Translations under genes and position numbers: made by a program
Origin: Stappia sp. ES.058
GTDB taxonomy: Bacteria > Pseudomonadota > Alphaproteobacteria > Rhizobiales > Stappiaceae
Direction of reading: 5' to 3'
Length of the DNA: 64,000 nucleotides
Assembly: GCF_900105595.1 (NCBI RefSeq)
Contig: NZ_LT629784.1
Location: 62,001-126,000 of the forward strand
The notes under the pieces: generated by a model
Told to the model about the DNA's origin: nothing
Seen by the model: only the letters and a program-made list of their open reading frames with translations
Databases searched by the model: none
Shown here: piece after piece, positions 1 through 64,000 of the stretch
Numbering within the stretch: position 1 is the first letter of the stretch
Layout of the letters: the number at the start of each line of letters is the position of its first letter

Positions 1-593
1 ACCTTGAGCGCCTTCAGGACATCGAGCAGCAGGAACAGCGCGACGATGATCGCCAGCATGCTTAGCAGCGACTGTGCGGTGGCGCTTGCCCAGTCGCTCC
101 AGTTTGCGGTGGCAACGCCCGTGGGCAACCAGTCCGGCATCACGACCTCCGACAGGGCGCCGGTCGTGCGGCACACCCAGGCGGCAAAGGCGGCATAGGC
201 GAAGCCGACCCCGAGCCGCAGCGCCGTGGTGGCGAGAAGGCTGGCACCGGCGCGGCGCACGATCGCCTGTTCGACCGGCAAGGCGTGGGCAAACAGCATC
301 AGCGAGGCCAAGATGCTGACCTGCGCGACGCTGAGCTGCATGTCGGATTGCAGCGAGACGAAGGCGCCGACCCCGCCATAAAGGCCGGTGAGAAGGGTGA
401 TTGCCCAGATCAGTCCGGCCTCGGCCGGCAGGTCGACCAGGCCCATTGCGGGCGCAATCGCGCGACCAAGTGCGTCGGTCAGGCCGTAGAGATCCCCAAG
501 GCGCACGAGCAGCATGACCGGCAGCATGATCTTCGCCAGCATGAAGAAGGTGCCAAGGCAGCGACGGGCGAGGGAGTGCAGGTAGGCAGGCAT
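1..593 (-). CDS. Nucleoside recognition (Gate) domain membrane protein, 3' end beyond the window
   Basis: Translating the minus strand from the ATG at 593 gives an open frame to the window edge with no stop. It starts MPAYLHSLARRCLGTFFMLA and is strongly hydrophobic, with about five membrane segments in the visible 197 residues. The Gly-rich stretch TGLYGGVGAFVSLQ and the overall pattern resemble the Gate / nucleoside-recognition family (SpmA/SpmB-like), whose members are transporters or membrane scaffolds of mostly unknown substrate. It is transcribed away from the AsnC-type regulator at 783, so the 190-base gap probably holds both promoters. The C-terminus is outside the window, so full length is unknown. 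Family assignment is by pattern recognition only. Confidence 0.7.
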   Translation of the reverse strand, partial: MPAYLHSLARRCLGTFFMLAKIMLPVMLLVRLGDLYGLTDALGRAIAPAMGLVDLPAEAGLIWAITLLTGLYGGVGAFVSLQSDMQLSVAQVSILASLMLFAHALPVEQAIVRRAGASLLATTALRLGVGFAYAAFAAWVCRTTGALSEVVMPDWLPTGVATANWSDWASATAQSLLSMLAIIVALFLLLDVLKALK

Positions 594-782
594 GAACCGG
601 GGGCCTTGTCTTGGAAGAGGCGGCGGCAACGGGGATTGCAACCGGCCGCCGCGATGCGCGTGACCGCGTAGCATGGGTGACCGTTGCAAGCTATACCGGG
701 TCATGCGCGCGCTGCCGGCGTTCTGCGCTACCCTGACGCGCGGATCTTGCGTTCTTTGACGCGAAAGGCAATTTTTGGGCAC

Positions 783-1268
783 ATGATTGAAACAGACCGT
801 ATCGACACACAGCTCTTGAGCGAGTTGCGACGCGATGCCGACATCGGCAATGCGCGGCTGGCCGAGCGTGTCGGCCTTTCCGCGTCTGCCTGCCTGCGCC
901 GTGTGAAGCGGCTGAAACAGGCCGGCCTCGTGCGCCAAGTCGTGGCGCTCGTCGACGCGCGCGCGTTCGGCAACGACCTTTCGGCGATCGTCACCGTATC
1001 CTTCCTGCGTCATGCGCCGGAGTATCGGGCGGCCTTCCACCGCAAGCTGCGCGAGGAGCCGGCCGTCTCGATGGCCTACAGCGTATCGGGGGACGTGAGT
1101 GCGGTGCTTCAGGTCGATGTCGCTGACATGGCTGCCTTCAACGCGCTGACCGGGCGCCTGTTCGATGACGATCCCAATGTCGCGGCCTTCACCACCCATT
1201 TCATCATGGGAACCGTGAAGCAGGAGCCGCTCGTTCCGGCGATGTCCAGGCCGCAGCCCGTATCCTGA
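783..1268 (+). CDS. Lrp/AsnC family transcriptional regulator
   Basis: This 161-residue protein has the Lrp/AsnC layout: an N-terminal helix-turn-helix (IDTQLLSELRRDADIGN...LAERVGLSASACLRRVKRL, about residues 4-45) and a C-terminal RAM ligand-binding ferredoxin fold with the usual YSVSGDVSAVLQVDVADM segment near residue 100. The open frame extends upstream, but ATG 783 gives the normal family length and begins right at the HTH. It is divergent from the membrane protein at 1-593, which makes that gene a plausible target (inference). The effector is probably an amino acid or similar small molecule; nothing in the sequence identifies it. A strong hairpin terminator follows at once. Confidence 0.88.
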   Translation: MIETDRIDTQLLSELRRDADIGNARLAERVGLSASACLRRVKRLKQAGLVRQVVALVDARAFGNDLSAIVTVSFLRHAPEYRAAFHRKLREEPAVSMAYSVSGDVSAVLQVDVADMAAFNALTGRLFDDDPNVAAFTTHFIMGTVKQEPLVPAMSRPQPVS

Positions 1269-1273
1269 CATGC

Positions 1274-1312
1274 GAAAACGGCCCGGGCACGGGGCCCGGG
1301 CCGTTTTCTTTT
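1274..1312. terminator. Bidirectional intrinsic terminator between AsnC regulator and MCP 1
   Basis: A perfect 15-base stem (1274-1288 pairing with 1294-1308) with a 5-base loop is flanked by an A run on the left and a T run on the right. It can therefore end the plus-strand regulator and the converging minus-strand chemoreceptor. It lies six bases past the regulator stop. Confidence 0.85.
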
Positions 1313-1337
1313 GGACCGCGTTGGCGGTGATGTATCG

Positions 1338-3773
1338 TCAGGCCGCCGCGACATCGTTCAGGAAGCGGTCGATCTGTCCGCGCAGGTCGCGGGTCTTGTC
1401 GCCGACGTCGCTGGAGGCGACCAGCACCATGTCCGCCGAGGCGTTGGTTTCAGCCACCGCGTTCGACAATTCGCCCATGTTGGCGGAGACCGATGTGGTG
1501 CCGGTGGCCGCATTCTGGACATTGCGCGAGATCTCGTTGGTCGCGGCACCTTGCTGTTCCACCGCAGCGGCAATGGCGGAGGTGTAATTGTCGACCTCCT
1601 GCATGGTTGCCGTGATGGCTTCGATCGCCTCCACAGCCTCCCTGGTCGACCCCTGGATCGCACCGATCTGGGCCCCGATCTCCTCGGTCGCCTTGGAGGT
1701 CTGGGTGGCCAGTTCCTTGACTTCCGCCGCCACGACGGCGAAGCCCTTGCCGGCCTCGCCGGCGCGCGCAGCCTCGATGGTGGCGTTCAGCGCCAGAAGA
1801 TTGGTCTGCTCGGCGATCGCCTGGATCAGCGTCACGACTTCGCCGATCTTGTTGGCGGCCTCGGCAAGACCCGCGACCTTTTCATTGGTGCGCCTTGTGC
1901 CTTCGGTGGCTTCACCGACGACCTGCGTCGTCTGGCCGACCTGACGCGAGATCTCCGCGATGGAGGCGGCAAGCTCTTCCGCCGCTGTCGCCACGCTTTC
2001 CACATTCTGCGTTGCGGTGCCGCTGGCGTGACTGGTGTCTTCGGCGCGCCCGGCACTTTCACCTGCGATTCGCGTCAGGTCGCGGGCCGTGGCTTCCATG
2101 CCCGAGGCCGTGTCGCCGACGGAGGTAAGAAGCTCCTGCACCTGGGTCCGGAAATCCGCGATCAGCGTGTCGACGCGCGTCTGGCGCTCGGTCGCGGCTT
2201 CCTGTTCGCGTTCCTGTTCCGCCCTCATGCGGGCGCGTTCGCGGGCATTGTCGCGGAACACCTCCAGAGTGCGGCTCATGGCGCCGATCTCGTCGCCACG
2301 CTCTGTTCCATTGATCTCCACATCGGTATCGCCCTCGGCCAACTGACCCATGATCGCGTTCAGGCGACGGGTCGGTCGGGTGATGGCGAGCGACAGGACG
2401 ACAGCGACCAGCACACCGAGGCCGGCAACGATTGCAAGAGTGACGGTGATGGTCCAGAAGCTCGCCGTGCCGGAGGCGGCTGCCTCCCGGGCCTGGCGGG
2501 CCGCGGCGCCCGAGACCTGCTCTTGCATCTCGTTTGCGACGACGCCAAGCTCGCTTGTCATCGCCTGAACCGATTCCATGCTTGCGAGCATGGAATCGAA
2601 GGCCGCGCGATAGGATGAGATCTCTGCCTGGATCTGCTCGACCAGTTTCGCGACTTCCGGAAACTTGGAGGCCGCGGAATTGATCATGCTTGCGACCCGC
2701 GACAGTTCGCCGAGTTCGCTCTGGACCTGGTCTGCCGTTGCCTGTCCGAGGCCCGAAATCAGTCCCAGCGTTGACGCCTTGACCTTGATCGACTGTTCGG
2801 CAAGCTCTCCGCCATAACCGGAGACCAGATCGACCTTGATCTGCTCGATGGAACTGGCCTGTGCGGTCTTTTGCACCTGTGCGGCGGCAATGCGTGCCGA
2901 GATCTGTACGTTGGACGTGAGCTTGGTGATGCTGGCGAGCGCATCCTTGATATCGCGGCGAAGCTGATGGACTTCGGAAAAGGAGCTTGTTTCCTTGAGT
3001 GTCGCAAGCGCCGTTTCCAGCCCGCCGGCTTCCGTCGCCAGTGTCTCGATAACGTCCTGGTCGATCCCGTCGACACTGGAATTCGTGAGGGCGCGAGCGT
3101 TCGATACGAGGATGGCCGCTTCGGAGAGCGTATCGTCCATCACGTTGCTCGCTGTCGACGTTGTCGACAGCAGGAAGAGATACTGAACCCGCAGCGCGGA
3201 TTCGCGCACGGAGGTTACCACCTGGCCGATTTCATCGACCTTGCGCCGGGTCGCGGACATGCGCACGGCCTCACGCTTGGCGTCGCGGCGCTCGCCCTGC
3301 ATCTCGGCATTGATCATGTTCGCCAGACTGCCCAGCTTTGTCACCGACGCGGTGAGCTCAGCGAGCAACTGCTTCTGGTTCTCGATCTCGTTGCCCACCG
3401 TTGCGAAGTCTGTCTCCAGTACCGAAACGGACTGCAGGGCAGCGTCGACCTCCCTGGCCGCATCGGGATGCTCGGCCACGGAAGTGCGCAAGCTTTGAAG
3501 CTTGCCATCCAGTGCGGCAACGAGTTCCATAGTCTTGGCCGCAGTCTTCGGGTCACGCGTCCGCAGAAAGGCCTCTCTCGAGGCCGACGCATCCTGAAGT
3601 CCGTCCATTACCTCCGCGGCAACCTCGGACGTCTTCATCTGGTCGGTCAGGCTTCCGATCGTAAGCGCGCCGACGCCACCGACTATGGCCGTGAGCAGCA
3701 AAACAACCGCGAAGCCGCCGCCGATCTTGGCAGCAAATCCAAGGTTTCCAATAATTCCGAGTAGCCGGGGCAT
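1338..3773 (-). CDS. Methyl-accepting chemotaxis protein 1 (long helical sensor)
   Basis: An inner-membrane chemoreceptor of 811 residues that would signal through CheA/CheW. A first membrane segment lies near residues 15-37, followed by an unusually long, helical periplasmic region of about 390 residues without Cache motifs (perhaps an HBM-type double helical bundle). A second membrane segment (TITVTLAIVAGLGVLVAVVL) follows near residue 430. Then come a HAMP domain (ITRPTRRLNAIMGQLAEGD) and the MCP signalling hairpin with the conserved tip [19 protein letters not shown]. The ATG at 3773 is preferred over 3779 because GGAGG sits six bases upstream of it. The protein ends in FLNDVAAA, as MCP 2 does. 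No receptor-tail pentapeptide for CheR/CheB tethering is visible. The ligand is unknown. Confidence 0.93.
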   Translation of the reverse strand: MPRLLGIIGNLGFAAKIGGGFAVVLLLTAIVGGVGALTIGSLTDQMKTSEVAAEVMDGLQDASASREAFLRTRDPKTAAKTMELVAALDGKLQSLRTSVAEHPDAAREVDAALQSVSVLETDFATVGNEIENQKQLLAELTASVTKLGSLANMINAEMQGERRDAKREAVRMSATRRKVDEIGQVVTSVRESALRVQYLFLLSTTSTASNVMDDTLSEAAILVSNARALTNSSVDGIDQDVIETLATEAGGLETALATLKETSSFSEVHQLRRDIKDALASITKLTSNVQISARIAAAQVQKTAQASSIEQIKVDLVSGYGGELAEQSIKVKASTLGLISGLGQATADQVQSELGELSRVASMINSAASKFPEVAKLVEQIQAEISSYRAAFDSMLASMESVQAMTSELGVVANEMQEQVSGAAARQAREAAASGTASFWTITVTLAIVAGLGVLVAVVLSLAITRPTRRLNAIMGQLAEGDTDVEINGTERGDEIGAMSRTLEVFRDNARERARMRAEQEREQEAATERQTRVDTLIADFRTQVQELLTSVGDTASGMEATARDLTRIAGESAGRAEDTSHASGTATQNVESVATAAEELAASIAEISRQVGQTTQVVGEATEGTRRTNEKVAGLAEAANKIGEVVTLIQAIAEQTNLLALNATIEAARAGEAGKGFAVVAAEVKELATQTSKATEEIGAQIGAIQGSTREAVEAIEAITATMQEVDNYTSAIAAAVEQQGAATNEISRNVQNAATGTTSVSANMGELSNAVAETNASADMVLVASSDVGDKTRDLRGQIDRFLNDVAAA

Positions 3774-3935
3774 CCCCATCCTCCAACATCAGTGCATTGG
3801 AGGCACCCTAGCCGGCTGTATGTGAATCTTAGGTAAAGCGACGGGTGGTTTTGACTATTGGCAACTTTGACGATTCTCGCATTCGGGAGTATTTTTTTGC
3901 AAAAATGTCAGTGCCGCGACGGCAGCTCAAACCAA

Positions 3936-3961
3936 AACGGCGGGACCCGTGTCCCGCCGTT
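3936..3961 (-). terminator. Intrinsic terminator after MCP 2
   Basis: An 11-base perfect stem (3936-3946 with 3951-3961) around the loop CCGT is followed on the minus strand by TTTTGGT. It sits 35 bases beyond the MCP 2 stop and separates that gene from the MCP 1 promoter region. Confidence 0.75.
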
Positions 3962-3995
3962 GCTGTCTGGTCTGTCGCTGTTGTGCGGGCCGTCG

Positions 3996-5711
3996 TCAGG
4001 CAGCGGCCACGTCGTTGAGGAAGCGGTCGATCTCCTCGCGCAGCGCATCGGTGTTCTGCGACATGGCGCCGGAGGCGGAGAGCACATTGTCGGCGGCGGC
4101 GCTGGTGCTTTCCACCGTCGTCGCCAGTTGCGCCATGTTGCTCGTCACCGCGCCCGTTCCCTGTGCGGCCTGCTGCACCGAGCGCGAGATGTCGCTGGTC
4201 GCCGCCCCCTGCTGCTCCACCGCGCTGGCGATGGAGGAGGTGTAGCCGTTCACTTCCTGCATGATCTGGGCGATCTCGCCGATGGCCGAGACGGCCTCGC
4301 CGGTCGAGCCCTGGATCGCGCCGATCTGCGCGCTGATCTCCTCGGTCGCCTTGGAGGTCTGCGTCGCCAGTTCCTTCACCTCGGCCGCCACGACCGCAAA
4401 GCCCTTGCCGGCCTCGCCGGCGCGCGCCGCCTCGATGGTGGCGTTCAGCGCCAAGAGGTTGGTCTGTTCGGCGATGTCGGTGATCAGCTTGACCACCTCG
4501 CCGATCTTGCTGGCGGCCTGGGCGAGCCCCGCGATCTTCTCGTTGGTCGCATGCGTCCCCTCCGTCGCCTGGGAGACGACCTGGGTGGTCTGGCCGACCT
4601 GGCGCGAGATCTCGGCGATGGAGGCGGAAAGTTCCTCCGCCGCACTCGCCACCGTCTGCACGCTGTCGGTCGCCGCCGAGCTTGCATCGGCCGTTTCACC
4701 CGCCCGCGCCGCGCTGTCCTGCGCCGAGGCGCTCAGTTCGCGCGCCGTCTGGTCCAGACCCTGCGCCGTCTCCCCCACCGCGCCGATCAGATGCTGAACC
4801 GTGCCCCGGAAACCCGAAATCAGCTCGTCGGTCCGCGCCTGGCGGGCCCGGGTCCGGTTTTGCGAAGCGTCGCGTTCCGAAGTCAGATCCTCCCGCTCGA
4901 TCGCGCGTTGCTTGAAAACGGCGACGGCCTTGGCAAGCGCTCCGATTTCGTCGCTGCGCCCGGTGAAGGGGATCTCCGCGTCGAGATTGCCGTCGGCGAG
5001 ATCGCGGGCGACGGCCGCGATCTGCGGGATCGGGCGCAGCAGGCGGCGTGCCAGAAGCGCCATGCCGGCGACCGCCACCAGAAGGATCGGAACAAAGGCG
5101 ATCAGAAGCTTGACGGTGACAGTGTCCATCAAGGCGGTGATCTGGGCCTTGCGCACACCGGCGTAGAGAATGCCGGTGATGTCGCCGGCGGGAGAATAGA
5201 TCGGCGCATAGATGGTGAAATAGGGCGTTCCCAGGATCACGGCCTCGCCGCGGAAGGTCTCGCCCTTGGTGACGACCGGGTAGACGGCGCCGGTCTGGCC
5301 AAGCTTCGTGCCGACGGCTCGCGAGCCGTCCGGCTTGATGATGTTGGTGGTCTTGCGCCAGAAATCCCGTGTCTCGGGATCCCACTTGAAGACGGTGGCG
5401 GTCTCGCCGGTCATTCGTCCGATCTTGTCGATCATGCCGTGATCGGTGATCTCGTCGGGAATGTTCTCCATCACCACGCGTGACACGTTTCCGTCCTGTG
5501 CCCAGGTGACCTCGGTGCCCGGCATGTCGCGTTCGACCTCGGTTGCCGCGACCCGCAGGCTGGTGTTCTGCCGGGAAACGGCTTCCTCCTGAATGCGATC
5601 GGAAAGAACGAAGTTCATCACCGCCCCGACTGTTCCAAGTGCGAGAATGATCATGACCGCAGCTGCAAGAGAGACGATGGAAACCAGATTGAGACGTGAA
5701 AGCAAGGCCAT
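3996..5711 (-). CDS. Methyl-accepting chemotaxis protein 2 (Cache_3-Cache_2 sensor)
   Basis: A 571-residue chemoreceptor. After the N-terminal membrane segment (residues about 10-33), the periplasmic part carries typical Cache_3/Cache_2 features: [20 protein letters not shown], then [20 protein letters not shown] and [17 protein letters not shown] (about residues 100-190). Small organic acids are common ligands of such domains, but the ligand here cannot be read from sequence. A second membrane helix ([20 protein letters not shown]) leads into HAMP and the methyl-accepting signalling domain with the tip [19 protein letters not shown]. The signalling half is close to that of MCP 1 and MCP 3 while the sensor halves are unrelated. 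The ATG at 5711 has AGGGG upstream. Confidence 0.93.
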
Positions 5712-5775
5712 GGCGGCAGTCCCCTAAAGATCTAGCGATTTCGTTTCCTGTTCGGAAAGCAAATGCTATCTACAA

Positions 5776-5970
5776 TAGGTAAACTCCCTCTTATACATCT
5801 TACCTAGTGGAGCGAATTTGACATTTGTGTCCCGTTTGCAGCGAGGCTCCTGATCAAATGTCAGATTCAAAAGCTCCACTAAAATCATATATTTACCTAG
5901 TGGTTTTCTTGATTCCGACATTTGCTGCGGCGGTGCTGCAAGGGGAGGTAAATGTCGGAATCGAACCACT
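5776..5970. repeat. Cluster of related palindromes upstream of MCP 2
   Basis: Three inverted repeats lie next to each other in the 325-base gap between MCP 3 and MCP 2. TAGGTAA at 5776-5782 pairs with 5800-5806. The arm at 5806-5827 pairs with 5855-5880 with a four-base offset. The arm at 5899-5923 pairs with 5950-5970 with a four-base bulge. The four long arms resemble each other (AGTGG, then GAATTTGACATTTG or GATTCCGACATTT), and ACCTAGTGG occurs directly repeated at 5802 and 5895. The arrangement looks like a REP/REPIN-type intergenic palindrome pair, but no other copy was seen in the window. The MCP 2 promoter must lie in or next to it. Confidence 0.6.
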
Positions 5971-5980
5971 GGCGGCACAA

Positions 5981-6010
5981 AAAAGCGCGCCCCGATCGGG
6001 GCGCGCTTTT
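5981..6010 (-). terminator. Intrinsic terminator after MCP 3
   Basis: A 30-base perfect palindrome (centre GATC) with A and T runs at its ends begins 27 bases past the MCP 3 stop on the minus strand. The symmetric A/T flanks mean it could act in both directions. Confidence 0.8.
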
Positions 6011-6036
6011 CATGACATGACAGGATGTTTCGTGGG

Positions 6037-7713
6037 TCAGGCCGCCGCGACCTTGTCGAGAAACGCCTCGAACTCGCTCTTCAGCCGGTTCGATGTGTGG
6101 GTGACCTTTCGCGAGGCCTCCAGGACATCGTTGGCGCTTTCTGTCGACTGCCGTGCAGTCGACAGGAGCCCGTCAAGGTCGACGGCAACGGCACGCGTGC
6201 CTTCCGCCGCATGCTGCACGTTGCGCGAGATCTCTCCCGTTGCCGAGCCCTGTTGCTCGACCGCTGCGGCGATGGCGGCCGTATAGCCGTTCACGTCCTC
6301 CATAGTGCGTGCGATAATGCCGATCACGTCGACGGCTTCGCCGGTCGACCCCTGGATCGCACCGATCTGGGCCCCGATCTCCTCGGTCGCCTTGGAGGTC
6401 TGGGTGGCCAGTTCCTTGACCTCTGCGGCCACGACCGCGAACCCCTTGCCGGCCTCGCCGGCGCGCGCCGCCTCGATGGTGGCGTTCAGCGCCAGAAGAT
6501 TGGTCTGCTCGGCGATCGCCTGGATGAGCGTCACGACTTCGCCGATCTTGTTTGCCGCATTGGCGAGACCCGCCACCTTGGCATTGGCATCCTGTGCATT
6601 CACGGTGGCGTCGGTGACGACCTGGGTGGTCTGTCCCACCTGACGCGAGATCTCGGAAATCGAGGCTGCGAGCTCTTCCGCCGCGCTTGCCACTGACTGG
6701 ACGTTTTCGGAGGCGTTTTGCGATGTGTTGGAGGCGCTCGTGGTGCGTTCGGCGCTTGCTGCCGCGGATTGCGAGAGCATTTCGGCGGAGCTGCCGAACG
6801 TCGCGTTTGTCTGCTCCGCTTCGTTGAGAAGATCCGCGATCACGACGCGGAAGTCGCCGATCATGTCATCGATGCGCTTCTGACGCTCGATTTCGGTCGC
6901 CTGGGTGCGCGACTGGTTCGCGCTCAGTTCCTCGCGCTCGATGGCGGCCTCGCGGAAAGCTTCCAGCGCCTGGGCCATGTCGCCGATCTCGTCGCCACGC
7001 TCGACGCCGGGAACCTCGCTCTCGGTGTTGCCGTCGCGCAGGGACCGCATCCGGGCTCCAAGAGCATTGATCGGTTTCGTGATGGAGCGCACCAGCAGCA
7101 TGCAGATGCCGCCGCACAGGGCGAGAATGACCAACACGATTCCCGACAGGCGCAGAAGCTCGGAATAGAAGATGGCGTCCAGGTCGTCGACATAGACGCC
7201 CGTCCCGATCACCCAGCCCCAGGGTTCGAATCCCTGGATGTAGGAATACTTGAGAACCGGCTCTTCCGATCCCGGCTTCGGCCAGTAATATTCGACCAGA
7301 CCGGATCCTTCGGTCTTGGCAAGCTTGACGAATTCCGCAAAGAACTGCGTGCCGTTCTTGTCCTTGAGGGTTTCGAGGTTCTTGCCGACCAATTGGGGCG
7401 CGAACGGATGCATCAGCATGATGTGCTGCATGTCGTTGACCCAGAAATACTCTTCGCCGCCATAGCGCAGCGCCCGCAGCATCTCAGCAGCGTCCAGCTT
7501 GGCCTGTTCCTCGGTCTTGTCGCCGGACTGGGCAAGGGCGTATTCGCGGGCGACCATCGAGGTGGCGGCTTGCACGATATGGGTGAGTTCGGCCTTGCGG
7601 TCTTCCACGAGACGGGTGTGGTAGCCCGACACCTGGATAGCGAGAAGCGCGGCGACGCCTAAAGTGAAGAGCAGAACAAGTGCACCGAGCCGGTGTCCGA
7701 TTTTCAAGTTCAT
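6037..7713 (-). CDS. Methyl-accepting chemotaxis protein 3 (single Cache sensor)
   Basis: A 558-residue chemoreceptor. The start at 7713 (MNLKIGHRLGALVLLF) is chosen over an upstream in-frame start because AGGAAG precedes it and it places the membrane segment correctly at residues 10-30. The periplasmic region has sCache_2 signatures: GEEYFWVNDMQHIMLMHP, GSGLVEYYWPKPG and YIQGFEPWGWVIGTGVYVDD (residues about 80-185). A second membrane helix, HAMP and the MCP signalling domain (tip [19 protein letters not shown]) follow. sCache_2 receptors often sense carboxylates, but that is only family knowledge. It is the first of three consecutive minus-strand receptors, each with its own terminator, so they are probably separate units. 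Confidence 0.93.
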   Translation of the reverse strand: MNLKIGHRLGALVLLFTLGVAALLAIQVSGYHTRLVEDRKAELTHIVQAATSMVAREYALAQSGDKTEEQAKLDAAEMLRALRYGGEEYFWVNDMQHIMLMHPFAPQLVGKNLETLKDKNGTQFFAEFVKLAKTEGSGLVEYYWPKPGSEEPVLKYSYIQGFEPWGWVIGTGVYVDDLDAIFYSELLRLSGIVLVILALCGGICMLLVRSITKPINALGARMRSLRDGNTESEVPGVERGDEIGDMAQALEAFREAAIEREELSANQSRTQATEIERQKRIDDMIGDFRVVIADLLNEAEQTNATFGSSAEMLSQSAAASAERTTSASNTSQNASENVQSVASAAEELAASISEISRQVGQTTQVVTDATVNAQDANAKVAGLANAANKIGEVVTLIQAIAEQTNLLALNATIEAARAGEAGKGFAVVAAEVKELATQTSKATEEIGAQIGAIQGSTGEAVDVIGIIARTMEDVNGYTAAIAAAVEQQGSATGEISRNVQHAAEGTRAVAVDLDGLLSTARQSTESANDVLEASRKVTHTSNRLKSEFEAFLDKVAAA

Positions 7714-8034
7714 GGGGACTTCCTGAAGCTTGCTGGGCCGGGCGGCGACAACAGGACGCCATTCCCGTGAAACAGGGGCTGACCGTTGCACCCCCGTGCC
7801 GCGGTCGTCTGAGCTCAGGAGGACACTCAAACCTGTAATTATTTCCTAAATTTGGGCAAGACGGGTGGGAATTGCCTTCAATAATCGTGCTTATGCAATC
7901 AATAGGGTGTTCTTGACTGCCTGATAAACGCACAGGTTTCAAAATCCGCGCGTCCGGCGTCTTTTCCGGCCGCATCGAATTCCCGCTGCATTTTGCGAAA
8001 CATTGGGGCCGCCACCGCGTCGCAACCGGAGCGC
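7714..8034. other. Intergenic region upstream of MCP 3
   Basis: These 321 bases between the SDR gene and MCP 3 contain no credible gene. The segment around 7840-7915 is AT-rich and should hold the MCP 3 promoter on the minus strand, but no convincing -35/-10 pair with a normal spacer could be chosen. No clear terminator for the SDR gene was seen. Confidence 0.4.
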
Positions 8035-8784
8035 TCAAACGTGCTGGCCGCCATTCACATGCACTTCCGCTCCCGTGACATAGGATGACTGGCTGGAGCA
8101 GAGAAAGAAGATCGTCTCGGCGACTTCTTGCGGCAGGCCGAGCCGGCGCAGGGCAATGTCGCCGATCATGTCCTCGGTTCCCGGCGACAGGATCGCGGTA
8201 TCGATCTCGCCCGGCGAGATGGCATTGACCCGGATGCCGTGCGGCCCGAAGTCGGCCGCCATTTCGCGTGTCAGGCTGGCGAGCGCGGCCTTGGACGTTG
8301 CATAGGCCGTGCCGGCGAAGGGATGGACGCGGATACCGGCGATGGAGGTTACGTTGACGACAGCGCCCTTCGCGGCCGACAGCTCCTTGAAGAGCCCTCG
8401 CGCCAGCAGGATCGGGGCGAAGAAATTCACCTGGAACACCGTGCGCCAGGCGTGCATCGGGGTCGAGAGAGAATTCATCCGGCTGCCATCGGGTTCCTTG
8501 GGGCTGGTCCCGGCGTTGTTGACCAGAGCATGCAACCGCGACCCGCCGTCGACCAGTCGTTTCTGGATTTCCGCCACCGCCACACCCAGGTTTTCAGGGT
8601 CGGACAGATCGACCTGGATGTGATCTTCCGGGCCCGACGGCCACGGACACTTGTCGGAAAACGCATGCCGGGAACAGGTGATGACACGCCAGCCCTCGGC
8701 GGAGAAGCGCTTCACCGTGGCGTGACCGATCCCCCGGCTCGCGCCGGTGAGGACGAGCGTCTTGCGGTCGGTTGGCGAAGTCAT
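8035..8784 (-). CDS. SDR family NAD(P)-dependent oxidoreductase
   Basis: A 249-residue classical short-chain dehydrogenase/reductase. The cofactor loop TGASRGIG is at residues 14-21, the NNAG motif is near residue 89, and the catalytic YATSK is near residue 160 with a Ser in NVTSIAG upstream. The C-terminal VTGAEVHVNGGQ is typical of FabG-like members. The substrate cannot be told; motif spacing fits a 3-ketoacyl, sugar or alcohol oxidoreductase. It is divergent from bfd with about 130 bases between them and has no operon partner. ATG 8784 gives the normal N-terminus. Confidence 0.88.
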   Translation of the reverse strand: MTSPTDRKTLVLTGASRGIGHATVKRFSAEGWRVITCSRHAFSDKCPWPSGPEDHIQVDLSDPENLGVAVAEIQKRLVDGGSRLHALVNNAGTSPKEPDGSRMNSLSTPMHAWRTVFQVNFFAPILLARGLFKELSAAKGAVVNVTSIAGIRVHPFAGTAYATSKAALASLTREMAADFGPHGIRVNAISPGEIDTAILSPGTEDMIGDIALRRLGLPQEVAETIFFLCSSQSSYVTGAEVHVNGGQHV

Positions 8785-8912
8785 GGCGGGAGCCTTTCAG
8801 GTTCGGCGGTACGGGTGGCATTTGCATCCCGCGTCCACCTTCCATATGTAGGCTGGGACGGTGCGCTTGACGAGGGAAAACCGGCCCAAGCCTTAGACGG
8901 ACGGAAACCGGC

Positions 8913-9146
8913 GTGATTGTGTGTTCCTGCAATGTATTGACCGACAAGGAGTTGCGTCGCGCCGCGCGCGAGCTCCAAAGTGGTCCCAATGGTGTGATAG
9001 CCACGCCCGGCGCCGTGTTTCGCGCGCTTGGCAAACGCCCGCGCTGTGGCGGTTGCTTCAGTTCGATCATACCCATCATCCATGAGGAAGCGCCGGAGGA
9101 CCGCATGGTTCCGGGCGCGAAGAGGGAGAGCTCCGATGAAGGGTGA
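8913..9146 (+). CDS. bfd: Bacterioferritin-associated ferredoxin (2Fe-2S)
   Basis: A 77-residue protein that starts with GTG as [14 protein letters not shown]. It has the Bfd cysteine pattern: CxC near residue 4 (CSC) and CGGC near residue 46, which bind a [2Fe-2S] cluster. Bfd docks on bacterioferritin and passes electrons to release stored iron. The bfr start lies 11 bases inside the end of this gene, so the two are translationally coupled, which supports the assignment. The tail after the cluster is a little longer than in E. coli Bfd. No Fur or Irr box could be recognised upstream. Confidence 0.88.
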
Positions 9147-9621
9147 CGTCAAAGTCATCGACTATCTGAACAAGGCGCTGCGTCACGAACTGACGGCGGT
9201 CAATCAATACTGGTTGCATTACCGCCTCGTGGAGGACTGGGGCTATGCAAGGCTCGCCGCCAAGGAGCGCGCGGAATCCATCGAGGAGATGCAGCACGCC
9301 GACAAACTGGTGGAGCGGATCCTGTTCCTGGAGGGCTTTCCCAACATGCAAAGCCTCGATCCCTTGCGCATAGGCCAGTCGCTGAAGGAGGTGATGGAGG
9401 CCGATCTCGCCGGCGAGTATTCCGCTCGCGCGCTCTATCGCGAGGCCCGCGAGATCTGCAAGACGGCTTCCGACTATGTGACCCTGCGCCTGTTTGAGGA
9501 ACTGCTCGGCGACGAGGAGGATCACATCGATTATCTGGAAACCCAGCTGCAACTGATCGAGCAGATCGGCATCGAGCGCTACGGCCTGCTGCAGGCGGCG
9601 CCCGCCGGAGAGACTGCCTGA
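9136..9621 (+). CDS. bfr: Bacterioferritin
   Basis: This 161-residue protein begins [20 protein letters not shown], matching the family N-terminus, so ATG 9136 is used although the frame is open further upstream. Ferroxidase residues Glu18, Glu51 and His54 are present, and [15 protein letters not shown] supplies the later Glu and Glu-x-x-His ligands. Met52, the haem axial ligand between subunits, is conserved in EEMQHADK. It would assemble as the 24-subunit cytoplasmic iron-storage cage. GGGAGAG lies upstream of the start. It overlaps bfd by 11 bases, in the order bfd-bfr. Confidence 0.95.
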
Positions 9622-9624
9622 CGC

Positions 9625-9649
9625 GAGCCCGGGAAAAGGGGGCTCCTTT
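9625..9649 (+). terminator. Possible weak terminator after bfr
   Basis: GAGCCC at 9625-9630 pairs with GGGCTC at 9640-9645 across a nine-base loop and is followed by CTTT. The stem is short and the T run poor, so termination here is only possible. The converging ATP-grasp gene ends about 100 bases further on. Confidence 0.35.
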
Positions 9650-9742
9650 GTCGGTGCGGATCTGGGGCGAGGATCGATTTCGGGCGACGCCGCTCTCGTT
9701 GAGGTGGTCCGTCGCGTCGGTCAGCCTGCGTCGGCATGGATG

Positions 9743-10702
9743 CTACGCGGGGTCCGCGATCAACGCGTCGGCCAGCGCAGCGCTGATCGGAAGGCCTGCC
9801 TCCGTTTCAAGCCACAGGTACTGTCCGCCCGTGTTGACCTCGAGGAACCAGTAGGTCCCCTGCGCGTCGGTGCGGAAATCATAGGCACCGTAGCGCAGAC
9901 CGAGTTTTCGATGAAACGCGATCAAGTCGGCCTCGAAATCCTTCGGCAGGATGTGAGGGAGGGTCCGCGAATTGGGGTCGATACGCCAGTCCACGGCCGC
10001 CTGCGGCGCGCTCACGGCAATCTCGGCGGCGAATGCCCGCTCATCGACCACCGTGATCCGGATATCGCTGCCGCCGGTTATTTTTTTCTGAAACTGAACC
10101 GGACTGCACCTGAGCGTTTCGAGCTTTGAAAGACCTTGTGGGGTGAGCTTGCGGGTAAACGGCGTTTCCATCCCCGGATTGTTGCTCAGAGTCTTGAAGA
10201 TCACCGCGCCATTGTGATCTTCGTAAAATGATCGCACCTCGTCCGGGTCGTTGGAAATCAGGGTCGCAGGCACCTTGAGCCCCGCCTGTTCGGCCATCAT
10301 CAGCTGATACGGCTTGTTGCGGCAAATCATCTCCACCGCGAAAGGGTTCACGAGCTTGCGGCCGAGGGCGTGCATCCAGCCGTCCAGGAGAACCTGGGTC
10401 TCCCGGTAGCAAAACCGTCGCTCATCCTTGTCTTCGACGCCGTCGGGAACACGAAAAGGGTGCGTCCGGCGCCACCATATACCGCTAACCTGGTCTGCGG
10501 TCAGGCTCCTCCCGTCGGGAAGCGACAGATGGTATCCACCGTCCGTCCCGCCACCAAGGGCGTGGGACAGGGCAAGAGACGCCGGCAGGTCCTCAAGGTT
10601 TATGGTCGTCGATGCGACGTTCCGGTTGGACAGCTCCCATGCAACAACACGCGCATGCAGATCGTCTTCCGACGCGATGATAATCGCATGACCGTGGCTC
10701 AC
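9743..10702 (-). CDS. MvdD-like ATP-grasp RiPP maturase (graspetide synthetase)
   Basis: A 319-residue ATP-grasp ligase resembling the macrocyclases of graspetides (microviridin MvdC/MvdD, plesiocin PsnB, thuringinin TgnB), which form ester or amide links between side chains of a precursor. Family features are the N-terminal GIWWRR (residues 74-79), the central ATP-binding lysine segment VIFKTLSN (168-174), the FQKKITGGSDIRITVVD strand pair (204-220), and the metal-binding end YDFR...FLEVNTGGQYLWLE (274-299), close to the EVNPxGQW motif of this group. The GTG start lies three bases after the stop of the small upstream gene, as expected for a precursor-maturase pair. No acetyltransferase, peptidase or dedicated exporter is adjacent. 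Precise product chemistry is unknown. Confidence 0.82.
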   Translation of the reverse strand: MSHGHAIIIASEDDLHARVVAWELSNRNVASTTINLEDLPASLALSHALGGGTDGGYHLSLPDGRSLTADQVSGIWWRRTHPFRVPDGVEDKDERRFCYRETQVLLDGWMHALGRKLVNPFAVEMICRNKPYQLMMAEQAGLKVPATLISNDPDEVRSFYEDHNGAVIFKTLSNNPGMETPFTRKLTPQGLSKLETLRCSPVQFQKKITGGSDIRITVVDERAFAAEIAVSAPQAAVDWRIDPNSRTLPHILPKDFEADLIAFHRKLGLRYGAYDFRTDAQGTYWFLEVNTGGQYLWLETEAGLPISAALADALIADPA

Positions 10703-10705
10703 GAC

Positions 10706-10969
10706 TTATTCTTTGTCGGGATGGTCGAGCTTCGTATGGCCGTCGAGATCTGAATCGTACGGGCTGGGATTGCCTTTCGGCGTCGCCGTGCTCTTTTCAT
10801 AGCTGGTTCGTGTGTCGTCGATCGCGGCGGTCTGCGATCTGTAGGCGTCGAGATCTATGCCGCGCGCTTTGAAAAACGCGGTATCGCCGGCAAGAAGGCC
10901 GTCCCGGTGCTCGACATCGCGAACAATCGGATCGGCGGAAGAATCATGCGAGAATGCAAAGGGTCTCAT
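10706..10969 (-). CDS. Putative graspetide precursor peptide
   Basis: An 87-residue hydrophilic protein with no recognised domain, starting MRPFAFSHDSSADPIVRD at ATG 10969 behind AGAAAGG (a TTG at 10993 is a weaker alternative). Its place directly before the ATP-grasp gene, with a three-base gap, marks it as the likely substrate. The front half would be the leader; the aromatic RPFAF near the N-terminus recalls the PFF-type recognition motif of microviridin leaders. The C-terminal 35 residues would be the core. They contain many Thr/Ser (53, 55, 56, 60, 61, 63, 69, 73, 79) able to be ester donors, four Lys, and acidic residues (Glu58, Asp72, 74, 76, 82, 85, Glu87) able to be acceptors. No Cys is present. 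The peptide function is inference. Confidence 0.7.
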   Translation of the reverse strand: MRPFAFSHDSSADPIVRDVEHRDGLLAGDTAFFKARGIDLDAYRSQTAAIDDTRTSYEKSTATPKGNPSPYDSDLDGHTKLDHPDKE

Positions 10970-11017
10970 CTGGAAAACCTTTCTGTAATACAAAATATCA
11001 TCAAAAACTCTAGGGCA

Positions 11018-11046
11018 AGTATACCCTATGCAATTCTTGCAATCAA
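11018..11046 (-). promoter_or_regulatory. Sigma-70-type promoter of the graspetide unit
   Basis: On the minus strand TTGATT (11046-11041) and TATACT (11023-11018) are separated by exactly 17 bases, about 50 bases upstream of the precursor ATG. The surrounding stretch 10970-11120 is AT-rich compared with neighbouring DNA. The promoter lies after ynjD, so the peptide unit has its own transcription start and is probably not read only from the ynj genes. Confidence 0.65.
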
Positions 11047-11177
11047 TACGGGTTGGTCGGCTCCATGCGATGACCCCGAAAACTTCGCGAAATCGTTCAA
11101 CTTATTGATCTGAATAATTTTTAGCTGTTTTCGCGGTGCCGTGCCCGCGGCCTTCCTAAAAAGTCCCCGGCTCGCGG

Positions 11178-11849
11178 CTATTGCGCGTTAAGCGTGACGA
11201 CTGCGCCGTCGGCGGCGGCTGCGTCCGCCTCATCGTGCGTGACAAGCAGCACCGGAAGGCCGCGGGCGCGGGCCATGTCGAACACCAGGTCGCGGATCTG
11301 CCCCCTCAGCGCCATGTCGAGCCTGGAGAAGGGCTCGTCGAGAAGGAGCGCACGCGGCGCGCTGACCAGCACCCGCATCAAGGCGACGCGCGCTTTCTGG
11401 CCGCCGGAGAGCGTGGCCGGGTCGCGGTCCTCGAGTCCGGATAGTCCGACCTCCTCGAGCGCATCGGCGATGGCAGCCCTGCGCGTGGCGCGGCCGCGCA
11501 AGCGCGGCGGCAGCGCGAAGGCCAGATTTTCGCCGACGGAGAGATGCGGAAACAGCAACGCATCCTGGAACAAAAGACCCATGTGGCGCTCATGCGCGGC
11601 AAGCCGGGTGACATCCGTGCCATCGACCAGAACGGCACCTGTCGCCGAAAACACCGGATCGAGAAAGCCGGCCGCATACGCAAGCAGGGTTGATTTGCCG
11701 ACCCCTGACGGTCCCATCACCGTGAGGACCTCGCCGGGGCGCACCTCTGCATCCAGCGCAATCAGCGGCTGTCCGGCGCGGGTGATCCTGACATCGTCGA
11801 AACGCAGGCCGTGGGCAGGTGTTGCGGGCATTGTCGATGCGTCCGTCAT
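11178..11849 (-). CDS. ynjD: YnjD-type ABC transporter ATP-binding protein
   Basis: A 223-residue ABC ATPase. The Walker A loop GPSGVGKST lies near residue 40, the Q-loop in LLFQDALLFPHLSVGENL, the signature LSGGQKARVALMR near 138, Walker B ALLLDEPFSRLD, and the switch histidine in LLVTHDEADA. The ATG at 11849 overlaps the permease stop (ATGA), so the upstream extension of this reading frame is not used. It energises the YnjC permease at the inner membrane. Short importer ATPases of this kind are often labelled thiamine (ThiQ-like), but the partner binding protein is of YnjB type, so the substrate is left open. Confidence 0.87.
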   Translation of the reverse strand: MTDASTMPATPAHGLRFDDVRITRAGQPLIALDAEVRPGEVLTVMGPSGVGKSTLLAYAAGFLDPVFSATGAVLVDGTDVTRLAAHERHMGLLFQDALLFPHLSVGENLAFALPPRLRGRATRRAAIADALEEVGLSGLEDRDPATLSGGQKARVALMRVLVSAPRALLLDEPFSRLDMALRGQIRDLVFDMARARGLPVLLVTHDEADAAAADGAVVTLNAQ

Positions 11850-13528
11850 ATCGAGGGCTGAAGGTCCCGGCGGGCGCGAAAGGCGACACCAGGCACCAGT
11901 GCGGCCAGCGCGAAGGCCAGAAACGGCAGCGCCATCTGCAGCAGCGCGTAGATGGCGATAAGCCTGCGGTTGCCGCCCGCCGCCAGCGCGACCGCTTCCG
12001 TCGTCACGCTGGCGATCCGTCCGCCGCCGATCAGCAGCGTTGGCAGATATTGCGCAACAGAGACTGCGATCCCGAGGGCCGCCGCCGTTGCGGTTGCGCG
12101 AAGGGCGAGCGGCAGGCGCACGCGCCAGAACACGCGGTCGGGCGCGGCCCCGAGCGCGGTGGCGATATGGCCGTAGCGCGGATCGGCGGCACGCCACGGA
12201 TCGGAGAGCGCCAGAAACACATAGGGAAGCACGAAGACGAGATGGGCAAGTGCCACCGCGCCCAGCGTATCGTGCAGCCCGCAGACGAGGAACAGGACCT
12301 GCAGGCCGAAGAGAAAGGCGATTTGCGGCACGATCAGCGGTACATAGAGAAGCGGCAGCGTCCGGTGCCGAAGCGCCCGGCCCCTGCGGGTCTCGCCTTC
12401 CAGACAGGCAAGCGCGAGGACAACGGCAAGCGCGGTTACCGGCAGCGCGACGGCAAGCGTCACGCCGACGGCTTCGAGCACTCCGCCAAGATGCAACATC
12501 CAGTTTTGCAGCGACAGATGTGCCGGAAGCGCATCGGGGAACCGCCACGGCCCCGCGAAGGACCACAGGCCCAGGACGCAAAGCCCGCAGAGCAGGGCGC
12601 CGACAAGCGTGACCATTGCCGCCGCGGCAAGAACCGCGAGCGATCTGTCGGCGAGGGTGCGTCGTCCGGCGGCGATCCAGCGTCGTCCGGCGACTTTTGC
12701 AAGCTGTTCGCCTGCTATCCAAAGAGCGATTGCGGACAGGCTGATGACGAGTTGCAAGAGCGCACCGGCAGACGCCATGAACCGAAAGGAGAGGTCCGGA
12801 TCGTTCATCCATGCGACCAGCCGCACGGCAAGCGGGGCGGGCGTCGTCGGTCCCAGGATCAGCGCCACATCGACGACCGACGTGGCATAGGCGAGCACCG
12901 CGAAGACCGGCAGGCGGATTTGCGGATAGACGCGGGGCAGAACGACCTTGAGCCAGCCGGTGACGGGCGCGTATCCAAGGCCGGTCGCGATGCGCCGCGC
13001 GGCCGGCGATTTCGTCTGCGGGAGCGCCGCCAGCACCATCAGGAACAGAAAGGGGATCTCCTTCGCCATCAGCCCGAAGGTCATCGCAAGCCCCGCAGGA
13101 TCGCCGATGACGAGCACATCGGGGGGGCGTGTCATGCCGCTTGCCCAGGGCGAGACGAGCCGCATCGCCCAGCCGGAGGGCGCGATCAGGAAGGCGAGGC
13201 CGAAGGCGGCGGCGGCATGCGGCACGGACAGAAGCGGCGACAGCAGGAGCCTTACCCCACGAAACATTCGCGTGCCCTCGAAGGCGGCGGTAAACAGCAT
13301 GACGAGGGTGAAGGCGCCAAGGGTCGCTGCCAGCCCGGTGAACAGGCTGAGCAGAACGGAGGTGGCCAGTCCCGGCTGAGAGAGGAGCGCGCGCGCCGGG
13401 TCAAGCGACACTGTCGTGCCCCCGAGGGGCGGCACGAAGCCGAAAGCCGGCAGCAGCGTTCCCGCCAGCCCCGCGATCACCGGTCCAAGCATCAAGGCCA
13501 GCGTGACAAATGGCGCCGCCTTCAACAT
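11846..13528 (-). CDS. ynjC: YnjC-type ABC transporter permease (double unit)
   Basis: A 560-residue inner-membrane protein with about twelve membrane segments arranged as two fused permease halves. Each half has an EAA-like loop: GLGYAPVTGWLKVVLPRVYP near residue 203 and ALGAAPDRVFWRVRLPLALR near residue 468. The single-chain, two-half build matches YnjC of the uncharacterised YnjBCD importer. It overlaps ynjD by four bases and follows ynjB after 28 bases, so the three genes form one operon read in the order ynjB-ynjC-ynjD. ATG 13528 leads directly into the first membrane segment. Confidence 0.87.
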   Translation of the reverse strand: MLKAAPFVTLALMLGPVIAGLAGTLLPAFGFVPPLGGTTVSLDPARALLSQPGLATSVLLSLFTGLAATLGAFTLVMLFTAAFEGTRMFRGVRLLLSPLLSVPHAAAAFGLAFLIAPSGWAMRLVSPWASGMTRPPDVLVIGDPAGLAMTFGLMAKEIPFLFLMVLAALPQTKSPAARRIATGLGYAPVTGWLKVVLPRVYPQIRLPVFAVLAYATSVVDVALILGPTTPAPLAVRLVAWMNDPDLSFRFMASAGALLQLVISLSAIALWIAGEQLAKVAGRRWIAAGRRTLADRSLAVLAAAAMVTLVGALLCGLCVLGLWSFAGPWRFPDALPAHLSLQNWMLHLGGVLEAVGVTLAVALPVTALAVVLALACLEGETRRGRALRHRTLPLLYVPLIVPQIAFLFGLQVLFLVCGLHDTLGAVALAHLVFVLPYVFLALSDPWRAADPRYGHIATALGAAPDRVFWRVRLPLALRATATAAALGIAVSVAQYLPTLLIGGGRIASVTTEAVALAAGGNRRLIAIYALLQMALPFLAFALAALVPGVAFRARRDLQPSI

Positions 13529-13556
13529 GGATGCGCCGCCATGGGCTCTTGCATCG

Positions 13557-14795
13557 TCACCGAGCCGCGTAGCGTTTCGCCCACGCGCGTTCCAGTTCCG
13601 TCATCCAGCTTGCATGCGGTTCGTCGATCACGGGGCCGAGCGCGTCGGGGGCAAGCGTCGCGATGCCGAGATCGAGCGTCGAGAAGCGCTCCTTGTCGTC
13701 CGCCTCCAGCCGGTCCACGGCGAGCACCGTCGGGTCGCCCCAGATATCCGGGTCCTGTTTGCGCGCCTGCGCTTCCGGCGAGATCAGGAAATTTGCAAGC
13801 ACCAGAGCGCCGGCCTTGGCGGAGGCATTGAAGGGAATGGCGACGAAATGGGCGTTGCCGATGGTGCCGCCGTCGAGCACGAAGGTGCGCACCGTGTCGG
13901 GGAGTTCTCCCGAGGCGATCGCCGCCGATGCGCCCGAGGGATTGAAGGTGAAGGCGATGTCCACTTCGCCGTCGCCCAGAAGTTGGCGCATTGCCGGCTG
14001 ATTCTGCGGAAAGGCCCGGCCTTGCCGCCACATGTTCGGGTGCAGGACGTCGAGATAGGCGAAGAGCGGCGCGGTGTCGGCCTCGAAGGTTTCGGGATCG
14101 ACCGGGCGGGTGAGCTTTCCCGGATCGTCGATCGTTGTCGCCAGAACCTGCTTCAGGAAGGTCGAGCCGTGAAAATTCGGCGGCTGCGGGTAGGTGAAAC
14201 GGCCCGGATTTTCGGCGATATAGGCGGCTAACGCGGCGAGCGTTTTCGGCGGGTCGGCAAGCGTCGCGGTGTCATGCATGAAGACGAGCTTGGCCATGCC
14301 CCAGGGGCTTTCCAGTCCGTCGGTCGGTTCGGTGAAATCCGTGACCACGGCCGGCTTGTTCGCAACGTCGACCAGCGGCCAGTTCGGCAGCTTCGTTGCC
14401 CAGCCGGGGCTCATCAAGAGGCCGGCCTTTTTCAGTGAGACGAAATTCTCGCCGTTGATCCACACCAGATCGACCGCGCCGCCCGTCTCCTTGCCCGCCG
14501 CCTTTTCCGCGACGATACGACTGACGACATTGGCGGTATCGCTGACCTTGACCTGTTCGACCGTCACGCCGTGGCGGTCCTGCAGCACCCCGCCCGCCCA
14601 GTCGATGAAGGCGTTGATGCGCGGCTCGCCGCCCCAGGCATGGAAATACACCGTCTGTCCGTGCGCCGCCTCCAGCACGGCGTCCCAGTTTGCCGGATCC
14701 GGCGATTGCGCCCGCCCCGGAGCAGTTGCGACCAGCGCGATGGCGACGGCGAGAACCGTTTTCAGAAACGGTGCCTGCGGAAAACGGCGATGCAT
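13557..14795 (-). CDS. ynjB: YnjB-type ABC transporter substrate-binding protein
   Basis: A 412-residue periplasmic binding protein with a cleavable signal peptide ending at about GRA-QS (residue 29). The mature part begins with the characteristic ANWDAVLEAAHGQTVYFHAW of the YnjB group (COG4134), distinct from thiamine-binding ThiB and from spermidine or iron binders of the same fold. It is the first gene of the ynjBCD operon. The substrate of this importer is not established for any member known to me. AAGG-rich sequence precedes the ATG. No TPP riboswitch or other leader fold was recognised in the 100 bases upstream. Confidence 0.86.
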   Translation of the reverse strand: MHRRFPQAPFLKTVLAVAIALVATAPGRAQSPDPANWDAVLEAAHGQTVYFHAWGGEPRINAFIDWAGGVLQDRHGVTVEQVKVSDTANVVSRIVAEKAAGKETGGAVDLVWINGENFVSLKKAGLLMSPGWATKLPNWPLVDVANKPAVVTDFTEPTDGLESPWGMAKLVFMHDTATLADPPKTLAALAAYIAENPGRFTYPQPPNFHGSTFLKQVLATTIDDPGKLTRPVDPETFEADTAPLFAYLDVLHPNMWRQGRAFPQNQPAMRQLLGDGEVDIAFTFNPSGASAAIASGELPDTVRTFVLDGGTIGNAHFVAIPFNASAKAGALVLANFLISPEAQARKQDPDIWGDPTVLAVDRLEADDKERFSTLDLGIATLAPDALGPVIDEPHASWMTELERAWAKRYAAR

Positions 14796-14896
14796 GGTCG
14801 GTCCTTCCCTTTTTGCTTTAGGTGCAAGAGCTTGCCGCGAGGGTCAAGACACGGCTTCGTGACGGGTGCGTCAGCGCGGCGCGGTTTTGCAATGCG

Positions 14897-15391
14897 TCAG
14901 TCGAGCGCCAGCACATGGGTGTCCTTGACCTCTTCCATCACCGCGTAGGTGTGGGTTTCGCGCACGCCGGGAAGGTCGAGCACGGCATCGGCCAGAAGCT
15001 TGCGGTAGGACGCCATGTCGGACACCCGCGCCTTTACCAGATAATCGAACCCGCCGGCCACCATGTGGCATTCCAGCACCTGCGGGACGCGCTTCACGGC
15101 GCGGGCGAAGGCGTCGAACACCTCCGGCGTCGTGCGGTCGAGCTTCACCTGCAGGAAGATCAGCAGGCCCTGGCCAAGCTTCACCGGATCGAGTTCGGCG
15201 GAAAAGCGCAGGATGTATCCCTCCCGCACCAGCCGCTTCATCCGCTCTGCCGTGGCCGTCGGCGACAGGTTGACCCGCGCCGCCAGATCCGTTGTCGTGA
15301 TGCGCCCGTCGCCCTGCAGCACGCCGAGGATACGACGGTCGGTGCGATCGAGCGATGCGGTTTCCTCTGTTGAATTCGGTTTCACCGGCAA
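14897..15391 (-). CDS. putR: Lrp/AsnC family regulator, probable proline-responsive PutR
   Basis: A 164-residue Lrp-type protein. An HTH spans about residues 17-62 (LDRTDRRILGVLQGDGRITTTDLAARV...SPTATAERMKRL), followed by a RAM domain with MVAGGFDYLVKARVSDMASY. It is divergent from putA with a 137-base shared upstream region, the arrangement of putR-putA in alphaproteobacteria, where PutR activates putA in response to proline. The name rests on family and position rather than on any specific residue. It ends about 100 bases from ynjB and is not part of that operon. Confidence 0.85.
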   Translation of the reverse strand: MPVKPNSTEETASLDRTDRRILGVLQGDGRITTTDLAARVNLSPTATAERMKRLVREGYILRFSAELDPVKLGQGLLIFLQVKLDRTTPEVFDAFARAVKRVPQVLECHMVAGGFDYLVKARVSDMASYRKLLADAVLDLPGVRETHTYAVMEEVKDTHVLALD

Positions 15392-15413
15392 TTCCTCTGA
15401 ATTCTTGGATGAT

Positions 15414-15435
15414 TTCCATCAGAATATCGGTGGAA
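15414..15435. promoter_or_regulatory. Candidate operator in the putR-putA intergenic region
   Basis: TTCCA at 15414-15418 and TGGAA at 15431-15435 form an inverted repeat with an AT-rich centre, the general form of an Lrp-type site. It lies between the two divergent genes, where PutR should bind. Assignment is by position and symmetry only. Confidence 0.3.
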
Positions 15436-15528
15436 TACGCGTTAGACTATCGAAAATGAAGGTGGGTCTGATGCGCGCGCCGCGCGCGGTGGCCGCCGGA
15501 CCCGTTGCAGCATCGTCAGGAGAAGAGC

Positions 15529-18500
15529 ATGAGCCAGTCCGCCGAACGTGCAGCCGTGGCATCGCCCGGCCCCGGGCTTTCGCCGTTTCGCGCCGCCTTT
15601 GCCCCGGCAGATGAAAAGGTCGTGCGGGAACTCGTTGCGCATGTCGGCTTCGACACGGGTGGCGAGGCGCGCGTCGATGACATCGCCTCCGATTACGTCC
15701 ACACGATCCGCTCCGCCATCGGCGGGCTTGGCGGCGTGGAGGATTTCCTGCGCGAATACGGGCTTTCGACCCGCGAGGGCCTGGCGCTGATGGTGCTGGC
15801 CGAGGCGCTGTTGCGGGTGCCGGACGCCAAGACCGCCGACAAGCTGATCGAGGACAAGCTTGCCGCCGCGCGCTTCAACGAGAGCGAGCACGGCCCTTCC
15901 GACACCTGGCTCGTGTCCGCGTCGTCCTGGGCGCTGGGCGTCACCTCGCAGCTCATTCACCCGGGCGAAAAGCCGAACACGATCCTCGCCTCGCTGGTCA
16001 AGCGCATGGGCATGCCGGCGGTGCGCGCCGCAACCCGTCAGGCGATGCGGGTCTTGGGACACCAGTTCGTGCTCGGCGAGACCATCAAGGCGGCGTTGTC
16101 ACGTGCGAAGTCACAGGAATCCAAGGGTTACCGCTATTCCTACGACATGCTGGGAGAGGGCGCACGCACCGCCGACGACGCGGAGCGCTACTTCAAGTCC
16201 TATGCCGACGCCATCGAGGCGATTGGCGCGGGCGCCGGCAAGAAAGACCTGCCGGACCGGCCCGGCATTTCGGTCAAGCTTTCCGCCCTGCACCCGCGCT
16301 ACGAGGCCGTCAAGGGCACCCGCGCGCGCGACGAGATCGCGCCGCGTCTCCTGAAGCTGGCGCAGGCGGCCAAGCGTCACGACCTCAACTTCACGGTGGA
16401 TGCGGAGGAGGCCGACCGGCTGGAGATCTCGCTGGATATCTTCGCAGCCGTTGCCGCCGATCCCTCGCTCGCCGGCTGGGACGGACTGGGCCTTGCCATT
16501 CAGGCCTATCAGAAGCGCGCACTGGAAACGGTCAACTGGGTGATCGATCTCGCCACGAGCCTCGACCGCAAGTTCATGGTGCGGCTGGTCAAGGGCGCCT
16601 ATTGGGATACGGAGATCAAGCGCGCGCAGGAACGCGGACTGGATGATTTTCCGGTCTTCACGCGCAAGGCGGCGACCGATCTCTCTTATCTTGCCTGCGC
16701 CCGCGCGATGCTCGCCGCCCGTCCGCGCCTTTATCCGCAGTTCGCCACCCACAACGCTTTGTCGGTGGCGCAGGTGATCACCATGGCCGGCAACGACGGG
16801 GGCTTCGAGTTCCAGCGCCTGCATGGCATGGGCGAAAGCCTGTTCAAGGCGGTGTCGGAACGCGACGGGCATCCGTGCCGGATCTATGCGCCGGTCGGCG
16901 GTCACCGCGATCTGTTGGCCTATCTGGTGCGCCGTCTTCTGGAAAACGGCGCCAACTCCTCCTTCGTGTCGGCGGTGGGCGATTCCGCCGTGCCGATTTC
17001 CAGGCTGCTCGCCCGCCCGCAGGATGTGCTGGCCGGCGGCACCAAGGCGCGCAATCCGAAGATCCCGCTGCCGCGCGATCTCTATGGCGAAAGCCGCGAC
17101 AACTCGAAGGGGCTGGAGTTCGGCTATGCCGCCGACCGCATCGCATTGACCGAGGCGATCGCAGCCGCTCCCGCGAAGATCGAGGAGGCCCGCCCCCGCT
17201 ACCCCGGAGCGCCGAAGACCGGCGCGACGCGCGACGTGTTGTCGCCGGTCGATGGCACACCGGTCGGTGTCGTTCGCGAGGCCGGGGCCGGGGAGGTTGG
17301 AAAGCTGTTCGACGTTGCCCAGAAGGGCTTTGCAAGCTGGTCGCGCACGCCGGTCGATGTGCGCGCCAGGGCACTCGCAAAGGTCGGCGATCTGCTGGAG
17401 CGCGACAGTGCGAAACTGATGGCGCTGATGGCGCGCGAGGCGGGCAAGACACTGCCCGACGGACTGGCGGAAGTGCGTGAGGCCGTCGATTTCTGCCGCT
17501 TCTATTCAGCCGAAGCGGAAAAGCTCTTCGGCGAGGGCGTGTTGATGCCCGGACCGACGGGCGAGGAAAACCGCTATCGGTTCCGTGGGCGCGGCGTCTT
17601 TGTCTGCATTTCGCCCTGGAACTTCCCGCTCGCCATCTTCCTCGGCCAGGTGACGGCGGCGCTTCTTGCCGGCAACGCGGTGATCGCCAAGCCCGCCGAC
17701 CAGACGCCGCTCATCGCCCATGAGGCGGCGAAGCTTCTTTATGAGGCCGGCGTGCCGGAGGATGTCTTTCTGCTTGCACCCGGCGGGCGCGAACTGGGCG
17801 CGGCCATTGTCGCGGAGCCGCGCGTCGCCGGCGTCGCCTTCACCGGCTCGACCGAGACGGCCTGGGCGATCAACAGGGCCTTGGCCGAAAAACGCGGTCC
17901 CATCGTGCCGCTGATCGCGGAGACCGGCGGCATCAACGCCATGCTGGTCGATGCGACGGCGCTTCCCGAGCAGGTCTGCGACGACGTGATGATGTCGGCC
18001 TTCCGCTCCGCCGGGCAGCGCTGCTCGGCGCTGCGGCTGCTGTATCTGCAGGAGGATGTCGCCGACAAGCAGCTCACCATGCTGAAAGGGGCGGCCGCGG
18101 AAATGTCGCTGGGCGATCCGGCCGATCCCGCGACCGACATCGGTCCGGTGATCGATGCGGCGGCCCGCGACAAGCTGATGGCGCATGTCGAGGAGATGCG
18201 GGCGAAACAGAAGGTGACCTATGCCGGCCCGACGCCGGAGGGCGACCATGCCGATGGCACCTGGGTCGCGCCGCATATCGTGGAACTCGACAGGCCGGAC
18301 GCGCTGGAAAAGGAAACCTTCGGCCCGATCCTGCATGTGGTGCGCTACAAGGCTGTTGATCTGCCGAAGATGCTGGAGACCATCGCTGCGACCGGCTACG
18401 GGCTGACGCTCGGCGTGCACTCGCGCATCGACGCGACGGTGGCGCAGGTGGTCGACCGGCTGTCGGTCGGCAATGTCTACGTCAACCGCAACACCATCGG

Positions 18501-18669
18501 CGCCGTCGTCGGCACCCAGCCCTTCGGCGGCTCGGGCCTCTCCGGCACGGGACCCAAGGCCGGCGGGCCGGGCTATCTGCCGCGTTTCGCGCTGGAGCAG
18601 GTGGTCTCGATCAACACGGCCGCCGCCGGCGGCAACGCCAGCCTGATCGCCATGGCCGAGGAGGATTGA
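15529..18669 (+). CDS. putA: Bifunctional proline dehydrogenase / P5C dehydrogenase
   Basis: This 1046-residue PutA oxidises proline to glutamate: a FAD-dependent PRODH barrel, then an NAD-dependent glutamate-semialdehyde dehydrogenase. PRODH motifs include [16 protein letters not shown] (about residue 358) and [20 protein letters not shown] (about 460). The dehydrogenase half has [28 protein letters not shown], the catalytic Glu in [10 protein letters not shown] and the nucleophile in [10 protein letters not shown] (about residue 830). There is no N-terminal ribbon-helix-helix, so it should not repress its own gene; the divergent putR fits that. ATG 15529 follows AGGAGAA. The length places it among the shorter PutAs without the extra C-terminal domain. 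Confidence 0.97.
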
Positions 18670-18677
18670 GGGATTTC

Positions 18678-18727
18678 TTGTTAGAGGTGCTCATTTGGGC
18701 TACATTTAAGGCTCGAAGGAGCACCTC
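18678..18727 (+). promoter_or_regulatory. Promoter and operator palindrome of the relB-yafQ pair
   Basis: TTGTTA (18678-18683) and TACATT (18701-18706) stand 17 bases apart. A nine-base inverted repeat, GAGGTGCTC at 18684-18692 and GAGCACCTC at 18719-18727, brackets the -10 region and the AAGGAG ribosome site. Antitoxin or complex binding to such a repeat would autoregulate the pair, as is known for RelB/DinJ systems. Confidence 0.6.
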
Positions 18728-18728
18728 A

Positions 18729-18998
18729 ATGCCTCAAAATGCTTACGTCAGGGCACGCATCGATCCGGCCTTGAAAAATGACGCCACGCTTGTGCTCGAC
18801 AGTCTGGGATTGACCATCTCGGACGTCGTGCGCATGACGTTGACGCGAATTGCCCGTGAGAAAGCCCTTCCGATCGAGCTGACGCGCCCGAATGCCGAAA
18901 CCATTGCCGCGATGGAAGAAGCCAGAGCGCTGAGTGCGGAGCGCAACGGGCGCTTCGACACAGCCGATGGTCTGATCAATGCTCTGGAAGGGCGCTGA
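18729..18998 (+). CDS. relB: RelB/DinJ family antitoxin
   Basis: An 89-residue protein with an N-terminal ribbon-helix-helix (NAYVRARIDPALKNDATLVL, then DSLGLTISDVVRMTLTRIA), the DNA-binding and dimerisation part of RelB/DinJ antitoxins, and an acidic, probably flexible C-terminus that would wrap the toxin. ATG 18729 follows AAGGAG; the reading frame extends upstream but overlaps the promoter. The toxin gene begins at the next base after its stop codon. It sits between putA and hrpB and belongs to neither, so it is probably an acquired module. Confidence 0.85.
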   Translation: MPQNAYVRARIDPALKNDATLVLDSLGLTISDVVRMTLTRIAREKALPIELTRPNAETIAAMEEARALSAERNGRFDTADGLINALEGR

Positions 18999-19334
18999 TT
19001 GGGTTCGGGGAGAAAACGCGGGAAGCCGGCGTCTTCAAAAAGGGCTCGGCTTCCGCGCCGCTCGGACCACACCAAGATCTTCTCCAAGGACTGGAGCCGT
19101 CTTAACCGCACCGGTCGGTTCGACATGGCAAAGCTCAAGGGCGTCATGGGCTTGATCGTTTCGAACGACGCTCCGTTGCCGCCTGAGTTAAACGACCATC
19201 CCTTGACAGGGGACTGGCGCGACCATCGCGAATGTCACATTGGGGGCGACTTTCTGCTGATCTATCTGCTCGACGAGAATAAGAACCTGGTGATTTTCGT
19301 GAGAACGGGAACGCACGCCGAACTCTTCGAATAA
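18999..19334 (+). CDS. yafQ: YafQ-family mRNA interferase toxin
   Basis: The conserved part (about residues 47-110) matches the YafQ/RelE fold: DHPLTGDW, HRECHIGGDFLLIY, and VRTGTHAELF. It retains the His, Asp, Arg and final His-Phe positions used by YafQ for ribosome-dependent mRNA cleavage. The start appears to be a TTG directly after the antitoxin stop, in the same frame, with AGGG about eight bases before it. The first 36 residues are Arg/Lys-rich (RKRGKPASSKRARLPRR) and longer than the E. coli N-terminus. The next ATG (19125) would cut into the fold. Toxicity would be held by the RelB partner. Confidence 0.82.
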   Translation: MGSGRKRGKPASSKRARLPRRSDHTKIFSKDWSRLNRTGRFDMAKLKGVMGLIVSNDAPLPPELNDHPLTGDWRDHRECHIGGDFLLIYLLDENKNLVIFVRTGTHAELFE

Positions 19335-19366
19335 TAAGGAGGTTCTGAACCCGGTGTTTTCCGCCT

Positions 19367-21850
19367 TCACCTCCCCCGTGGCTTCGCGCGTGCCGTGGCC
19401 TGCGCCGAGACCGGATCGTCCGGCCAGGGGTGTTTGGGGTAGCGGCCCTTCATTTCCGATTTCACCGCCGCCCAGGAGCCGCGCCAGAAACCGGGAAGAT
19501 CCTTCGTGATCTGGATCGGGCGATGGGCGGGCGACAGGAGCTCCAGGATCAACGGCACGCGCCCGTCGGCAATCGCGGGGTGCGTGTCGAGTCCGAAGAG
19601 CTCCTGCACGCGGATCGCAAGTGTCGGGCCTTCCTCGCGGGAGTAGTCGATGGCGACGCGCGAGCCCGACGGCGCCTCGAATTGCGCCGGCGTCAGGCGC
19701 TCCAGCTCCGCCATGCGGTGCTGCGGCAACAGGCCGGCGAGCGCATTGCCCAGAAGCTGAGCGTCGATCTCGGACGCCTTGGCGATGCCGGCGAGGTACG
19801 GCGCGAGCCAGTCGTCCATCGTCGCCGTCAGCGTTTCATCGGAGAGATCAGGCCAGTCCCCGGCATCCTTCTCGCCAAGCATCCTGCGCAACATCGCGAC
19901 CCGGCCGCGCAAGGCCTTTTGCGCCTTCGACCAGTTGAGTGCGCCTGCGCCGCGCATCTTCAGGTGCTCCGCCAGGGCCGCCGCGACCGCGTCCGGGTTC
20001 GGCGACGGCTCGATGTCCTCGGCAAGCACCAGCTTTTCATAGCGACGGATGCGGCGCGCCCGCACCGCGCCTGACGCGTCGCAGGCAACCCGGGTTTCGC
20101 TGACGATCCGGTCCGCAAACAGCGTCTCGATCTCCTCGCGCGATATCGGGGCTGCCAGGAGAATGCGTCCGCGCGCGGCCGTGCCCTGAACCTCGGCGAG
20201 CACGAGGAAAGGCTCGCGCGCAAGCGCATCGGTTTCCTCCAGCCGCGCCGCACGACCGTTTGCCATGCGAAAGCCGCCGCGCCCGTCCTGCGCCTGTGCG
20301 ACCCGGTCGGGAAAGGCCAGCGCCAGCGCCCGGCCGCAGGCGCTCGGGTCGGTGTCCCCGACAGCGACACCCGCCGCCTCGCGCCAGCGTTTCGCCAGAT
20401 CGCGGGCGGCCTTTGCGCGCGGATCCTTCGCCCGGCGGAAGGCGAGAAGCCGCCCGCGCAAATCGCTGTCTCGCCCACCAAGGCCCTGTTCCGACAGGAG
20501 CGCGGCGATCTCGGCGGCGAGACCGCCATGGTCTTCGCGACCGGCTGCGACCAGCATGTGCGACAGACGCGGCGGCAGGGCGAGTTGCATCATCCGCTTG
20601 CCTTCGCCGGTCAGGAGACCGCCGGCATCGAGCGCGCCGAGGCTCGTCAGCAGTGCGACCGCCTGCGACCAGGCAGCTTGGGGCGGCGCATCGAGAAACC
20701 GCAAGGCAGCCGGATCCGACACGCCCCAGGCGGCAAGGTCGAGCGCGAGGCGCGACAGATCCGCTTCCAGGATCGCCGGCCTGTCGTCGGCAGCAAGGGC
20801 GGCGGTCTGCGGTTCGTCCCAGAGCCGATAGCACAGGCCCGGCTCCATGCGCCCGGCGCGTCCACGGCGCTGGTCGGCGGCGGCACGCGACACGCGGGCC
20901 GTTTCCAGACGGGTCAGCCCGGTTGCGGGCTCATAGACGGGAACCCGCGACAAACCGCTGTCGATGACGACGCGCACGCCCTCGATGGTGAGCGACGTCT
21001 GCGCGATGGAGGTGGCGAGCACCACCTTGCGCCGGCCTTTGGGCGCCGGGCGGATGGCGGCGTTTTGTTCCGCGCCGGTGAGCGCGCCGTAAAGCGGGGC
21101 GAGGTCGGTGTCGGGCGGCAGGTGGCCTGCGAGCAGATCCGCCGCGCGGCGGATCTCGCCCTGGCCGGGCAGAAAGGCGAGTATGGAGCCATGCTCTTCG
21201 GCAAGCGCTTTTCTGACGGCGGAAGCCATCTGATCGGCCGTCCGGCCCCGTGGATCGCGCCCGAGATAGACCGTCTCGACCGGAAAGCTGCGTCCTTCGC
21301 AGGAAATCACCGGTGCGCCGTCCAGATGTGCGGAGATCCGCTCCGCATCGATGGTCGCGGACATGATCAGCAGGCGCAGGTCCTCGCTGAGCGCGGACTG
21401 GGCATCGAGGGCCAGCGCAAGCCCGAGATCGCCATCGAGCGAGCGTTCGTGAAACTCGTCGAAGAGCACGGCCGCGACGCCTGAAAGCTCGGGATCGTCC
21501 AGGATCATGCGGGTGAAGACGCCCTCGGTAACGACCTCAATGCGGGTTTTCGCGGAGACCTTCGTTTCGAGCCGCACCCGCAGGCCGACCGTCTCGCCGA
21601 CGCTTTCGCCAAGGAGCGAGGCCATGCGCTGCGCGGCCGCGCGCGCGGCGAGCCGGCGCGGCTCGAGCAGGATGATGCGTGCATCGTCGCGCCAGGGCGC
21701 GTCGAGAAGGGCAAGCGGCACGATCGTCGTCTTGCCGGCCCCCGGCTCCGCGACGAGGACGGCCCGCGTGTCGGTCGCAAGAGCTGCCGCCAGATCGCCG
21801 AGAACCTGATCGATCGGAAGCGGCGATCTGGAAATGTCCTGCAAGCTCAT
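19367..21850 (-). CDS. hrpB: ATP-dependent helicase HrpB
   Basis: An 827-residue DEAH-family helicase. Motif I AEPGAGKTT is near residue 36, the DExH box FDEFHERS near 128, motif III SATID, and motif VI AADQRRGRAGRMEPG near 327. These are followed by the winged-helix/ratchet region and the HrpB-specific C-terminal domain (ELERLTPAQFEAPSGSRV...LPGFWRGSWAAVKSEMKGRY). Its physiological RNA substrate is not well defined. The ATG at 21850 overlaps the glk stop (ATGA), so ten extra upstream codons in the frame are not used. It is the last gene of the mgsA-glk-hrpB run. Confidence 0.95.
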   Translation of the reverse strand: MSLQDISRSPLPIDQVLGDLAAALATDTRAVLVAEPGAGKTTIVPLALLDAPWRDDARIILLEPRRLAARAAAQRMASLLGESVGETVGLRVRLETKVSAKTRIEVVTEGVFTRMILDDPELSGVAAVLFDEFHERSLDGDLGLALALDAQSALSEDLRLLIMSATIDAERISAHLDGAPVISCEGRSFPVETVYLGRDPRGRTADQMASAVRKALAEEHGSILAFLPGQGEIRRAADLLAGHLPPDTDLAPLYGALTGAEQNAAIRPAPKGRRKVVLATSIAQTSLTIEGVRVVIDSGLSRVPVYEPATGLTRLETARVSRAAADQRRGRAGRMEPGLCYRLWDEPQTAALAADDRPAILEADLSRLALDLAAWGVSDPAALRFLDAPPQAAWSQAVALLTSLGALDAGGLLTGEGKRMMQLALPPRLSHMLVAAGREDHGGLAAEIAALLSEQGLGGRDSDLRGRLLAFRRAKDPRAKAARDLAKRWREAAGVAVGDTDPSACGRALALAFPDRVAQAQDGRGGFRMANGRAARLEETDALAREPFLVLAEVQGTAARGRILLAAPISREEIETLFADRIVSETRVACDASGAVRARRIRRYEKLVLAEDIEPSPNPDAVAAALAEHLKMRGAGALNWSKAQKALRGRVAMLRRMLGEKDAGDWPDLSDETLTATMDDWLAPYLAGIAKASEIDAQLLGNALAGLLPQHRMAELERLTPAQFEAPSGSRVAIDYSREEGPTLAIRVQELFGLDTHPAIADGRVPLILELLSPAHRPIQITKDLPGFWRGSWAAVKSEMKGRYPKHPWPDDPVSAQATARAKPRGR

Positions 21851-22890
21851 TTCGGATCGTTGAATGCGGCTTGCGTCCACAATCGGCCTTGGGACTCGAC
21901 CGTGAACCGCTCCGGCTCCCGGGCGAAGTCGGCCAGTCCCTCAAGCGCCGGCGTGGCGTGGCGAATGAGGAAGGTCGGGATTGTCTCCATCAGCGCGCTG
22001 TGCGGGGCCTTGGCCTCGAAGGCGGCGCGAAAGCCGCCATCGACGAGATGACGTTCGATGCGCGGCGGAATGCCACCCCCGAGAAACACGCCGCCCCGCG
22101 CCAGAAACGTGAGCGCGAAGTCGCCTGCGACCCGTCCGAGCGCATGGGCAAAGAGCGCGAGCGTTAGATTGGCGATCTCGTCGCCGGCATCCGCGGCGCG
22201 GGTGACGTCGCCAGGGGCCGAGAAGTCGCGCGTGGCGTTTTCGGCCGAACACACCGCCCGCGCCAGCCGCAGCAGCCCCGCGCCGCTGATGACCTGTTCC
22301 GCGCCGATGCGCCCGCCAATGCGCTCGATATGCGGCCAGACGCGATAGTCCTCCGCGCTCACGGGACCGAGCTCGACATGGCCGCCCTCGCCGGGGATCG
22401 GCACCCAGCGGCCCGCAGCCTGGATCATCGCGGCGGCGCCGAGCCCCGTGCCGGGGCCGAGCACCACCTGCGGAGCCTGTGCGACCCGCGCGCCGGCGCC
22501 GATTTGCTGCACCGCATCGCCGGAAAGGCCGGGAAGCGCCAGCGCCTGGGCTTCGAAATCGTTGAGCACGAGGACGCGCTCGAGGCCAAGATCCGCCATC
22601 AGCCTTCGCGGCTCGATCACCCAGTCGGCATTGGTGAGCGGAATGCGCTCCCCCGTCACCGGGCCGGCAACGGCGAGCACGGCGGAGCGCGGGCGCGTCG
22701 GGCCCGTTAGCGGCAGGGCGGCCCGTGCCGCTTCGCCAAAGCCTGAGTGATCGCCGGTCGGCACGGACATGCTTGGCGCCGTTGCCATGCCGGGGCCGCT
22801 GACGGTCGCGAAACGCGCATTGGTGCCGCCGATGTCGGCGACCAGAACGGGAAACGGCAATGCCGTGTCTTGGGCCGTGATTGTCGTCAT
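21847..22890 (-). CDS. glk: Glucokinase (Glk type)
   Basis: A 347-residue cytoplasmic sugar kinase. The N-terminal phosphate loop is [14 protein letters not shown] (residues 15-28), the ADP/hinge motif GPGTGLGAA is near 143, and the glucose-contacting EGGHVELGP near 168. It would phosphorylate glucose with ATP to glucose-6-phosphate. Length is in line with proteobacterial Glk (about 320-345). Four-base overlaps join it to mgsA upstream and hrpB downstream. Linking glk to methylglyoxal synthase suggests coordination of glycolytic entry with the methylglyoxal bypass, but this is inference. Confidence 0.95.
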
Positions 22891-23354
22891 GAGGAGGCGC
22901 GGGGGATTTCCGGGGTCTGCGAACTGGTCGCCAGACCGGCAAGACGTGCGGAGCGCAGCAGGATTTCCGCCGTCGCCGGGTTGAGCGCCATGGGAATGTT
23001 GTAGACGACCGCAAGCCGCATCAGCGCTTTGACGTCGACGTCATGGGGCATCGGCGACAGCGGATCGACGAAGAAGATCAGTCCGTTCAGCCGCCCTTCC
23101 GCGATCATCGCGCCGATCTGCTGGTCGCCGCCGAGCGGCCCGCTCTTCAGCCGCAGAATGTCGAGGCCGGGACAGGCGTCGGCGATGCGTCCGCCGGTGG
23201 TGCCGGTGGCAACCAGCGAATAGGCGCCGAGCTTGTCGAGATGTGCTTGCGCGAAGGCGACGATGTCGTCCTTCTTGGCATCATGCGCGATCAGCGCCAG
23301 TGCCGCTCGCGGCGGGTCTGAACGGGGCATGATGTCGGGAAGCGATCCGGTCAC
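22887..23354 (-). CDS. mgsA: Methylglyoxal synthase
   Basis: A 155-residue enzyme turning dihydroxyacetone phosphate into methylglyoxal and phosphate. It has the family blocks [27 protein letters not shown] (phosphate binding), [16 protein letters not shown] with the catalytic Asp, and [20 protein letters not shown]. The GTG at 23354 with AGGA upstream gives a family-like length; an ATG eight codons later is an alternative start. It is the first gene of three overlapping genes (mgsA-glk-hrpB), and the bypass is usually used when sugar phosphates build up under phosphate limitation. Confidence 0.95.
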
Positions 23355-23489
23355 GGCAGGGTCCTGTCTTCACGCGGTGTGCGCGGCAAACGCCGACCTT
23401 TCGTTTACCCGTTTCCGCTGTCCGTTGGAACCCGTGTCGCCGTGCGGGGGATCTGCCAAGGGAGACCTCGCCCGCACGCCGGCTCGGCA

Positions 23490-24338
23490 TCAATCGTACA
23501 GTCCGCAGTTGACCGGCTTGCGTCCGCTCGCCTGCATCACCAGCGGTTTGGCCGGCACCAGCCCTGCGATCTCGAGCACGAGCTTCATGCGGACCGCATC
23601 GGCGAACTGCGCCTTGGAATGCACGGGAACGAAGAAATGTCCTGGTCCGCCGATCACGCAGTCTTCGTAGTAGCTGTCAATGTTGAGCAACGTCTGCCAG
23701 GCCGTGTCCTTGGTCTTGAGCATCAGCGGCAAGCCGTTGATGGTGATGCCGGCCGCGACCGCGCGGTCGCGGTAGAGCGTGACCGCGCCGCCCTGGTTGT
23801 TGGGCCCGTCTCCGGAAATGTCGATCACCTTGCGCAATCCCTGGAACCGGTTGCCCTCGACCATCGCCACGGCTGCCTCGAGCGCGGAAGCGATGGACGT
23901 GCGCCGGCGCTGGTTTAGCGGCGCTTCGGCGATCCTGGCGGCAAAGGCGGCTGCGGTGGCCGCATCGCTGATCACCGACCAGTCGGCGACGATGAACTGT
24001 TCGCCGGTGCCGCCCCATTCCATGTAGGACACGGCAATGCGCCCCGTGGGACCATAGCGGATGGCGTCGAGAACCTCTCGGGAGGTCAGTGCCGCGACAT
24101 ATCCGGCGCGCTGGACTTCCTGCTCGTCGGTGTCCATCGACTGGGAAATGTCGACCGCCAGAACAAGCTCGACGTCGACTTCGGCGTGCGGGTCGTAGCT
24201 GTAGGCGGTCGTCTGGGCGTTCGCCGCGTGCAGCATGACGGTCAGGCCGAGCGAAGCTGCGAACAGCGCGACCAGGGCGCCGCGGAAAAGGGCAAGGGCG
24301 GCGTCCCTTGCCGGGGAGGGGTGAACTGAAACGCGCAT
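23490..24338 (-). CDS. DUF1194 domain secreted protein (VWA-like)
   Basis: This 282-residue protein has a signal peptide whose cleavage is near HAANA-QT (residue 41). The mature part is a von Willebrand A-like domain: VELVLAVDISQSMDTDE carries a DxSxS metal-site motif near residue 57, and VIDISGDGPNNQGG supplies a later Asp. The family (DUF1194) is common in alphaproteobacteria and has no assigned function. ATG 24338 with GAAGGAGAA upstream is chosen over a start ten codons earlier. It is separated from mgsA by 135 bases and appears monocistronic. Confidence 0.88.
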   Translation of the reverse strand: MRVSVHPSPARDAALALFRGALVALFAASLGLTVMLHAANAQTTAYSYDPHAEVDVELVLAVDISQSMDTDEQEVQRAGYVAALTSREVLDAIRYGPTGRIAVSYMEWGGTGEQFIVADWSVISDAATAAAFAARIAEAPLNQRRRTSIASALEAAVAMVEGNRFQGLRKVIDISGDGPNNQGGAVTLYRDRAVAAGITINGLPLMLKTKDTAWQTLLNIDSYYEDCVIGGPGHFFVPVHSKAQFADAVRMKLVLEIAGLVPAKPLVMQASGRKPVNCGLYD

Positions 24339-24756
24339 GGTCGAATTCTCCTTCAACCGATGTGACAAGCTCCCGCCTGTTTGACGCCGTCTCCCGAATG
24401 CCCCTCCCGGACTGTCTTCTCCTGCCGCGATCGCGCCGCTCCCGGCATGGGGCGGGAGCGATGGGGTGCGCGGTCACGACAATCGGACAACTGAGGGCCT
24501 GTCACGCAAGTGTCGTGCCATTGGCTGGTGCGCTGGCGCTTGATCCGGCCGGCCTTGTCATGCGCAACCGGGCGGTGACGGCGTAAAATGCCGTAACGTC
24601 AATGGGCAAGCGAGGATGGGGAGGGCGCGAAAAAACCGCCGCCCGGATAGCCGGCCGCGCCCGGGCGTCTGGACGCGCCGGACAATGCGGCGCGGCGCTT
24701 CTTGCAAAAAGCGAAACGCTCGGCAGGAATTGCCGTGCCTTCGGGCATTTCATGCC

Positions 24757-24862
24757 TGCCCGGGTTGCACGGTTCCGTCTTCCGGCGACCCGGCCTGGCA
24801 ACCGGGCAGTTGCACAGACAACGCGCTTGACCTTTCCCGAAGCGTCATGCTTTGTTCATGAA
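24757..24862 (+). promoter_or_regulatory. Control region upstream of the SorC-type regulator
   Basis: The 636 bases between the DUF1194 gene and the regulator hold no convincing gene. In this part, TGCCCGGGTTGC at 24757-24768 pairs with 24798-24808 apart from one bulged base, and GTTGCAC is repeated at both arms. A TTGACC box follows at 24827-24832 with only a weak -10 near 24850. The palindrome TTCATGAA lies at 24855-24862. These are reasonable operator and promoter parts for an autoregulated SorC-family gene, but none can be proved from sequence. Confidence 0.35.
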
Positions 24863-24974
24863 AGAAATCGCAAGTGCTGAATATTTTTTCGGCGCTGAGG
24901 ATACCCCGGAGCGGCGCCAGCAAACGAGCGCCTATGACACAATGTCGGATCCGGTCAGGCGGCGAGGGAGGGGT

Positions 24975-25967
24975 ATGGCCATGCAACAGGGCGACTGGAC
25001 CACGGATATGGCCATTCGCGCGGCATGGATGTCGTTTGTCGGCGGCGCAACCCAGGGCGAGATCGCGACCCGTCTCGGCATTTCCAACGCCAAGGTTCAC
25101 AGGTTGATTGCGCATGCGCAGCGCACGGGGCTGGTGCGGTTCCAGATCGCCGGCCGACCCTCCGACTGCCTGGAAATCGAGGCGGCGCTGATCACCGAAT
25201 GGGGACTGTCGTCCTGCCTGATTGCGCCGGACATCGGCGCCGGCGGCGATCTTTCCGAAGACAGCGACATTCGCGCCATCGCAGCGCTTGCCGGCCCGCA
25301 TCTCGCCAATCTCGTGTCGAACTCGGGGATCTCGCAGCTCGGCGTCGGTATGGGTCGTACGCTGAAGGCGACTGTCGAGCAGATGCCGCGCGTCCAGCGG
25401 CCCGATCTGAGGATCGTCTCGATTTCCGGCTCGCTCACCCGGAAACTCTCCGCCAACCCCTTCGATGTGGTGCAGCAACTGGCCGAGCGCACCGGCGGCG
25501 AGGGGTTTTATCTGCCCGTGCCCTATCTGGCGGAAAGCGCGGCGGAACGGGATATGTTTCTGGGCCAGCGCAGCGTGCAGGCGCTGCTGGAACGCGCCCG
25601 TGCCTCCGATCTCTTCGTTATCGGCATCGGATCGGTGGAGGACGACAGTCATCTCATTCGCCGTGACCTGATTTCACGCGACGAGCAGCGCGACCTGATC
25701 GCCTCCGGCGCGGTCTGCGACCTCATGGGTCGGTTTATCGGGCGCGACGGCATGCTTGTCGGCGCGAAACTCGGGGAAAAGGCGGTCGGTCTGCCGTTCG
25801 AGGCGGTGCGCGGATCGCGCGTTGTCGCGCTTTCGGGCGGCCTCGGCAAGCTTGAGGCAACGCGCGCGGCATTGCGCGCGGGGCTGATCACGGACCTGAT
25901 TGTCGATGAAAGCCTGGGGCGCGCCCTGGTGTCGGCAAAGGGAAAACAACAGGCCCGCTCGGCATGA
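24975..25967 (+). CDS. SorC/DeoR-type sugar-binding transcriptional regulator
   Basis: A 330-residue regulator. The N-terminal HTH (AIRAAWMSFVGGATQGEIATRL...NAKVHRLIAHAQ, residues about 13-50) precedes the SorC-family sugar-phosphate-binding domain with GVGMGRTLKATVEQMP, VSISGSL and the closing VALSGGLGKLEATRAAL. In B. subtilis a SorC-family protein named DeoR controls deoxynucleoside catabolism with deoxyribose-5-phosphate as inducer; the genes that follow here fit that role, which is inference. ATG 24975 is used because GGGAGGGG precedes it; starts at 24942 and 24852 lack a good ribosome site. The first BMP gene begins 37 bases after its stop. Confidence 0.88.
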   Translation: MAMQQGDWTTDMAIRAAWMSFVGGATQGEIATRLGISNAKVHRLIAHAQRTGLVRFQIAGRPSDCLEIEAALITEWGLSSCLIAPDIGAGGDLSEDSDIRAIAALAGPHLANLVSNSGISQLGVGMGRTLKATVEQMPRVQRPDLRIVSISGSLTRKLSANPFDVVQQLAERTGGEGFYLPVPYLAESAAERDMFLGQRSVQALLERARASDLFVIGIGSVEDDSHLIRRDLISRDEQRDLIASGAVCDLMGRFIGRDGMLVGAKLGEKAVGLPFEAVRGSRVVALSGGLGKLEATRAALRAGLITDLIVDESLGRALVSAKGKQQARSA

Positions 25968-26004
25968 CGCCGGCAACGGGAAACAGGTGGAGGTTTTGCA
26001 GGTG

Positions 26005-26997
26005 ATGAAACGGTTCATTCTCGGCGTTGCGGCGGCGGCGCTCCTGTCCGGCACGGCAATGGCGCAAGAGTTCCAGCCGGCGGTCGTCTACGATCTTGGC
26101 GGCAAGTTCGACAAGTCGTTCAACGAGGCCGCCTATACGGGTGCGGAACGCTTCAAGGAAGAGACCGGCGTCGAATACCGCGACTTCGAGATTCAAAACG
26201 ACAGCCAGCGCGAGCAGGCCCTGCGCAACTTCGCCCGTCGCGGCGCCAATCCGGTGGTCGCCATCGGTTTTTCCCACGCCAATGCGCTGGAAAAGGTCGC
26301 CAGGGAATTCCCGGACACGAAATTCGCTATCGTCGACATGGTCGTCGAGCTTCCCAACGTGCGCTCCATCCTGTTCAAGGAACAGGAAGGCTCCTACATC
26401 GTCGGCAAGCTGGCCGCGATGGCATCGGAAACCGGCAAGGTCGGCTTCGTCGGCGGCATGGACATTCCGCTTATCCGCAAGTTCGCCTGCGGATACAAGC
26501 AGGGCGTGATCGAGACCAATGCGGATGCCGAGGTCTTCCAGAACATGACCGGCACCACCGGCGCGGCCTGGAACGATCCGGTCAAGGGCAGCGAGCTTGC
26601 CCAGTCGCAGATGGATCGTGGCGCGGACGTGATCTATCACGCGGCCGGCGGCACGGGCCTTGGCGTACTGCAGGCGGTGGCGGACGCCGACAAGCTCGGC
26701 ATCGGTGTCGACAGCAACCAGAACGCCCTTCATCCCGGCAATGTGCTGACCTCCATGCTGAAGCGTGTCGACGTGGCGGTGGAGACCGCCTTCAAGGATG
26801 CGCGCGACGGCAACTGGACCTCCGGCTTCTATACGCTCGGTCTTGAGGAAGGCGGCGTCGACTGGGCGCTCGACGAGCACAACGAGGCGCTGATCACCGA
26901 CGAGATGAAGGAAGCGGTCGCCCAGGCGCGGGCCGACATCATTTCCGGCAAGATCGAGGTCCATGACTACATGGCGACCCAGGACTGCCCGTTCTGA
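26005..26997 (+). CDS. BMP-family nucleoside-binding protein 1
   Basis: A 330-residue periplasmic binding protein with a signal peptide ending TAMA-QE (about residue 20). It belongs to the BMP/PnrA family: VVYDLGGKFDKSFNEAAYTG is the classic N-terminal block, followed by VGFVGGMDIPLIRKF and HAAGGTGLGVLQAVADA. PnrA-type members bind purine and other nucleosides. It is the first transport gene after the SorC regulator and should deliver ligand to the ABC importer encoded three genes on. ATG 26005 is preceded at some distance by GGAGG. A close paralogue follows directly. Confidence 0.93.
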   Translation: MKRFILGVAAAALLSGTAMAQEFQPAVVYDLGGKFDKSFNEAAYTGAERFKEETGVEYRDFEIQNDSQREQALRNFARRGANPVVAIGFSHANALEKVAREFPDTKFAIVDMVVELPNVRSILFKEQEGSYIVGKLAAMASETGKVGFVGGMDIPLIRKFACGYKQGVIETNADAEVFQNMTGTTGAAWNDPVKGSELAQSQMDRGADVIYHAAGGTGLGVLQAVADADKLGIGVDSNQNALHPGNVLTSMLKRVDVAVETAFKDARDGNWTSGFYTLGLEEGGVDWALDEHNEALITDEMKEAVAQARADIISGKIEVHDYMATQDCPF

Positions 26998-27075
26998 TCG
27001 GTTCAAAGTAACGAAAGCGGCCGTCCCGGCTTTCGGGGCGGTCGCAAATTGCAGGCAAGCCGGGGCGGACGCACG

Positions 27076-28074
27076 ATGACCCTCTTGACGTGGAAAAGCT
27101 GGATTGGCGGCGCGGCGATGCTTATCGCCACGAGCGGCGGTCTCCTGGCCGAACCGGCGCTGGTCTATTCCGTGGGCGGCAAGTTCGACGGCTCCTTCAA
27201 CGAGGCGGCCTATCGCGGGGCGGAGCGTTTCACTGCCGAGACCGGTGAAAGCTATCGCGATTTCGAGATCGCGCGCGACGCGGAAAGCCTGCAGGCGCTT
27301 CGCAATTTCGCAAGACGCGGCGCCGATCCGATCGTCGCCATCGGCTTCAACCAGGCCTCCGCCGTTTCCGGGGCCGCCGCCGATTTTCCCGATGCGAATT
27401 TCGCCATCGTCGACATGGTGGTGGATGCGCCGAATGTGCGTTCCGTCGTCTTTCGCGAGCATGAAGGTGCTTATATCGCCGGGCTTCTCGCGGCGATGGC
27501 GTCGAAGACCGGCACCATCGGCTTCGTCGGCGGCATGGACATTCCCATCATCCGCCGGTTCCTGTGCGGCTACCGCGAGGGGGCTGCCTCGGTCTCCTCC
27601 GATGTGCGGGTGATCTTCAACATGGCTGGCGACACGCCGGCCGCCTTCGCCGATCCCGCGCGCGGCGCGGAGCTTGCGCGCAGCCAGATCGCGCGCGGCG
27701 CCGACGTGATCATCCAGGCGGCCGGCGGCACCGGCATCGGCGTGCTGCAGGCGGTGGCGGATGCCGGCAAGCTCGGCATCGGCACGGACAGCAACCAGAA
27801 CGGCCTGCATCCGGGCCGGGTGCTCACCTCCATCCGCAAGCGGATCGACACAGCCGTCTACGCCAATTTCATGGACGTGCGTGCGGGCGCGTGGACGCCG
27901 GGCGTGCAGGAACTGGGCCTCAAGGACGGCGGCATGGACTGGGTGCTGGACGACACCAATCGCGCGCTCGTAACGCCCGAAATGGAGGCGGCCGCACGCT
28001 CCGCGGAGGCCGGCATCGCTGAAGGGCGGATTTCGGTGCATGACATCATGCGTGACGGGGAGTGCCCCTTGTGA
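27076..28074 (+). CDS. BMP-family nucleoside-binding protein 2 (tandem paralogue)
   Basis: A 332-residue paralogue of the preceding gene, sharing SVGGKFDGSFNEAAYRGAER, FVGGMDIPIIRRFLCGYREG and AAGGTGIGVLQAVADAGKLG. A signal peptide precedes AEPALVYS (residue about 25). Most differences lie in the ligand cleft region and the C-terminal half, so the two may bind different nucleosides. A 78-base gap with a short hairpin (CGAAAGC/GCTTTCG) separates the copies. Its stop overlaps the start of the ABC ATPase gene (GTGA). Two binding proteins feeding one transporter is the simplest reading. Confidence 0.92.
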   Translation: MTLLTWKSWIGGAAMLIATSGGLLAEPALVYSVGGKFDGSFNEAAYRGAERFTAETGESYRDFEIARDAESLQALRNFARRGADPIVAIGFNQASAVSGAAADFPDANFAIVDMVVDAPNVRSVVFREHEGAYIAGLLAAMASKTGTIGFVGGMDIPIIRRFLCGYREGAASVSSDVRVIFNMAGDTPAAFADPARGAELARSQIARGADVIIQAAGGTGIGVLQAVADAGKLGIGTDSNQNGLHPGRVLTSIRKRIDTAVYANFMDVRAGAWTPGVQELGLKDGGMDWVLDDTNRALVTPEMEAAARSAEAGIAEGRISVHDIMRDGECPL

Positions 28075-29606
28075 GCGAGCGGCTTGCCATCGAGCTTGCG
28101 GGCATCGACAAGCGTTTCGGCGCCGTCCACGCCAACAAGGATATCGACCTGAAGGTGCGCAAGGGCTCGATTCACGGCATCGTCGGCGAGAACGGCGCCG
28201 GCAAGTCGACCCTGATGTCGATCCTCTACGGCTTCTATCATGCGGATGGTGGCGAGATCCGCGTCGACGGCAGGACCGTCACCATTGCGTCCAGCCAGGC
28301 GGCGATCGCGCTGGGCATCGGCATGGTGCATCAGCATTTCATGCTGGTGGAGAATTTCACGGTGCTGGAGAATGTCATTCTCGGCGCGGAGGGCGGTGCA
28401 CGGCTTTCCGACGGCATCGGGCGCGCGCGGGCCGAATTGAAGCGGCTGGCCGCGGACTATGACCTCAAGGTCGATCCGGACGCGATCACCGGCGAGCTCC
28501 CGGTCGGGCTGCAGCAGCGCGTGGAAATCCTCAAGGCGCTGTTTCGCGGCGCCGACATCCTCATCCTCGACGAGCCGACCGGCGTGCTGACCCCGCCGGA
28601 GGCGGATCATCTCTTCCGGATCCTGCGGGTCCTGCGCGACGAGGGCAAGACGGTCCTGCTGATCACCCACAAGCTGCGCGAGATCATGGCGGTGACCGAC
28701 GAGGTCTCGGTGATGCGGCGCGGCGAGATCGTCGCGACCCGCGAGACGTCGAAGACCTCCATGGGCGAACTGGCCGAACTTATGGTCGGCCGCCGGGTGC
28801 TTCTCGAGGTGGAAAAGACCCCGGCGCAACCGGGCGCGCCGCTCTTGACGGTCGAGGGGCTGAACGTGCGCGACGGGCGTGGCGTCGAGGTGGTCAAGGA
28901 CGTGTCGTTTGAGGTGCGCGCCGGCGAGATCGTCGGCATCGCCGGTGTCTCGGGCAACGGACAGTCGGAGCTTCTGGAGGCGATAGCCGGTATTCGCCCG
29001 GCGCGCTCGGGCATCGTCACCATCGACGGCACGCGCATCGACCTTGCGGCTACGCGCCGCGACCCGGCCGAAATCCGCTCCTACGGTCTTGCGCATGTGC
29101 CTGAGGACCGGCACCGCATGGGACTGGTGACGCGCTTCCACGAATATGAAAACGCCATCCTCGGCTATCACCGCGATCCGGCCTACGGGCGCGGCGCCTT
29201 TCTCGACTTCGACGCGATCCGGCAAACGGCGCGCGCGGGCATCGAGAAATACGACATCCGCCCGCCCGACTGCCATTTGAAGACGGCGAATTTTTCCGGT
29301 GGCAACCAGCAAAAGATCGTGCTGGCGCGCGAGATCGAGCGCGACCCGGCGGTGCTGCTGGTCGGTCAGCCGACGCGCGGCGTCGACATTGGCGCCATCG
29401 AGTTCATTCACAAGTGCCTCGTCGCGCTGCGCGATGCCGGCAAGGCGGTGCTGCTTGTCTCCGTGGAACTTGACGAGGTCCGCGCGCTTGCCGACCGGGT
29501 GCTTGTCATGTTCGACGGCAAGGTGGTGGGCGAACGCGCGCCTGAGACGGCGGAAAGCGAACTCGGGCTGCTGATGGCGGGCGCCGTGCAGGAGGCGGCG
29601 GAATGA
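28071..29606 (+). CDS. Nucleoside ABC transporter, double ATP-binding protein
   Basis: A 511-residue protein with two fused ABC ATPase domains, as in RbsA and in NupO/YufO nucleoside importers. The first domain has GENGAGKSTLMS (about residue 39) and LDEPTGVLTPPE. Its signature is the divergent LPVGLQQRVEILKAL, in place of LSGGQ. The second domain has GVSGNGQSELLEAI and FSGGNQQKIVLAREIERDP. Such asymmetry is usual in this class. GTG 28071 overlaps the BMP 2 stop, with GGGGAG upstream; GTG 28062 is an alternative. It overlaps the next permease gene by four bases (ATGA). Confidence 0.93.
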   Translation: MSERLAIELAGIDKRFGAVHANKDIDLKVRKGSIHGIVGENGAGKSTLMSILYGFYHADGGEIRVDGRTVTIASSQAAIALGIGMVHQHFMLVENFTVLENVILGAEGGARLSDGIGRARAELKRLAADYDLKVDPDAITGELPVGLQQRVEILKALFRGADILILDEPTGVLTPPEADHLFRILRVLRDEGKTVLLITHKLREIMAVTDEVSVMRRGEIVATRETSKTSMGELAELMVGRRVLLEVEKTPAQPGAPLLTVEGLNVRDGRGVEVVKDVSFEVRAGEIVGIAGVSGNGQSELLEAIAGIRPARSGIVTIDGTRIDLAATRRDPAEIRSYGLAHVPEDRHRMGLVTRFHEYENAILGYHRDPAYGRGAFLDFDAIRQTARAGIEKYDIRPPDCHLKTANFSGGNQQKIVLAREIERDPAVLLVGQPTRGVDIGAIEFIHKCLVALRDAGKAVLLVSVELDEVRALADRVLVMFDGKVVGERAPETAESELGLLMAGAVQEAAE

Positions 29607-30709
29607 CGGCCGGACAGATGCCGCGCTGGGCGGATTACATTCTCATGCCGGCGATCAATGTGGCGGCGGCCTTCTTCGTCTCCGGCCTGGTGGTGCTGGC
29701 GATCGGCGAGAATCCGATCGACGCGGTGCGCATTCTGGTGTGGGGCGCCTTCGGCTGGAACGAGGGCATCGGTTTCACACTGTTTTATGCCACCAACTTC
29801 ATCTTCACCGGTCTTGCGGTGGCGGTGGCCTTTCATGCGAGCCTCTTCAACATCGGCGGCGAGGGGCAGGCCTATATTGGCGGGCTGGGCGTCGCACTCG
29901 CCTGTCTGGCGCTCGACCGTTTCGTGCCCTGGTGGGTGACGATGCCTTTTGCCGTTGCCGGGGCGGCCGCCTTCGGCGCGGCCTGGGCCTATATCCCGGC
30001 GGTGCTGCAGGCCAGGCGCGGCAGCCATGTCGTCATCACCACCATCATGTTCAACTTCATCGCTGCCTCGCTGATGGTCTATCTGCTCGTCAACGTCATG
30101 GCGAAGGAAGGCTCGATGCAGCCGGAAACCCGGACCTTCGAGGCCGGCGGACGGCTGCCGCTGCTCGATACGATCCTGCCCGGCGTCGATTTCGGCTCCG
30201 CGCCCGCCAATCTTTCCTTCGTGCTGGCGCTTCTGGCATGTCTCTTCACCTGGGTGCTGATCTGGCGCACCAAGCTCGGCTACGAAATCCGCACCTTCGG
30301 AGCGAACCAGACGGCCGCGGTCTATGCCGGAATCTCGCCCGTGCGCATCACCGTCGTCACCATGCTGATTTCCGGCGGGCTGGCCGGCATGATGGCGGTC
30401 AACGAGATCATGGGTTCGCAGCACCGGCTCCTGATCGAGTTCGTGTCGGGCTACGGTTTCGTCGGCATCGCGGTGGCGCTGATGGGACGCTCCCATCCGG
30501 TCGGCATTGTCTTCGCCGCGATCCTCTTCGGCATGCTCTATCAGGGTGGTGCGGAGCTCGCCTTCGAGATGCCGGCCATCACCCGCGACATGATCGTGGT
30601 GATCCAGGCGCTGGTGATCCTTTTTGCCGGGGCGTTGGAGCACATGTTCCGCCCGGGCCTCATCAAGCTGTTTGGCGTGTTGTCCGCGCCGGCCTCGCGC
30701 ACGGCCTGA
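29603..30709 (+). CDS. Nucleoside ABC transporter permease 1 (NupP/YufP-like)
   Basis: A 368-residue inner-membrane permease of the branched-chain/ribose type (BPD_transp_2), with about ten hydrophobic segments. Landmarks are FHASLFNIGGEGQAYIGGLG (residues about 77-96), HVVITTIMFNFIAASLM and the conserved loop RTFGANQTAAVYAGISPVRI. This matches NupP/YufP of BMP-dependent nucleoside importers. It overlaps the ATPase gene by four bases and precedes permease 2 by 12 bases, so all are one transcript. Confidence 0.93.
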   Translation: MTAGQMPRWADYILMPAINVAAAFFVSGLVVLAIGENPIDAVRILVWGAFGWNEGIGFTLFYATNFIFTGLAVAVAFHASLFNIGGEGQAYIGGLGVALACLALDRFVPWWVTMPFAVAGAAAFGAAWAYIPAVLQARRGSHVVITTIMFNFIAASLMVYLLVNVMAKEGSMQPETRTFEAGGRLPLLDTILPGVDFGSAPANLSFVLALLACLFTWVLIWRTKLGYEIRTFGANQTAAVYAGISPVRITVVTMLISGGLAGMMAVNEIMGSQHRLLIEFVSGYGFVGIAVALMGRSHPVGIVFAAILFGMLYQGGAELAFEMPAITRDMIVVIQALVILFAGALEHMFRPGLIKLFGVLSAPASRTA

Positions 30710-30721
30710 GGAGAGGCGCCC

Positions 30722-31690
30722 ATGTTCGACACGATGATCCTCATTCTCGACAGCACGGTGCGGCTGTCCACGCCGCTGCTGCTGGCCGCCCTTGCGGGTC
30801 TGTATTCGGAGCGTTCCGGCGTCTTCGACATCGGTCTTGAGGGCAAGATGCTGGGCGCGGCCTTCGCCGCCGGCGCGGCGGCCGCCGTCACCGGCTCCGC
30901 CTGGCTGGGACTGGGGGCCGGCATCTGCGTCTCCATCATGCTGGCGCTGCTGCACGGTTTCGCCTGCATCACCCACCGGGGCAACCAGATCGTCTCGGGC
31001 GTGGCGATCAACTTCCTCGCCATCGGACTGACGGCGCTGCTCGGGCAGGACTGGTTCCGCCAGGGCGGGCGCACGCCGCCGGTCACCGGCGATGCGCGCT
31101 TCGAGACCCTCGTCTGGCCCTTCGCCGACGCCATGCGCGATGTGCCGGTGATCGGCGGCATCTACGCCGAGCTGCTGTCGGGTCACAACATTCTGGTCTA
31201 TGTCGCCTTTCTCGCGGTGCCCTTCACCTGGTGGGTGCTGTTTCGCACCCGCTTCGGCCTTCGCCTGCGCGCCGTTGGCGAAAATCCGGCCGCCGTCGAC
31301 ACCGCCGGCATTTCCGTCACCTGGCTGCGCTACCGCGCGGTGATCTGCACCGGCATCCTGTGCGGCATCGCCGGCACCTATCTGTCGGTCGCGCAATCGG
31401 CCGGCTTCATCAAGGACATGACGGCGGGCAAGGGCTTCATCGCGCTCGCCGCGCTGATCTTCGCCAAGTGGAAGCCGGTGCCGGTGATGTTCGCCTGCCT
31501 GCTGTTCGGCTTTCTCGATGCGGTTGCGATCCGGCTTCAGGGACAGCAGGTGCCCGGCATCGGCGAGGTGCCGGTGCAGGCGATCCAGGCGCTCCCCTAT
31601 ATTCTGACCGTCGTGCTGCTGGCCGGCTTTATCGGTCGCGCCGTTCCGCCCAGGGCCGGCGGCTCGGCTTATGTCAAGGAGCGCTCATGA
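30722..31690 (+). CDS. Nucleoside ABC transporter permease 2 (NupQ/YufQ-like)
   Basis: A 322-residue partner permease. It has GVFDIGLEGKMLGAAFAAG in place of the Gly-Glu-Gly block of permease 1, THRGNQIVSGVAINFLAIGL, and the loop RAVGENPAAVDTAGISVTWL. Together the two would form the membrane channel. AGGAGAG stands before ATG 30722. Its stop overlaps the cdd start (ATGA), tying import directly to the first salvage enzyme. Confidence 0.93.
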   Translation: MFDTMILILDSTVRLSTPLLLAALAGLYSERSGVFDIGLEGKMLGAAFAAGAAAAVTGSAWLGLGAGICVSIMLALLHGFACITHRGNQIVSGVAINFLAIGLTALLGQDWFRQGGRTPPVTGDARFETLVWPFADAMRDVPVIGGIYAELLSGHNILVYVAFLAVPFTWWVLFRTRFGLRLRAVGENPAAVDTAGISVTWLRYRAVICTGILCGIAGTYLSVAQSAGFIKDMTAGKGFIALAALIFAKWKPVPVMFACLLFGFLDAVAIRLQGQQVPGIGEVPVQAIQALPYILTVVLLAGFIGRAVPPRAGGSAYVKERS

Positions 31691-32094
31691 ACCGGTTCGA
31701 CGAGCTCTTCGCCGCCGCGCGGGCCGCGCGCGACAATGCGCATGCCGGATATTCGGGCTTTGCCGTCGGGGCCGCTGTCCTCACGGACGACGGGCGGATC
31801 TTTGCCGGCTGCAACGTTGAAAACGCCAGTTTTCCCGAAGGCTGGTGCGCGGAAACGACGGCGCTCGGTGCCATGGTCGCGGCGGGTGGACGGCGTGTGG
31901 TGGAAGTGGTGGTGACGGCGGATGCGGCGCTTTGCACACCCTGCGGAGGCTGCCGCCAGCGGCTGGCGGAATTCGCCGGCGACGACACGCCGGTTCACAT
32001 CTGCACCGCGACGGAGTTGCGCCGGACCTTCCGGCTGGACGAACTCCTGCCGGCGAAATTCGAGCTTCACGATCGAAAGGAGGCCTCCACATGA
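31687..32094 (+). CDS. cdd: Cytidine deaminase
   Basis: This 135-residue homotetrameric-type cytidine deaminase converts cytidine and deoxycytidine to uridine and deoxyuridine. The zinc site is seen in WCAETTAL (Cys and catalytic Glu, about residue 56) and PCGGCRQRLAEF (about residue 86). Substrate-binding GCNVENASFPEG precedes it. The start is ATG 31687, four bases into the permease stop. The longer open frame upstream is an artefact of overlap with the permease gene. The stop overlaps the phosphorylase start (ATGA). Confidence 0.95.
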   Translation: MNRFDELFAAARAARDNAHAGYSGFAVGAAVLTDDGRIFAGCNVENASFPEGWCAETTALGAMVAAGGRRVVEVVVTADAALCTPCGGCRQRLAEFAGDDTPVHICTATELRRTFRLDELLPAKFELHDRKEAST

Positions 32095-32903
32095 GCGGCT
32101 ATGGACGCGAATGCGCCGAGCAGATCCGCGCCGCGCGCCCGGGCACCTACCGTCTCGGCATGGTGCTGGGATCCGGTCTTGGGGCGCTTGCCGACGAGAT
32201 CGAGGACGCCGTGCCCATTCCCTATTCACGGCTGACCGGATTTCCGGTGTCCTCGGTCTCCTCGCACGGCAGCGAGATCGTGGCCGGAACGCTCTCCGGC
32301 GTTCCCGTCGTCGTCCTGTCGGGACGGGCGCATTACTATGAGAGCGGCAAGGCGGACGTGATGCGCACGCCGCTGGAGACGCTGAAGGAACTGGGCTGCG
32401 ACACGCTGCTCCTGACCAATGCGGCCGGAAGCCTGAGGGAGGATCTCGCGCCCGGTACGCCGATGCTGATTTCCGACCATGTCAACTGGTCCGGCCTCAA
32501 CCCGCTGATCGGCGAGGAAAGCGAGGCGCGCTTCCTCGATATGAGCGCGGCCTATGATGCGAAGCTTCGCACCCGGCTTGCCGCGCTGGCGAAGGAGGCG
32601 GGCATCACGGTGGGCGAAGGCGTCTACATGTGGTTTTCCGGTCCGTCCTTCGAGACGCCGGCGGAAATCCGCATGGCACGGGGCCTGGGTGCCGATGCGG
32701 TCGGCATGTCGACCGTGCCGGAGGTGATTCTCGCCCGATTCCTCGGTTTCCGTGTCGCGGCGATCTCAACGATTACCAATTATGGTGCAGGCCTCCAGGC
32801 GCATGCGCTGTCGCATGCAGAGACCAAGGCGACCGCATTGACGGCGGTCGACGCTTTGAAGACCCTGATCAGATCATTCGTGAAGGATCTTGCCGATGAC
32901 TGA
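32091..32903 (+). CDS. Purine-nucleoside phosphorylase (class II, trimeric type)
   Basis: A 270-residue phosphorylase that cleaves inosine and guanosine and their deoxy forms to base and (deoxy)ribose-1-phosphate. Family features are MVLGSGLGALADEI (phosphate site, residues about 24-37), VVLSGRAHYYESG, LLLTNAAGSL, MWFSGPSFETPAEIRM and AVGMSTVPEVILARFLG. Asn in ITNYGAG corresponds to the purine-contacting Asn of PunA-type enzymes. This is the PunA type, not hexameric DeoD. AAAGGAGG precedes ATG 32091. It overlaps deoC by eight bases. Confidence 0.93.
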   Translation: MSGYGRECAEQIRAARPGTYRLGMVLGSGLGALADEIEDAVPIPYSRLTGFPVSSVSSHGSEIVAGTLSGVPVVVLSGRAHYYESGKADVMRTPLETLKELGCDTLLLTNAAGSLREDLAPGTPMLISDHVNWSGLNPLIGEESEARFLDMSAAYDAKLRTRLAALAKEAGITVGEGVYMWFSGPSFETPAEIRMARGLGADAVGMSTVPEVILARFLGFRVAAISTITNYGAGLQAHALSHAETKATALTAVDALKTLIRSFVKDLADD

Positions 32904-33684
32904 TATGACAGCCGCCGAAACGGCGGCCCGCGCCCTGCCGCTTGTTGATCTGACCAATCTGGACGACGCCTGCCTGCCGGCCGACATCGATACGCTTTGC
33001 AAGCGCGCCGTCACCCCGCACGGGCCGGTCGCGGCCGTTTGCATCTGGCCGCGCTTCGTCGGCCAGGCGGCGGCGGCCCTTGCGGGAACCGGCGTCAGGG
33101 TGGCAACTGTCGTCAACTTTCCGCAAGGCGGGGAGGAGACCCTGAAGGTCGTGGCGGAGACGCGTCAGGCGGTGGCCGATGGCGCCGACGAGATCGACCT
33201 CGTCATGGCCTACCGCGCCTATCTGGAGGGGCGTCGCGGTTTCGCCGAGGAACAGATCCGCCGGGTGCGTGCCGCCTGCCCCGAGGCGACGCTGAAGGTC
33301 ATTCTGGAGACCGGCGAGATCGACGACCCGCTCCTGATCCATGCGGCCTCGCTGATGGCGATCGATGCGGGCGCCGACTTCATCAAGACCTCCACGGGCA
33401 AGGTCGCGGTCAATGCCACGCTTCAGACAGCGGAAATCATGCTTACGGTTATCGAGGAGGTGCGTCGCGACAAACTCCTGGAGATCGGCTTCAAGCCGGC
33501 CGGCGGCATTCGCACCATCGAGGATGCGTCCGGATATCTGGCGCTGGCGGACAGGATCCTGGGGCCGAACTGGGTGTCGGGGGCCAGCTTCCGCTTTGGC
33601 GCCAGCGGTCTGCTGGACGCGCTTCTGGCCGCTCTTGGGGAGCCACCCGAAGACGGACCGATCCCCTTGAACGCGGGATATTGA
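32896..33684 (+). CDS. deoC: Deoxyribose-phosphate aldolase
   Basis: A 262-residue class I aldolase that cleaves 2-deoxyribose-5-phosphate to acetaldehyde and glyceraldehyde-3-phosphate. The Schiff-base lysine lies in DFIKTSTGKV (about residue 160), with the second catalytic lysine in EIGFKPAGGIRTIEDA. The acidic residue in DEIDLVMAYRA is also present. ATG 32896 follows AAGGA and is inside the end of the phosphorylase gene. Its role here is to drain deoxynucleoside sugar from the upstream phosphorylases and DeoB. Confidence 0.95.
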   Translation: MTDMTAAETAARALPLVDLTNLDDACLPADIDTLCKRAVTPHGPVAAVCIWPRFVGQAAAALAGTGVRVATVVNFPQGGEETLKVVAETRQAVADGADEIDLVMAYRAYLEGRRGFAEEQIRRVRAACPEATLKVILETGEIDDPLLIHAASLMAIDAGADFIKTSTGKVAVNATLQTAEIMLTVIEEVRRDKLLEIGFKPAGGIRTIEDASGYLALADRILGPNWVSGASFRFGASGLLDALLAALGEPPEDGPIPLNAGY

Positions 33685-33689
33685 CTGCG

Positions 33690-35012
33690 ATGCTGGCACA
33701 GGAACTCATCCGCAAGAAACGCGATGGCGGCACGCTGGATGCCGGGGAAATCGCCTTTTTCGTCAAGGGGCTTGTCGACGGAAGCGTGACGGACGCTCAG
33801 ATCTCGGCCCTGGCGATGGCGATTGTCTTTCGCAAGCTTGTGCCCGACGAGCGCGTGGCGCTGACGCTGGCCATGCGCGACAGCGGCACCGTTCTCGACT
33901 GGTCGGATCTCGACCGACCGGTCGTCGACAAGCATTCGACCGGCGGCGTTGGCGACAATGTGTCCCTGATGCTGGCGCCGGCGCTGGCCGCCTGCGGTGC
34001 GGCCGTTCCGATGGTTTCCGGGCGTGGTCTCGGCCACACCGGCGGCACGCTCGACAAGTTCGACAGCATCCCCGGCTATACGACGCAGCCCGACAATGCG
34101 CTGTTTCGCAAGGTCGTGGCCGACGTCGGCTGTGCGATCATCGGACAGACGGCCGATCTCGCGCCGGCGGACAAGCGCTTCTACGCGATCCGCGACGTGA
34201 CCGGCACGGTGGAGAGCATCGATCTGATCACCGCCTCGATCCTGTCTAAGAAGCTCGCGGCCGGCCTTCAGGGACTGGTGCTCGACGTCAAATGGGGAAG
34301 CGGCGCCTTCATGGCGACGCTGGAGGAGGCGATGGCGCTGGCCGAAAGTCTCGTCGCGGTCGCCAATGGCGCGGGCTGCCGCACCACCGCACTTCTGACC
34401 GACATGAACCAGCCGCTTGCGTCTGCCGCCGGCAACGCGCTGGAAGTGCGCAATGCCGTCGATTTCCTGACCGGGCGCGCCATCGACAACCGCCTGTTCG
34501 ATGTCACCGTCGAGCTTGGCGGCGAGGCGCTGGTGACGGCCGGACTTGCAGCGGATCGGGCGTTGGGCGCGGATGCGATGCGCGATGCCTTCGAAAGCGG
34601 GGCTGCCGCGGAGCGGTTCGCCCGCATGGTGACGGCACTTGGCGGCCCGGCGGATTTCCTGGAAAAATACGAGCTGCATCTGCCGTCCGCCCCGGTGGAG
34701 CGGGCGATCTATCCGCTTGAAGCCGGCACGGTCCTGTCCGTCGATGCGCGCGCCATCGGCGTTGCGGTTGTGGAGCTTGGCGGCGGGCGCCGGCGCCCCG
34801 AGGACAAGATCGATCCGGCCGTCGGACTGGCGCATCTCGCAGGCGTCGGCCATTCGGTCGACAGCGATGCGCCGCTGGCCATCGTGCATGCTGCGACCGA
34901 GGCCGCCGCCGCCCGTGCCGCCGAAATCGTGCAGAAAGCCTATACGACCGGTGCGCCGGCGCAGGTGGAGGACAGGCCGGTCATTGCCGGCCGGGTCGGG
35001 CCGTCCGCCTGA
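33690..35012 (+). CDS. deoA: Thymidine phosphorylase
   Basis: A 440-residue enzyme of the NP-II pyrimidine phosphorylase family, splitting thymidine or deoxyuridine to base and deoxyribose-1-phosphate. The signature KHSTGGVGDNVSLMLAPALA (about residues 82-101) and SGRGLGHTGGTLDKFDSIPG define it, and the C-terminal PYNP domain (SVDARAIGVAVVELGGGRR) is present. ATG 33690 lies six bases after deoC. The long open frame upstream overlaps deoC and is not coding. It follows Cdd logically, since Cdd feeds it deoxyuridine. Confidence 0.95.
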   Translation: MLAQELIRKKRDGGTLDAGEIAFFVKGLVDGSVTDAQISALAMAIVFRKLVPDERVALTLAMRDSGTVLDWSDLDRPVVDKHSTGGVGDNVSLMLAPALAACGAAVPMVSGRGLGHTGGTLDKFDSIPGYTTQPDNALFRKVVADVGCAIIGQTADLAPADKRFYAIRDVTGTVESIDLITASILSKKLAAGLQGLVLDVKWGSGAFMATLEEAMALAESLVAVANGAGCRTTALLTDMNQPLASAAGNALEVRNAVDFLTGRAIDNRLFDVTVELGGEALVTAGLAADRALGADAMRDAFESGAAAERFARMVTALGGPADFLEKYELHLPSAPVERAIYPLEAGTVLSVDARAIGVAVVELGGGRRRPEDKIDPAVGLAHLAGVGHSVDSDAPLAIVHAATEAAAARAAEIVQKAYTTGAPAQVEDRPVIAGRVGPSA

Positions 35013-35073
35013 TCGCGACCGAAAGACAACAAGCGGGCACAAGCCCGCCGAGCTTTGACAAAGAGGAAACCCC

Positions 35074-36294
35074 ATGGCCCGCGCAATCCTGTGCGTTCTG
35101 GACAGTTTCGGCATCGGTGGTGCCCCGGATGCCGCTGCCTTCCACGATGAGGGAGCGAACACGCTCGGCCATATCGCAGCCGCCTGCGCTGCCGGCGAAG
35201 CAGATCGCAACGGCCTGCGGGAAGGGCCGCTTTCGCTGCCCAACATGACGCGTCTCGGTCTGGCCCGCGCCGCGCTTCTGGCGAGCGGCGAGGCGCCTGC
35301 AGGCCTCGACGTTGGCGTGGAGCCGGACGGGATCTGGGGCGCGGCGAGCGAGACCTCGCGGGGCAAGGACACGCCCTCAGGCCACTGGGAAATCGCCGGC
35401 GTTCCGGTCGCCTTCGACTGGGGCTATTTTCCCGACACGGAACCGGCCTTTCCGGCCGATCTGACCCGCGCCATCGTCGAGGCGGGCGGCCTTCCCGGTA
35501 TTCTCGGCGACAAACACGCCTCGGGCACGGCGATCATCGCCGAACTCGGTGAGGAACATATCCGGACCGGCAAGCCGATCTGTTACACGAGCGGCGATTC
35601 CGTCTTCCAGATTGCGGCGCATGAGACCCGCTTCGGGCTCGAGCGCCTCTATGCGCTGTGCGAGACAGTGCGCGCGCTGGTCGATCCCCACAACATCGGC
35701 CGTGTGATCGCGCGTCCGTTCGTCGGCGAAACGGCCGCGACCTTCGAGCGCACGGCCAACCGGCGGGATTACTCGGTTCTGCCGCCCGAGCCGACGCTGC
35801 TCGACCGGGTCGTTGAAGCGGGCCGGCAGACCCACACGGTCGGCAAGATCGCCGATATTTTCGCCCATCAGGGAATTTCCACCCTGCGCAAGGCCGCCGG
35901 CAACATGGCGCTTTTCGACAAGACGCTGCAGGCGATGGAAGAGGCCGGGGACGGCGATCTCGTCTTCGTCAATTACATCGATTTCGACAGTCTCTTCGGC
36001 CACCGCCGCGATGTCGCCGGCTATGCCGCAGCCCTTGAAGCCTTCGACGCACGGCTTCCGGAGCTGCTCGCGCGTCTGAAACCCGGCGATCTGCTGCTTC
36101 TCACCGCAGATCACGGCTGCGATCCGACATGGCGCGGCACGGATCACACCCGCGAACGCATCCCGGTGATCGGCACGGGGCCGGGCATTCCTCCTGCGGC
36201 GATTGGCGTGCGGCCGACCTTCGCGGATATCGGGGAGACGATAGCCGCACATCTGGGCCTCCCTCCGGGTCGGCACGGAACGGGTTTCCTGTAA
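35074..36294 (+). CDS. deoB: Phosphopentomutase
   Basis: A 406-residue alkaline-phosphatase-superfamily mutase that interconverts (deoxy)ribose-1-phosphate and the 5-phosphate. Metal ligands are visible in [13 protein letters not shown] (residues 8-20), [13 protein letters not shown] and [20 protein letters not shown]. Substrate-loop motif [13 protein letters not shown] lies near residue 93. A 61-base gap after deoA contains AGAGGAAA ahead of the ATG. It supplies DeoC with deoxyribose-5-phosphate. Confidence 0.96.
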
Positions 36295-36339
36295 AGGGCG
36301 GCGCGTCGCACCACCCGAAGACACGACAAGGACGGACGA

Positions 36340-37212
36340 ATGATCGCACGCACATTCGAGGCAACCGATGACGGGCGGCTCACGCAGGACATGCGCAAGG
36401 TCTACGCGGAAGACGGCTTTCTCGTTCTCACCGGCTACAAGAGTGCCGAGGCGTGCGACGCGCTCGCCCGCCGCATGGCCGAACTGATCGACGCCTTCGA
36501 TCCGTCCGAAAATGCCTCCGTCTTCGAGACCGGTGCGCAAAGCCATGCCCGCGACCGCTATTTCCGCGAAAGCGGCGACAAGATCCGTTTCTTTTTCGAG
36601 GAGGAAGCCTTCGACGCCGATGGCAAACTGACAAGACCCAAACAGGATGCGCTCAACAAGGTCGGTCATGCGCTGCACGATCTCGATCCGGTGTTCGAGG
36701 CCTTTTCGCGCGATCCCCGTCTTGCCCGCACCGCCGCCGATCTCGGTCTTGCCGATCCGTTGCTGGCGCAGTCGATGTATATCTTCAAGCCGCCGGAGAT
36801 TGGCGGCGAGGTCAATTGTCATCAAGATTCCACCTTCCTGCACACAGACCCGCTGAGCTGCACCGGTTTCTGGTTCGCGCTGGAAGACGCGGACGAGACC
36901 AACGGCGGGCTGCTCGGCGTGCCGGGCGGCCACACAGGGCCGCTGCGCAAGCGCTTCCACTACGACGGCGACGGGCTGACGATGGACACGCTCGATGAAA
37001 CGCCCTTCGGCGCGGATGCGGCTCTGGTCGCGCCAAAGGGCACGCTCGTTGTGCTGAACGGCCTCGTTCCCCATCGCTCGGCGCCCAACCGCTCGCCGCG
37101 TTCGCGTCACGCCTATGCGCTGCACATGGTCGACGGCGCGGCCCGGTGGTCGGCGGACAACTGGCTTCTGCGGTCTGCCGAAAACCCGATGCGGGGATTT
37201 GAGAGCGCATGA
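36340..37212 (+). CDS. PhyH-family Fe(II)/2-oxoglutarate dioxygenase
   Basis: A 290-residue phytanoyl-CoA dioxygenase-like protein. The iron facial triad is seen as His and Asp in NCHQDSTFLHT (about residue 166) and a distal His in LVPHRSAPN (about 248), with Arg in SPRSRHAY positioned for 2-oxoglutarate. YIFKPPEIGGEV precedes the first ligands, as in PHYHD1-like members. The substrate is not known. It lies 45 bases after deoB and overlaps add by four bases, deep inside a nucleoside salvage operon, which suggests it acts on a nucleoside, a base or a modified derivative. That link is inference from position. Confidence 0.85.
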   Translation: MIARTFEATDDGRLTQDMRKVYAEDGFLVLTGYKSAEACDALARRMAELIDAFDPSENASVFETGAQSHARDRYFRESGDKIRFFFEEEAFDADGKLTRPKQDALNKVGHALHDLDPVFEAFSRDPRLARTAADLGLADPLLAQSMYIFKPPEIGGEVNCHQDSTFLHTDPLSCTGFWFALEDADETNGGLLGVPGGHTGPLRKRFHYDGDGLTMDTLDETPFGADAALVAPKGTLVVLNGLVPHRSAPNRSPRSRHAYALHMVDGAARWSADNWLLRSAENPMRGFESA

Positions 37213-38228
37213 CAGAGCCCCTGTCTTCGTCCGGCCTGCCCAAGGCCGAGCTGCATGTCCACATAGAGGGTGCCGCCCCGCCGGAGCTCGTGCGCGAGCT
37301 TGCCGAGCGCAACGGCGTCGACGTGTCCGGTATCTTTGCCGAGGACGGCTCCTACGACTGGGCGGACTTCACGCAGTTCCTCGCCGCTTATGACAGCGCG
37401 AGCCGGGTGTTTCGCTCACCTCAGGACTATGCGCGCCTCGCCGAGACCTATCTGCGCTCCATCGCGCAGGAGGGCGCGATCTATGCCGAACTGACGGTCT
37501 CGCCCGATCACGCGGCAGCAAGCGGTCTCTCCTATGCCGATTACGTCGGCGGTCTTGCAGAGGGCATCGGACGCGCGCGCGCGGCAACCGGCATCGAGGC
37601 GCGGATGATCGCCGTCGGCGTGCGCCACTTCGGTGCCCGCGCAGTGGAGCAGGTCGCAACGCAGGTCGTTTCGCATCCCCATCCCCTGGTCACCGGCTTC
37701 GGCCTGGCCGGTGACGAAACCGAAGGACATCCGGCGAATTTCGCCCGCGCCTTTCGCATGGCGGCGGAGGCGGGGCTGGGTCTGACCGCCCATGCCGGCG
37801 AGACGGCCGGTGCGGAAAGTGTGATGGCGGCGCTCGATTTCCTGCAGGTCTCGCGCATCGGTCATGGCGTTCGTGCGATCGAGGACACCGTGGTTGTCGA
37901 GCGGCTGGTGCGCGACGGTATCGTGCTGGAAGTCTGTCCCGGATCCAATCTGGCTCTGGGGATCTATGGCGCGCTGCGGTTTCATCCGGTCAACCTGCTG
38001 CGCCGCGCCGGTTGCCGCATCACGCTGAACTCCGACGATCCGCCGTTTTTCGGCACGACGCTCGCCCGCGAGTACGAGTCCTGCGCGCGCACCTTCGGCT
38101 GGAGCCGGGAGCAGAGCCTGGACATCACGCGCACGGCGGTCGCCGCCGCCTTTTGCGACGAGGACACCCGCGGGCGTTTGCTGCGTGTGGTGGCGGAGGC
38201 CGACGCGAAGGCATCCGACCCGGCGTGA
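37209..38228 (+). CDS. add: Adenosine deaminase
   Basis: A 339-residue metal-dependent deaminase converting (deoxy)adenosine to (deoxy)inosine for the upstream phosphorylase. Zinc and catalytic motifs are AELHVHIEG (residue about 14), TAHAGET (about 197), [10 protein letters not shown] and [10 protein letters not shown] (about 280). The second histidine motif is HVHIEG rather than the common HLHLDG, still metal-competent. Length is typical of bacterial Add. The ATG lies within the end of the dioxygenase gene. A 157-base gap follows before upp. Confidence 0.94.
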
Positions 38229-38385
38229 GGAAAGTCGAAGCCCGGTTGCTTTTCCTGCCCCCCGGTGTTCCGCTTCGGGAGCGCTTGAACTAGAAGGATC
38301 GCAGACAGGCGATGTGCGGGACATCCGGCCCGGCGTTGACCCGCCAGACCTCCCACACCCGATCCGACACATGAAGAGGCGAGAC

Positions 38386-39015
38386 ATGACAGGTGCCACC
38401 GTAATCGATCATCCGCTGGTTCAGCACAAGCTTACCCACATGCGGATGAAGGACACCTCGACTCAAGGGTTCCGCCGTCTTCTTCGGGAGATTTCCGTTC
38501 TCCTCACCTATGAGGTCACGCGGGACCTGTCGATCACGCCGATGGAGATCGAGACGCCGCTCCAGTCGATGTCGGCGCCGGTGATCGAGGGCAAGAAACT
38601 CGTCTTCGCCTCGGTGCTGCGCGCCGGAAACGGCCTTCTGGAAGGCATGCTGGAACTTGTGCCGGCGGCCCGTGTCGCCCATATCGGCCTCTACCGCGAT
38701 CCCGAGACCTTGCAGCCGGTGGAATACTACTTCAAGGCGCCCGACGGTCTGGCAGAACGGCTGGTGGTGGTGGTCGATCCCATGCTCGCGACCGCCAATT
38801 CCGCGATAGCCGCCGTGCAGCGGCTGAAGGACGGGGGGGCGACGCGGCTCAGGTTCCTGTGTCTGCTGGCAGCACCCGAAGGCATCGCGAAGTTCAACGA
38901 GGCCCATCCCGACGTGCCGATCTTTACCGCGGCCATCGACGAGCGGCTGAACGAGAAGGGATACATCGTGCCGGGTCTCGGCGATGCGGGCGACCGCATG
39001 TACGGCACCAAGTAA
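38386..39015 (+). CDS. upp: Uracil phosphoribosyltransferase
   Basis: A 209-residue enzyme making UMP from uracil and PRPP. It aligns end to end with E. coli Upp: [20 protein letters not shown], the [18 protein letters not shown] block, and the C-terminal [18 protein letters not shown]. In the PRPP loop [20 protein letters not shown], the usual Gly-Gly after AT is Ala-Asn. ATG 38386 follows AGAGGCGAG; ATG 38371 five codons upstream is possible. The 157-base gap before it may hold a secondary promoter. Confidence 0.95.
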
Positions 39016-39050
39016 ACGGGGCGCTCCAGTCTGAAATCGGGGGCACGGAC

Positions 39051-39977
39051 ATGATCACGGTTTTCGGGTCGATCAATCTCGATCTTGTCGTGTCGCTGCC
39101 GCGCCTGCCGGCGCCGGGCGAAACAATTGTCGGGCCCGATCATCAGAGCTTTGCCGGCGGCAAGGGCGCCAATCAGGCGCTGGCCGCGGCCCGCGCAGGC
39201 GCCCGGGTGCGCATGATCGGCGCGGTGGGCGAGGACGCGCATGCAGGCCCCGCGCTCGCCAATCTCGAGGCCGCCGGTGTCGATCTCTCGCGCGTGCGCC
39301 ATCTCGAGGGAACCACCGGGTTGGCGATGATCGGTGTCGCACCGGATGGCGAGAACCTGATCATGTGCGCAAGCGGGGTGAACGCGCGCGTTGCCGCCGA
39401 CTGGCTGGAGGGCGAGCTTTCGCCCGAGACATTCCTTGTCCTGCAGCGCGAGCTGCGCGCCGAGCCGATCCGTGAGGCGGTGGCACGGGCAAGGGAGGCC
39501 TGCGCGTTCGTATTGCTTAACGCGGCGCCGTCTGGCGACGCGGATCTGGCGGATCTCGTCGATTCCGTGGGTGTCGTCGTCGCGAATGAGATCGAGGCGG
39601 CGGAGCTTGGCATTGCGAGGGGGGCGGCTCCCGGTTCGTCTGCCGATGCGTTCTGTGCCGCGCTCAGCGGGCCGGAACGACTGAGCGTCGTCACGCTCGG
39701 CCCGCGTGGGGTCATCGCGCGCCTCGGGCAGAACGGCTGGCGGGTTGCGGCACCGCGCATCGAGGTCGTCGATACCACGGGCGCCGGGGATGCTTTCGTT
39801 GGAGCCCTCTCGGCGGCGCTCGATCGCGGGGAGGGAGTGCCGCGCGCGCTGTGCGAGGGCACCGCCGCCGGCGCGCTGGCCTGTACGGCAACGGGCGCAC
39901 AGACGTCTTCGCCGGACGCAGGCGCAATTTCCGCTCTCGCCGACACGCTCACCTGCGAGCGCACGACCGCGTCGTAG
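39051..39977 (+). CDS. rbsK: PfkB-family carbohydrate kinase, ribokinase-like
   Basis: A 308-residue PfkB kinase. It starts MITVFGSINLDLVVSLPRLP, has the sugar-binding FAGGKGANQALAAARAGA (residue about 36) and the catalytic anion-hole motif VDTTGAGDAFVGAL (about 240). The sequence order fits ribokinase, which would return free ribose to ribose-5-phosphate; a nucleoside kinase role cannot be excluded since PfkB enzymes vary in substrate. It starts 35 bases after upp. A short region follows with no clear terminator. Confidence 0.85.
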   Translation: MITVFGSINLDLVVSLPRLPAPGETIVGPDHQSFAGGKGANQALAAARAGARVRMIGAVGEDAHAGPALANLEAAGVDLSRVRHLEGTTGLAMIGVAPDGENLIMCASGVNARVAADWLEGELSPETFLVLQRELRAEPIREAVARAREACAFVLLNAAPSGDADLADLVDSVGVVVANEIEAAELGIARGAAPGSSADAFCAALSGPERLSVVTLGPRGVIARLGQNGWRVAAPRIEVVDTTGAGDAFVGALSAALDRGEGVPRALCEGTAAGALACTATGAQTSSPDAGAISALADTLTCERTTAS

Positions 39978-40127
39978 GCATGGCTTGCGGCGCTTGGTTA
40001 AAAAGCCGGAGAATGCGGTAACCCTTTGCAAACCCAGAATGGCTGTTTTCCCGACCATTCAGCCCTCCCTTAACCCGTCCCGGCGCAGAATGTTTCCATC
40101 CATCCGCGCAAGGGCGAAGAGGGACCG

Positions 40128-40649
40128 ATGGGACGCTACCTGATCATTGCGATTGTCGTTTTGGCGGCCGCGGCCTTCGGCCCGGACCTGGCACGAGACA
40201 TTCTGGACGACGGCCGGCTCCTCGCCGCCGCGCGGGTTGATGACGGTGACAGCAACGCATCGCAGGCATCTTCCGGACTGCGCACGCTCGTTCTCAAGGC
40301 AGGACACAACGGTCATTTCCAGGTGAGCGCCCATTTCAACGGCCGACCCGTCCAGTCGCTGATCGATACGGGAGCCTCGGCCGTCGCACTTCCCCATGAT
40401 GTCGCCCGCCGCGCGGGCGTAGCGCCGGGGGCATCCGACTATACGGTTCGCGTCAGGACCGCCAACGGCATGGCGCTTGCAGCTCCCGTGCGATTGCGCG
40501 AGATGCGCCTTGGCAGCATCCGCATGAAAAACGTCGAGGCACTGGTGATGCCGGCGGGTGCGCTGGAGATCCCGCTGATCGGCATGTCGGCGCTCAACCG
40601 GCTCAGGACCGTCGACATTCGCTCCGGCACGATGCGGCTGATCCAGTAG
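40128..40649 (+). CDS. TIGR02281-type retropepsin-like aspartic protease, membrane anchored
   Basis: A 173-residue protein with one N-terminal membrane segment (YLIIAIVVLAAAAFGPDLA). A clan AA protease domain carries the active-site triplet in SLIDTGASAVALP (about residue 82) and a closing LIGMSALNRL near residue 155. Only one Asp motif is present, so it should dimerise like retropepsins. Proteins of this family are widespread in alphaproteobacteria with unknown targets; the catalytic domain would lie on the periplasmic side. GAGG precedes ATG 40128. Confidence 0.85.
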   Translation: MGRYLIIAIVVLAAAAFGPDLARDILDDGRLLAAARVDDGDSNASQASSGLRTLVLKAGHNGHFQVSAHFNGRPVQSLIDTGASAVALPHDVARRAGVAPGASDYTVRVRTANGMALAAPVRLREMRLGSIRMKNVEALVMPAGALEIPLIGMSALNRLRTVDIRSGTMRLIQ

Positions 40650-40789
40650 GCGTTTGCCGCAGTCTCTCCCTATCGCCTTGAAGTCGGGTTGCAGCCGTTC
40701 GGCAGGAAGGATATCAGCGACAGGCAGGGGCAGTGGCCTCCCGCCGTCGAACGGGGCGATGCGCGGCTGACAGGGTGGGGACCCGAAGC

Positions 40790-41821
40790 ATGAAAACGAT
40801 CTTCTCGATGGGCCAGCTGGCCCACAATCCCACGCATGAGATCTCCGACGGCGCGCTGCAGCCGGCGGTGGAGATCCCGGCGCGTGCGGAGATGGTGCGC
40901 GACCGCATCCTGCAAACCGGGTTCGGCGCGGTGCTCGAGCCCGACGATTTCGGCATGGCGCCGCTGGAGCGTGTTCACGATGCCGACTATCTGGCGTTTC
41001 TGGAAAGCTTCTGGACCCGCTGGACCAACGCCGGGCGTTCCGGCGAGGCGTTTCCTTTCGTCTGGCCCGTGAGGGGACTGCGCAGCGATCCGGCCCCGGA
41101 TCATATCGACGGTCTGCTGGGACGGTTTTCCTTCGATGCCGGCACGCCACTTGGCGAGCACACCTTTGCCGCCGCCCGCGCCAGCGCCAATTCCGCGCTG
41201 ACGACGGCCCGGCTCGTCGCCGGCGGCGAACAGTCCGCCTTCGCGCTGTGCCGCCCGCCCGGACATCATGCGGCGGCCGACTATTACGGCGGCTATTGTT
41301 TCCTGAACAACGCCGCGATCGCCGCGCAGTGGCTGCGCGATGCAGGCGCCGAACGGGTCGCGGTGCTCGATGTCGACTACCACCACGGCAATGGCACGCA
41401 GTCGATCTTCTACGAGCGCGACGACGTGCTCTTCCTGTCGATCCATGCCGATCCGCGCGAGGAGTATCCGTATTTTCTCGGCCATGCCGACGAGACCGGC
41501 GCCGGGGCGGGCGAGGGGTTCAACGCCAATTATCCGCTGGAACTCGGCGCGGACTGGCGCATCTGGTCGGCAGCGCTCGACGCAGCGCTGACGCGCATTG
41601 AAGGGCATCGCCCGGACACGCTGATCGTCTCGCTCGGTCTCGATCCCTACCAGAACGATCCGATCTCGAAGTTCCGCCTGACCGGTGAGGACTTCACCCG
41701 CATGGGGGCCGCACTTGGCCGCGCCGGCCTGCCGACGGTCTTCGTGATGGAGGGCGGCTATGCGGTCGATGCGCTTGGCGTGAACTGCGTCAACGCGCTT
41801 TCGGGCTTCGCGAACGCCTGA
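40790..41821 (+). CDS. Acetylpolyamine amidohydrolase-like histone deacetylase family protein
   Basis: A 343-residue zinc hydrolase of the arginase/deacetylase fold. Motifs include CRPPGHHAAADYYGGYCFLN (active-site His pair, about residue 150), LDVDYHHGNGTQ (zinc Asp/His, about 190), LGLDPYQNDP and VMEGGYAVD. The N-terminal RAEMVRDRILQTGFG and the block RRLRQT-like WPVRGLRSDPAPDHIDG resemble bacterial acetylpolyamine amidohydrolases rather than AcuC. It would deacetylate acetylated polyamines or lysine derivatives in the cytoplasm. It converges with the HAD gene, leaving two bases between stops. ATG 40790 gives a family-like N-terminus. Confidence 0.85.
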   Translation: MKTIFSMGQLAHNPTHEISDGALQPAVEIPARAEMVRDRILQTGFGAVLEPDDFGMAPLERVHDADYLAFLESFWTRWTNAGRSGEAFPFVWPVRGLRSDPAPDHIDGLLGRFSFDAGTPLGEHTFAAARASANSALTTARLVAGGEQSAFALCRPPGHHAAADYYGGYCFLNNAAIAAQWLRDAGAERVAVLDVDYHHGNGTQSIFYERDDVLFLSIHADPREEYPYFLGHADETGAGAGEGFNANYPLELGADWRIWSAALDAALTRIEGHRPDTLIVSLGLDPYQNDPISKFRLTGEDFTRMGAALGRAGLPTVFVMEGGYAVDALGVNCVNALSGFANA

Positions 41822-41823
41822 CG

Positions 41824-42453
41824 TCAGCCGCGCTGCGCAAGCGGGAAGCCATGTTCCTCGAGAACCGCGCGCAGGCCGTCCGCGCCGATGAAATGATGGG
41901 CGTGCATGCCGAACTCCCGCGCGGCGGCGACATTGGCGGCGCTGTCGTCGATGAAGATCGTCTGCTCCGGCACGAGCGCATTGCGCGAAAACAGCACCTC
42001 GTAGATCGCCGGATCCGGCTTGACGACGCCTTCATGCGCGGAAACGACCACGTCGGCGAAGGATTCCTTGAGGAAGGGGAAGCGGATCTCGCACTCGGCG
42101 AATTTCTCGCGCGAGAAATTGGTGATCGCGTAGAGCGGAACGTCCGCCTCGCGCAGGTCTTGGAGAAGTGCGACGCTTTCGGTGATCGCGCCGGGAACCA
42201 TCTCCTGCCATCTTTCGTCCCAGGCGGTGATGGCCTCGGCGTGCTCGGGATGGAGCGCAAGACGCTCCGCGATCCCGTCCTTGAAGCTGCGGCCCCGGTC
42301 AAGGCTAAGATTGAACTCCGGCGGGCAGACGACCTCCAGGAAATACGCCATCTCCTGTGGGTCGGGAAAGATCTCCCGGTAGAGCGCGCGCGGGTCCCAG
42401 CGGATCAGGACATTGCCGATATCGAAGACGACCGTGTCGGGTGTGCGTGGCAT
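41824..42453 (-). CDS. HAD family hydrolase (YihX-like)
   Basis: This 209-residue HAD-superfamily phosphatase has motif I VFDIGNVLIRWDP (residues 9-21), motif II AITNFS near 114, the motif III lysine in EGVVKPDPAIY, and motif IV FIDDSAANV near 173. A helical C1 cap follows motif I. The IGNVLI variant is typical of YihX / alpha-D-glucose-1-phosphate phosphatase-like members, but the substrate cannot be fixed. ATG 42453 follows AAGGAG; the much longer open frame upstream is not coding. It is divergent from the PhnD-like gene with about 50 bases between starts. Confidence 0.88.
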   Translation of the reverse strand: MPRTPDTVVFDIGNVLIRWDPRALYREIFPDPQEMAYFLEVVCPPEFNLSLDRGRSFKDGIAERLALHPEHAEAITAWDERWQEMVPGAITESVALLQDLREADVPLYAITNFSREKFAECEIRFPFLKESFADVVVSAHEGVVKPDPAIYEVLFSRNALVPEQTIFIDDSAANVAAAREFGMHAHHFIGADGLRAVLEEHGFPLAQRG

Positions 42454-42504
42454 GATGGCTCCTTCAGGTGATTCGAAGTCTGCCACGGAAAACGGCACGA
42501 GACG

Positions 42505-43728
42505 GTGACAAACGGCATGCGAAACGGCACGGCCCCGGCAAGCGGGCCGCAGACCACGATGGCCGCTCTGACGGTTCGCCTGTGTGCCGTCCTCCTGACC
42601 GCGGGCATCGCGACCGGGCCGGTGCGGGCCCAGACCGGGATCTCGGACGGTCCCGGTGGATCTGTGACGGATCGGGGGACACCCGCGTTCGCCGCGCCGG
42701 TGGGGCGGGACGACGACGTCAACTGGCCGTATGCGGAGACGCCGGAGGCGCGCGAAGGGGATCTGGCGTCGGACGATATCGGATCGCCGGGTGACGATTT
42801 CCTTGGCGACGACGACGGCCCGGGTCCGGGAGAGACTGCCTTCGACCGCGCACGTCTGGCGCTCCTGCCTGTCTTGCGCGTCGGTCTGGTGCTCGATCCG
42901 GCGAGCGAGGATTTTCGAGTCGCAGAACCGTTTCGCGCGGCGCTTGAGGCGGGCCTTCGCATTCCCGTTCACCTGGTCGCCTACCGGGATCTGTCGCGTC
43001 TGCAAGGCGCATTGATCCGCGGCGAGATCGACTACGCTCCCCTGTCGGCCTCCGCTTATGCGGCGGCTTACCGGCGCTGTTCCTGCGTCATGCCGCTTTT
43101 CGTTCCGCGCAGCGCTGACGGGGCGGCCGGGTGGCATGCGGTCGCGCTTGTGGCGAAAGGTGCGCCGTTTCGAACCCTCAAGGATCTGGCCGGCGCGCGT
43201 CTTGCCACGGCGCGGCCCGTCTCGACGGCGGGCTACCGGGTGCCGCTCGCGGCGATGAAGGCGGAGGGTCTCGATCCCGACAGAGATTTCGCAAGCGTTC
43301 GGGCGTTCGACAGTCCGCGCGCGGCGGCTGCTGCCGTTCTGGCGGGCGAGGCCGATGTCGCGTTCGGCTGGTCGTCGCTGCGCGGCGACGCGCGGACCGG
43401 TTACTCCCGGGGCACCCTGCGCGACCTTGCGGAATTGCGTGGCGAAGGCGCGCCCGCCCTCAGGATCGTCTGGACGTCGCCGCAGATCCCCAATGCGCCG
43501 CATGTCGTGCATGACAGCGTTCCCGTCGAGATCCGTCATGCGCTGGTGGAGCTTCTGGTGCGCGATGCAGCAGTGTCGCCGAGAGATGCCTTAAAGGTGT
43601 CGCCCCATGGCTTCGTGCCGGTCACGCACGAGGACTTTGCGCCCGTCCTGGCGACCTTTGCGGAAAGCGGAAACGGGGCACGGGGTCGGCTGCGTCCGCT
43701 CGGCGGCGCGGCGGGGGAGCTTCGCTGA
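42505..43728 (+). CDS. PhnD-like phosphate/phosphonate ABC binding protein
   Basis: A protein of up to 407 residues. A signal peptide lies at about residues 19-43 (MAALTVRLCAVLLTAGIATG, then VRA-QT), so ATG 42559 is a likely alternative start to GTG 42505. An acidic, Gly/Asp-rich linker of about 70 residues precedes a PhnD-type periplasmic binding domain: LRVGLVLDP, GEIDYAPLSASAYAAAY, LKDLAGARLATARPVSTAGY and ADVAFGWSSLRGD. No permease or ATPase lies nearby, so it is an orphan binding protein. The disordered acidic linker is unusual for the family. Confidence 0.72.
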   Translation: MTNGMRNGTAPASGPQTTMAALTVRLCAVLLTAGIATGPVRAQTGISDGPGGSVTDRGTPAFAAPVGRDDDVNWPYAETPEAREGDLASDDIGSPGDDFLGDDDGPGPGETAFDRARLALLPVLRVGLVLDPASEDFRVAEPFRAALEAGLRIPVHLVAYRDLSRLQGALIRGEIDYAPLSASAYAAAYRRCSCVMPLFVPRSADGAAGWHAVALVAKGAPFRTLKDLAGARLATARPVSTAGYRVPLAAMKAEGLDPDRDFASVRAFDSPRAAAAAVLAGEADVAFGWSSLRGDARTGYSRGTLRDLAELRGEGAPALRIVWTSPQIPNAPHVVHDSVPVEIRHALVELLVRDAAVSPRDALKVSPHGFVPVTHEDFAPVLATFAESGNGARGRLRPLGGAAGELR

Positions 43729-43735
43729 GGCGCGA

Positions 43736-44911
43736 TCAGACGTCGATGAGCCGGCGTGCCTGGCGCGCGATCATCCGCTCCTCGTCCGTCTCGATGCGAT
43801 AGACGGCGACCGCAGCGTTCTGCGGGGACAGGCGGGTGTCCTGCGCGCGATTGGCGTCCGCGTCCAGGGCGAGGCCGAGCCAGTCCATTTCCGCGCAGAC
43901 ACGCGCGCGCAGCGCGGCGGAATGCTCGCCGATCCCGCCGGTGAAGACAAAGGCGTCCAGTCCGCCGAGGATGGCGGCGAGCGCGCCGGTCTCGCGGCGG
44001 ATGCGCAGCGCGAAATGCGCGATGGCGAGTTCCGCGCCCGGATCGCTTGACGCTTCAAGCGTGCGCATGTCGGAGGAGACCCCCGAAAGGCCGGCCAGCC
44101 CCGAGCGATGATAGAGGAGATCGGAGATGGCATCGCCGTCCATGCCGCGTTCCTGCATCAGGTAGATGAGCACGCCGGGGTCGATCTGCCCGCAGCGCGT
44201 GCCCATCGGCAGGCCGTCGAGCGCGGAAAACCCCATGCTCGTCGATACGCTCCTGCCGTTCCGGAGGGCGCACATGGACGCGCCATTTCCCAGATGCGCG
44301 ATGACGACGCGCCCCTGCGCGAGCTCCGGCGCGATCTCGGCAAGCCGTCCGGCAACGAATTCATACGACAGGCCGTGAAAGCCGTAGCGCCGCACGCCCT
44401 CGTCGTAGAAGGCTGCCGGCAGGGCGAATGTATCGACCACGCGCGGATGGCCGCGATGAAACGCCGTGTCGAAACACGCGATCTGCGGCGTGCCGGGAAA
44501 GGCCGTCTGTGCCGCGCGGATGCCGGCCAGATTGTGCGGCTGGTGCAGGGGGGCAAGCGGCTCGAGCCCGGCAAGGGTCTCCAGCAGCGTGTCGTCGATG
44601 ATCACGGGATCGGCATGGTCCGGGCCGCCGTGAACCACCCGGTGGCCGACGGCGCGGATCGCGATATCCGGCGCGTGTCTTTCCAGGACGGCGACGATGG
44701 CGCCAAGCGCGGTCTCGTGACAGGCGGCGTCGGCGGCGGACAGCACCCGGTCGGCGAGGGCAGTGCCTGCATCGTCATGGACCAAAAGATGCGGATCGGT
44801 TCCCAGGCCGTCGACCTGTCCCCGAAGCAACGAGTGGTCTCCCTTAAACAGCTGGAACTTGATCGATGAGGACCCGGCGTTGAGCACCAGGATGGCGCGT
44901 GTCGCATTCAT
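43736..44911 (-). CDS. ackA: Acetate kinase
   Basis: A 391-residue acetate/propionate kinase of the ASKHA fold: acetyl phosphate plus ADP gives acetate and ATP, reversibly. Motifs are ILVLNAGSSSIKFQLF (residues 7-22), HRVVHGG (about 90), FDTAFHRGHP (about 145), HLGNGASMCALRNGRSVSTS (about 203) and FTGGIGEHSAALR (about 318). ATG 44911 overlaps the stop of the Pta gene. The longer frame upstream is a shadow of that gene. It converges with the PhnD-like gene, seven bases from its stop. Confidence 0.95.
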   Translation of the reverse strand: MNATRAILVLNAGSSSIKFQLFKGDHSLLRGQVDGLGTDPHLLVHDDAGTALADRVLSAADAACHETALGAIVAVLERHAPDIAIRAVGHRVVHGGPDHADPVIIDDTLLETLAGLEPLAPLHQPHNLAGIRAAQTAFPGTPQIACFDTAFHRGHPRVVDTFALPAAFYDEGVRRYGFHGLSYEFVAGRLAEIAPELAQGRVVIAHLGNGASMCALRNGRSVSTSMGFSALDGLPMGTRCGQIDPGVLIYLMQERGMDGDAISDLLYHRSGLAGLSGVSSDMRTLEASSDPGAELAIAHFALRIRRETGALAAILGGLDAFVFTGGIGEHSAALRARVCAEMDWLGLALDADANRAQDTRLSPQNAAVAVYRIETDEERMIARQARRLIDV

Positions 44912-46353
44912 TGCCGGGGCTCCGCAGTATCGTCCTGTTCGTCCAGCGGGGTGATGTCGAAGGGCGCAAGTGCTTCGCCGTTGCGCTGCCAGTGATCGTA
45001 GAGAAGCGCAAGCGTGCAGGAGGCAAGCCGTGCGCGGGCATCGTCTGCGCGGCTGGTCAGGATCACCGGCACCGAGGCACCGATCACAAGGCCGGCCGCC
45101 TCCGCATGGGCAATGAAGGTCAGTTCCTTGGCCAGCATGTTGCCGGCCTCCAGATTGGGCGCGATCAGCACATCCGCGTGACCCGCGACGAGCGAGGTGA
45201 TGCCCTTCGTTTTCGCCGCTTGCACGTCGATGGCATTGTCCATGGCCAGAGGTCCGTCGACGATGCCGCCCGTGATCTGCCCGCGCTCCGCCATCTTGGA
45301 CAGGACGGCCGCGTCGAGCGTCGAAGGCATCGCCGGGTTCACGGTCTCGATGGCCGAGAGAATGCCGACCTTCGGCGTTGCGATCCCAAGCGCGCGGCCC
45401 ATGTCGATGGCATTCTGGACGATGTCGACCTTGGCGGCGAGGTCCGGGGCGATATTGATGGCCGCATCGGAAATGATCACCGGCGACGGACGCCCGGGAA
45501 TATCCATCACGAAGCAGTGGCTGAGACGCTTGCCGGTCCGCAGGCCGCCGTCGCGCTTGACGACGTGGCGCAACAACACGTCCGTGTGCAGATGGCCTTT
45601 CATCAGCGCGCGCGCGCGCCCTTCGTGCACAAGCGCGACGCCCTTTGCCGCGGCCTGCTCGTCCGAGGCGACATCGATGATCTCCAGCCCGGACAGGTTG
45701 CTTCCGAGGCTTTGGGCCGCGGCTTCGATGGCGGCTGCGTTGCCGACCAGGATCGGGGCGATCAGTCCCTCGCGCGCGGCCATGAGCGCTCCGCCGAGTG
45801 CATTGGCGTCGTCGGGTGCGACCACGGCCACGGGAAGCGGCGGCAGCGGGCGGACAAGCTCGGTGAGCCGGTCGAAATGCTGATGGCGCTCCACCAGGAT
45901 GCCGGGAAGAGCGGATGCATCGAAAGTGATGCGCGTGGATGGCGCGACGACGACGGCCTCGCCATCGGCGATCACCGTGCCGTCGGAGCGGGTCACCTGC
46001 GTGTCCAGGCGCACGACGCCCTCGGCCTCCTTGGCCGCCACTGTGGCGCTGACGGTGAGCTTGTCGCCCAGATGGACGGGCGCGCGGAAGTTGAAGGTCT
46101 GCTTGCGGTAGACGGTTCCCGGTCCAGGCAACACATTGCCGAGGACGGAGGAAATCAGCGACCCAACCCACATTGACGGGGCGACGGGATCGTCCTTCTT
46201 GCCGTCGCCGGTCCAGTCGATGTCGGGAATATGCACCGGATTGATGTTGCCGGATGCATGGGCAAAGACAAAGAGATCGTTTGCGGTCAGAAACCGCGTG
46301 AGCGAGGCGGTTTCGCCGATGACGAGTTCGTCATAGATCCGGTTTTGTGCCAT
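44908..46353 (-). CDS. Bifunctional MaoC-like hydratase / phosphate acetyltransferase
   Basis: A 481-residue fusion. The N-terminal 150 residues are a MaoC hot-dog domain (FVFAHASGNINPVHIPDIDW, with the hydratase Asp/His pattern). The C-terminal 310 residues are a PTA_PTB phosphotransacylase (VAPDDANALGGALMAAREG, FVMDIPGRPSPVIISDAAIN, and AGHADVLIAPNLEAGNMLAK). The second part interconverts acetyl-CoA (or another short acyl-CoA) and acyl phosphate; the role of the hydratase part is unclear. It is coupled to ackA by a four-base overlap, so the pair forms the acetate or butyrate-type overflow/activation route. ATG 46353 gives the common N-terminus. Confidence 0.93.
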   Translation of the reverse strand: MAQNRIYDELVIGETASLTRFLTANDLFVFAHASGNINPVHIPDIDWTGDGKKDDPVAPSMWVGSLISSVLGNVLPGPGTVYRKQTFNFRAPVHLGDKLTVSATVAAKEAEGVVRLDTQVTRSDGTVIADGEAVVVAPSTRITFDASALPGILVERHQHFDRLTELVRPLPPLPVAVVAPDDANALGGALMAAREGLIAPILVGNAAAIEAAAQSLGSNLSGLEIIDVASDEQAAAKGVALVHEGRARALMKGHLHTDVLLRHVVKRDGGLRTGKRLSHCFVMDIPGRPSPVIISDAAINIAPDLAAKVDIVQNAIDMGRALGIATPKVGILSAIETVNPAMPSTLDAAVLSKMAERGQITGGIVDGPLAMDNAIDVQAAKTKGITSLVAGHADVLIAPNLEAGNMLAKELTFIAHAEAAGLVIGASVPVILTSRADDARARLASCTLALLYDHWQRNGEALAPFDITPLDEQDDTAEPRQ

Positions 46354-46766
46354 ATTGATGTGTCCCTGCTCATGCTTCCGCGCGGTCGTACCCGATTCCG
46401 CCCGCAGTGCGGATGTCTCCCGGATGTATGGCACGATTGTGAAGCGGGAGTGAAACGGGACCCGTGTCTCGACGCCGTCCGATCAGTACGCAGACCCGTA
46501 AACAAGGCGGAACCGGCAGCGCACATGGCCAAACCCCTGGACGAACGATGTGCAGAAGGGTCCTGTCGCCCGCCCATACGGGCAGTCAACACGGCCAACG
46601 TTACGCATCTATCTGGAAACAAGTGGCCGGAGTGCAGGCCATCGGGCATCACTCGTGTCAAAACGGGCCATTGCAAACGCCTTCTGGAGCCTGAAACAGT
46701 CCACACCTGATTTGGGGACCTGTTCATGGAAGCGTTGCCCAGGATCTCAGGTGCGAGGCAGTACGA
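46354..46766. other. Intergenic region between the Pta gene and the TadE-like gene
   Basis: These 413 bases contain several short overlapping open frames with no family resemblance and no ribosome sites, and are judged non-coding. The promoter of the pta-ackA unit must lie at its left side, but no clear -35/-10 pair was found. No convincing terminator for the minus-strand Tad genes was recognised. Confidence 0.4.
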
Positions 46767-47360
46767 TCAGTTGCAGCACTCGACGTTGGTGCTGATGCGC
46801 GGACGCATGAAATAGGTGTCGCTCAACTCGATCGTTTCGGAGCTGAAGACATCCTTGAGGATCGCCGCGAAGGTCGGGCGATACGTGTAGTTTGCCTGTG
46901 AGACGATCAGATAGGTGTCCTTCTGCTTCGTCAGGCTTTCCGGAATATCGATCGGGGGCGGGGAATTCTTGCTCCAGCCGCTGGTGTTTGTCCCCCGGCT
47001 CCAGACGACCTGTGGCTTGTTGACGTCTTTCATCCAGACGCTGGCAACCACGAGCTTGATCCCGCTTGAGGGATAGGGCGCGAGCATCGCCTCGGAAATT
47101 TCCATCAGGTCGTTGATCTGGGCGGACGACAGCTTGTCGGTTTGCGCCACGAGATCAGCCAGGGCGCTCGCCGTCTGACTGACCTTGCGATCCAGCGTAA
47201 GCGCCGAATTCATCTCCACCATGCCGAGAAACAGCAGCAGCATGAACGGAAGGACCAGCGCGAACTCGACCGCGGCGACACCACGGGTGTCGCTGCAAAG
47301 GCGAGAAAGCCGGGCGACACCACGGGTGCCGCTGCGAAAGCGGAAAAGGAGGGAGGTCAC
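46767..47360 (-). CDS. TadE/TadG-family pseudopilin-like protein 1
   Basis: A 197-residue protein with the TadE-type N-terminus: a short basic stretch, then TRGVAAVEFALVLPFMLLLF with the prepilin-like Glu five residues past the expected cleavage Gly, and one membrane helix. The rest is periplasmic. TadE-like proteins are minor pseudopilins of Flp/Tad pili, processed by the prepilin peptidase. GTG 47360 is chosen because GGGGAG stands six bases before it; a TTG two codons earlier is possible. It follows TadE 2 almost without a gap. Confidence 0.85.
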   Translation of the reverse strand: MTSLLFRFRSGTRGVARLSRLCSDTRGVAAVEFALVLPFMLLLFLGMVEMNSALTLDRKVSQTASALADLVAQTDKLSSAQINDLMEISEAMLAPYPSSGIKLVVASVWMKDVNKPQVVWSRGTNTSGWSKNSPPPIDIPESLTKQKDTYLIVSQANYTYRPTFAAILKDVFSSETIELSDTYFMRPRISTNVECCN

Positions 47361-47362
47361 GC

Positions 47363-47950
47363 TCAACTCCCCGGCTTCTGGGTTGTCCAGGGGAAGGGTT
47401 CGTTGCGGAAGACGGCGGTCGCCACCAGGAGCCGGTCGCCGGAGCCCAGGTCCGCGAAATTGGTCTTCATCAGGGACGACACCATGGGCCAGCGGTAGAG
47501 CGCGCGCACGATGATGATGTCGCCGGCCTCGCCATGGTTGTATGCGGTGTCTTCGGTAATCTTGCCGTCGTCGATGAGCGGCTTCGGCGAATAGCCGGAA
47601 AACGAGTTGATGCGCTCCACGTCGATCGACAGCCGATCTTCGCTCACCGGAAAGCCGGACATGCTCTCCATTACCTTCGCCTTGAAGGCCCCGCTGTCAA
47701 ATCCCTGCGAATGGGCCTGTCCGGTCCGGATCAGCCGTGCGGCATCGAGGACGGCATTGTTCAGGACCTGGTCGGCAAAAAGCGACAAGCCGATCTCGAT
47801 CAGGCCGAACAACAGCAGGAAGAAGGGAATGGCGACGAAGCCGAACTCGATCGCCGTCGTTCCCTCCCGGTCGCGCAGAAGCAGCGTGAGCAGGCGCCGA
47901 CGTGTGGGCCTGCTCCTGCGCGCCGAACAACGTGCCGAAACCTCGTTCAT
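47363..47950 (-). CDS. TadE-family pseudopilin-like protein 2
   Basis: A 195-residue protein with an Arg-rich head, then REGTTAIEFGFVAIPFFLLL, a membrane helix with the Glu at the expected position, and a periplasmic domain (ALYRWPMVSSLMKTNFADLG near the end, a TadE hallmark). ATG 47950 follows AGGGA. It lies 39 bases after the secretin-N-domain gene and overlaps the possible TTG start of the next gene, so the three minus-strand genes form one unit pointing away from flp. Confidence 0.87.
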   Translation of the reverse strand: MNEVSARCSARRSRPTRRRLLTLLLRDREGTTAIEFGFVAIPFFLLLFGLIEIGLSLFADQVLNNAVLDAARLIRTGQAHSQGFDSGAFKAKVMESMSGFPVSEDRLSIDVERINSFSGYSPKPLIDDGKITEDTAYNHGEAGDIIIVRALYRWPMVSSLMKTNFADLGSGDRLLVATAVFRNEPFPWTTQKPGS

Positions 47951-47989
47951 CAAATCCCTCGTTCGAACCTTGCTGCCGTCTGCGGTTGT

Positions 47990-48484
47990 CTACTGGGTGA
48001 CGCCTGCGGCCTGCTCGGACATCTGCGTGCGCGCGGTCGCCTGCTTGTTTGTCAGTTCATAGCTGGCTTCCGTGTCGCCAACGCGCATCACCGGCTCGCA
48101 GGCGGGCGCGCAGGAGTAGGACGTGCGCGCCGTGTTGCGGTGAACGGTGACGATGTCGGCCTCGGGCGCGCTCACCGTGATCACCTCGTCGATGATCGGT
48201 TCGCCCTTGGCGTCCAGGATCACCAGGTTTGTGGTGCCATAGAGTTTGCCCGTCACGACGACCGTCTGGCGGTCGTACATGGTCACGTCGGCGATCGCCG
48301 GATTGCCCACGATCACGGTGTCGGCAGGGGCATCGATGCGAAACACCTTGGCCCTGTCGGTCATCACCTGCACGGCGCTTTCCTGCGCATTGCCCTCGAG
48401 AGGCGATCCGGCGAGGGCGGCCGCAAATGCAAGTGCGCCGACAAGCGACTTGGGTGAAATCAAGCGGAAAGGCGACATTTCCAT
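47990..48484 (-). CDS. Pilus assembly protein with secretin N-terminal domain (CpaC-N like)
   Basis: A 164-residue secreted protein. A signal peptide ends near GNA-QE (residue 34), followed by the T2SS/T3SS pilus N-domain seen at the front of CpaC/RcpA secretins: VFRIDAPADTVIVGNPAIAD, then MYDRQTVVVTGKLYGTTNLVILDA. No secretin channel domain follows; instead a short tail with two Cys (YSCAPACEPVMRVG) and a Gln/Thr-rich end. It may assist or cap the CpaC secretin. ATG 48484 follows GAAGGAG. It heads the minus-strand Tad unit and is divergent from flp. Confidence 0.83.
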   Translation of the reverse strand: MEMSPFRLISPKSLVGALAFAAALAGSPLEGNAQESAVQVMTDRAKVFRIDAPADTVIVGNPAIADVTMYDRQTVVVTGKLYGTTNLVILDAKGEPIIDEVITVSAPEADIVTVHRNTARTSYSCAPACEPVMRVGDTEASYELTNKQATARTQMSEQAAGVTQ

Positions 48485-48878
48485 CGGCTCCTTCAAAGAA
48501 TTCCTACCCGAACGTGAAGGATATTGGTGAAGGAACCGCTAACGCAGACACTCGCTTCGTTGCGATTCGCCGCTATCGTTAATTCAGAGGAGGCCGGGCC
48601 GTTTACCAAGTCCCGGGCGGGCTCGTCCGGTGGGGCCTGGGATGGCGGGCAAGCCTGTCCGCAGGCACTGAAGCGGTTGGTTAAAATTAAGTCGAACGTA
48701 TTTGTAATGCATTAACCATGAATACTTCGGGGAGAATTGTTTTTTCTCTGTTTTCCGAATTTAACCAAGTGGCAACTTGTGACTCCTATATTGGCAACAT
48801 CTTAGAGCGACCAAGCAAAACAGAAAAACGGTCGACAAGATGGTGCTGTCAAAACAAGTGGAAGTTAGGAGCCAACAA
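48485..48878. promoter_or_regulatory. Divergent upstream region of flp with CtrA-like half sites
   Basis: This 394-base gap becomes AT-rich from about 48670 on. ATTAACCATG at 48711-48720, TTTAACC at 48770-48776 and GGTTAAAATTAA at 48679-48690 resemble CtrA half-sites (TTAA-N7-TTAA), though none has the full spacing. TATATT at 48787-48792 could be the flp -10. In Caulobacter the flp-type pilin gene pilA is CtrA-controlled. No gene was recognised inside. Confidence 0.4.
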
Positions 48879-49064
48879 ATGAAAAATCTCTTCGCACGTT
48901 TCGCCAATGACGAATCCGGTGCCACCGCGATCGAATACGGCCTGATCGCTGGTCTCATCTCCATCGGCATCGTGACCGCTGTCACCACCGCCGGTACGTC
49001 GATCTCCGCCATCTTCACGACGGTGTCGACGAAGCTGACGGCCGCCAAGGCGAACGTCAACTAA
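48879..49064 (+). CDS. flp: Flp/Fap pilin
   Basis: A 61-residue major pilin of the Tad system. A short leader ends DESG, with cleavage expected before ATAIEYGLIAG. The Glu-Tyr pair and hydrophobic helix (GLIAGLISIGIVTAVTTAGT) are the Flp signature. The mature pilin would be about 45 residues. ATG 48879 follows TTAGGAG. It is monocistronic, closed by a strong terminator, as expected for a highly expressed pilin, and is processed by the CpaA peptidase encoded next. Confidence 0.95.
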   Translation: MKNLFARFANDESGATAIEYGLIAGLISIGIVTAVTTAGTSISAIFTTVSTKLTAAKANVN

Positions 49065-49144
49065 AACGGGATTTCCCGCACTGCGAATGGACCCGGCCGG
49101 TGACCGCTCTCAGCGAACCGGCCGGCTCGTCCGGCACGAACAAG

Positions 49145-49173
49145 CGGGCGGCCTGTGCCGCCCGTTTTCTTTT
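49145..49173 (+). terminator. Intrinsic terminator after flp
   Basis: CGGGCGGC (49145-49152) pairs with GCCGCCCG (49157-49164) across CTGT and is followed by TTTTCTTTT. A second GC-rich palindrome (CCGGCCGG repeats) lies about 45 bases upstream. The terminator isolates flp from cpaA. Confidence 0.85.
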
Positions 49174-49283
49174 GCAGCACAGGTCACGTGGATGACCGTG
49201 GGTTTTACGGACACGTAAACCGCGCTTTAAGCGACCTGTGTGATGAATGCTCGAAACGGGTTGGCGTTGAAGAGGAACGGAAC

Positions 49284-49790
49284 ATGCTCGAAGCGGCTCT
49301 GCTGGTGATCTTTCCCTGCCTGCTGGCATTTGCCGGCGCCTCCGACCTGTTCACGATGACGATCCCCAATCGCGTTTCGCTGCTTCTGATTGCCGGTTTC
49401 GCGGTGCTTGCCCCCTTCATCGGACTTGGCGCGGCCGACATTGCCTTTCATGTCCTCGCGGGTCTGGCCGCGCTGTCGCTTTGCCTTGTCTTCTTTGCCT
49501 TCGGCTGGATGGGCGGGGGCGATGCCAAGATCATGACCGTCGTGGCGCTTTGGCTCGGCTTTACCCCGGCCCTTCTCGTCTTCGTGACGCTTGCCGGCCT
49601 CTATGGTGCGGTCCTGACGCTGGGACTGTTGATGTTTCGCCAGGTCCCGGTTCTGCCGATCCCGGCCGGACGGGCCGACTGGCTGTTGCATCTGCATGAT
49701 CAGCGCACCGGCGTTCCCTACGGCATCGCGCTGTCTGTCGCTGCCCTTCAGGCCTATCCCGAAAGCGTGTGGTTCCAGGCTCTGACATGA
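49284..49790 (+). CDS. cpaA: Prepilin peptidase CpaA (TadV)
   Basis: A 168-residue integral membrane aspartic peptidase that cleaves Flp and TadE prepilins. The two catalytic Asp lie in FAGASDLFTMTIPN (about residue 21) and GWMGGGDAKIM (about 77, the GxGD motif). Four to six membrane helices fill the rest, and the N-terminal methylase domain of PilD is absent, as in TadV. ATG 49284 follows AGAGGAA; the frame is open upstream but includes the flp terminator. Confidence 0.93.
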   Translation: MLEAALLVIFPCLLAFAGASDLFTMTIPNRVSLLLIAGFAVLAPFIGLGAADIAFHVLAGLAALSLCLVFFAFGWMGGGDAKIMTVVALWLGFTPALLVFVTLAGLYGAVLTLGLLMFRQVPVLPIPAGRADWLLHLHDQRTGVPYGIALSVAALQAYPESVWFQALT

Positions 49791-49869
49791 CGCCCCGACC
49801 TGTGTGGAACGGCGACCCGCCTGCCTCCGGAACGGATGGCGGTGGAACCGGCGTCAGGCCCGATAAATA

Positions 49870-49961
49870 TTAACAGAAAATAAACGTTGCGGAGAACGAT
49901 TCTCCAAATGCAAAAGCTTTAAAATTCATTCATCTACATTGATCACACCTGATTAACCATG
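49870..49961 (+). promoter_or_regulatory. Control region of the cpaB operon with CtrA-like motifs
   Basis: In the AT-rich 260-base gap before cpaB, TTAA at 49870-49873 and TAAA at 49881-49884 are seven bases apart, one mismatch from a full CtrA site. ATTAACCATG at 49952-49961 repeats the ten bases found upstream of flp. Control by CtrA is inferred from related alphaproteobacteria. Confidence 0.4.
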
Positions 49962-50050
49962 TCTTGACCATTTGCCCCCCACAGTATCGGCAGGATGGTC
50001 GTTGGCGTTTCTGCCGGCGACACGAAATCGATTGAGTGCGGGTAACAGTC

Positions 50051-50827
50051 ATGAAGATCGCTCGTTTGGCCATTTTGGGTGTTTCGCTGGGTGCAGGCCT
50101 GCTGGTTGCGCGCATGGTAATGACCTCCGACAGTGAACCCTCGTCCGAGCCGGTTGTCGTCGCGGAATCCGTCGAGAAGGACGAAGTTCTCGTGGCGGGT
50201 CGCGACATCGAACTCGGTCAACATGTCAGCGAAGCCGATCTGGCATGGACGAACTGGCCGCGCGATCTCACCCCGCTCAATGCGATCCTGAGATCGGATC
50301 GTCCCGACGCAATTGGCGAAATCGCGGGACGGATCGCAAAGGCTCCCGTCTATTCCGGCGAGCCGCTGCGCGAGGAGCGTCTGATTTCAAGCGACCGCGG
50401 CTTCATGTCGTCGATCCTGCCGAAGGGAAAGCGGGCGATCGCTGTTTCGGTGGAAGCGTTGACCTCGGCCGGCGGTTTCATTCTTCCCGGCGACAAGGTC
50501 GATGTCATTCTCACCCGCCAGTCGGGTCAGCGTGGCGGCAACAATTTCACCAGTGAAACAATCCTCCAGAATGTGCGCGTGCTCGCGATCGACACGATCA
50601 CGGCAGGCGAGCAGGAGGAAAAGGCGTTGCCCCCCGGCCAGACCGCGACGCTCGAACTCGTGCCCAACCAGGCGGAGGTCGTTGCCCAGGCGACGCAGCT
50701 CGGCACGATCTCGCTGGTCCTGCGCAGCGTCGAGGATTCGGCTGACGATGCGGAGCAGGACGTGATCGGCGGCGGTGTGAACTTCGTGAAATTCGGCGTT
50801 ACCGGCCAGATGCAGACCCAGCGCTAG
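50051..50827 (+). CDS. cpaB: Flp pilus assembly protein CpaB
   Basis: A 258-residue periplasmic/inner-membrane protein (RcpC family). An N-terminal membrane anchor (LAILGVSLGAGLLVARMV) precedes a SAF domain (VLVAGRDIELGQHVSEADLAW, about residues 44-64) and a beta-rich RcpC domain (FILPGDKVDVILTRQ, then QNVRVLAIDTITAGEQEEKA). It helps assemble or stabilise the secretin. ATG 50051 is chosen; GTG 50036 is possible. It opens the cpaB-cpaF-tadBC operon. Confidence 0.92.
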   Translation: MKIARLAILGVSLGAGLLVARMVMTSDSEPSSEPVVVAESVEKDEVLVAGRDIELGQHVSEADLAWTNWPRDLTPLNAILRSDRPDAIGEIAGRIAKAPVYSGEPLREERLISSDRGFMSSILPKGKRAIAVSVEALTSAGGFILPGDKVDVILTRQSGQRGGNNFTSETILQNVRVLAIDTITAGEQEEKALPPGQTATLELVPNQAEVVAQATQLGTISLVLRSVEDSADDAEQDVIGGGVNFVKFGVTGQMQTQR

Positions 50828-50866
50828 AACAGGGCGGGTATGGCAATGACGTCAAGGAGAACTAGA

Positions 50867-52306
50867 ATGGTTGCTCAACGTTTCCTCGGCATCGGCCTCG
50901 CCTTCGTGCTGGCCCTCGGCGGCCTGGGTTTGCCCACGCAAGGCCTGGCGGAAGGGTATCCGAAATCCGTGACGATCGCCGCCGGCGAGCGGGTTTCGGG
51001 ACGGATCCTGCAGGTCGGTCTCGGCCGGTCGGTCGTCATAAACCTCGGCGAGGAAGTCAGCGACGTCATCGTCTCCAATCCGGAAGTGGCCGACGCGGTG
51101 GTGCGCAGCGCGCGCCGGGTCTTCGTCTTCGGCAACAAGGCGGGGCAGGCGAGCCTGTTTCTGTTCGGGCGTGCCGGCAACCAGATCGCGAGTTTCGATC
51201 TCGCTGTCGAAAACGACACGACCGATCTCAATGCGATGATCCGGCGCTCCATTCCCGGGGCCCAGATCCGCGCCGAATCGGTGAACGGCAACATGGTGCT
51301 GAGCGGGACGGCCGCGAGCACGGCGGAGGCACAAAGGGCGGCCGATCTTGCCGCGCGCTTCTCCCGCAAGGAAGGCGAAGGCCTCCCGGTTCTCAACATG
51401 ATTTCGGTGACCGGCAAGGACCAGGTGCATCTGAAGGTGACCGTTGCCGAGGTCGAGCGATCGATCATCAAGCAGCTCGGCGTCAATCTCGGCGGCAACA
51501 TCGGCATCGGCAACTACAACATCGGCTTCAACAACGCACCGCCCTATACGGTCAACTCCAACGTCACCGGCCGTTCGGCCGCCGGCCTGTTCGACCCCAC
51601 CAATCCCAACTCCACCTCCGGTTTCGTCGCCGGCGGCACACAGCTCAAGGCCAATATCGAGGCCTTGCAGCGCGACGGCGTGATCCGCACGCTCGCCGAG
51701 CCCACGCTGACGGCGATATCGGGCGAGAACGCCAGCTTCCTTGCCGGCGGCGAATTCCCGATCCCGATTTCCCAGGACAACAACCGGATCACGGTCGAGT
51801 TCAAGAAATTCGGCGTCGGGCTTGATTTCACACCGGTGGTCCTCAGCGGCGGCCGCATTTCCCTTCGCGTCAAGACGGAAGTCTCCGAGATCACGCAGGA
51901 AGGCGCGGTCAGCATCGGCACCTTGTCGATCCCGGCGCTGAAGGTGCGGCGCGCTGAATCCACCGTCGAACTGCCCTCCGGCGGCACGCTGGTGATGGCC
52001 GGTCTGTTGAAGGAATCCTACAAGCAGGACCTCAACGGCGTGCCCGGCCTGATGCAGGTGCCCATTCTGGGCGCGCTGTTCAAGAGCCGTGACTTCCTGC
52101 GCCAGGAGACCGAACTCGCCGTTTTCGTCACGCCCTACACCGTGCGCCCCGTGGCGCGTTCCGAACTCGTCGAACCGACGAAGAACTTCGCCCCGGCCAC
52201 GGACGGGGACACGATTTTCCTGAACCGCCTGAACCGCGTCTATCGCGTGTCCGGTAGCCCGGCCGAGGGCGGCTATCACGGCCAGGTCGGCTTTATCTAC
52301 GAATGA
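50867..52306 (+). CDS. cpaC: Outer-membrane secretin CpaC (RcpA)
   Basis: A 479-residue secretin. A signal peptide ends near GLA-EG; the pilus N-domain (GRSVVINLGEEVSDVIVSNP) and a BON-like domain (IPGAQIRAESVNGNMVLSGT) follow. The secretin channel domain spans about residues 230-430 with ALQRDGVIRTLAEPTLTAIS, LAGGEFPIPI and the closing VPILGALFKSRDFLRQETEL. ATG 50867 follows AAGGAGAA; ATG 50840 has no ribosome site. It forms the outer-membrane exit pore for the Flp pilus. The end overlaps cpaD. Confidence 0.95.
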   Translation: MVAQRFLGIGLAFVLALGGLGLPTQGLAEGYPKSVTIAAGERVSGRILQVGLGRSVVINLGEEVSDVIVSNPEVADAVVRSARRVFVFGNKAGQASLFLFGRAGNQIASFDLAVENDTTDLNAMIRRSIPGAQIRAESVNGNMVLSGTAASTAEAQRAADLAARFSRKEGEGLPVLNMISVTGKDQVHLKVTVAEVERSIIKQLGVNLGGNIGIGNYNIGFNNAPPYTVNSNVTGRSAAGLFDPTNPNSTSGFVAGGTQLKANIEALQRDGVIRTLAEPTLTAISGENASFLAGGEFPIPISQDNNRITVEFKKFGVGLDFTPVVLSGGRISLRVKTEVSEITQEGAVSIGTLSIPALKVRRAESTVELPSGGTLVMAGLLKESYKQDLNGVPGLMQVPILGALFKSRDFLRQETELAVFVTPYTVRPVARSELVEPTKNFAPATDGDTIFLNRLNRVYRVSGSPAEGGYHGQVGFIYE

Positions 52307-53085
52307 TGGGGATCGCACCGATGAATGCAAAGACCGCACAGCGCCGCGCAGCGGCAGCGCGCCCGAGCCGGCCGGTCATGCCCGCCGTGGCGGTTCTCGC
52401 AGCGCTTCTCGCCGCAGGCTGCCAGAGCCAGGCGCCGACCACCTCCGCGCTTGCCGCCAACGACTACCGGCTGCGCCATCCCATCGTGGTCGGCGAAGGC
52501 ACCAAGACGCTGGACCTGCCGATCGGCAGCGGCATGCGGCATCTTTCGCCGCAGCTCGCCGCAGTGGTGTCGAGTTTCGCCCGGGATGCGCGCTCGCGCG
52601 GCGGCGGATCGGTGGAGGTCATCGCCCCGTCGGGGTCGCGCAACGAGGCGGCGGTTCATGCCGTTCTGCCGCAGATCCGCAAGGCGCTTGCCCGCGGTGG
52701 TGTTCCGTCCAAACGGATTGCAACACGCAGCTACAGCGTCAATGACGGCGGCATCGCCGCACCCGTTCGCCTCGCCTACACCGGCATTCAGGCCAGCGCG
52801 GGGCCTTGCGGGCAGTGGCCGGCCAGTATCAACGGCGGCGGGTCGGCGACGAAGCACAATCCGCAGTTGAACAACACGCAGTATCACAATTTCGGCTGCA
52901 GCGCCCAGGCGAACCTGGCTGCAATGGTCGACAATCCGTCCGACCTGCTCTACCCGCGCGCGATGGAGCCGGGTGACCAGATGCGCCGTGGCGTCGTCTA
53001 CGAAAAGTACCGCAATGGCGAGCAGACGGCATCGGAATACAAGCAGGGTGACGGCGCGCAGATTTCCGACGCAGCCGGAAACTGA
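52303..53085 (+). CDS. cpaD: Pilus assembly lipoprotein CpaD
   Basis: A protein of 260 residues from ATG 52303, which overlaps the cpaC stop; ATG 52321 with GGGGA upstream is an equally good start. The lipobox LLAAGC (about residue 39) makes it a lipoprotein. The CpaD domain shows LRHPIVVGEGTKTLDLPIGS, then VEVIAPSGSRNEAAVHAVLP and NFGCSAQANLAAMVDNPSDL near the end. CpaD probably acts as pilotin or partner of the CpaC secretin. Confidence 0.92.
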   Translation: MMGIAPMNAKTAQRRAAAARPSRPVMPAVAVLAALLAAGCQSQAPTTSALAANDYRLRHPIVVGEGTKTLDLPIGSGMRHLSPQLAAVVSSFARDARSRGGGSVEVIAPSGSRNEAAVHAVLPQIRKALARGGVPSKRIATRSYSVNDGGIAAPVRLAYTGIQASAGPCGQWPASINGGGSATKHNPQLNNTQYHNFGCSAQANLAAMVDNPSDLLYPRAMEPGDQMRRGVVYEKYRNGEQTASEYKQGDGAQISDAAGN

Positions 53086-53105
53086 TCCCGGGAGGAGCAG
53101 GACGC

Positions 53106-54422
53106 ATGAACACGCTGGCATTCGAGGACATGGGTGAGGACACCCAGCGCGCGGTCGACGAGGCGGACCGGGAAACGGATGTGGCCGCGCCGCCGCCGCC
53201 GGCCGACACGGTCGATCTGAAAGCGGTGCCGCGCATCGCGATCCAGGCATTTTGCGAAAGCGACGATGTCGCCGGCGCCATCGAACGCGCGTCCCAGGAT
53301 CGCCGCATGGCCAAGGCGCATGTGAAGGTTCACAAGGGCGGGATCGCGGCTGCGGCGGATTTCTATTCTACCGCTCCGACGCCGAACCTGATCATGATCG
53401 AAAGCCTGATGGATCCGGACGGGTTGATCGAGGGACTGGAGCGTCTGGCGGAAGTCTGCGACGCGGGCACGAAGGTTGTCGTGATCGGCCACGTCAATGA
53501 CGTGTCGCTGTACCGCGATCTCATCCATCGCGGTGTCAGCGATTATCTGGTGGCTCCGATCGATCTCTTCCAGGTGATCGGCGCGATCGGCGAACTCTAT
53601 GTCAGCCCGGAGTCCGAACCGCTCGGACGCACGATCGGCTTCATCGGCGCCAAGGGGGGCGTCGGCGCCTCCACTGTGGCGCACAATGTCGCCTGGTCGA
53701 TCGCCCGCGTCTACGAGAGCGACGTTGTTCTCGCCGACCTCGATCTTGCTTTCGGCACCGCCGGACTGGACTTCAATCAGGACCCACTGCAGGGCGTTTT
53801 CGAGGCGGTGTCGTCGCCTGAGCGGCTGGACGAGACCATGCTTGACCGGTTGCTGTCGAAATGCGCGGAACGGCTCAGCCTGCTTGCCGCGCCGGCCTCC
53901 CTGGAGCGCGCCTACGATCATGGCGAGACCAGTTTCGACGGTCTCGTCGATGTGATGCAGGCAGGCGCCCCGGCGGTCATCCTCGATATTCCCCACGGAT
54001 GGTCATCCTGGATCCGCCGGCTGCTGGCGAATGTCGACGAGGTGGTGATCGTTGCCGAGCCGGATCTGGCCAACCTGCGCAACGCCAAGAACATGGTCGA
54101 CACGCTGCGCCAGTTGCGCCCCAACGATGCCGCGCCTCGTCTGGTGATGAACCGGGTGAATGTGCCCAAGCGACCCGAGATCAAGGTGGGCGAGTTCACC
54201 GATGCTCTTGGTCTAGATGCGGTTGCTGTGGTGCCCTTCGAACCTCTCCTGTTCGGAACGGCAGCGAACAACGGGCAAATGATCGGCGAGCAGGATGAGA
54301 AGCATCCAAGCGCGGCGATGTTCGATCAGATTTCGCAGCTCGTCACGGGCCGCGGTGAAATCCAGAAACAAAAGAGTCTGGCGCTCGGCGCGATCATGAG
54401 CCGGTTGCTGAAGAAAGGTTAG
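53106..54422 (+). CDS. cpaE: Pilus localisation ATPase CpaE (TadZ)
   Basis: This 438-residue protein has a receiver-like domain without clear phosphorylation site (about residues 40-165) and a ParA/MinD-type ATPase. The deviant Walker A is IGFIGAKGGVGASTVAHN (about residue 178), with ADLDLAFGTAGLDFNQDP as the switch region. In Caulobacter CpaE places the pilus machine at the pole. GGGAGGAGC precedes ATG 53106. The extra acidic, Pro-rich stretch near residues 15-35 is variable in the family. Confidence 0.92.
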   Translation: MNTLAFEDMGEDTQRAVDEADRETDVAAPPPPADTVDLKAVPRIAIQAFCESDDVAGAIERASQDRRMAKAHVKVHKGGIAAAADFYSTAPTPNLIMIESLMDPDGLIEGLERLAEVCDAGTKVVVIGHVNDVSLYRDLIHRGVSDYLVAPIDLFQVIGAIGELYVSPESEPLGRTIGFIGAKGGVGASTVAHNVAWSIARVYESDVVLADLDLAFGTAGLDFNQDPLQGVFEAVSSPERLDETMLDRLLSKCAERLSLLAAPASLERAYDHGETSFDGLVDVMQAGAPAVILDIPHGWSSWIRRLLANVDEVVIVAEPDLANLRNAKNMVDTLRQLRPNDAAPRLVMNRVNVPKRPEIKVGEFTDALGLDAVAVVPFEPLLFGTAANNGQMIGEQDEKHPSAAMFDQISQLVTGRGEIQKQKSLALGAIMSRLLKKG

Positions 54423-54511
54423 GGCGCGGACTGGCGGCCCGGAGCCGGCAGCGCGCGGCGCGGAATTTTTCCTCCGCGGTTTTCGATGAACGCAGTTGAG
54501 AGCAGGTGAAA

Positions 54512-56020
54512 ATGTTCGGTCGACGTGGCGCAACTCCTGGAACGGCGGCTCCCCGCCCCAAGGCTCCCGCCGCCCCCCCGGCGGGACCGGCGGCCGAAAC
54601 GCGCGCGGATGTCGCTCCCGAGCGGGATGAGGCCAACGGCGGGGGCCCGGGGCCGGTCGCCGCCGTGCAGCCCGCTCCCCAGCCAAAGGCGCCGGAGCCT
54701 GCGCCGGAAAAGCCCGCGCAGCGGCGTTCCAACGATTATTATGCAACCAAGGCATCGATCTTCAACGCGCTGGTCGAGGCCATCGACCTGTCGATGCTGA
54801 CGCGGCTGTCGCCGGAGGATGCGCGCGAGGAAATCCGCGACGTCGTCAATGACATCATCGCGCTCAAGAACGTCGTCATGTCGATCTCCGAGCAGGAAGA
54901 TCTGCTGGAGGACATTTGCAACGACGTCCTCGGCTACGGGCCGCTGGAGCCGCTGCTCGCTCGCGACGACATCGCCGACATCATGGTGAACGGCGCGGAC
55001 ACGGTCTACATCGAGACCCAGGGCAAGATGCAGCAGACCAGCGTCCGCTTCCGCGACAACAAGCAGCTGATGAACATCTGCCAGCGGATCGTCAGCCAGG
55101 TCGGCCGCCGCGTTGATGAATCCAGCCCGATCTGTGATGCCCGCCTTATCGATGGGTCGCGTGTCAACGTCATTGCCCCGCCGCTGGCGATCGACGGCCC
55201 GACGCTGACCATTCGCAAGTTCAAGAAGGACAAGCTGACGCTCAAGCAGCTTGTCCAGTTCAATTCCGTGTCGCCGGAAGGCGCCACTGTCCTGGAGATC
55301 ATCGGCCGCAGCCGGTGCAACGTGCTGATCTCCGGCGGTACCGGCTCGGGCAAGACGACGCTGCTCAATTGCCTGACGGCCTACATCGATTCCACCGAAC
55401 GCATCATCACCTGCGAGGATGCGGCGGAGCTTCAGTTGCAGCAGCCGCATGTGGTGCGTCTTGAAACCCGCCCCCCCAACCTGGAAGGCGAGGGCGAGGT
55501 GACCATGCGCGATCTGGTCAAGAACTGCCTGCGCATGCGGCCCGAGCGCATCATCGTCGGTGAGGTGCGCGGACCCGAGGCCTTCGATCTGCTGCAGGCG
55601 ATGAACACCGGCCATGACGGGTCGATGGGCACGCTGCACGCCAACAGCCCGCGCGAGGCCCTTTCGCGTCTGGAATCGATGATCACGATGGGCGGCTTCT
55701 CGCTCCCCTCAAAGACCCTGCGCGAGATGATCGTGTCGTCCATCGACGTGATCGTCCAGGCGCAGCGCCTGCGCGACGGCTCGCGCCGCATTACGCATGT
55801 CTCCGAAGTGATGGGCATGGAAGGCGACGTCATCATCACCCAGGACGTGTTCCTCTACGACATCCTCGGCGAGGACCCGAACGGCAAGCTGATCGGGCGG
55901 CATCGTTCCACCGGCATCGGCCGGCCGAAGTTCTGGGAAAAGGCTCGCTATTTCGGCGAGGAGCAGCGTCTGGCCGCCGCCCTCGACGCGGCGGAAGTGC
56001 GGGAGGATGGCAATGTCTGA
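54512..56020 (+). CDS. cpaF: Tad secretion ATPase CpaF (TadA)
   Basis: A 502-residue hexameric secretion ATPase powering Flp pilus extension and retraction. The first 75 residues are a Pro/Ala-rich low-complexity tail. The core has Walker [15 protein letters not shown] (about residue 275), the Asp box in [17 protein letters not shown], Walker [17 protein letters not shown] and the His box [21 protein letters not shown] 54512 follows AGGTGA; GTG 54506 is two codons earlier. It overlaps tadB by eight bases. Confidence 0.96.
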
Positions 56021-57032
56021 GCTGCAGGACCTGCTCTCGCCCGAGTTGACCATGCTGGCGACGGCCCTGCTTGCCGCCTTTTCCATCGGCGGCATTCTCT
56101 ATGCATTGCTTCAGCCGATGCTGACGGGCGAGAAGCAGCGCGACAAGCGGCTCAAGTCCGTCTCCAGCCGAGCCACGACCATCGATGCCGCCCGCCTCCT
56201 GAAGGACAACGACCGGCGCCGCAAGTCCGTTCAGGACCAGCTTCGCGACTTCGAGGCGCGGGAAAAGAAGCGCAAGGACAAACAGGCGCGTCTCACCCTT
56301 GAAGAACGCATTGAACAGGCCGGACTGACCTGGACCAAGCGCAGGTTCTATATTTTTTCCGCTATCAGCGGCATTGTTTTGATGGTGATCGGTCTATCGA
56401 TCACCTCGTCTATCATCGTCAACGCGGGCTTCGCCTTCGTCGGCTTCTTCGGAATTCCGCGCTTTTATCTGGGGCGCAAGAAGAAAAAGCGCATCGATGC
56501 GTTTCTCAACGAATTGCCGAATGCCGTCGATGTCATCGTGCGCGGCACCAAGGCGGGTTTGCCGCTGGCGGAATGCATCCAGATCGTCGCCGCCGAGGCG
56601 CGCGATCCGATCCAGACGGAGTTTCGCCGCCTGATCGAGGCGCAGACCATGGGCGTTACCCTGAGCGAGGCGATCGCCAAGCTTCCCCAGCGCATGCCGG
56701 TCGCCGAAGCGAACTTCCTGGCGATCGTGGTCGCCATTCAGTCCCAGGCCGGCGGCTCCCTGTCGGAGGCGCTTGGAAACCTGTCCAAGGTGCTGCGCGA
56801 GCGCAAGGCGATGAAGGGCAAGATCCAGGCGATGAGCCAGGAGGCGAAATCCTCGGCCGCCATCATCGGCTCGCTTCCTTTCCTCGTCGTCGGCGTGCTG
56901 TCTCTGACGAGCCCCGCTTACATCATGCTGCTGTTCACCGACCCGGCCGGCAACATGATCCTCGGCTTTTCCGGCGTGTGGATGATCACGGGAATGGTGA
57001 TCATGAAAAAGATGATCAACTTTGACTTCTGA
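56013..57032 (+). CDS. tadB: Tad inner-membrane platform protein TadB
   Basis: A 339-residue T2SSF-family protein. An N-terminal membrane segment, a charged linker rich in Lys/Arg (residues about 35-100), two central helices (RFYIFSAISGIVLMVIGLSI), the T2SSF domain (LNELPNAVDVIVRGTKAGLP, LSKVLRERKAMKGKI) and two C-terminal helices are visible. With TadC it forms the inner-membrane base on which CpaF acts. ATG 56013 has GGGAGG six bases upstream. Confidence 0.93.
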   Translation: MSELQDLLSPELTMLATALLAAFSIGGILYALLQPMLTGEKQRDKRLKSVSSRATTIDAARLLKDNDRRRKSVQDQLRDFEAREKKRKDKQARLTLEERIEQAGLTWTKRRFYIFSAISGIVLMVIGLSITSSIIVNAGFAFVGFFGIPRFYLGRKKKKRIDAFLNELPNAVDVIVRGTKAGLPLAECIQIVAAEARDPIQTEFRRLIEAQTMGVTLSEAIAKLPQRMPVAEANFLAIVVAIQSQAGGSLSEALGNLSKVLRERKAMKGKIQAMSQEAKSSAAIIGSLPFLVVGVLSLTSPAYIMLLFTDPAGNMILGFSGVWMITGMVIMKKMINFDF

Positions 57033-57047
57033 CCTGAAGGCCCGGCC

Positions 57048-58034
57048 ATGATGGGACTGAATTTCTCGGACTTGATGAACCAGCAGATGATCATCGCCGT
57101 CCTGACGATGGTCGCGGTCGCCGGCACCGTCTTCGTGCTGGTGATGCCGCTGCTGGAGGGCGACAAGCTCAAGAGCCGCATGAAGTCGGTGGCTCTGGAG
57201 CGCGACCAGATGCGCGCCCGCGAACGCGCACGCATGGCCGACGAAAAAGCCAATGCCCGTGTGTCCTTGCGCAATCAGCCCAAGCAGCAGATGCAGCACA
57301 TCGTCGACCGGCTGAACCTGAAGAACCTGATGTCGGACGAGCACACGAAGATGCGTCTGATTCAGGCTGGCTATCGCGGCACCAAGCCGCTCTATACGTT
57401 TCTCTTCGCCCGCCTCGTCATGCCGGTGGTGCTGTTCCTTGTTGCGGTGTTCTACACTTTCGTTGTCCTGCAGCTCGAGCATCCGCCGATGTTCAATGTG
57501 CTGATCGCAAGCGTGATCGCCTTCATCGGCTACTATGCGCCGGATCTTTATCTCAAGAACCGGATCCAGAATCGTCAGCTGTCGATCAACCGGGCCTGGC
57601 CGGATGCGCTTGATCTCATGCTGATTTGTGTGGAATCGGGCATGTCCATCGAGGTTGCCTTCCGCAAGGTGTCGGAGGAAATCGGCGTGCAGTCGATCGC
57701 ACTTGCCGAGGAATTGACGCTGACCAATGCAGAGCTCTCCTACCTCGGCGAACGGCGGCTTGCTTACGAAAACCTGGCAAAGCGCACGGGTCTGGAAGGC
57801 GTCAAGAACGTGTCGCTCGCGCTGATCCAGGCGGAGCGTTACGGCACGCCGGTTTCCCAGGCATTGCGGGTGATGGCCGATGAAAACCGCGCGCAGCGCA
57901 TGCAGGCTGCCGAGAAAAAGGCCGCCGCACTGCCGCCCAAGCTGACGGTTCCGATGATCGTGTTCTTCCTGCCCGTGCTTCTTGCCGTGATCATCGGCCC
58001 GGTGATTATCCAGGCGCTCGCCACGTTCGACTGA
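57048..58034 (+). CDS. tadC: Tad inner-membrane platform protein TadC
   Basis: A 328-residue partner of TadB with the same layout: an N-terminal helix (IIAVLTMVAVAGTVFVLVMP), a charged linker, central helices near residues 120-165, the T2SSF domain (RAWPDALDLMLICVESGMSI, VSQALRVMADENRAQRMQAA) and a C-terminal helix (VFFLPVLLAVIIGPVIIQAL). It is the last gene of the cpaB-tadC operon, followed by a bidirectional terminator. Confidence 0.93.
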   Translation: MMGLNFSDLMNQQMIIAVLTMVAVAGTVFVLVMPLLEGDKLKSRMKSVALERDQMRARERARMADEKANARVSLRNQPKQQMQHIVDRLNLKNLMSDEHTKMRLIQAGYRGTKPLYTFLFARLVMPVVLFLVAVFYTFVVLQLEHPPMFNVLIASVIAFIGYYAPDLYLKNRIQNRQLSINRAWPDALDLMLICVESGMSIEVAFRKVSEEIGVQSIALAEELTLTNAELSYLGERRLAYENLAKRTGLEGVKNVSLALIQAERYGTPVSQALRVMADENRAQRMQAAEKKAAALPPKLTVPMIVFFLPVLLAVIIGPVIIQALATFD

Positions 58035-58136
58035 TCATCCTGACGCTTTGGCCCATGCACGGGGCCAGTGACGAAGCTCTCCATGACGGAAAACGCCGGG
58101 TCCAGGCCGTTTGTGCGGTAGCCGGGTCTGAACACC

Positions 58137-58168
58137 AAAAGGCCTCCGGATGATCCCGGAGGCCTTTT
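58137..58168. terminator. Bidirectional terminator between tadC and tadD
   Basis: A 13-base perfect stem (58137-58149 with 58156-58168) begins with AAAA and ends with TTTT around a six-base loop. It serves tadC on the plus strand and tadD on the minus strand, which converge here. Confidence 0.85.
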
Positions 58169-58208
58169 CGATTGAAATTGTGCTTGGTGAAGCGGTGCGC
58201 CCGTGCGG

Positions 58209-59027
58209 TTAACCGCCGCGTTTCTTCTTCTCGGCGTCCGAGATTTCCGCCCAGGAATTGCGCTGTGCCAGCATCGACTTCAGATAGGCGATGTTTTGAT
58301 TGGCCTGCGCCGGGTCGATTTCCGAGCGGGCCACGCTTTCGGCTTCCTGAAAGCGTCCCTGCAATCCGATCGACAGCGCGAGATTCTGCCGGATGCGACT
58401 GTCGGCCTTGGGGCTGGCGGCGGCTTTCTGGAGGATCTCCTCGGCCTGTTTCACTTCGCCGGCAAGCAGATAGGACATGGCAAGGTTATTCAAAAGGCTC
58501 GGTTCGTCGGGCGCGATCTTGAGCGCCTGGCCGTAGAGCGAGCGGGCCTTGTTGGTGTTGCCGATCTGGTCTTCGATCGCCGCTTCCGCTGAGAGAAGGC
58601 GCCAGTCGGGCCGGGTGGGGGTCTGGGCGCCCTTGATCACCTGAAGTGCTTCCGGCAGCTTGCCGCTCATCGCCAGCACCTTGCCATAGGCCGCAGCGAC
58701 GTCGCGGTCGCTTTGCTTGTTGATCACTGCCTTGCGCAAGACCGCCTCGGCCTGCGGGACCTGGCCGTTGCGCCTGAGGGCCGCAGCATAGTTCAGGATG
58801 TTTTCGCGGTTGTCGGGGGATTTCTCATAGGCCTTTCCCCAATAGCCGACGGCCTGGCGCGCGGCATCGGAGCCCGGCGCGGCATAGCCCTGGGTGGCGC
58901 TCGCATGCGTGCCGACGGATCGCTTGGACGAGGCGCAACCGGTGACGGCAAGCGCTGCCGCCAGCGACAGGGCGAGAACGATGTGGCTGGGGACGGAGCG
59001 TCCCCGATGACGGCGCGTGGATGGCAT
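58209..59027 (-). CDS. tadD: Tad lipoprotein with TPR repeats, TadD
   Basis: A 272-residue lipoprotein (lipobox LAVTGC, Cys at about residue 31) with several tetratricopeptide repeats: ENILNYAAALRRNGQVPQAE, DRDVAAAYGKVLAMSGKLPE and SLLNNLAMSYLLAGEVKQAE. TadD is needed for Tad pilus biogenesis, probably as a secretin-associated adaptor. It lies on the minus strand, converging on tadC, so it is transcribed on its own. The end is basic (EKKKRGG). Confidence 0.9.
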   Translation of the reverse strand: MPSTRRHRGRSVPSHIVLALSLAAALAVTGCASSKRSVGTHASATQGYAAPGSDAARQAVGYWGKAYEKSPDNRENILNYAAALRRNGQVPQAEAVLRKAVINKQSDRDVAAAYGKVLAMSGKLPEALQVIKGAQTPTRPDWRLLSAEAAIEDQIGNTNKARSLYGQALKIAPDEPSLLNNLAMSYLLAGEVKQAEEILQKAAASPKADSRIRQNLALSIGLQGRFQEAESVARSEIDPAQANQNIAYLKSMLAQRNSWAEISDAEKKKRGG

Positions 59028-59095
59028 GGTGCCAGGCTCCTCAACGCGAAAGACGGGTTTGCAAATTGCGCACCCCCATCAATACGTCGTTAACC

Positions 59096-59110
59096 CTAAT
59101 GCTTCGTTAA
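59096..59110 (-). promoter_or_regulatory. CtrA-like site upstream of tadD
   Basis: On the minus strand TTAA, seven bases, then TTAG matches the CtrA consensus TTAA-N7-TTAA with one mismatch. It is about 70 bases upstream of the tadD start and is followed by another TTAAC. Similar motifs lie before flp and cpaB. Confidence 0.35.
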
Positions 59111-59265
59111 GCGCCGGCGTCTCGAGTATTTGGTCGTGTGATCCGCTTTCCAGCGACGGACGCCCCGTCGGAAATCTGCCGGCGCAGGGTCGGCGGATTG
59201 CGGGCACATGGGGCTTCATGCTTTAACGGCGGTTCCTTCCTGTTTCCAACACGAGGCTCAAGACC

Positions 59266-60651
59266 TTGCGCCAGTCCCTGCGTGCCTTCGATCCCGCCCT
59301 GAACCCGGTTCCCCTTCACCTCGTCGACAAGGCGGGCTGCACCGAGGCGCTCGGGCGGCTGGGGTCTCGTGCCGGCGAATGGGCCGCCGCCAACGGGTTC
59401 GAGGCCGCAGTCGGTCAACTCCTGCTGGTGCCGGGCGAGGGCGGTTCGGCGGCGGCCGCACTGTTCGGCGTGGCCGACCCTGAGGATCCGGGCTTTGCCG
59501 CCGGAGATCTGGCGCGCAAGCTTCCCGCCGGCGATTACGCGCTTCAGCTTGAGGGCAATGCGCGGCAGGAAACGCTGCTCGCCTTCGCGCTTTCGTCCTA
59601 CCGGTTCGATCGCTACCGGAGACCATCGACGCAGCGCCCGCCGGTCATCGTCCTCGATAAAGGCGATGATGCCGAGGCGCTCGGCATTCTTCTCGACGGC
59701 GTCTCGCTTGCCCGCGACCTGATCAATACGCCGGCAAATGACCTCGGTCCTGCCGAGCTCGCAGCCGCCGCGCGCGAGCTTTTCGCCATTCATGGCGGGT
59801 CGACTCGCGTGGTGGAAGGCGAGGCGCTGGTTGCCGACGGATTCCCGATGATCCACGCGGTGGGCCGCGCCAGCAGTCGTGCGCCACGTCTGGTCGACGC
59901 GGTCTGGGGCGCGGACGATGCGCCGAAGGTGACGCTGGTCGGCAAGGGCGTGGTGTTTGATACCGGCGGTCTCGACATCAAGCCGGCAAGCGGCATGGCC
60001 TTGATGAAGAAGGACATGGGCGGCGCGGCCAATGTGCTGGGTCTTGCCTCCATGATCATGGCGGCGAACCTGCCGGTGCGCCTGCGCGTGCTGATTCCGG
60101 CCGTCGAGAACGCCATTTCCGGCTCGGCCTTCCGTCCGGGCGACATCCTCGACAGCCGCAAGGGTTTGCGGGTCGAGATCGGCAACACGGATGCGGAGGG
60201 CCGGCTTGTGCTGGGCGATGCACTCACGCTTGCCGACGAGGAAAAGCCCGAGATCCTGATCGACATGGCGACGCTGACGGGCGCGGCGCGTGTCGCGCTT
60301 GGCCCCGAACTGCCGCCGTTCTTTACCGACGACGAGGTCTTTGCCGGTGTCCTCGCCACAAAGGCGGACGAAACGCGCGATCCGCTGTGGCGTCTGCCGT
60401 TGTGGCGTCCCTACGAGAGCTATCTTGAGAGCCGTGTCGCAGACATCAATCACATCAACACCAGCGGTGCGGGTTTTGCCGGGTCGATCACCGCGGCCCT
60501 GTTTCTGTCCCGCTTTGTCGAACACGCGGCGACCTGGGTGCATTTCGACATCTATGGCTGGTCGCCCGCCGAGCGTCCGGCCCGTCCCGCCGGCGGCGAG
60601 GCACAGGGGATCCGGGCGCTGTTCGCGCTGCTAACGGAGCGCTTTGCGTGA
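59266..60651 (+). CDS. Leucyl aminopeptidase family protein (M17)
   Basis: This 461-residue M17 aminopeptidase removes N-terminal residues from peptides. The bimetal site is seen in LVGKGVVFDTGGLDIKPASG (about residue 230), KKDMGGAANVLGL (about 252) and GNTDAEGRLVLGDAL (about 311), together with the bicarbonate-site Arg in the last. The N-terminal domain is short and divergent, as in the alphaproteobacterial PepA-like branch. The start appears to be TTG 59266 behind CGAGG; no ATG fits well. It is followed by a MarR gene and an NlpC/P60 gene, possibly one cell-wall or peptide turnover group. Confidence 0.9.
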   Translation: MRQSLRAFDPALNPVPLHLVDKAGCTEALGRLGSRAGEWAAANGFEAAVGQLLLVPGEGGSAAAALFGVADPEDPGFAAGDLARKLPAGDYALQLEGNARQETLLAFALSSYRFDRYRRPSTQRPPVIVLDKGDDAEALGILLDGVSLARDLINTPANDLGPAELAAAARELFAIHGGSTRVVEGEALVADGFPMIHAVGRASSRAPRLVDAVWGADDAPKVTLVGKGVVFDTGGLDIKPASGMALMKKDMGGAANVLGLASMIMAANLPVRLRVLIPAVENAISGSAFRPGDILDSRKGLRVEIGNTDAEGRLVLGDALTLADEEKPEILIDMATLTGAARVALGPELPPFFTDDEVFAGVLATKADETRDPLWRLPLWRPYESYLESRVADINHINTSGAGFAGSITAALFLSRFVEHAATWVHFDIYGWSPAERPARPAGGEAQGIRALFALLTERFA

Positions 60652-60694
60652 GGACAGGCCCCCGCGCACGGTGATCGGCTTCGTATAACGGAAC

Positions 60695-60707
60695 CGAAAC
60701 GATTTCG
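60695..60707. promoter_or_regulatory. Small palindrome before the MarR gene
   Basis: CGAAA-CGA-TTTCG is a short inverted repeat in the 110-base gap between the aminopeptidase and marR. Its position suggests an autoregulatory operator, but the repeat is short and this is a guess from location. Confidence 0.25.
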
Positions 60708-60761
60708 CTCCATAGTGCCGAAGGGCGTTTGGCTCGTGATGTGTGAGCGGATGGGGACAAG

Positions 60762-61112
60762 ATGGGTGTCGAAATACGGCCCTCTCAGGCGTTGCGCCTG
60801 TGGCACGACGTCACGATGGCGCTTGTCACCGATGGCGACAAGGACCTGACGGCGCGCCAAACGGCGATCCTGCTGACAGTCTATCTGGAATCGCCACCGC
60901 ACACGGTACGCGGGCTGGCCGCCCGGCTGAATGTCACCAAGCCGGTGATCACCCGTGCGCTCGACACGCTGGGCGCGATGAAGCTCCTGTCGCGCAAGCG
61001 CGACGAGGCGGATCGCCGCAACGTCGTGATCACGCGAACGGTTGCCGGCGCGCTCTATCTGGAAGAGATTGCCGATACGATCGTTGCCAAGGCCGCGACG
61101 ATGCCCCGCTGA
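60762..61112 (+). CDS. MarR-type winged-helix regulator
   Basis: A compact 116-residue protein with a MarR winged helix: LTARQTAILLTVYLESPPHT, VRGLAARLNVTKPVITRALD (recognition helix, about residues 50-68) and the wing RKRDEADRRNVVITRT. It is shorter than usual MarR proteins (about 140-150), and the terminal dimerisation helices look reduced. Target genes are unknown; the neighbouring NlpC/P60 gene, 26 bases downstream, is the obvious candidate partner in an operon. Confidence 0.82.
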   Translation: MGVEIRPSQALRLWHDVTMALVTDGDKDLTARQTAILLTVYLESPPHTVRGLAARLNVTKPVITRALDTLGAMKLLSRKRDEADRRNVVITRTVAGALYLEEIADTIVAKAATMPR

Positions 61113-61138
61113 CCGAGCCGACGACGGACGCCTCCATC

Positions 61139-62026
61139 ATGCCAGACGCTTCTTTCGCCTCTCTCGACCGCCGTGTTCATCCGGTCCGCCCGGATCTTGC
61201 GGCTGAGAGCTACCGCGGGCGTGTTCCGGCCGACCGCTTTGCGCCGGGCGTTGCCATGCGGGTCGCCGCCGACAGTGTCGCCGTTCGCCCGGCACCCGAC
61301 CCGGCGCGCTCCATCGACACCGAAGCGCTCCATGGCGAGATCGTCACCGTTTACGAGATGCGTGGCGATGGCTGGGCCTGGGGGCAACTGGAAACCGACG
61401 ACTATGTCGGTTATCTCCCGGCGGACGCGCTCGGGCCGGCGGGCGCCCAGCCGACGCATCGTGTCGCCGCGTTGCGCAGCTATCGCTATCCGGAGGCGGA
61501 ACTGAAATGCCCGCCGCTCGGTCTCCTGTCGATGGGGGCGAGGGTGCGCGTCACCGGCCAGGCGACTACGCGCGGGCTCGCGTTTGCGCTTCTGGAAGAC
61601 GGTTCGGCGATGGTCGCACGTCATCTGGTGCCGCTTGCGCACCGCGCGGCGGACTGGGTCGGCGTTGCGGAAGCGTTTCTCGGCACGCCGTATCTGTGGG
61701 GCGGACGCACGTCGCTCGGTCTCGATTGCTCGGCGCTGATCCAGCTCGCTGCCGCCGCGGGCGGCCTGAACATTCCGCGTGATACCGACATGCAGGAACG
61801 CGAGGCCGGCGAGCAGCTCGACATCACGGCCGGGCTGCCGGCTCTCGCCCGTGGCGACCTCGTTTTCTGGAAAGGCCACGTCGGCATCGCCCAGGGCGGC
61901 GGGACGCTGTTGCATGCCAATGGCCATACCATGTCGGTGGCAAGTGAGCCGCTTGCGCCCGCGGTTGAACGTATCGCGCGCAACGAGTGGGGAACGGTCA
62001 CGACAGTGCGCAGGCCGGCTTTTTGA
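61139..62026 (+). CDS. NlpC/P60 family peptidase with SH3-like domains
   Basis: A 295-residue cysteine peptidase likely to cut peptidoglycan stem peptides. The N-terminal two thirds hold two bacterial SH3-like segments (WAWGQLETDDYVGYLPADAL, then LAFALLEDGSAMVARHLVPL). The NlpC/P60 domain follows with the nucleophile in GGRTSLGLDCSALIQ (about residue 201), His in FWKGHVGIAQGG (about 247) and a third polar residue in LLHANGHTM. No signal peptide is visible, so export is unclear; such proteins with dimeric SH3 segments occur in alphaproteobacteria. It follows marR closely. Confidence 0.9.
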   Translation: MPDASFASLDRRVHPVRPDLAAESYRGRVPADRFAPGVAMRVAADSVAVRPAPDPARSIDTEALHGEIVTVYEMRGDGWAWGQLETDDYVGYLPADALGPAGAQPTHRVAALRSYRYPEAELKCPPLGLLSMGARVRVTGQATTRGLAFALLEDGSAMVARHLVPLAHRAADWVGVAEAFLGTPYLWGGRTSLGLDCSALIQLAAAAGGLNIPRDTDMQEREAGEQLDITAGLPALARGDLVFWKGHVGIAQGGGTLLHANGHTMSVASEPLAPAVERIARNEWGTVTTVRRPAF

Positions 62027-62165
62027 AAGTACCGTTGCGTACGCAGGCGCGACGTTGACGTTTGCTCACGCAACGTATTTGTCGCCATGTGATTTGAAAT
62101 GAAACATTCGACTGAATTCTGAGGTCCCGATAGTCTTTCGTTACAAGGAGGATAGGGACTCTGCT

Positions 62166-62210
62166 ATGCGTGAAACGCATTTGTTATCTGTTGTTTCAAG
62201 GTTTATCTAA
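62166..62210 (+). CDS. Possible 14-codon leader ORF
   Basis: ATG 62166 opens a 14-residue frame, MRETHLLSVVSRFI, ending in TAA at 62208-62210. AAGGAGG lies upstream (spacing 14 bases; AGGG is closer at 8). The next ATG, at 62214, begins three bases after the stop, so translation could be coupled to the receiver-like gene. The start is inside the small hairpin ATGCGT-GAA-ACGCAT. It may be a regulatory leader or simply chance. Confidence 0.35.
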   Translation: MRETHLLSVVSRFI

Positions 62211-62213
62211 ACG

Positions 62214-62813
62214 ATGACTTCGGTGCGGCAAGGGGCGCGGCACCGGGGTGGACTTGCGCATTGCGCGCGCCGACCGTGGTTGGCCGCGATCCGCAACCTT
62301 TCGAGACAGATATGCGACGCTCGCTTGTGTTCCAGGGAACGCGAGTGGGCGCTGGCGTTCGACCTTTGGACGGGACGACACCCACAAATGATGCATGCGA
62401 TTCCCCACGCGGTCTTCCTTCACGTGGAAGCCGACACACATGATGCTTCCGTGATGAGCGAAGCGCTCAAGCGAGTGACCGGCAACGTCCGGGTCCGTCG
62501 GGTGAGCGCCGCGGAGACGGCGCTCGACCTGGTTTCGGGCGGCGGCGAAGGCGGCCCTCCGTTCGATTGCGTGATTTCGTCGCTGTGCCTTCCCGGTCTC
62601 GATGGAGCCGGGCTTGCCCGACGTTTGCGCCAGCGCTTCGATGTGGCGACCCTTCCGGTCTTCGGATTGACGCGCGATGCCCCGGCCTCGACCCCGGATT
62701 GCGACTGGTTCGATGCCGTGTTCCAGAAGGCGAGCGACGCGCGCGGCCTTCTTCCCGTCGCGGCGGCGATCGTTGATCTCTGGTTTTCCCAGGCCCGTCG
62801 CTTTCACTGCTGA
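62214..62813 (+). CDS. Degenerate response-regulator receiver-like protein
   Basis: A frame of 199 residues whose part from about residue 59 (MMHAIPHAVFLHVEADTHDA) folds like a CheY receiver: an early acidic pair (Glu-Ala-Asp), then FDCVISSLCLPGLDGAGLAR where the phosphorylated Asp is expected but Ser-Ser is found, and later FQKAS with the conserved Lys. It therefore probably cannot be phosphorylated in the normal way. The first 58 residues are Arg-rich and without resemblance; ATG 62388 is an alternative start, though position after the mini-ORF favours 62214. Partner unknown. Confidence 0.6.
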   Translation: MTSVRQGARHRGGLAHCARRPWLAAIRNLSRQICDARLCSREREWALAFDLWTGRHPQMMHAIPHAVFLHVEADTHDASVMSEALKRVTGNVRVRRVSAAETALDLVSGGGEGGPPFDCVISSLCLPGLDGAGLARRLRQRFDVATLPVFGLTRDAPASTPDCDWFDAVFQKASDARGLLPVAAAIVDLWFSQARRFHC

Positions 62814-62831
62814 GATGTGCGGTTCGCGCCT

Positions 62832-63776
62832 TCAGTAACCACGTGCCGGGTCGACGCGATTGTCGAGCGTACCATCCGTTTCGAAACGCCGGATTTGCTC
62901 CGCCACATAGTCGGAAATTGCTTCCGGATCGCTGTCTGCGGCCACATGCGGGGTGATGATCGCGTTTTCGCACGCCCATAGCGGGCTTTTTTCCGCCAGC
63001 GGCTCGGTCTCGAACACATCGAGGCTCGCGGCCTTGAGCGTGCCGTCTTCCAGAGCGGCAATGAGATCCGCCTCCACATGACTGCCGCCCCGGCCGGCGT
63101 TGATGAAGACCGGTCCGCCGAGAACCCCGTCGCGGGCGAGTTTTTCCAAAACGCTCTTGTTCACAAGTCCGCGCGTCTCCGCCGTCAGCGGCAGCAGGTT
63201 CACCAGAACGTCGGTGCGCGCCAGGAAGGTGTCGAACTCCGCCGCGCCCGCGAAGCAGTCGATGCCCTCAAGCGTCTTTTTCGAGCGCGACCAGCCGGAG
63301 ACCTTGAAACCGAGACGCGTCAAAACGTCGGCGGCGTCGGCACCGAGCACGCCGAGCCCCAGGACCCCGACCCGCAGGTCGCGCGCGCTCGGTTGCTCAA
63401 GTTCACGCCAGACGCGGGTGCGCTGCTGGGCGGCGTAGGCGAGATGCTGGCGGTGATGCAGAAGAACCTGCAGCGCGATCCACTCGCTCATGCGCGCCGT
63501 CAGATCGGGATCGACGACCCGCACCATCGGCACGTCCGGAAGGCCGGCCTGGCCAAGCAGGTGGTCGACGCCCGCACCGAGCGAGAACACCACCTCCAGA
63601 TTGGGGCAGGCAGCGAGAACCTTCGCTGGCGCCTTCCACGTGAGCGCATAGCGGATATCGGCGGGGTTGCCGATGGCGTCCGGCCAGCTGCGGATGTCGC
63701 GATCCGGGAAACGCGCCTTCAACCGTGCGACCCACGTCTGCGTGTCCCATCCCTTCACCGCAACGAGCAGCGCCAT
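62832..63776 (-). CDS. ghrA: Glyoxylate/hydroxypyruvate reductase A
   Basis: A 314-residue D-2-hydroxyacid dehydrogenase. The nucleotide loop VGVLGLGVLG is near residue 137, the catalytic Arg is in FINAGRGG (about 227), Glu in DVFETEPL (about 256) and His in ITPHVAA (about 274). The N-terminal VFSLGAGVDHLL fits the GhrA branch. It would reduce glyoxylate and hydroxypyruvate with NADPH in the cytoplasm. It converges on the receiver-like gene with about 20 bases between stops. ATG 63776 gives the usual N-terminus. Confidence 0.9.
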   Translation of the reverse strand: MALLVAVKGWDTQTWVARLKARFPDRDIRSWPDAIGNPADIRYALTWKAPAKVLAACPNLEVVFSLGAGVDHLLGQAGLPDVPMVRVVDPDLTARMSEWIALQVLLHHRQHLAYAAQQRTRVWRELEQPSARDLRVGVLGLGVLGADAADVLTRLGFKVSGWSRSKKTLEGIDCFAGAAEFDTFLARTDVLVNLLPLTAETRGLVNKSVLEKLARDGVLGGPVFINAGRGGSHVEADLIAALEDGTLKAASLDVFETEPLAEKSPLWACENAIITPHVAADSDPEAISDYVAEQIRRFETDGTLDNRVDPARGY

Positions 63777-63827
63777 ATCCGTCCTCCCGAAAATGCGTCC
63801 AGAAACCTGTTTGCGATCAGACCGCTG

Positions 63828-64000
63828 TCATAGCCCGTCGGAGCGTCTGGCGAAAGGGGAGGGCGCTCCGGCGCCGTTTTCCGCAGGCCTCGGGCTCGGA
63901 TCGGAGGCAGGTGCTCGCTCGCTCGCCTGGTCCTGTCCGGGGGCGAGATCCAGATCTCCGATGCCGCGCCCGCGCTTGCCGATCTTGTCGGTGGAAATCA
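63828..64000 (-). CDS. C-terminal end of an unidentified gene, cut by the window edge
   Basis: On the minus strand an open frame enters from the right edge and stops at TGA (63830-63828). The 57 visible residues begin ISTDKIGKRGRGIGDLDLAP and end with a Pro/Ala/Ser-rich, probably disordered tail (ENGAGAPSPFARRSDGL). High-GC DNA often has open frames by chance, but the position just upstream of ghrA on the same strand, with about 50 bases between, supports a real gene. The family was not recognised. Confidence 0.45.
   Translation of the reverse strand, partial: ISTDKIGKRGRGIGDLDLAPGQDQASERAPASDPSPRPAENGAGAPSPFARRSDGL

Follow-up and report, generated by a model that had tools for sequence, protein, structure and literature searches.

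Graspetides form a class of macrocyclic peptides in which, as set out in the text of a 2026 survey, an Asp or Glu side chain is phosphorylated in an ATP-dependent step and a Ser, Thr, or Lys residue attacks the resulting acyl phosphate (PMC13097080). The same text describes microviridins and plesiocin as potent protease inhibitors. In its account of rosaritide (group 21), the connectivity is S8-D22, S9-D26, and T11-D24, and synthesis needs a PpiC partner protein (PMC13097080). An earlier survey from 2022 describes 174 graspetide families (PMC8939145), and the 2026 survey text adds 19 groups to 24 (PMC13097080).

The window, that is, the whole 64,000-nucleotide stretch of DNA that was analysed, carries two adjacent minus-strand genes. 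We hold with high confidence that they encode a graspetide precursor and its synthetase and form a minimal two-gene biosynthetic cassette:

10706..10969, minus strand: precursor peptide gene, 87 amino acids, with full-length homologues and conserved N- and C-terminal blocks (ATG at 10969, TAA at 10708-10706)
9743..10702, minus strand: graspetide synthetase (ATP-grasp macrocyclase) gene, 319 amino acids, GTG start, assigned by HMMs, PDB sequences, and predicted fold

The arrangement given in the original prediction was confirmed at both coordinates: the 87-codon ORF (10969-10706) contains no Cys and its TAA is separated by a 3-nt spacer from the GTG at 10702 that opens the enzyme gene (10702-9743). 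The locus shares with the graspetide class a precursor directly upstream of the enzyme, a putative leader in which a Pro precedes hydrophobic residues, and Ser/Thr donors placed before Asp acceptors. Its enzyme resembles MdnB/MdnC (microviridin), PsnB (plesiocin), CdnC (chryseoviridin), and PruB in sequence, predicted fold, and catalytic residues. The locus differs from these systems in its core pattern, and its surroundings lack an acetyltransferase, a protease, a RiPP-type exporter, and a further synthetase. The pair looks like a small, uncharacterised graspetide branch. Its precursor motif was not found in the consulted parts of the 2022 (PMC8939145) and 2026 (PMC13097080) surveys, and none of the graspetide papers searched also names Bradyrhizobium. 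We regard the pair as a small new family within a well-known class, although a survey may already list it in its supplementary tables.

The ATP-grasp enzyme

GIWWRR and FLEVNTGGQYLWLE, which had been singled out as close to motifs of the microviridin and plesiocin macrocyclases, are both present in the 319-residue ORF, and the profiles matched are those of graspetide synthetases (TIGR04187, 8e-69; MvdC, 4e-55; MvdD, 1e-47). The best NCBIfam match, over the full length, was TIGR04187 (GRASP_SAV_5884, ATP-grasp ribosomal peptide maturase), but its score of 232.1 bits lies under the curated cut-off of 350. Likewise, the MvdC and MvdD equivalog scores reached 187 of 425 and 162 of 475 bits, and in none of its NCBIfam matches does the enzyme reach the curated cut-off. 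The Pfam MvdD pre-ATP-grasp N-terminal domain was found above its cut-off.

The six best PDB sequence matches are all solved graspetide synthetases; PruB, too, makes a graspetide. An AlphaFold2 model built on 19 sequences had a pLDDT of 91 and a pTM of 0.88. In a Foldseek search with this model, ranks 1-32 were taken by chains of MdnC, AMdnB, CdnC, PruB, MdnB, and PsnB, all of them graspetide macrocyclases, at 24-30% identity to the solved synthetases in the Foldseek alignments. All five PDB alignments examined retain the tandem Arg of WWRR, D275, R240, and E288-x-N290. The fold matches that follow are RimK and LysX, which would fit a RimK-like ligase that adds amino acids to a peptide and is not a macrocyclase. 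We consider such an activity extremely improbable: RimK/LysX appear only after rank 32, below all graspetide chains and far weaker (best E value 3e-16 vs 1e-29), and the enzyme has the MvdD N-terminal domain. Sequence and predicted structure thus strongly support the assignment of the 319-residue protein as a graspetide synthetase. No second synthetase was found in the genome.

Precursor homologues and linkage to the enzyme

The precursor matched no NCBIfam model, target-peptide models included. An HMM search of 13 aligned precursors against Pfam returned three families at E values of 0.013 or weaker, and none of these matched the window precursor. In a set of 5.8 billion proteins, the small ORF had four close homologue clusters (E values 2e-49 to 5e-29, 69-95% identity). 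The nearest one, P0003 (95% identity, two members), may also stand for the copy in the window; neither the P0003 sequence nor its contig of 873,867 bases is that of the window. A profile search brought the precursor clusters to 10 in all at E ≤ 1. Since the profile included ORFs from the loci L037, L038, and L039, three of its six additional matches (P0126-P0128) are copies or near-copies of query rows, and the other three (P0129-P0131) are new to the profile. Within the genome no second precursor was found. Weak precursor matches in relatives were dismissed as noise, the best non-self match having an E value of 5e-4 and a stop inside it.

Loci of related enzymes were collected by an alignment scan of genome contigs, which gave 246 confirmed relatives; the best 80 of the 246 were kept, and upstream ORFs were inspected at 26 of these 80, mostly proteobacterial. 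Genome contigs were also scanned with the enzyme sequence alone, which gave 38 pattern matches and no relative among them. Three loci have a precursor-family ORF immediately upstream of the enzyme: in L037 (Rhodobacter sp. MAG) it ends 44 nt before the enzyme match begins, in L038 (Caulobacteraceae MAG) 58 nt, and in L039 (Bradyrhizobium sp.) 91 nt. At L036 (Pseudolabrys) the upstream ORF is divergent but similar at its N-terminus. For 8/10 precursor clusters, the longest contig is of equal size to that of a relative enzyme (873867, 1843, 1188472, 35168, 6952, 2171, 1733, and 106857 bases); P0126 and P0128 have no enzyme relative on an equally sized contig. Equal size is strong but indirect evidence that precursor and enzyme lie on the same contig. 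The co-occurrence of the small gene with the enzyme thus extends to other genomes and, together with enzyme sequence and predicted fold, strongly backs the original prediction of a graspetide-like RiPP system.

When L036-L121 were searched with a permissive regular expression of the core, L038 and L039 matched, as did seemingly unrelated ORFs in L083, L096, and L113, and L037 was missed, so a match to this pattern does not by itself prove kinship. In a quick maximum-likelihood tree of 76 enzymes, with SH-aLRT support only, the window enzyme groups with P0007-P0010 (SH-aLRT 99) inside a set of 17 rows (98). Precursors of this core type belong to the window enzyme, to P0007-P0013 (via contig size), and to L037/P0019, L038, and L039/P0017 within the set. 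Every tree row with a found precursor of this core falls in the set, which also holds L036, with its divergent precursor, and P0014-P0016, for which no precursor was found. Relatives of the synthetase are patchy: at E ≤ 1e-25 they occur in 6/385 genomes of the class, counting the one that holds the window, and the 13 other genus members have none. Across nine loci (window 2001-19000 and L036-L043), no shared neighbour ORF of ≥110 amino acids was found besides the enzyme; the remaining shared pairs consisted of enzyme-antisense ORFs and of two weak ones, L039/L040 and L041/L043. With this locus, the class of macrocyclic peptides gains a small precursor-enzyme family that is scattered across Alphaproteobacteria.

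Upstream ORFs of other kinds were seen at several other loci. By eye, five alphaproteobacterial ORFs (L044 7546-7953, L046 7680-7967, L051 1884-2240, L072 7608-7910, and L017 1003-1380) have an N-terminus that looks like a signal, either twin-arginine or hydrophobic, and after it an FA(R/K/G)xF-like block that resembles the microviridin leader, and 4/5 end in a CxxCPK tail; they are possibly graspetide precursors that bear an export signal. At L083 (6322-6906, gammaproteobacterial MAG), three short, closely spaced ORFs upstream of the synthetase each end in ETTDDD, which makes a multi-precursor graspetide locus likely. The upstream ORF at L060 (3070-3480, Nitrosomonas MAG) has repeated DT-x-KE-like units and is a possible repeat-type precursor.

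Core conservation and proposed rings

The alignment divides the precursor into two parts:

10814..10969, minus strand: leader region, residues 1-52 (inferred boundary), with MRPFAFS and FFKARGID blocks
10709..10813, minus strand: core region, residues 53-87 (inferred boundary), with a donor block, a Pro-rich loop, and an acceptor block

All 13 aligned precursors show MxPF...FFxxR(G/D)I followed by a core of the form T...D-S, usually K-S-T-x-T...D-S-D, and M1, P3, F4, F32, F33, R36, I38, T63, D72, and S73 are invariant in 13/13. The expected Thr/Ser-to-Asp pattern is therefore kept in homologues, with T63 and D72 as its fixed points. In the leader, the window's PFAFSH is only a loose fit to the published graspetide motif Phhx(1,2)h (text of PMC8939145). 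We rejected a GG cleavage motif at A27-G28, as the window's A27-G28 is not conserved among the 13 aligned precursors.

In the core, the donor block comprises T53, T55, K59, S60, T61, and T63 and the acceptor block D72, D74, D76, and D82. We compared eight representatives, the subset of the 13 from which near-duplicates were left out. T63, D72, and S73 are invariant in 8/8 and T55, K59, S60, T61, P64, and D82 in 7/8. Five core columns are all S, T, or K and thus qualify as conserved donors; at the positions of T53 and T55, 8/8 have S, T, or K. On the acceptor side, D82 is Asp in 7/8, D74 is replaced by K in 2/8, and D76 by K or N in two others. Residue conservation thus places the donors at 53-63 and the acceptors at 72-82, on either side of a Pro/Gly-rich loop. 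With D74 and D76 variable, the family has no constant set of acceptors, and covariation does not reveal how the rings are paired. Among the five closest sequences, the tail HTKLDHPDKE equals the proposed ring residues in being invariant, and the ring model does not account for it.

Microviridin cores carry the motif TxKxPSD followed by acidic residues. The original prediction had set the present core apart from this motif, and we agree: TPKGNPSPYDSD resembles a stretched TxKxPSD only loosely, and K65 and S69 vary in homologues, so a microviridin-type core was rejected.

From these patterns we propose the following mechanism. The N-terminal part of the precursor, judged by its conservation, would be a leader recognised by the ATP-grasp enzyme. 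By analogy with the class, the enzyme would phosphorylate Asp carboxylates in the core, and Ser, Thr (or Lys) side chains would attack to form several macrolactones or macrolactams. The likeliest rings would connect S60/T61/T63 (perhaps also T53, T55, and K59) to D72/D74/D76 (perhaps also D82) across the Pro/Gly-rich loop; we give these positions, read from sequence, about an even chance of being right. We expect at least two and most likely three cross-links (36-54 Da loss), within a predicted range of two to four. The suggestion of a new graspetide topology is, on the present comparison, possible.

As a refinement within the same class, the core might form a stem-loop with four or more nested or mixed cross-links that join T53, T55, and K59-T63 to D72-D82. 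The conserved S, T, or K at positions 53 and 55 and the near-invariant D82 would fit such an arrangement, as would the P0131 peptide, which terminates exactly at D82, and nested stem-loops are described for fuscimiditide and amycolimiditide (text of PMC12291112). The conservation of T53, T55, and D82 could, however, instead reflect leader-proximal binding or protease recognition, and we entertain this extended pattern only tentatively, at somewhat less than an even chance.

We also considered that the pair might be a member of the rosaritide group, with three interlocked macrolactones S60-D72, T61-D76, and T63-D74. In the window core, donors lie at 0,1,3 and acceptors at 0,2,4, exactly as they are spaced in rosaritide, across a loop that is two residues shorter; 80 of 20,000 shuffles of the 35 core residues show this pattern, which was chosen post hoc. 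Unlike rosaritide, the window has no PpiC partner, no adjacent PCAT, and no GG-type leader. The PpiC partner model TIGR04500 had no match in the genome at E ≤ 0.001; searched in 25 of the 80 locus genomes, it was present in four. At three PpiC-linked loci (L075, L081, and L108), the leader of the precursor is of another kind and terminates in LVNGG, with no counterpart in the window precursor. The window enzyme lies on a different branch from the rosaritide group, as judged from the L075 enzyme, which stands in for MirB and falls outside the window's side of the tree (L081 and L108 are not in the tree). Variation at D74 and D76 also speaks against membership. With no PpiC partner, an unrelated leader, and L075 elsewhere in the tree, we rejected membership of group 21, which we consider very unlikely, and did not file the pair there. 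The block spacings nevertheless equal those of rosaritide, so the connectivity may be one already seen.

The three loci just named, L075 7589-7924, L081 7709-7933, and L108 7671-7886 (Herbidospora, Acrocarpospora, and Microbispora), are presumably relatives of the rosaritide group; for L081 the link to PpiC comes from contig coordinates.

The pair comprises only two genes, has a compact core, and lacks a known partner protein, which makes it an easy test case for ring number and donor-acceptor pairing, and likewise for the formation of rosaritide-like rings from rosaritide-like spacing without a PpiC partner.

Genomic setting of the pair

The pair lies in a segment between two convergent genes that is edged by a short inverted repeat:

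9136..9621, plus strand: left flank, bacterioferritin gene bfr (TIGR00754 over cut-off), the downstream neighbour of the pair
9622..11177, no strand: 1556-bp segment between bfr and the ABC ATPase gene, with no counterpart in 13/13 congeners
9622..9634, plus strand: left copy of the 13-nt inverted repeat, CGCGAGCCCGGGA, starting at the base after the bfr stop
11164..11176, minus strand: right copy, reading CGCGAGCCGGGGA on this strand, one base away from the stop of the ATPase gene
11178..11849, minus strand: right flank, ABC transporter ATPase gene (predicted start), its 3' end convergent with bfr

In 13/13 congeners, the ABC ATPase gene and bfr are likewise convergent neighbours whose stop codons lie -43 to 87 bp apart (-43 bp in L135), and none of the 13 has a graspetide gene in this interval. 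The window's interval of 1556 bp carries only the precursor and synthetase genes. The two repeat copies are complementary at 12/13 positions. The pattern CGCGAGCCNGGGA has exactly two matches in the 4.63-Mb genome, both at the segment edges and in opposite orientation; as the backwards control of the pattern has four matches, the rarity of the repeat is unremarkable in itself and only its placement at both edges is notable. By eye, the repeat is absent from the congener intervals, which prevents a base-by-base alignment of the junction. Local RNA folding did not exceed shuffles at either repeat copy or downstream of the enzyme gene (z 0.15, -0.72, and 0.20). The repeat may mark the ends of the cassette itself, or it may be a terminator hairpin that was split in two when the cassette entered its loop.

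The 13 empty congener sites, taken with a two-gene segment edged by a repeat, point to a minimal cassette that was probably acquired laterally. We think it quite likely, with good but not full confidence, that the pair entered the lineage as a unit by insertion between the two convergent genes. The repeat could instead be a shared terminator hairpin of these genes, in which case the segment would be no recent insertion and the pair would have been lost in the congeners. The congener intervals are short and some look hairpin-like by eye, as this history would have it. It requires a loss in each of 13 congeners, though, and is at odds with the patchy occurrence of synthetase homologues (the 6/385 class genomes) and with the low G+C of the precursor (0.57) and its upstream region (0.46) compared with the window (0.65); we regard it as unlikely. 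Going further than insertion as a unit, the segment could be a self-contained 1.5-kb mobile unit, bounded by the 13-nt repeat and carrying only precursor and synthetase, that makes an undescribed ring topology with up to four or more cross-links and leaves leader removal and export to the host. This combination, too, seems to us improbable. Entry of the pair by insertion remains our preferred reading, and the empty-site comparison offers a concrete example of a precursor-synthetase pair apparently entering a genome as a unit.

Upstream of the precursor gene, we found candidate signals for expression:

11018..11046, minus strand: sigma-70-like promoter TTGATT-17-TATACT, weak (one found, 0.4 expected in shuffles)
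11011..11028, minus strand: dyad TAGGGTATACTTGCCCTA overlapping the -10 box, terminator-like in the scan (one found vs 1.7 in shuffles), a possible operator by its position
10978..10984, minus strand: Shine-Dalgarno-like AGAAAGG, identified by reading the sequence, 8 nt upstream of the ATG

The pair had been predicted to have its own promoter. The single sigma-70-like site in 9550-11300, against 0.4 ± 0.6 in shuffles, and the Shine-Dalgarno-like site agree with this claim, which we grade as suggestive only.

Leader removal and export would not be encoded nearby. HMM tests of the neighbours revealed no protease and no exporter, PCAT included, in line with what had been noted originally: the pair is flanked by bacterioferritin and an ABC import-like operon. 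The ATPase is nearest to ThiQ, under the cut-off, the permease gave weak matches only, and the substrate-binding protein matched NF008633 over the cut-off; by these matches the three genes upstream of the pair look like an ABC import operon. The earlier proposal that leader removal must come from elsewhere holds in this setting. The genome's sole C39 peptidase match, about 3 Mb away on the contig in an NHLM-like transporter, was rejected as a dedicated protease/exporter. The transporter scored 584 bits against a TIGR03796 cut-off of 853, and congeners without the synthetase have comparable matches (589-613 bits in G005, G007, and G008; 836 in G004), so it is not specifically linked to the pair.

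By eye, this transporter (G000:C1:3068342-3070393, L122) is a peptidase-containing NHLM-like ABC transporter with the C39 motif ECGAACL and lies beside an HlyD-like adaptor ORF. Elsewhere in the window, three consecutive minus-strand ORFs (1338-3779, 3996-5711, and 6037-7830) resemble methyl-accepting chemotaxis receptors by eye.
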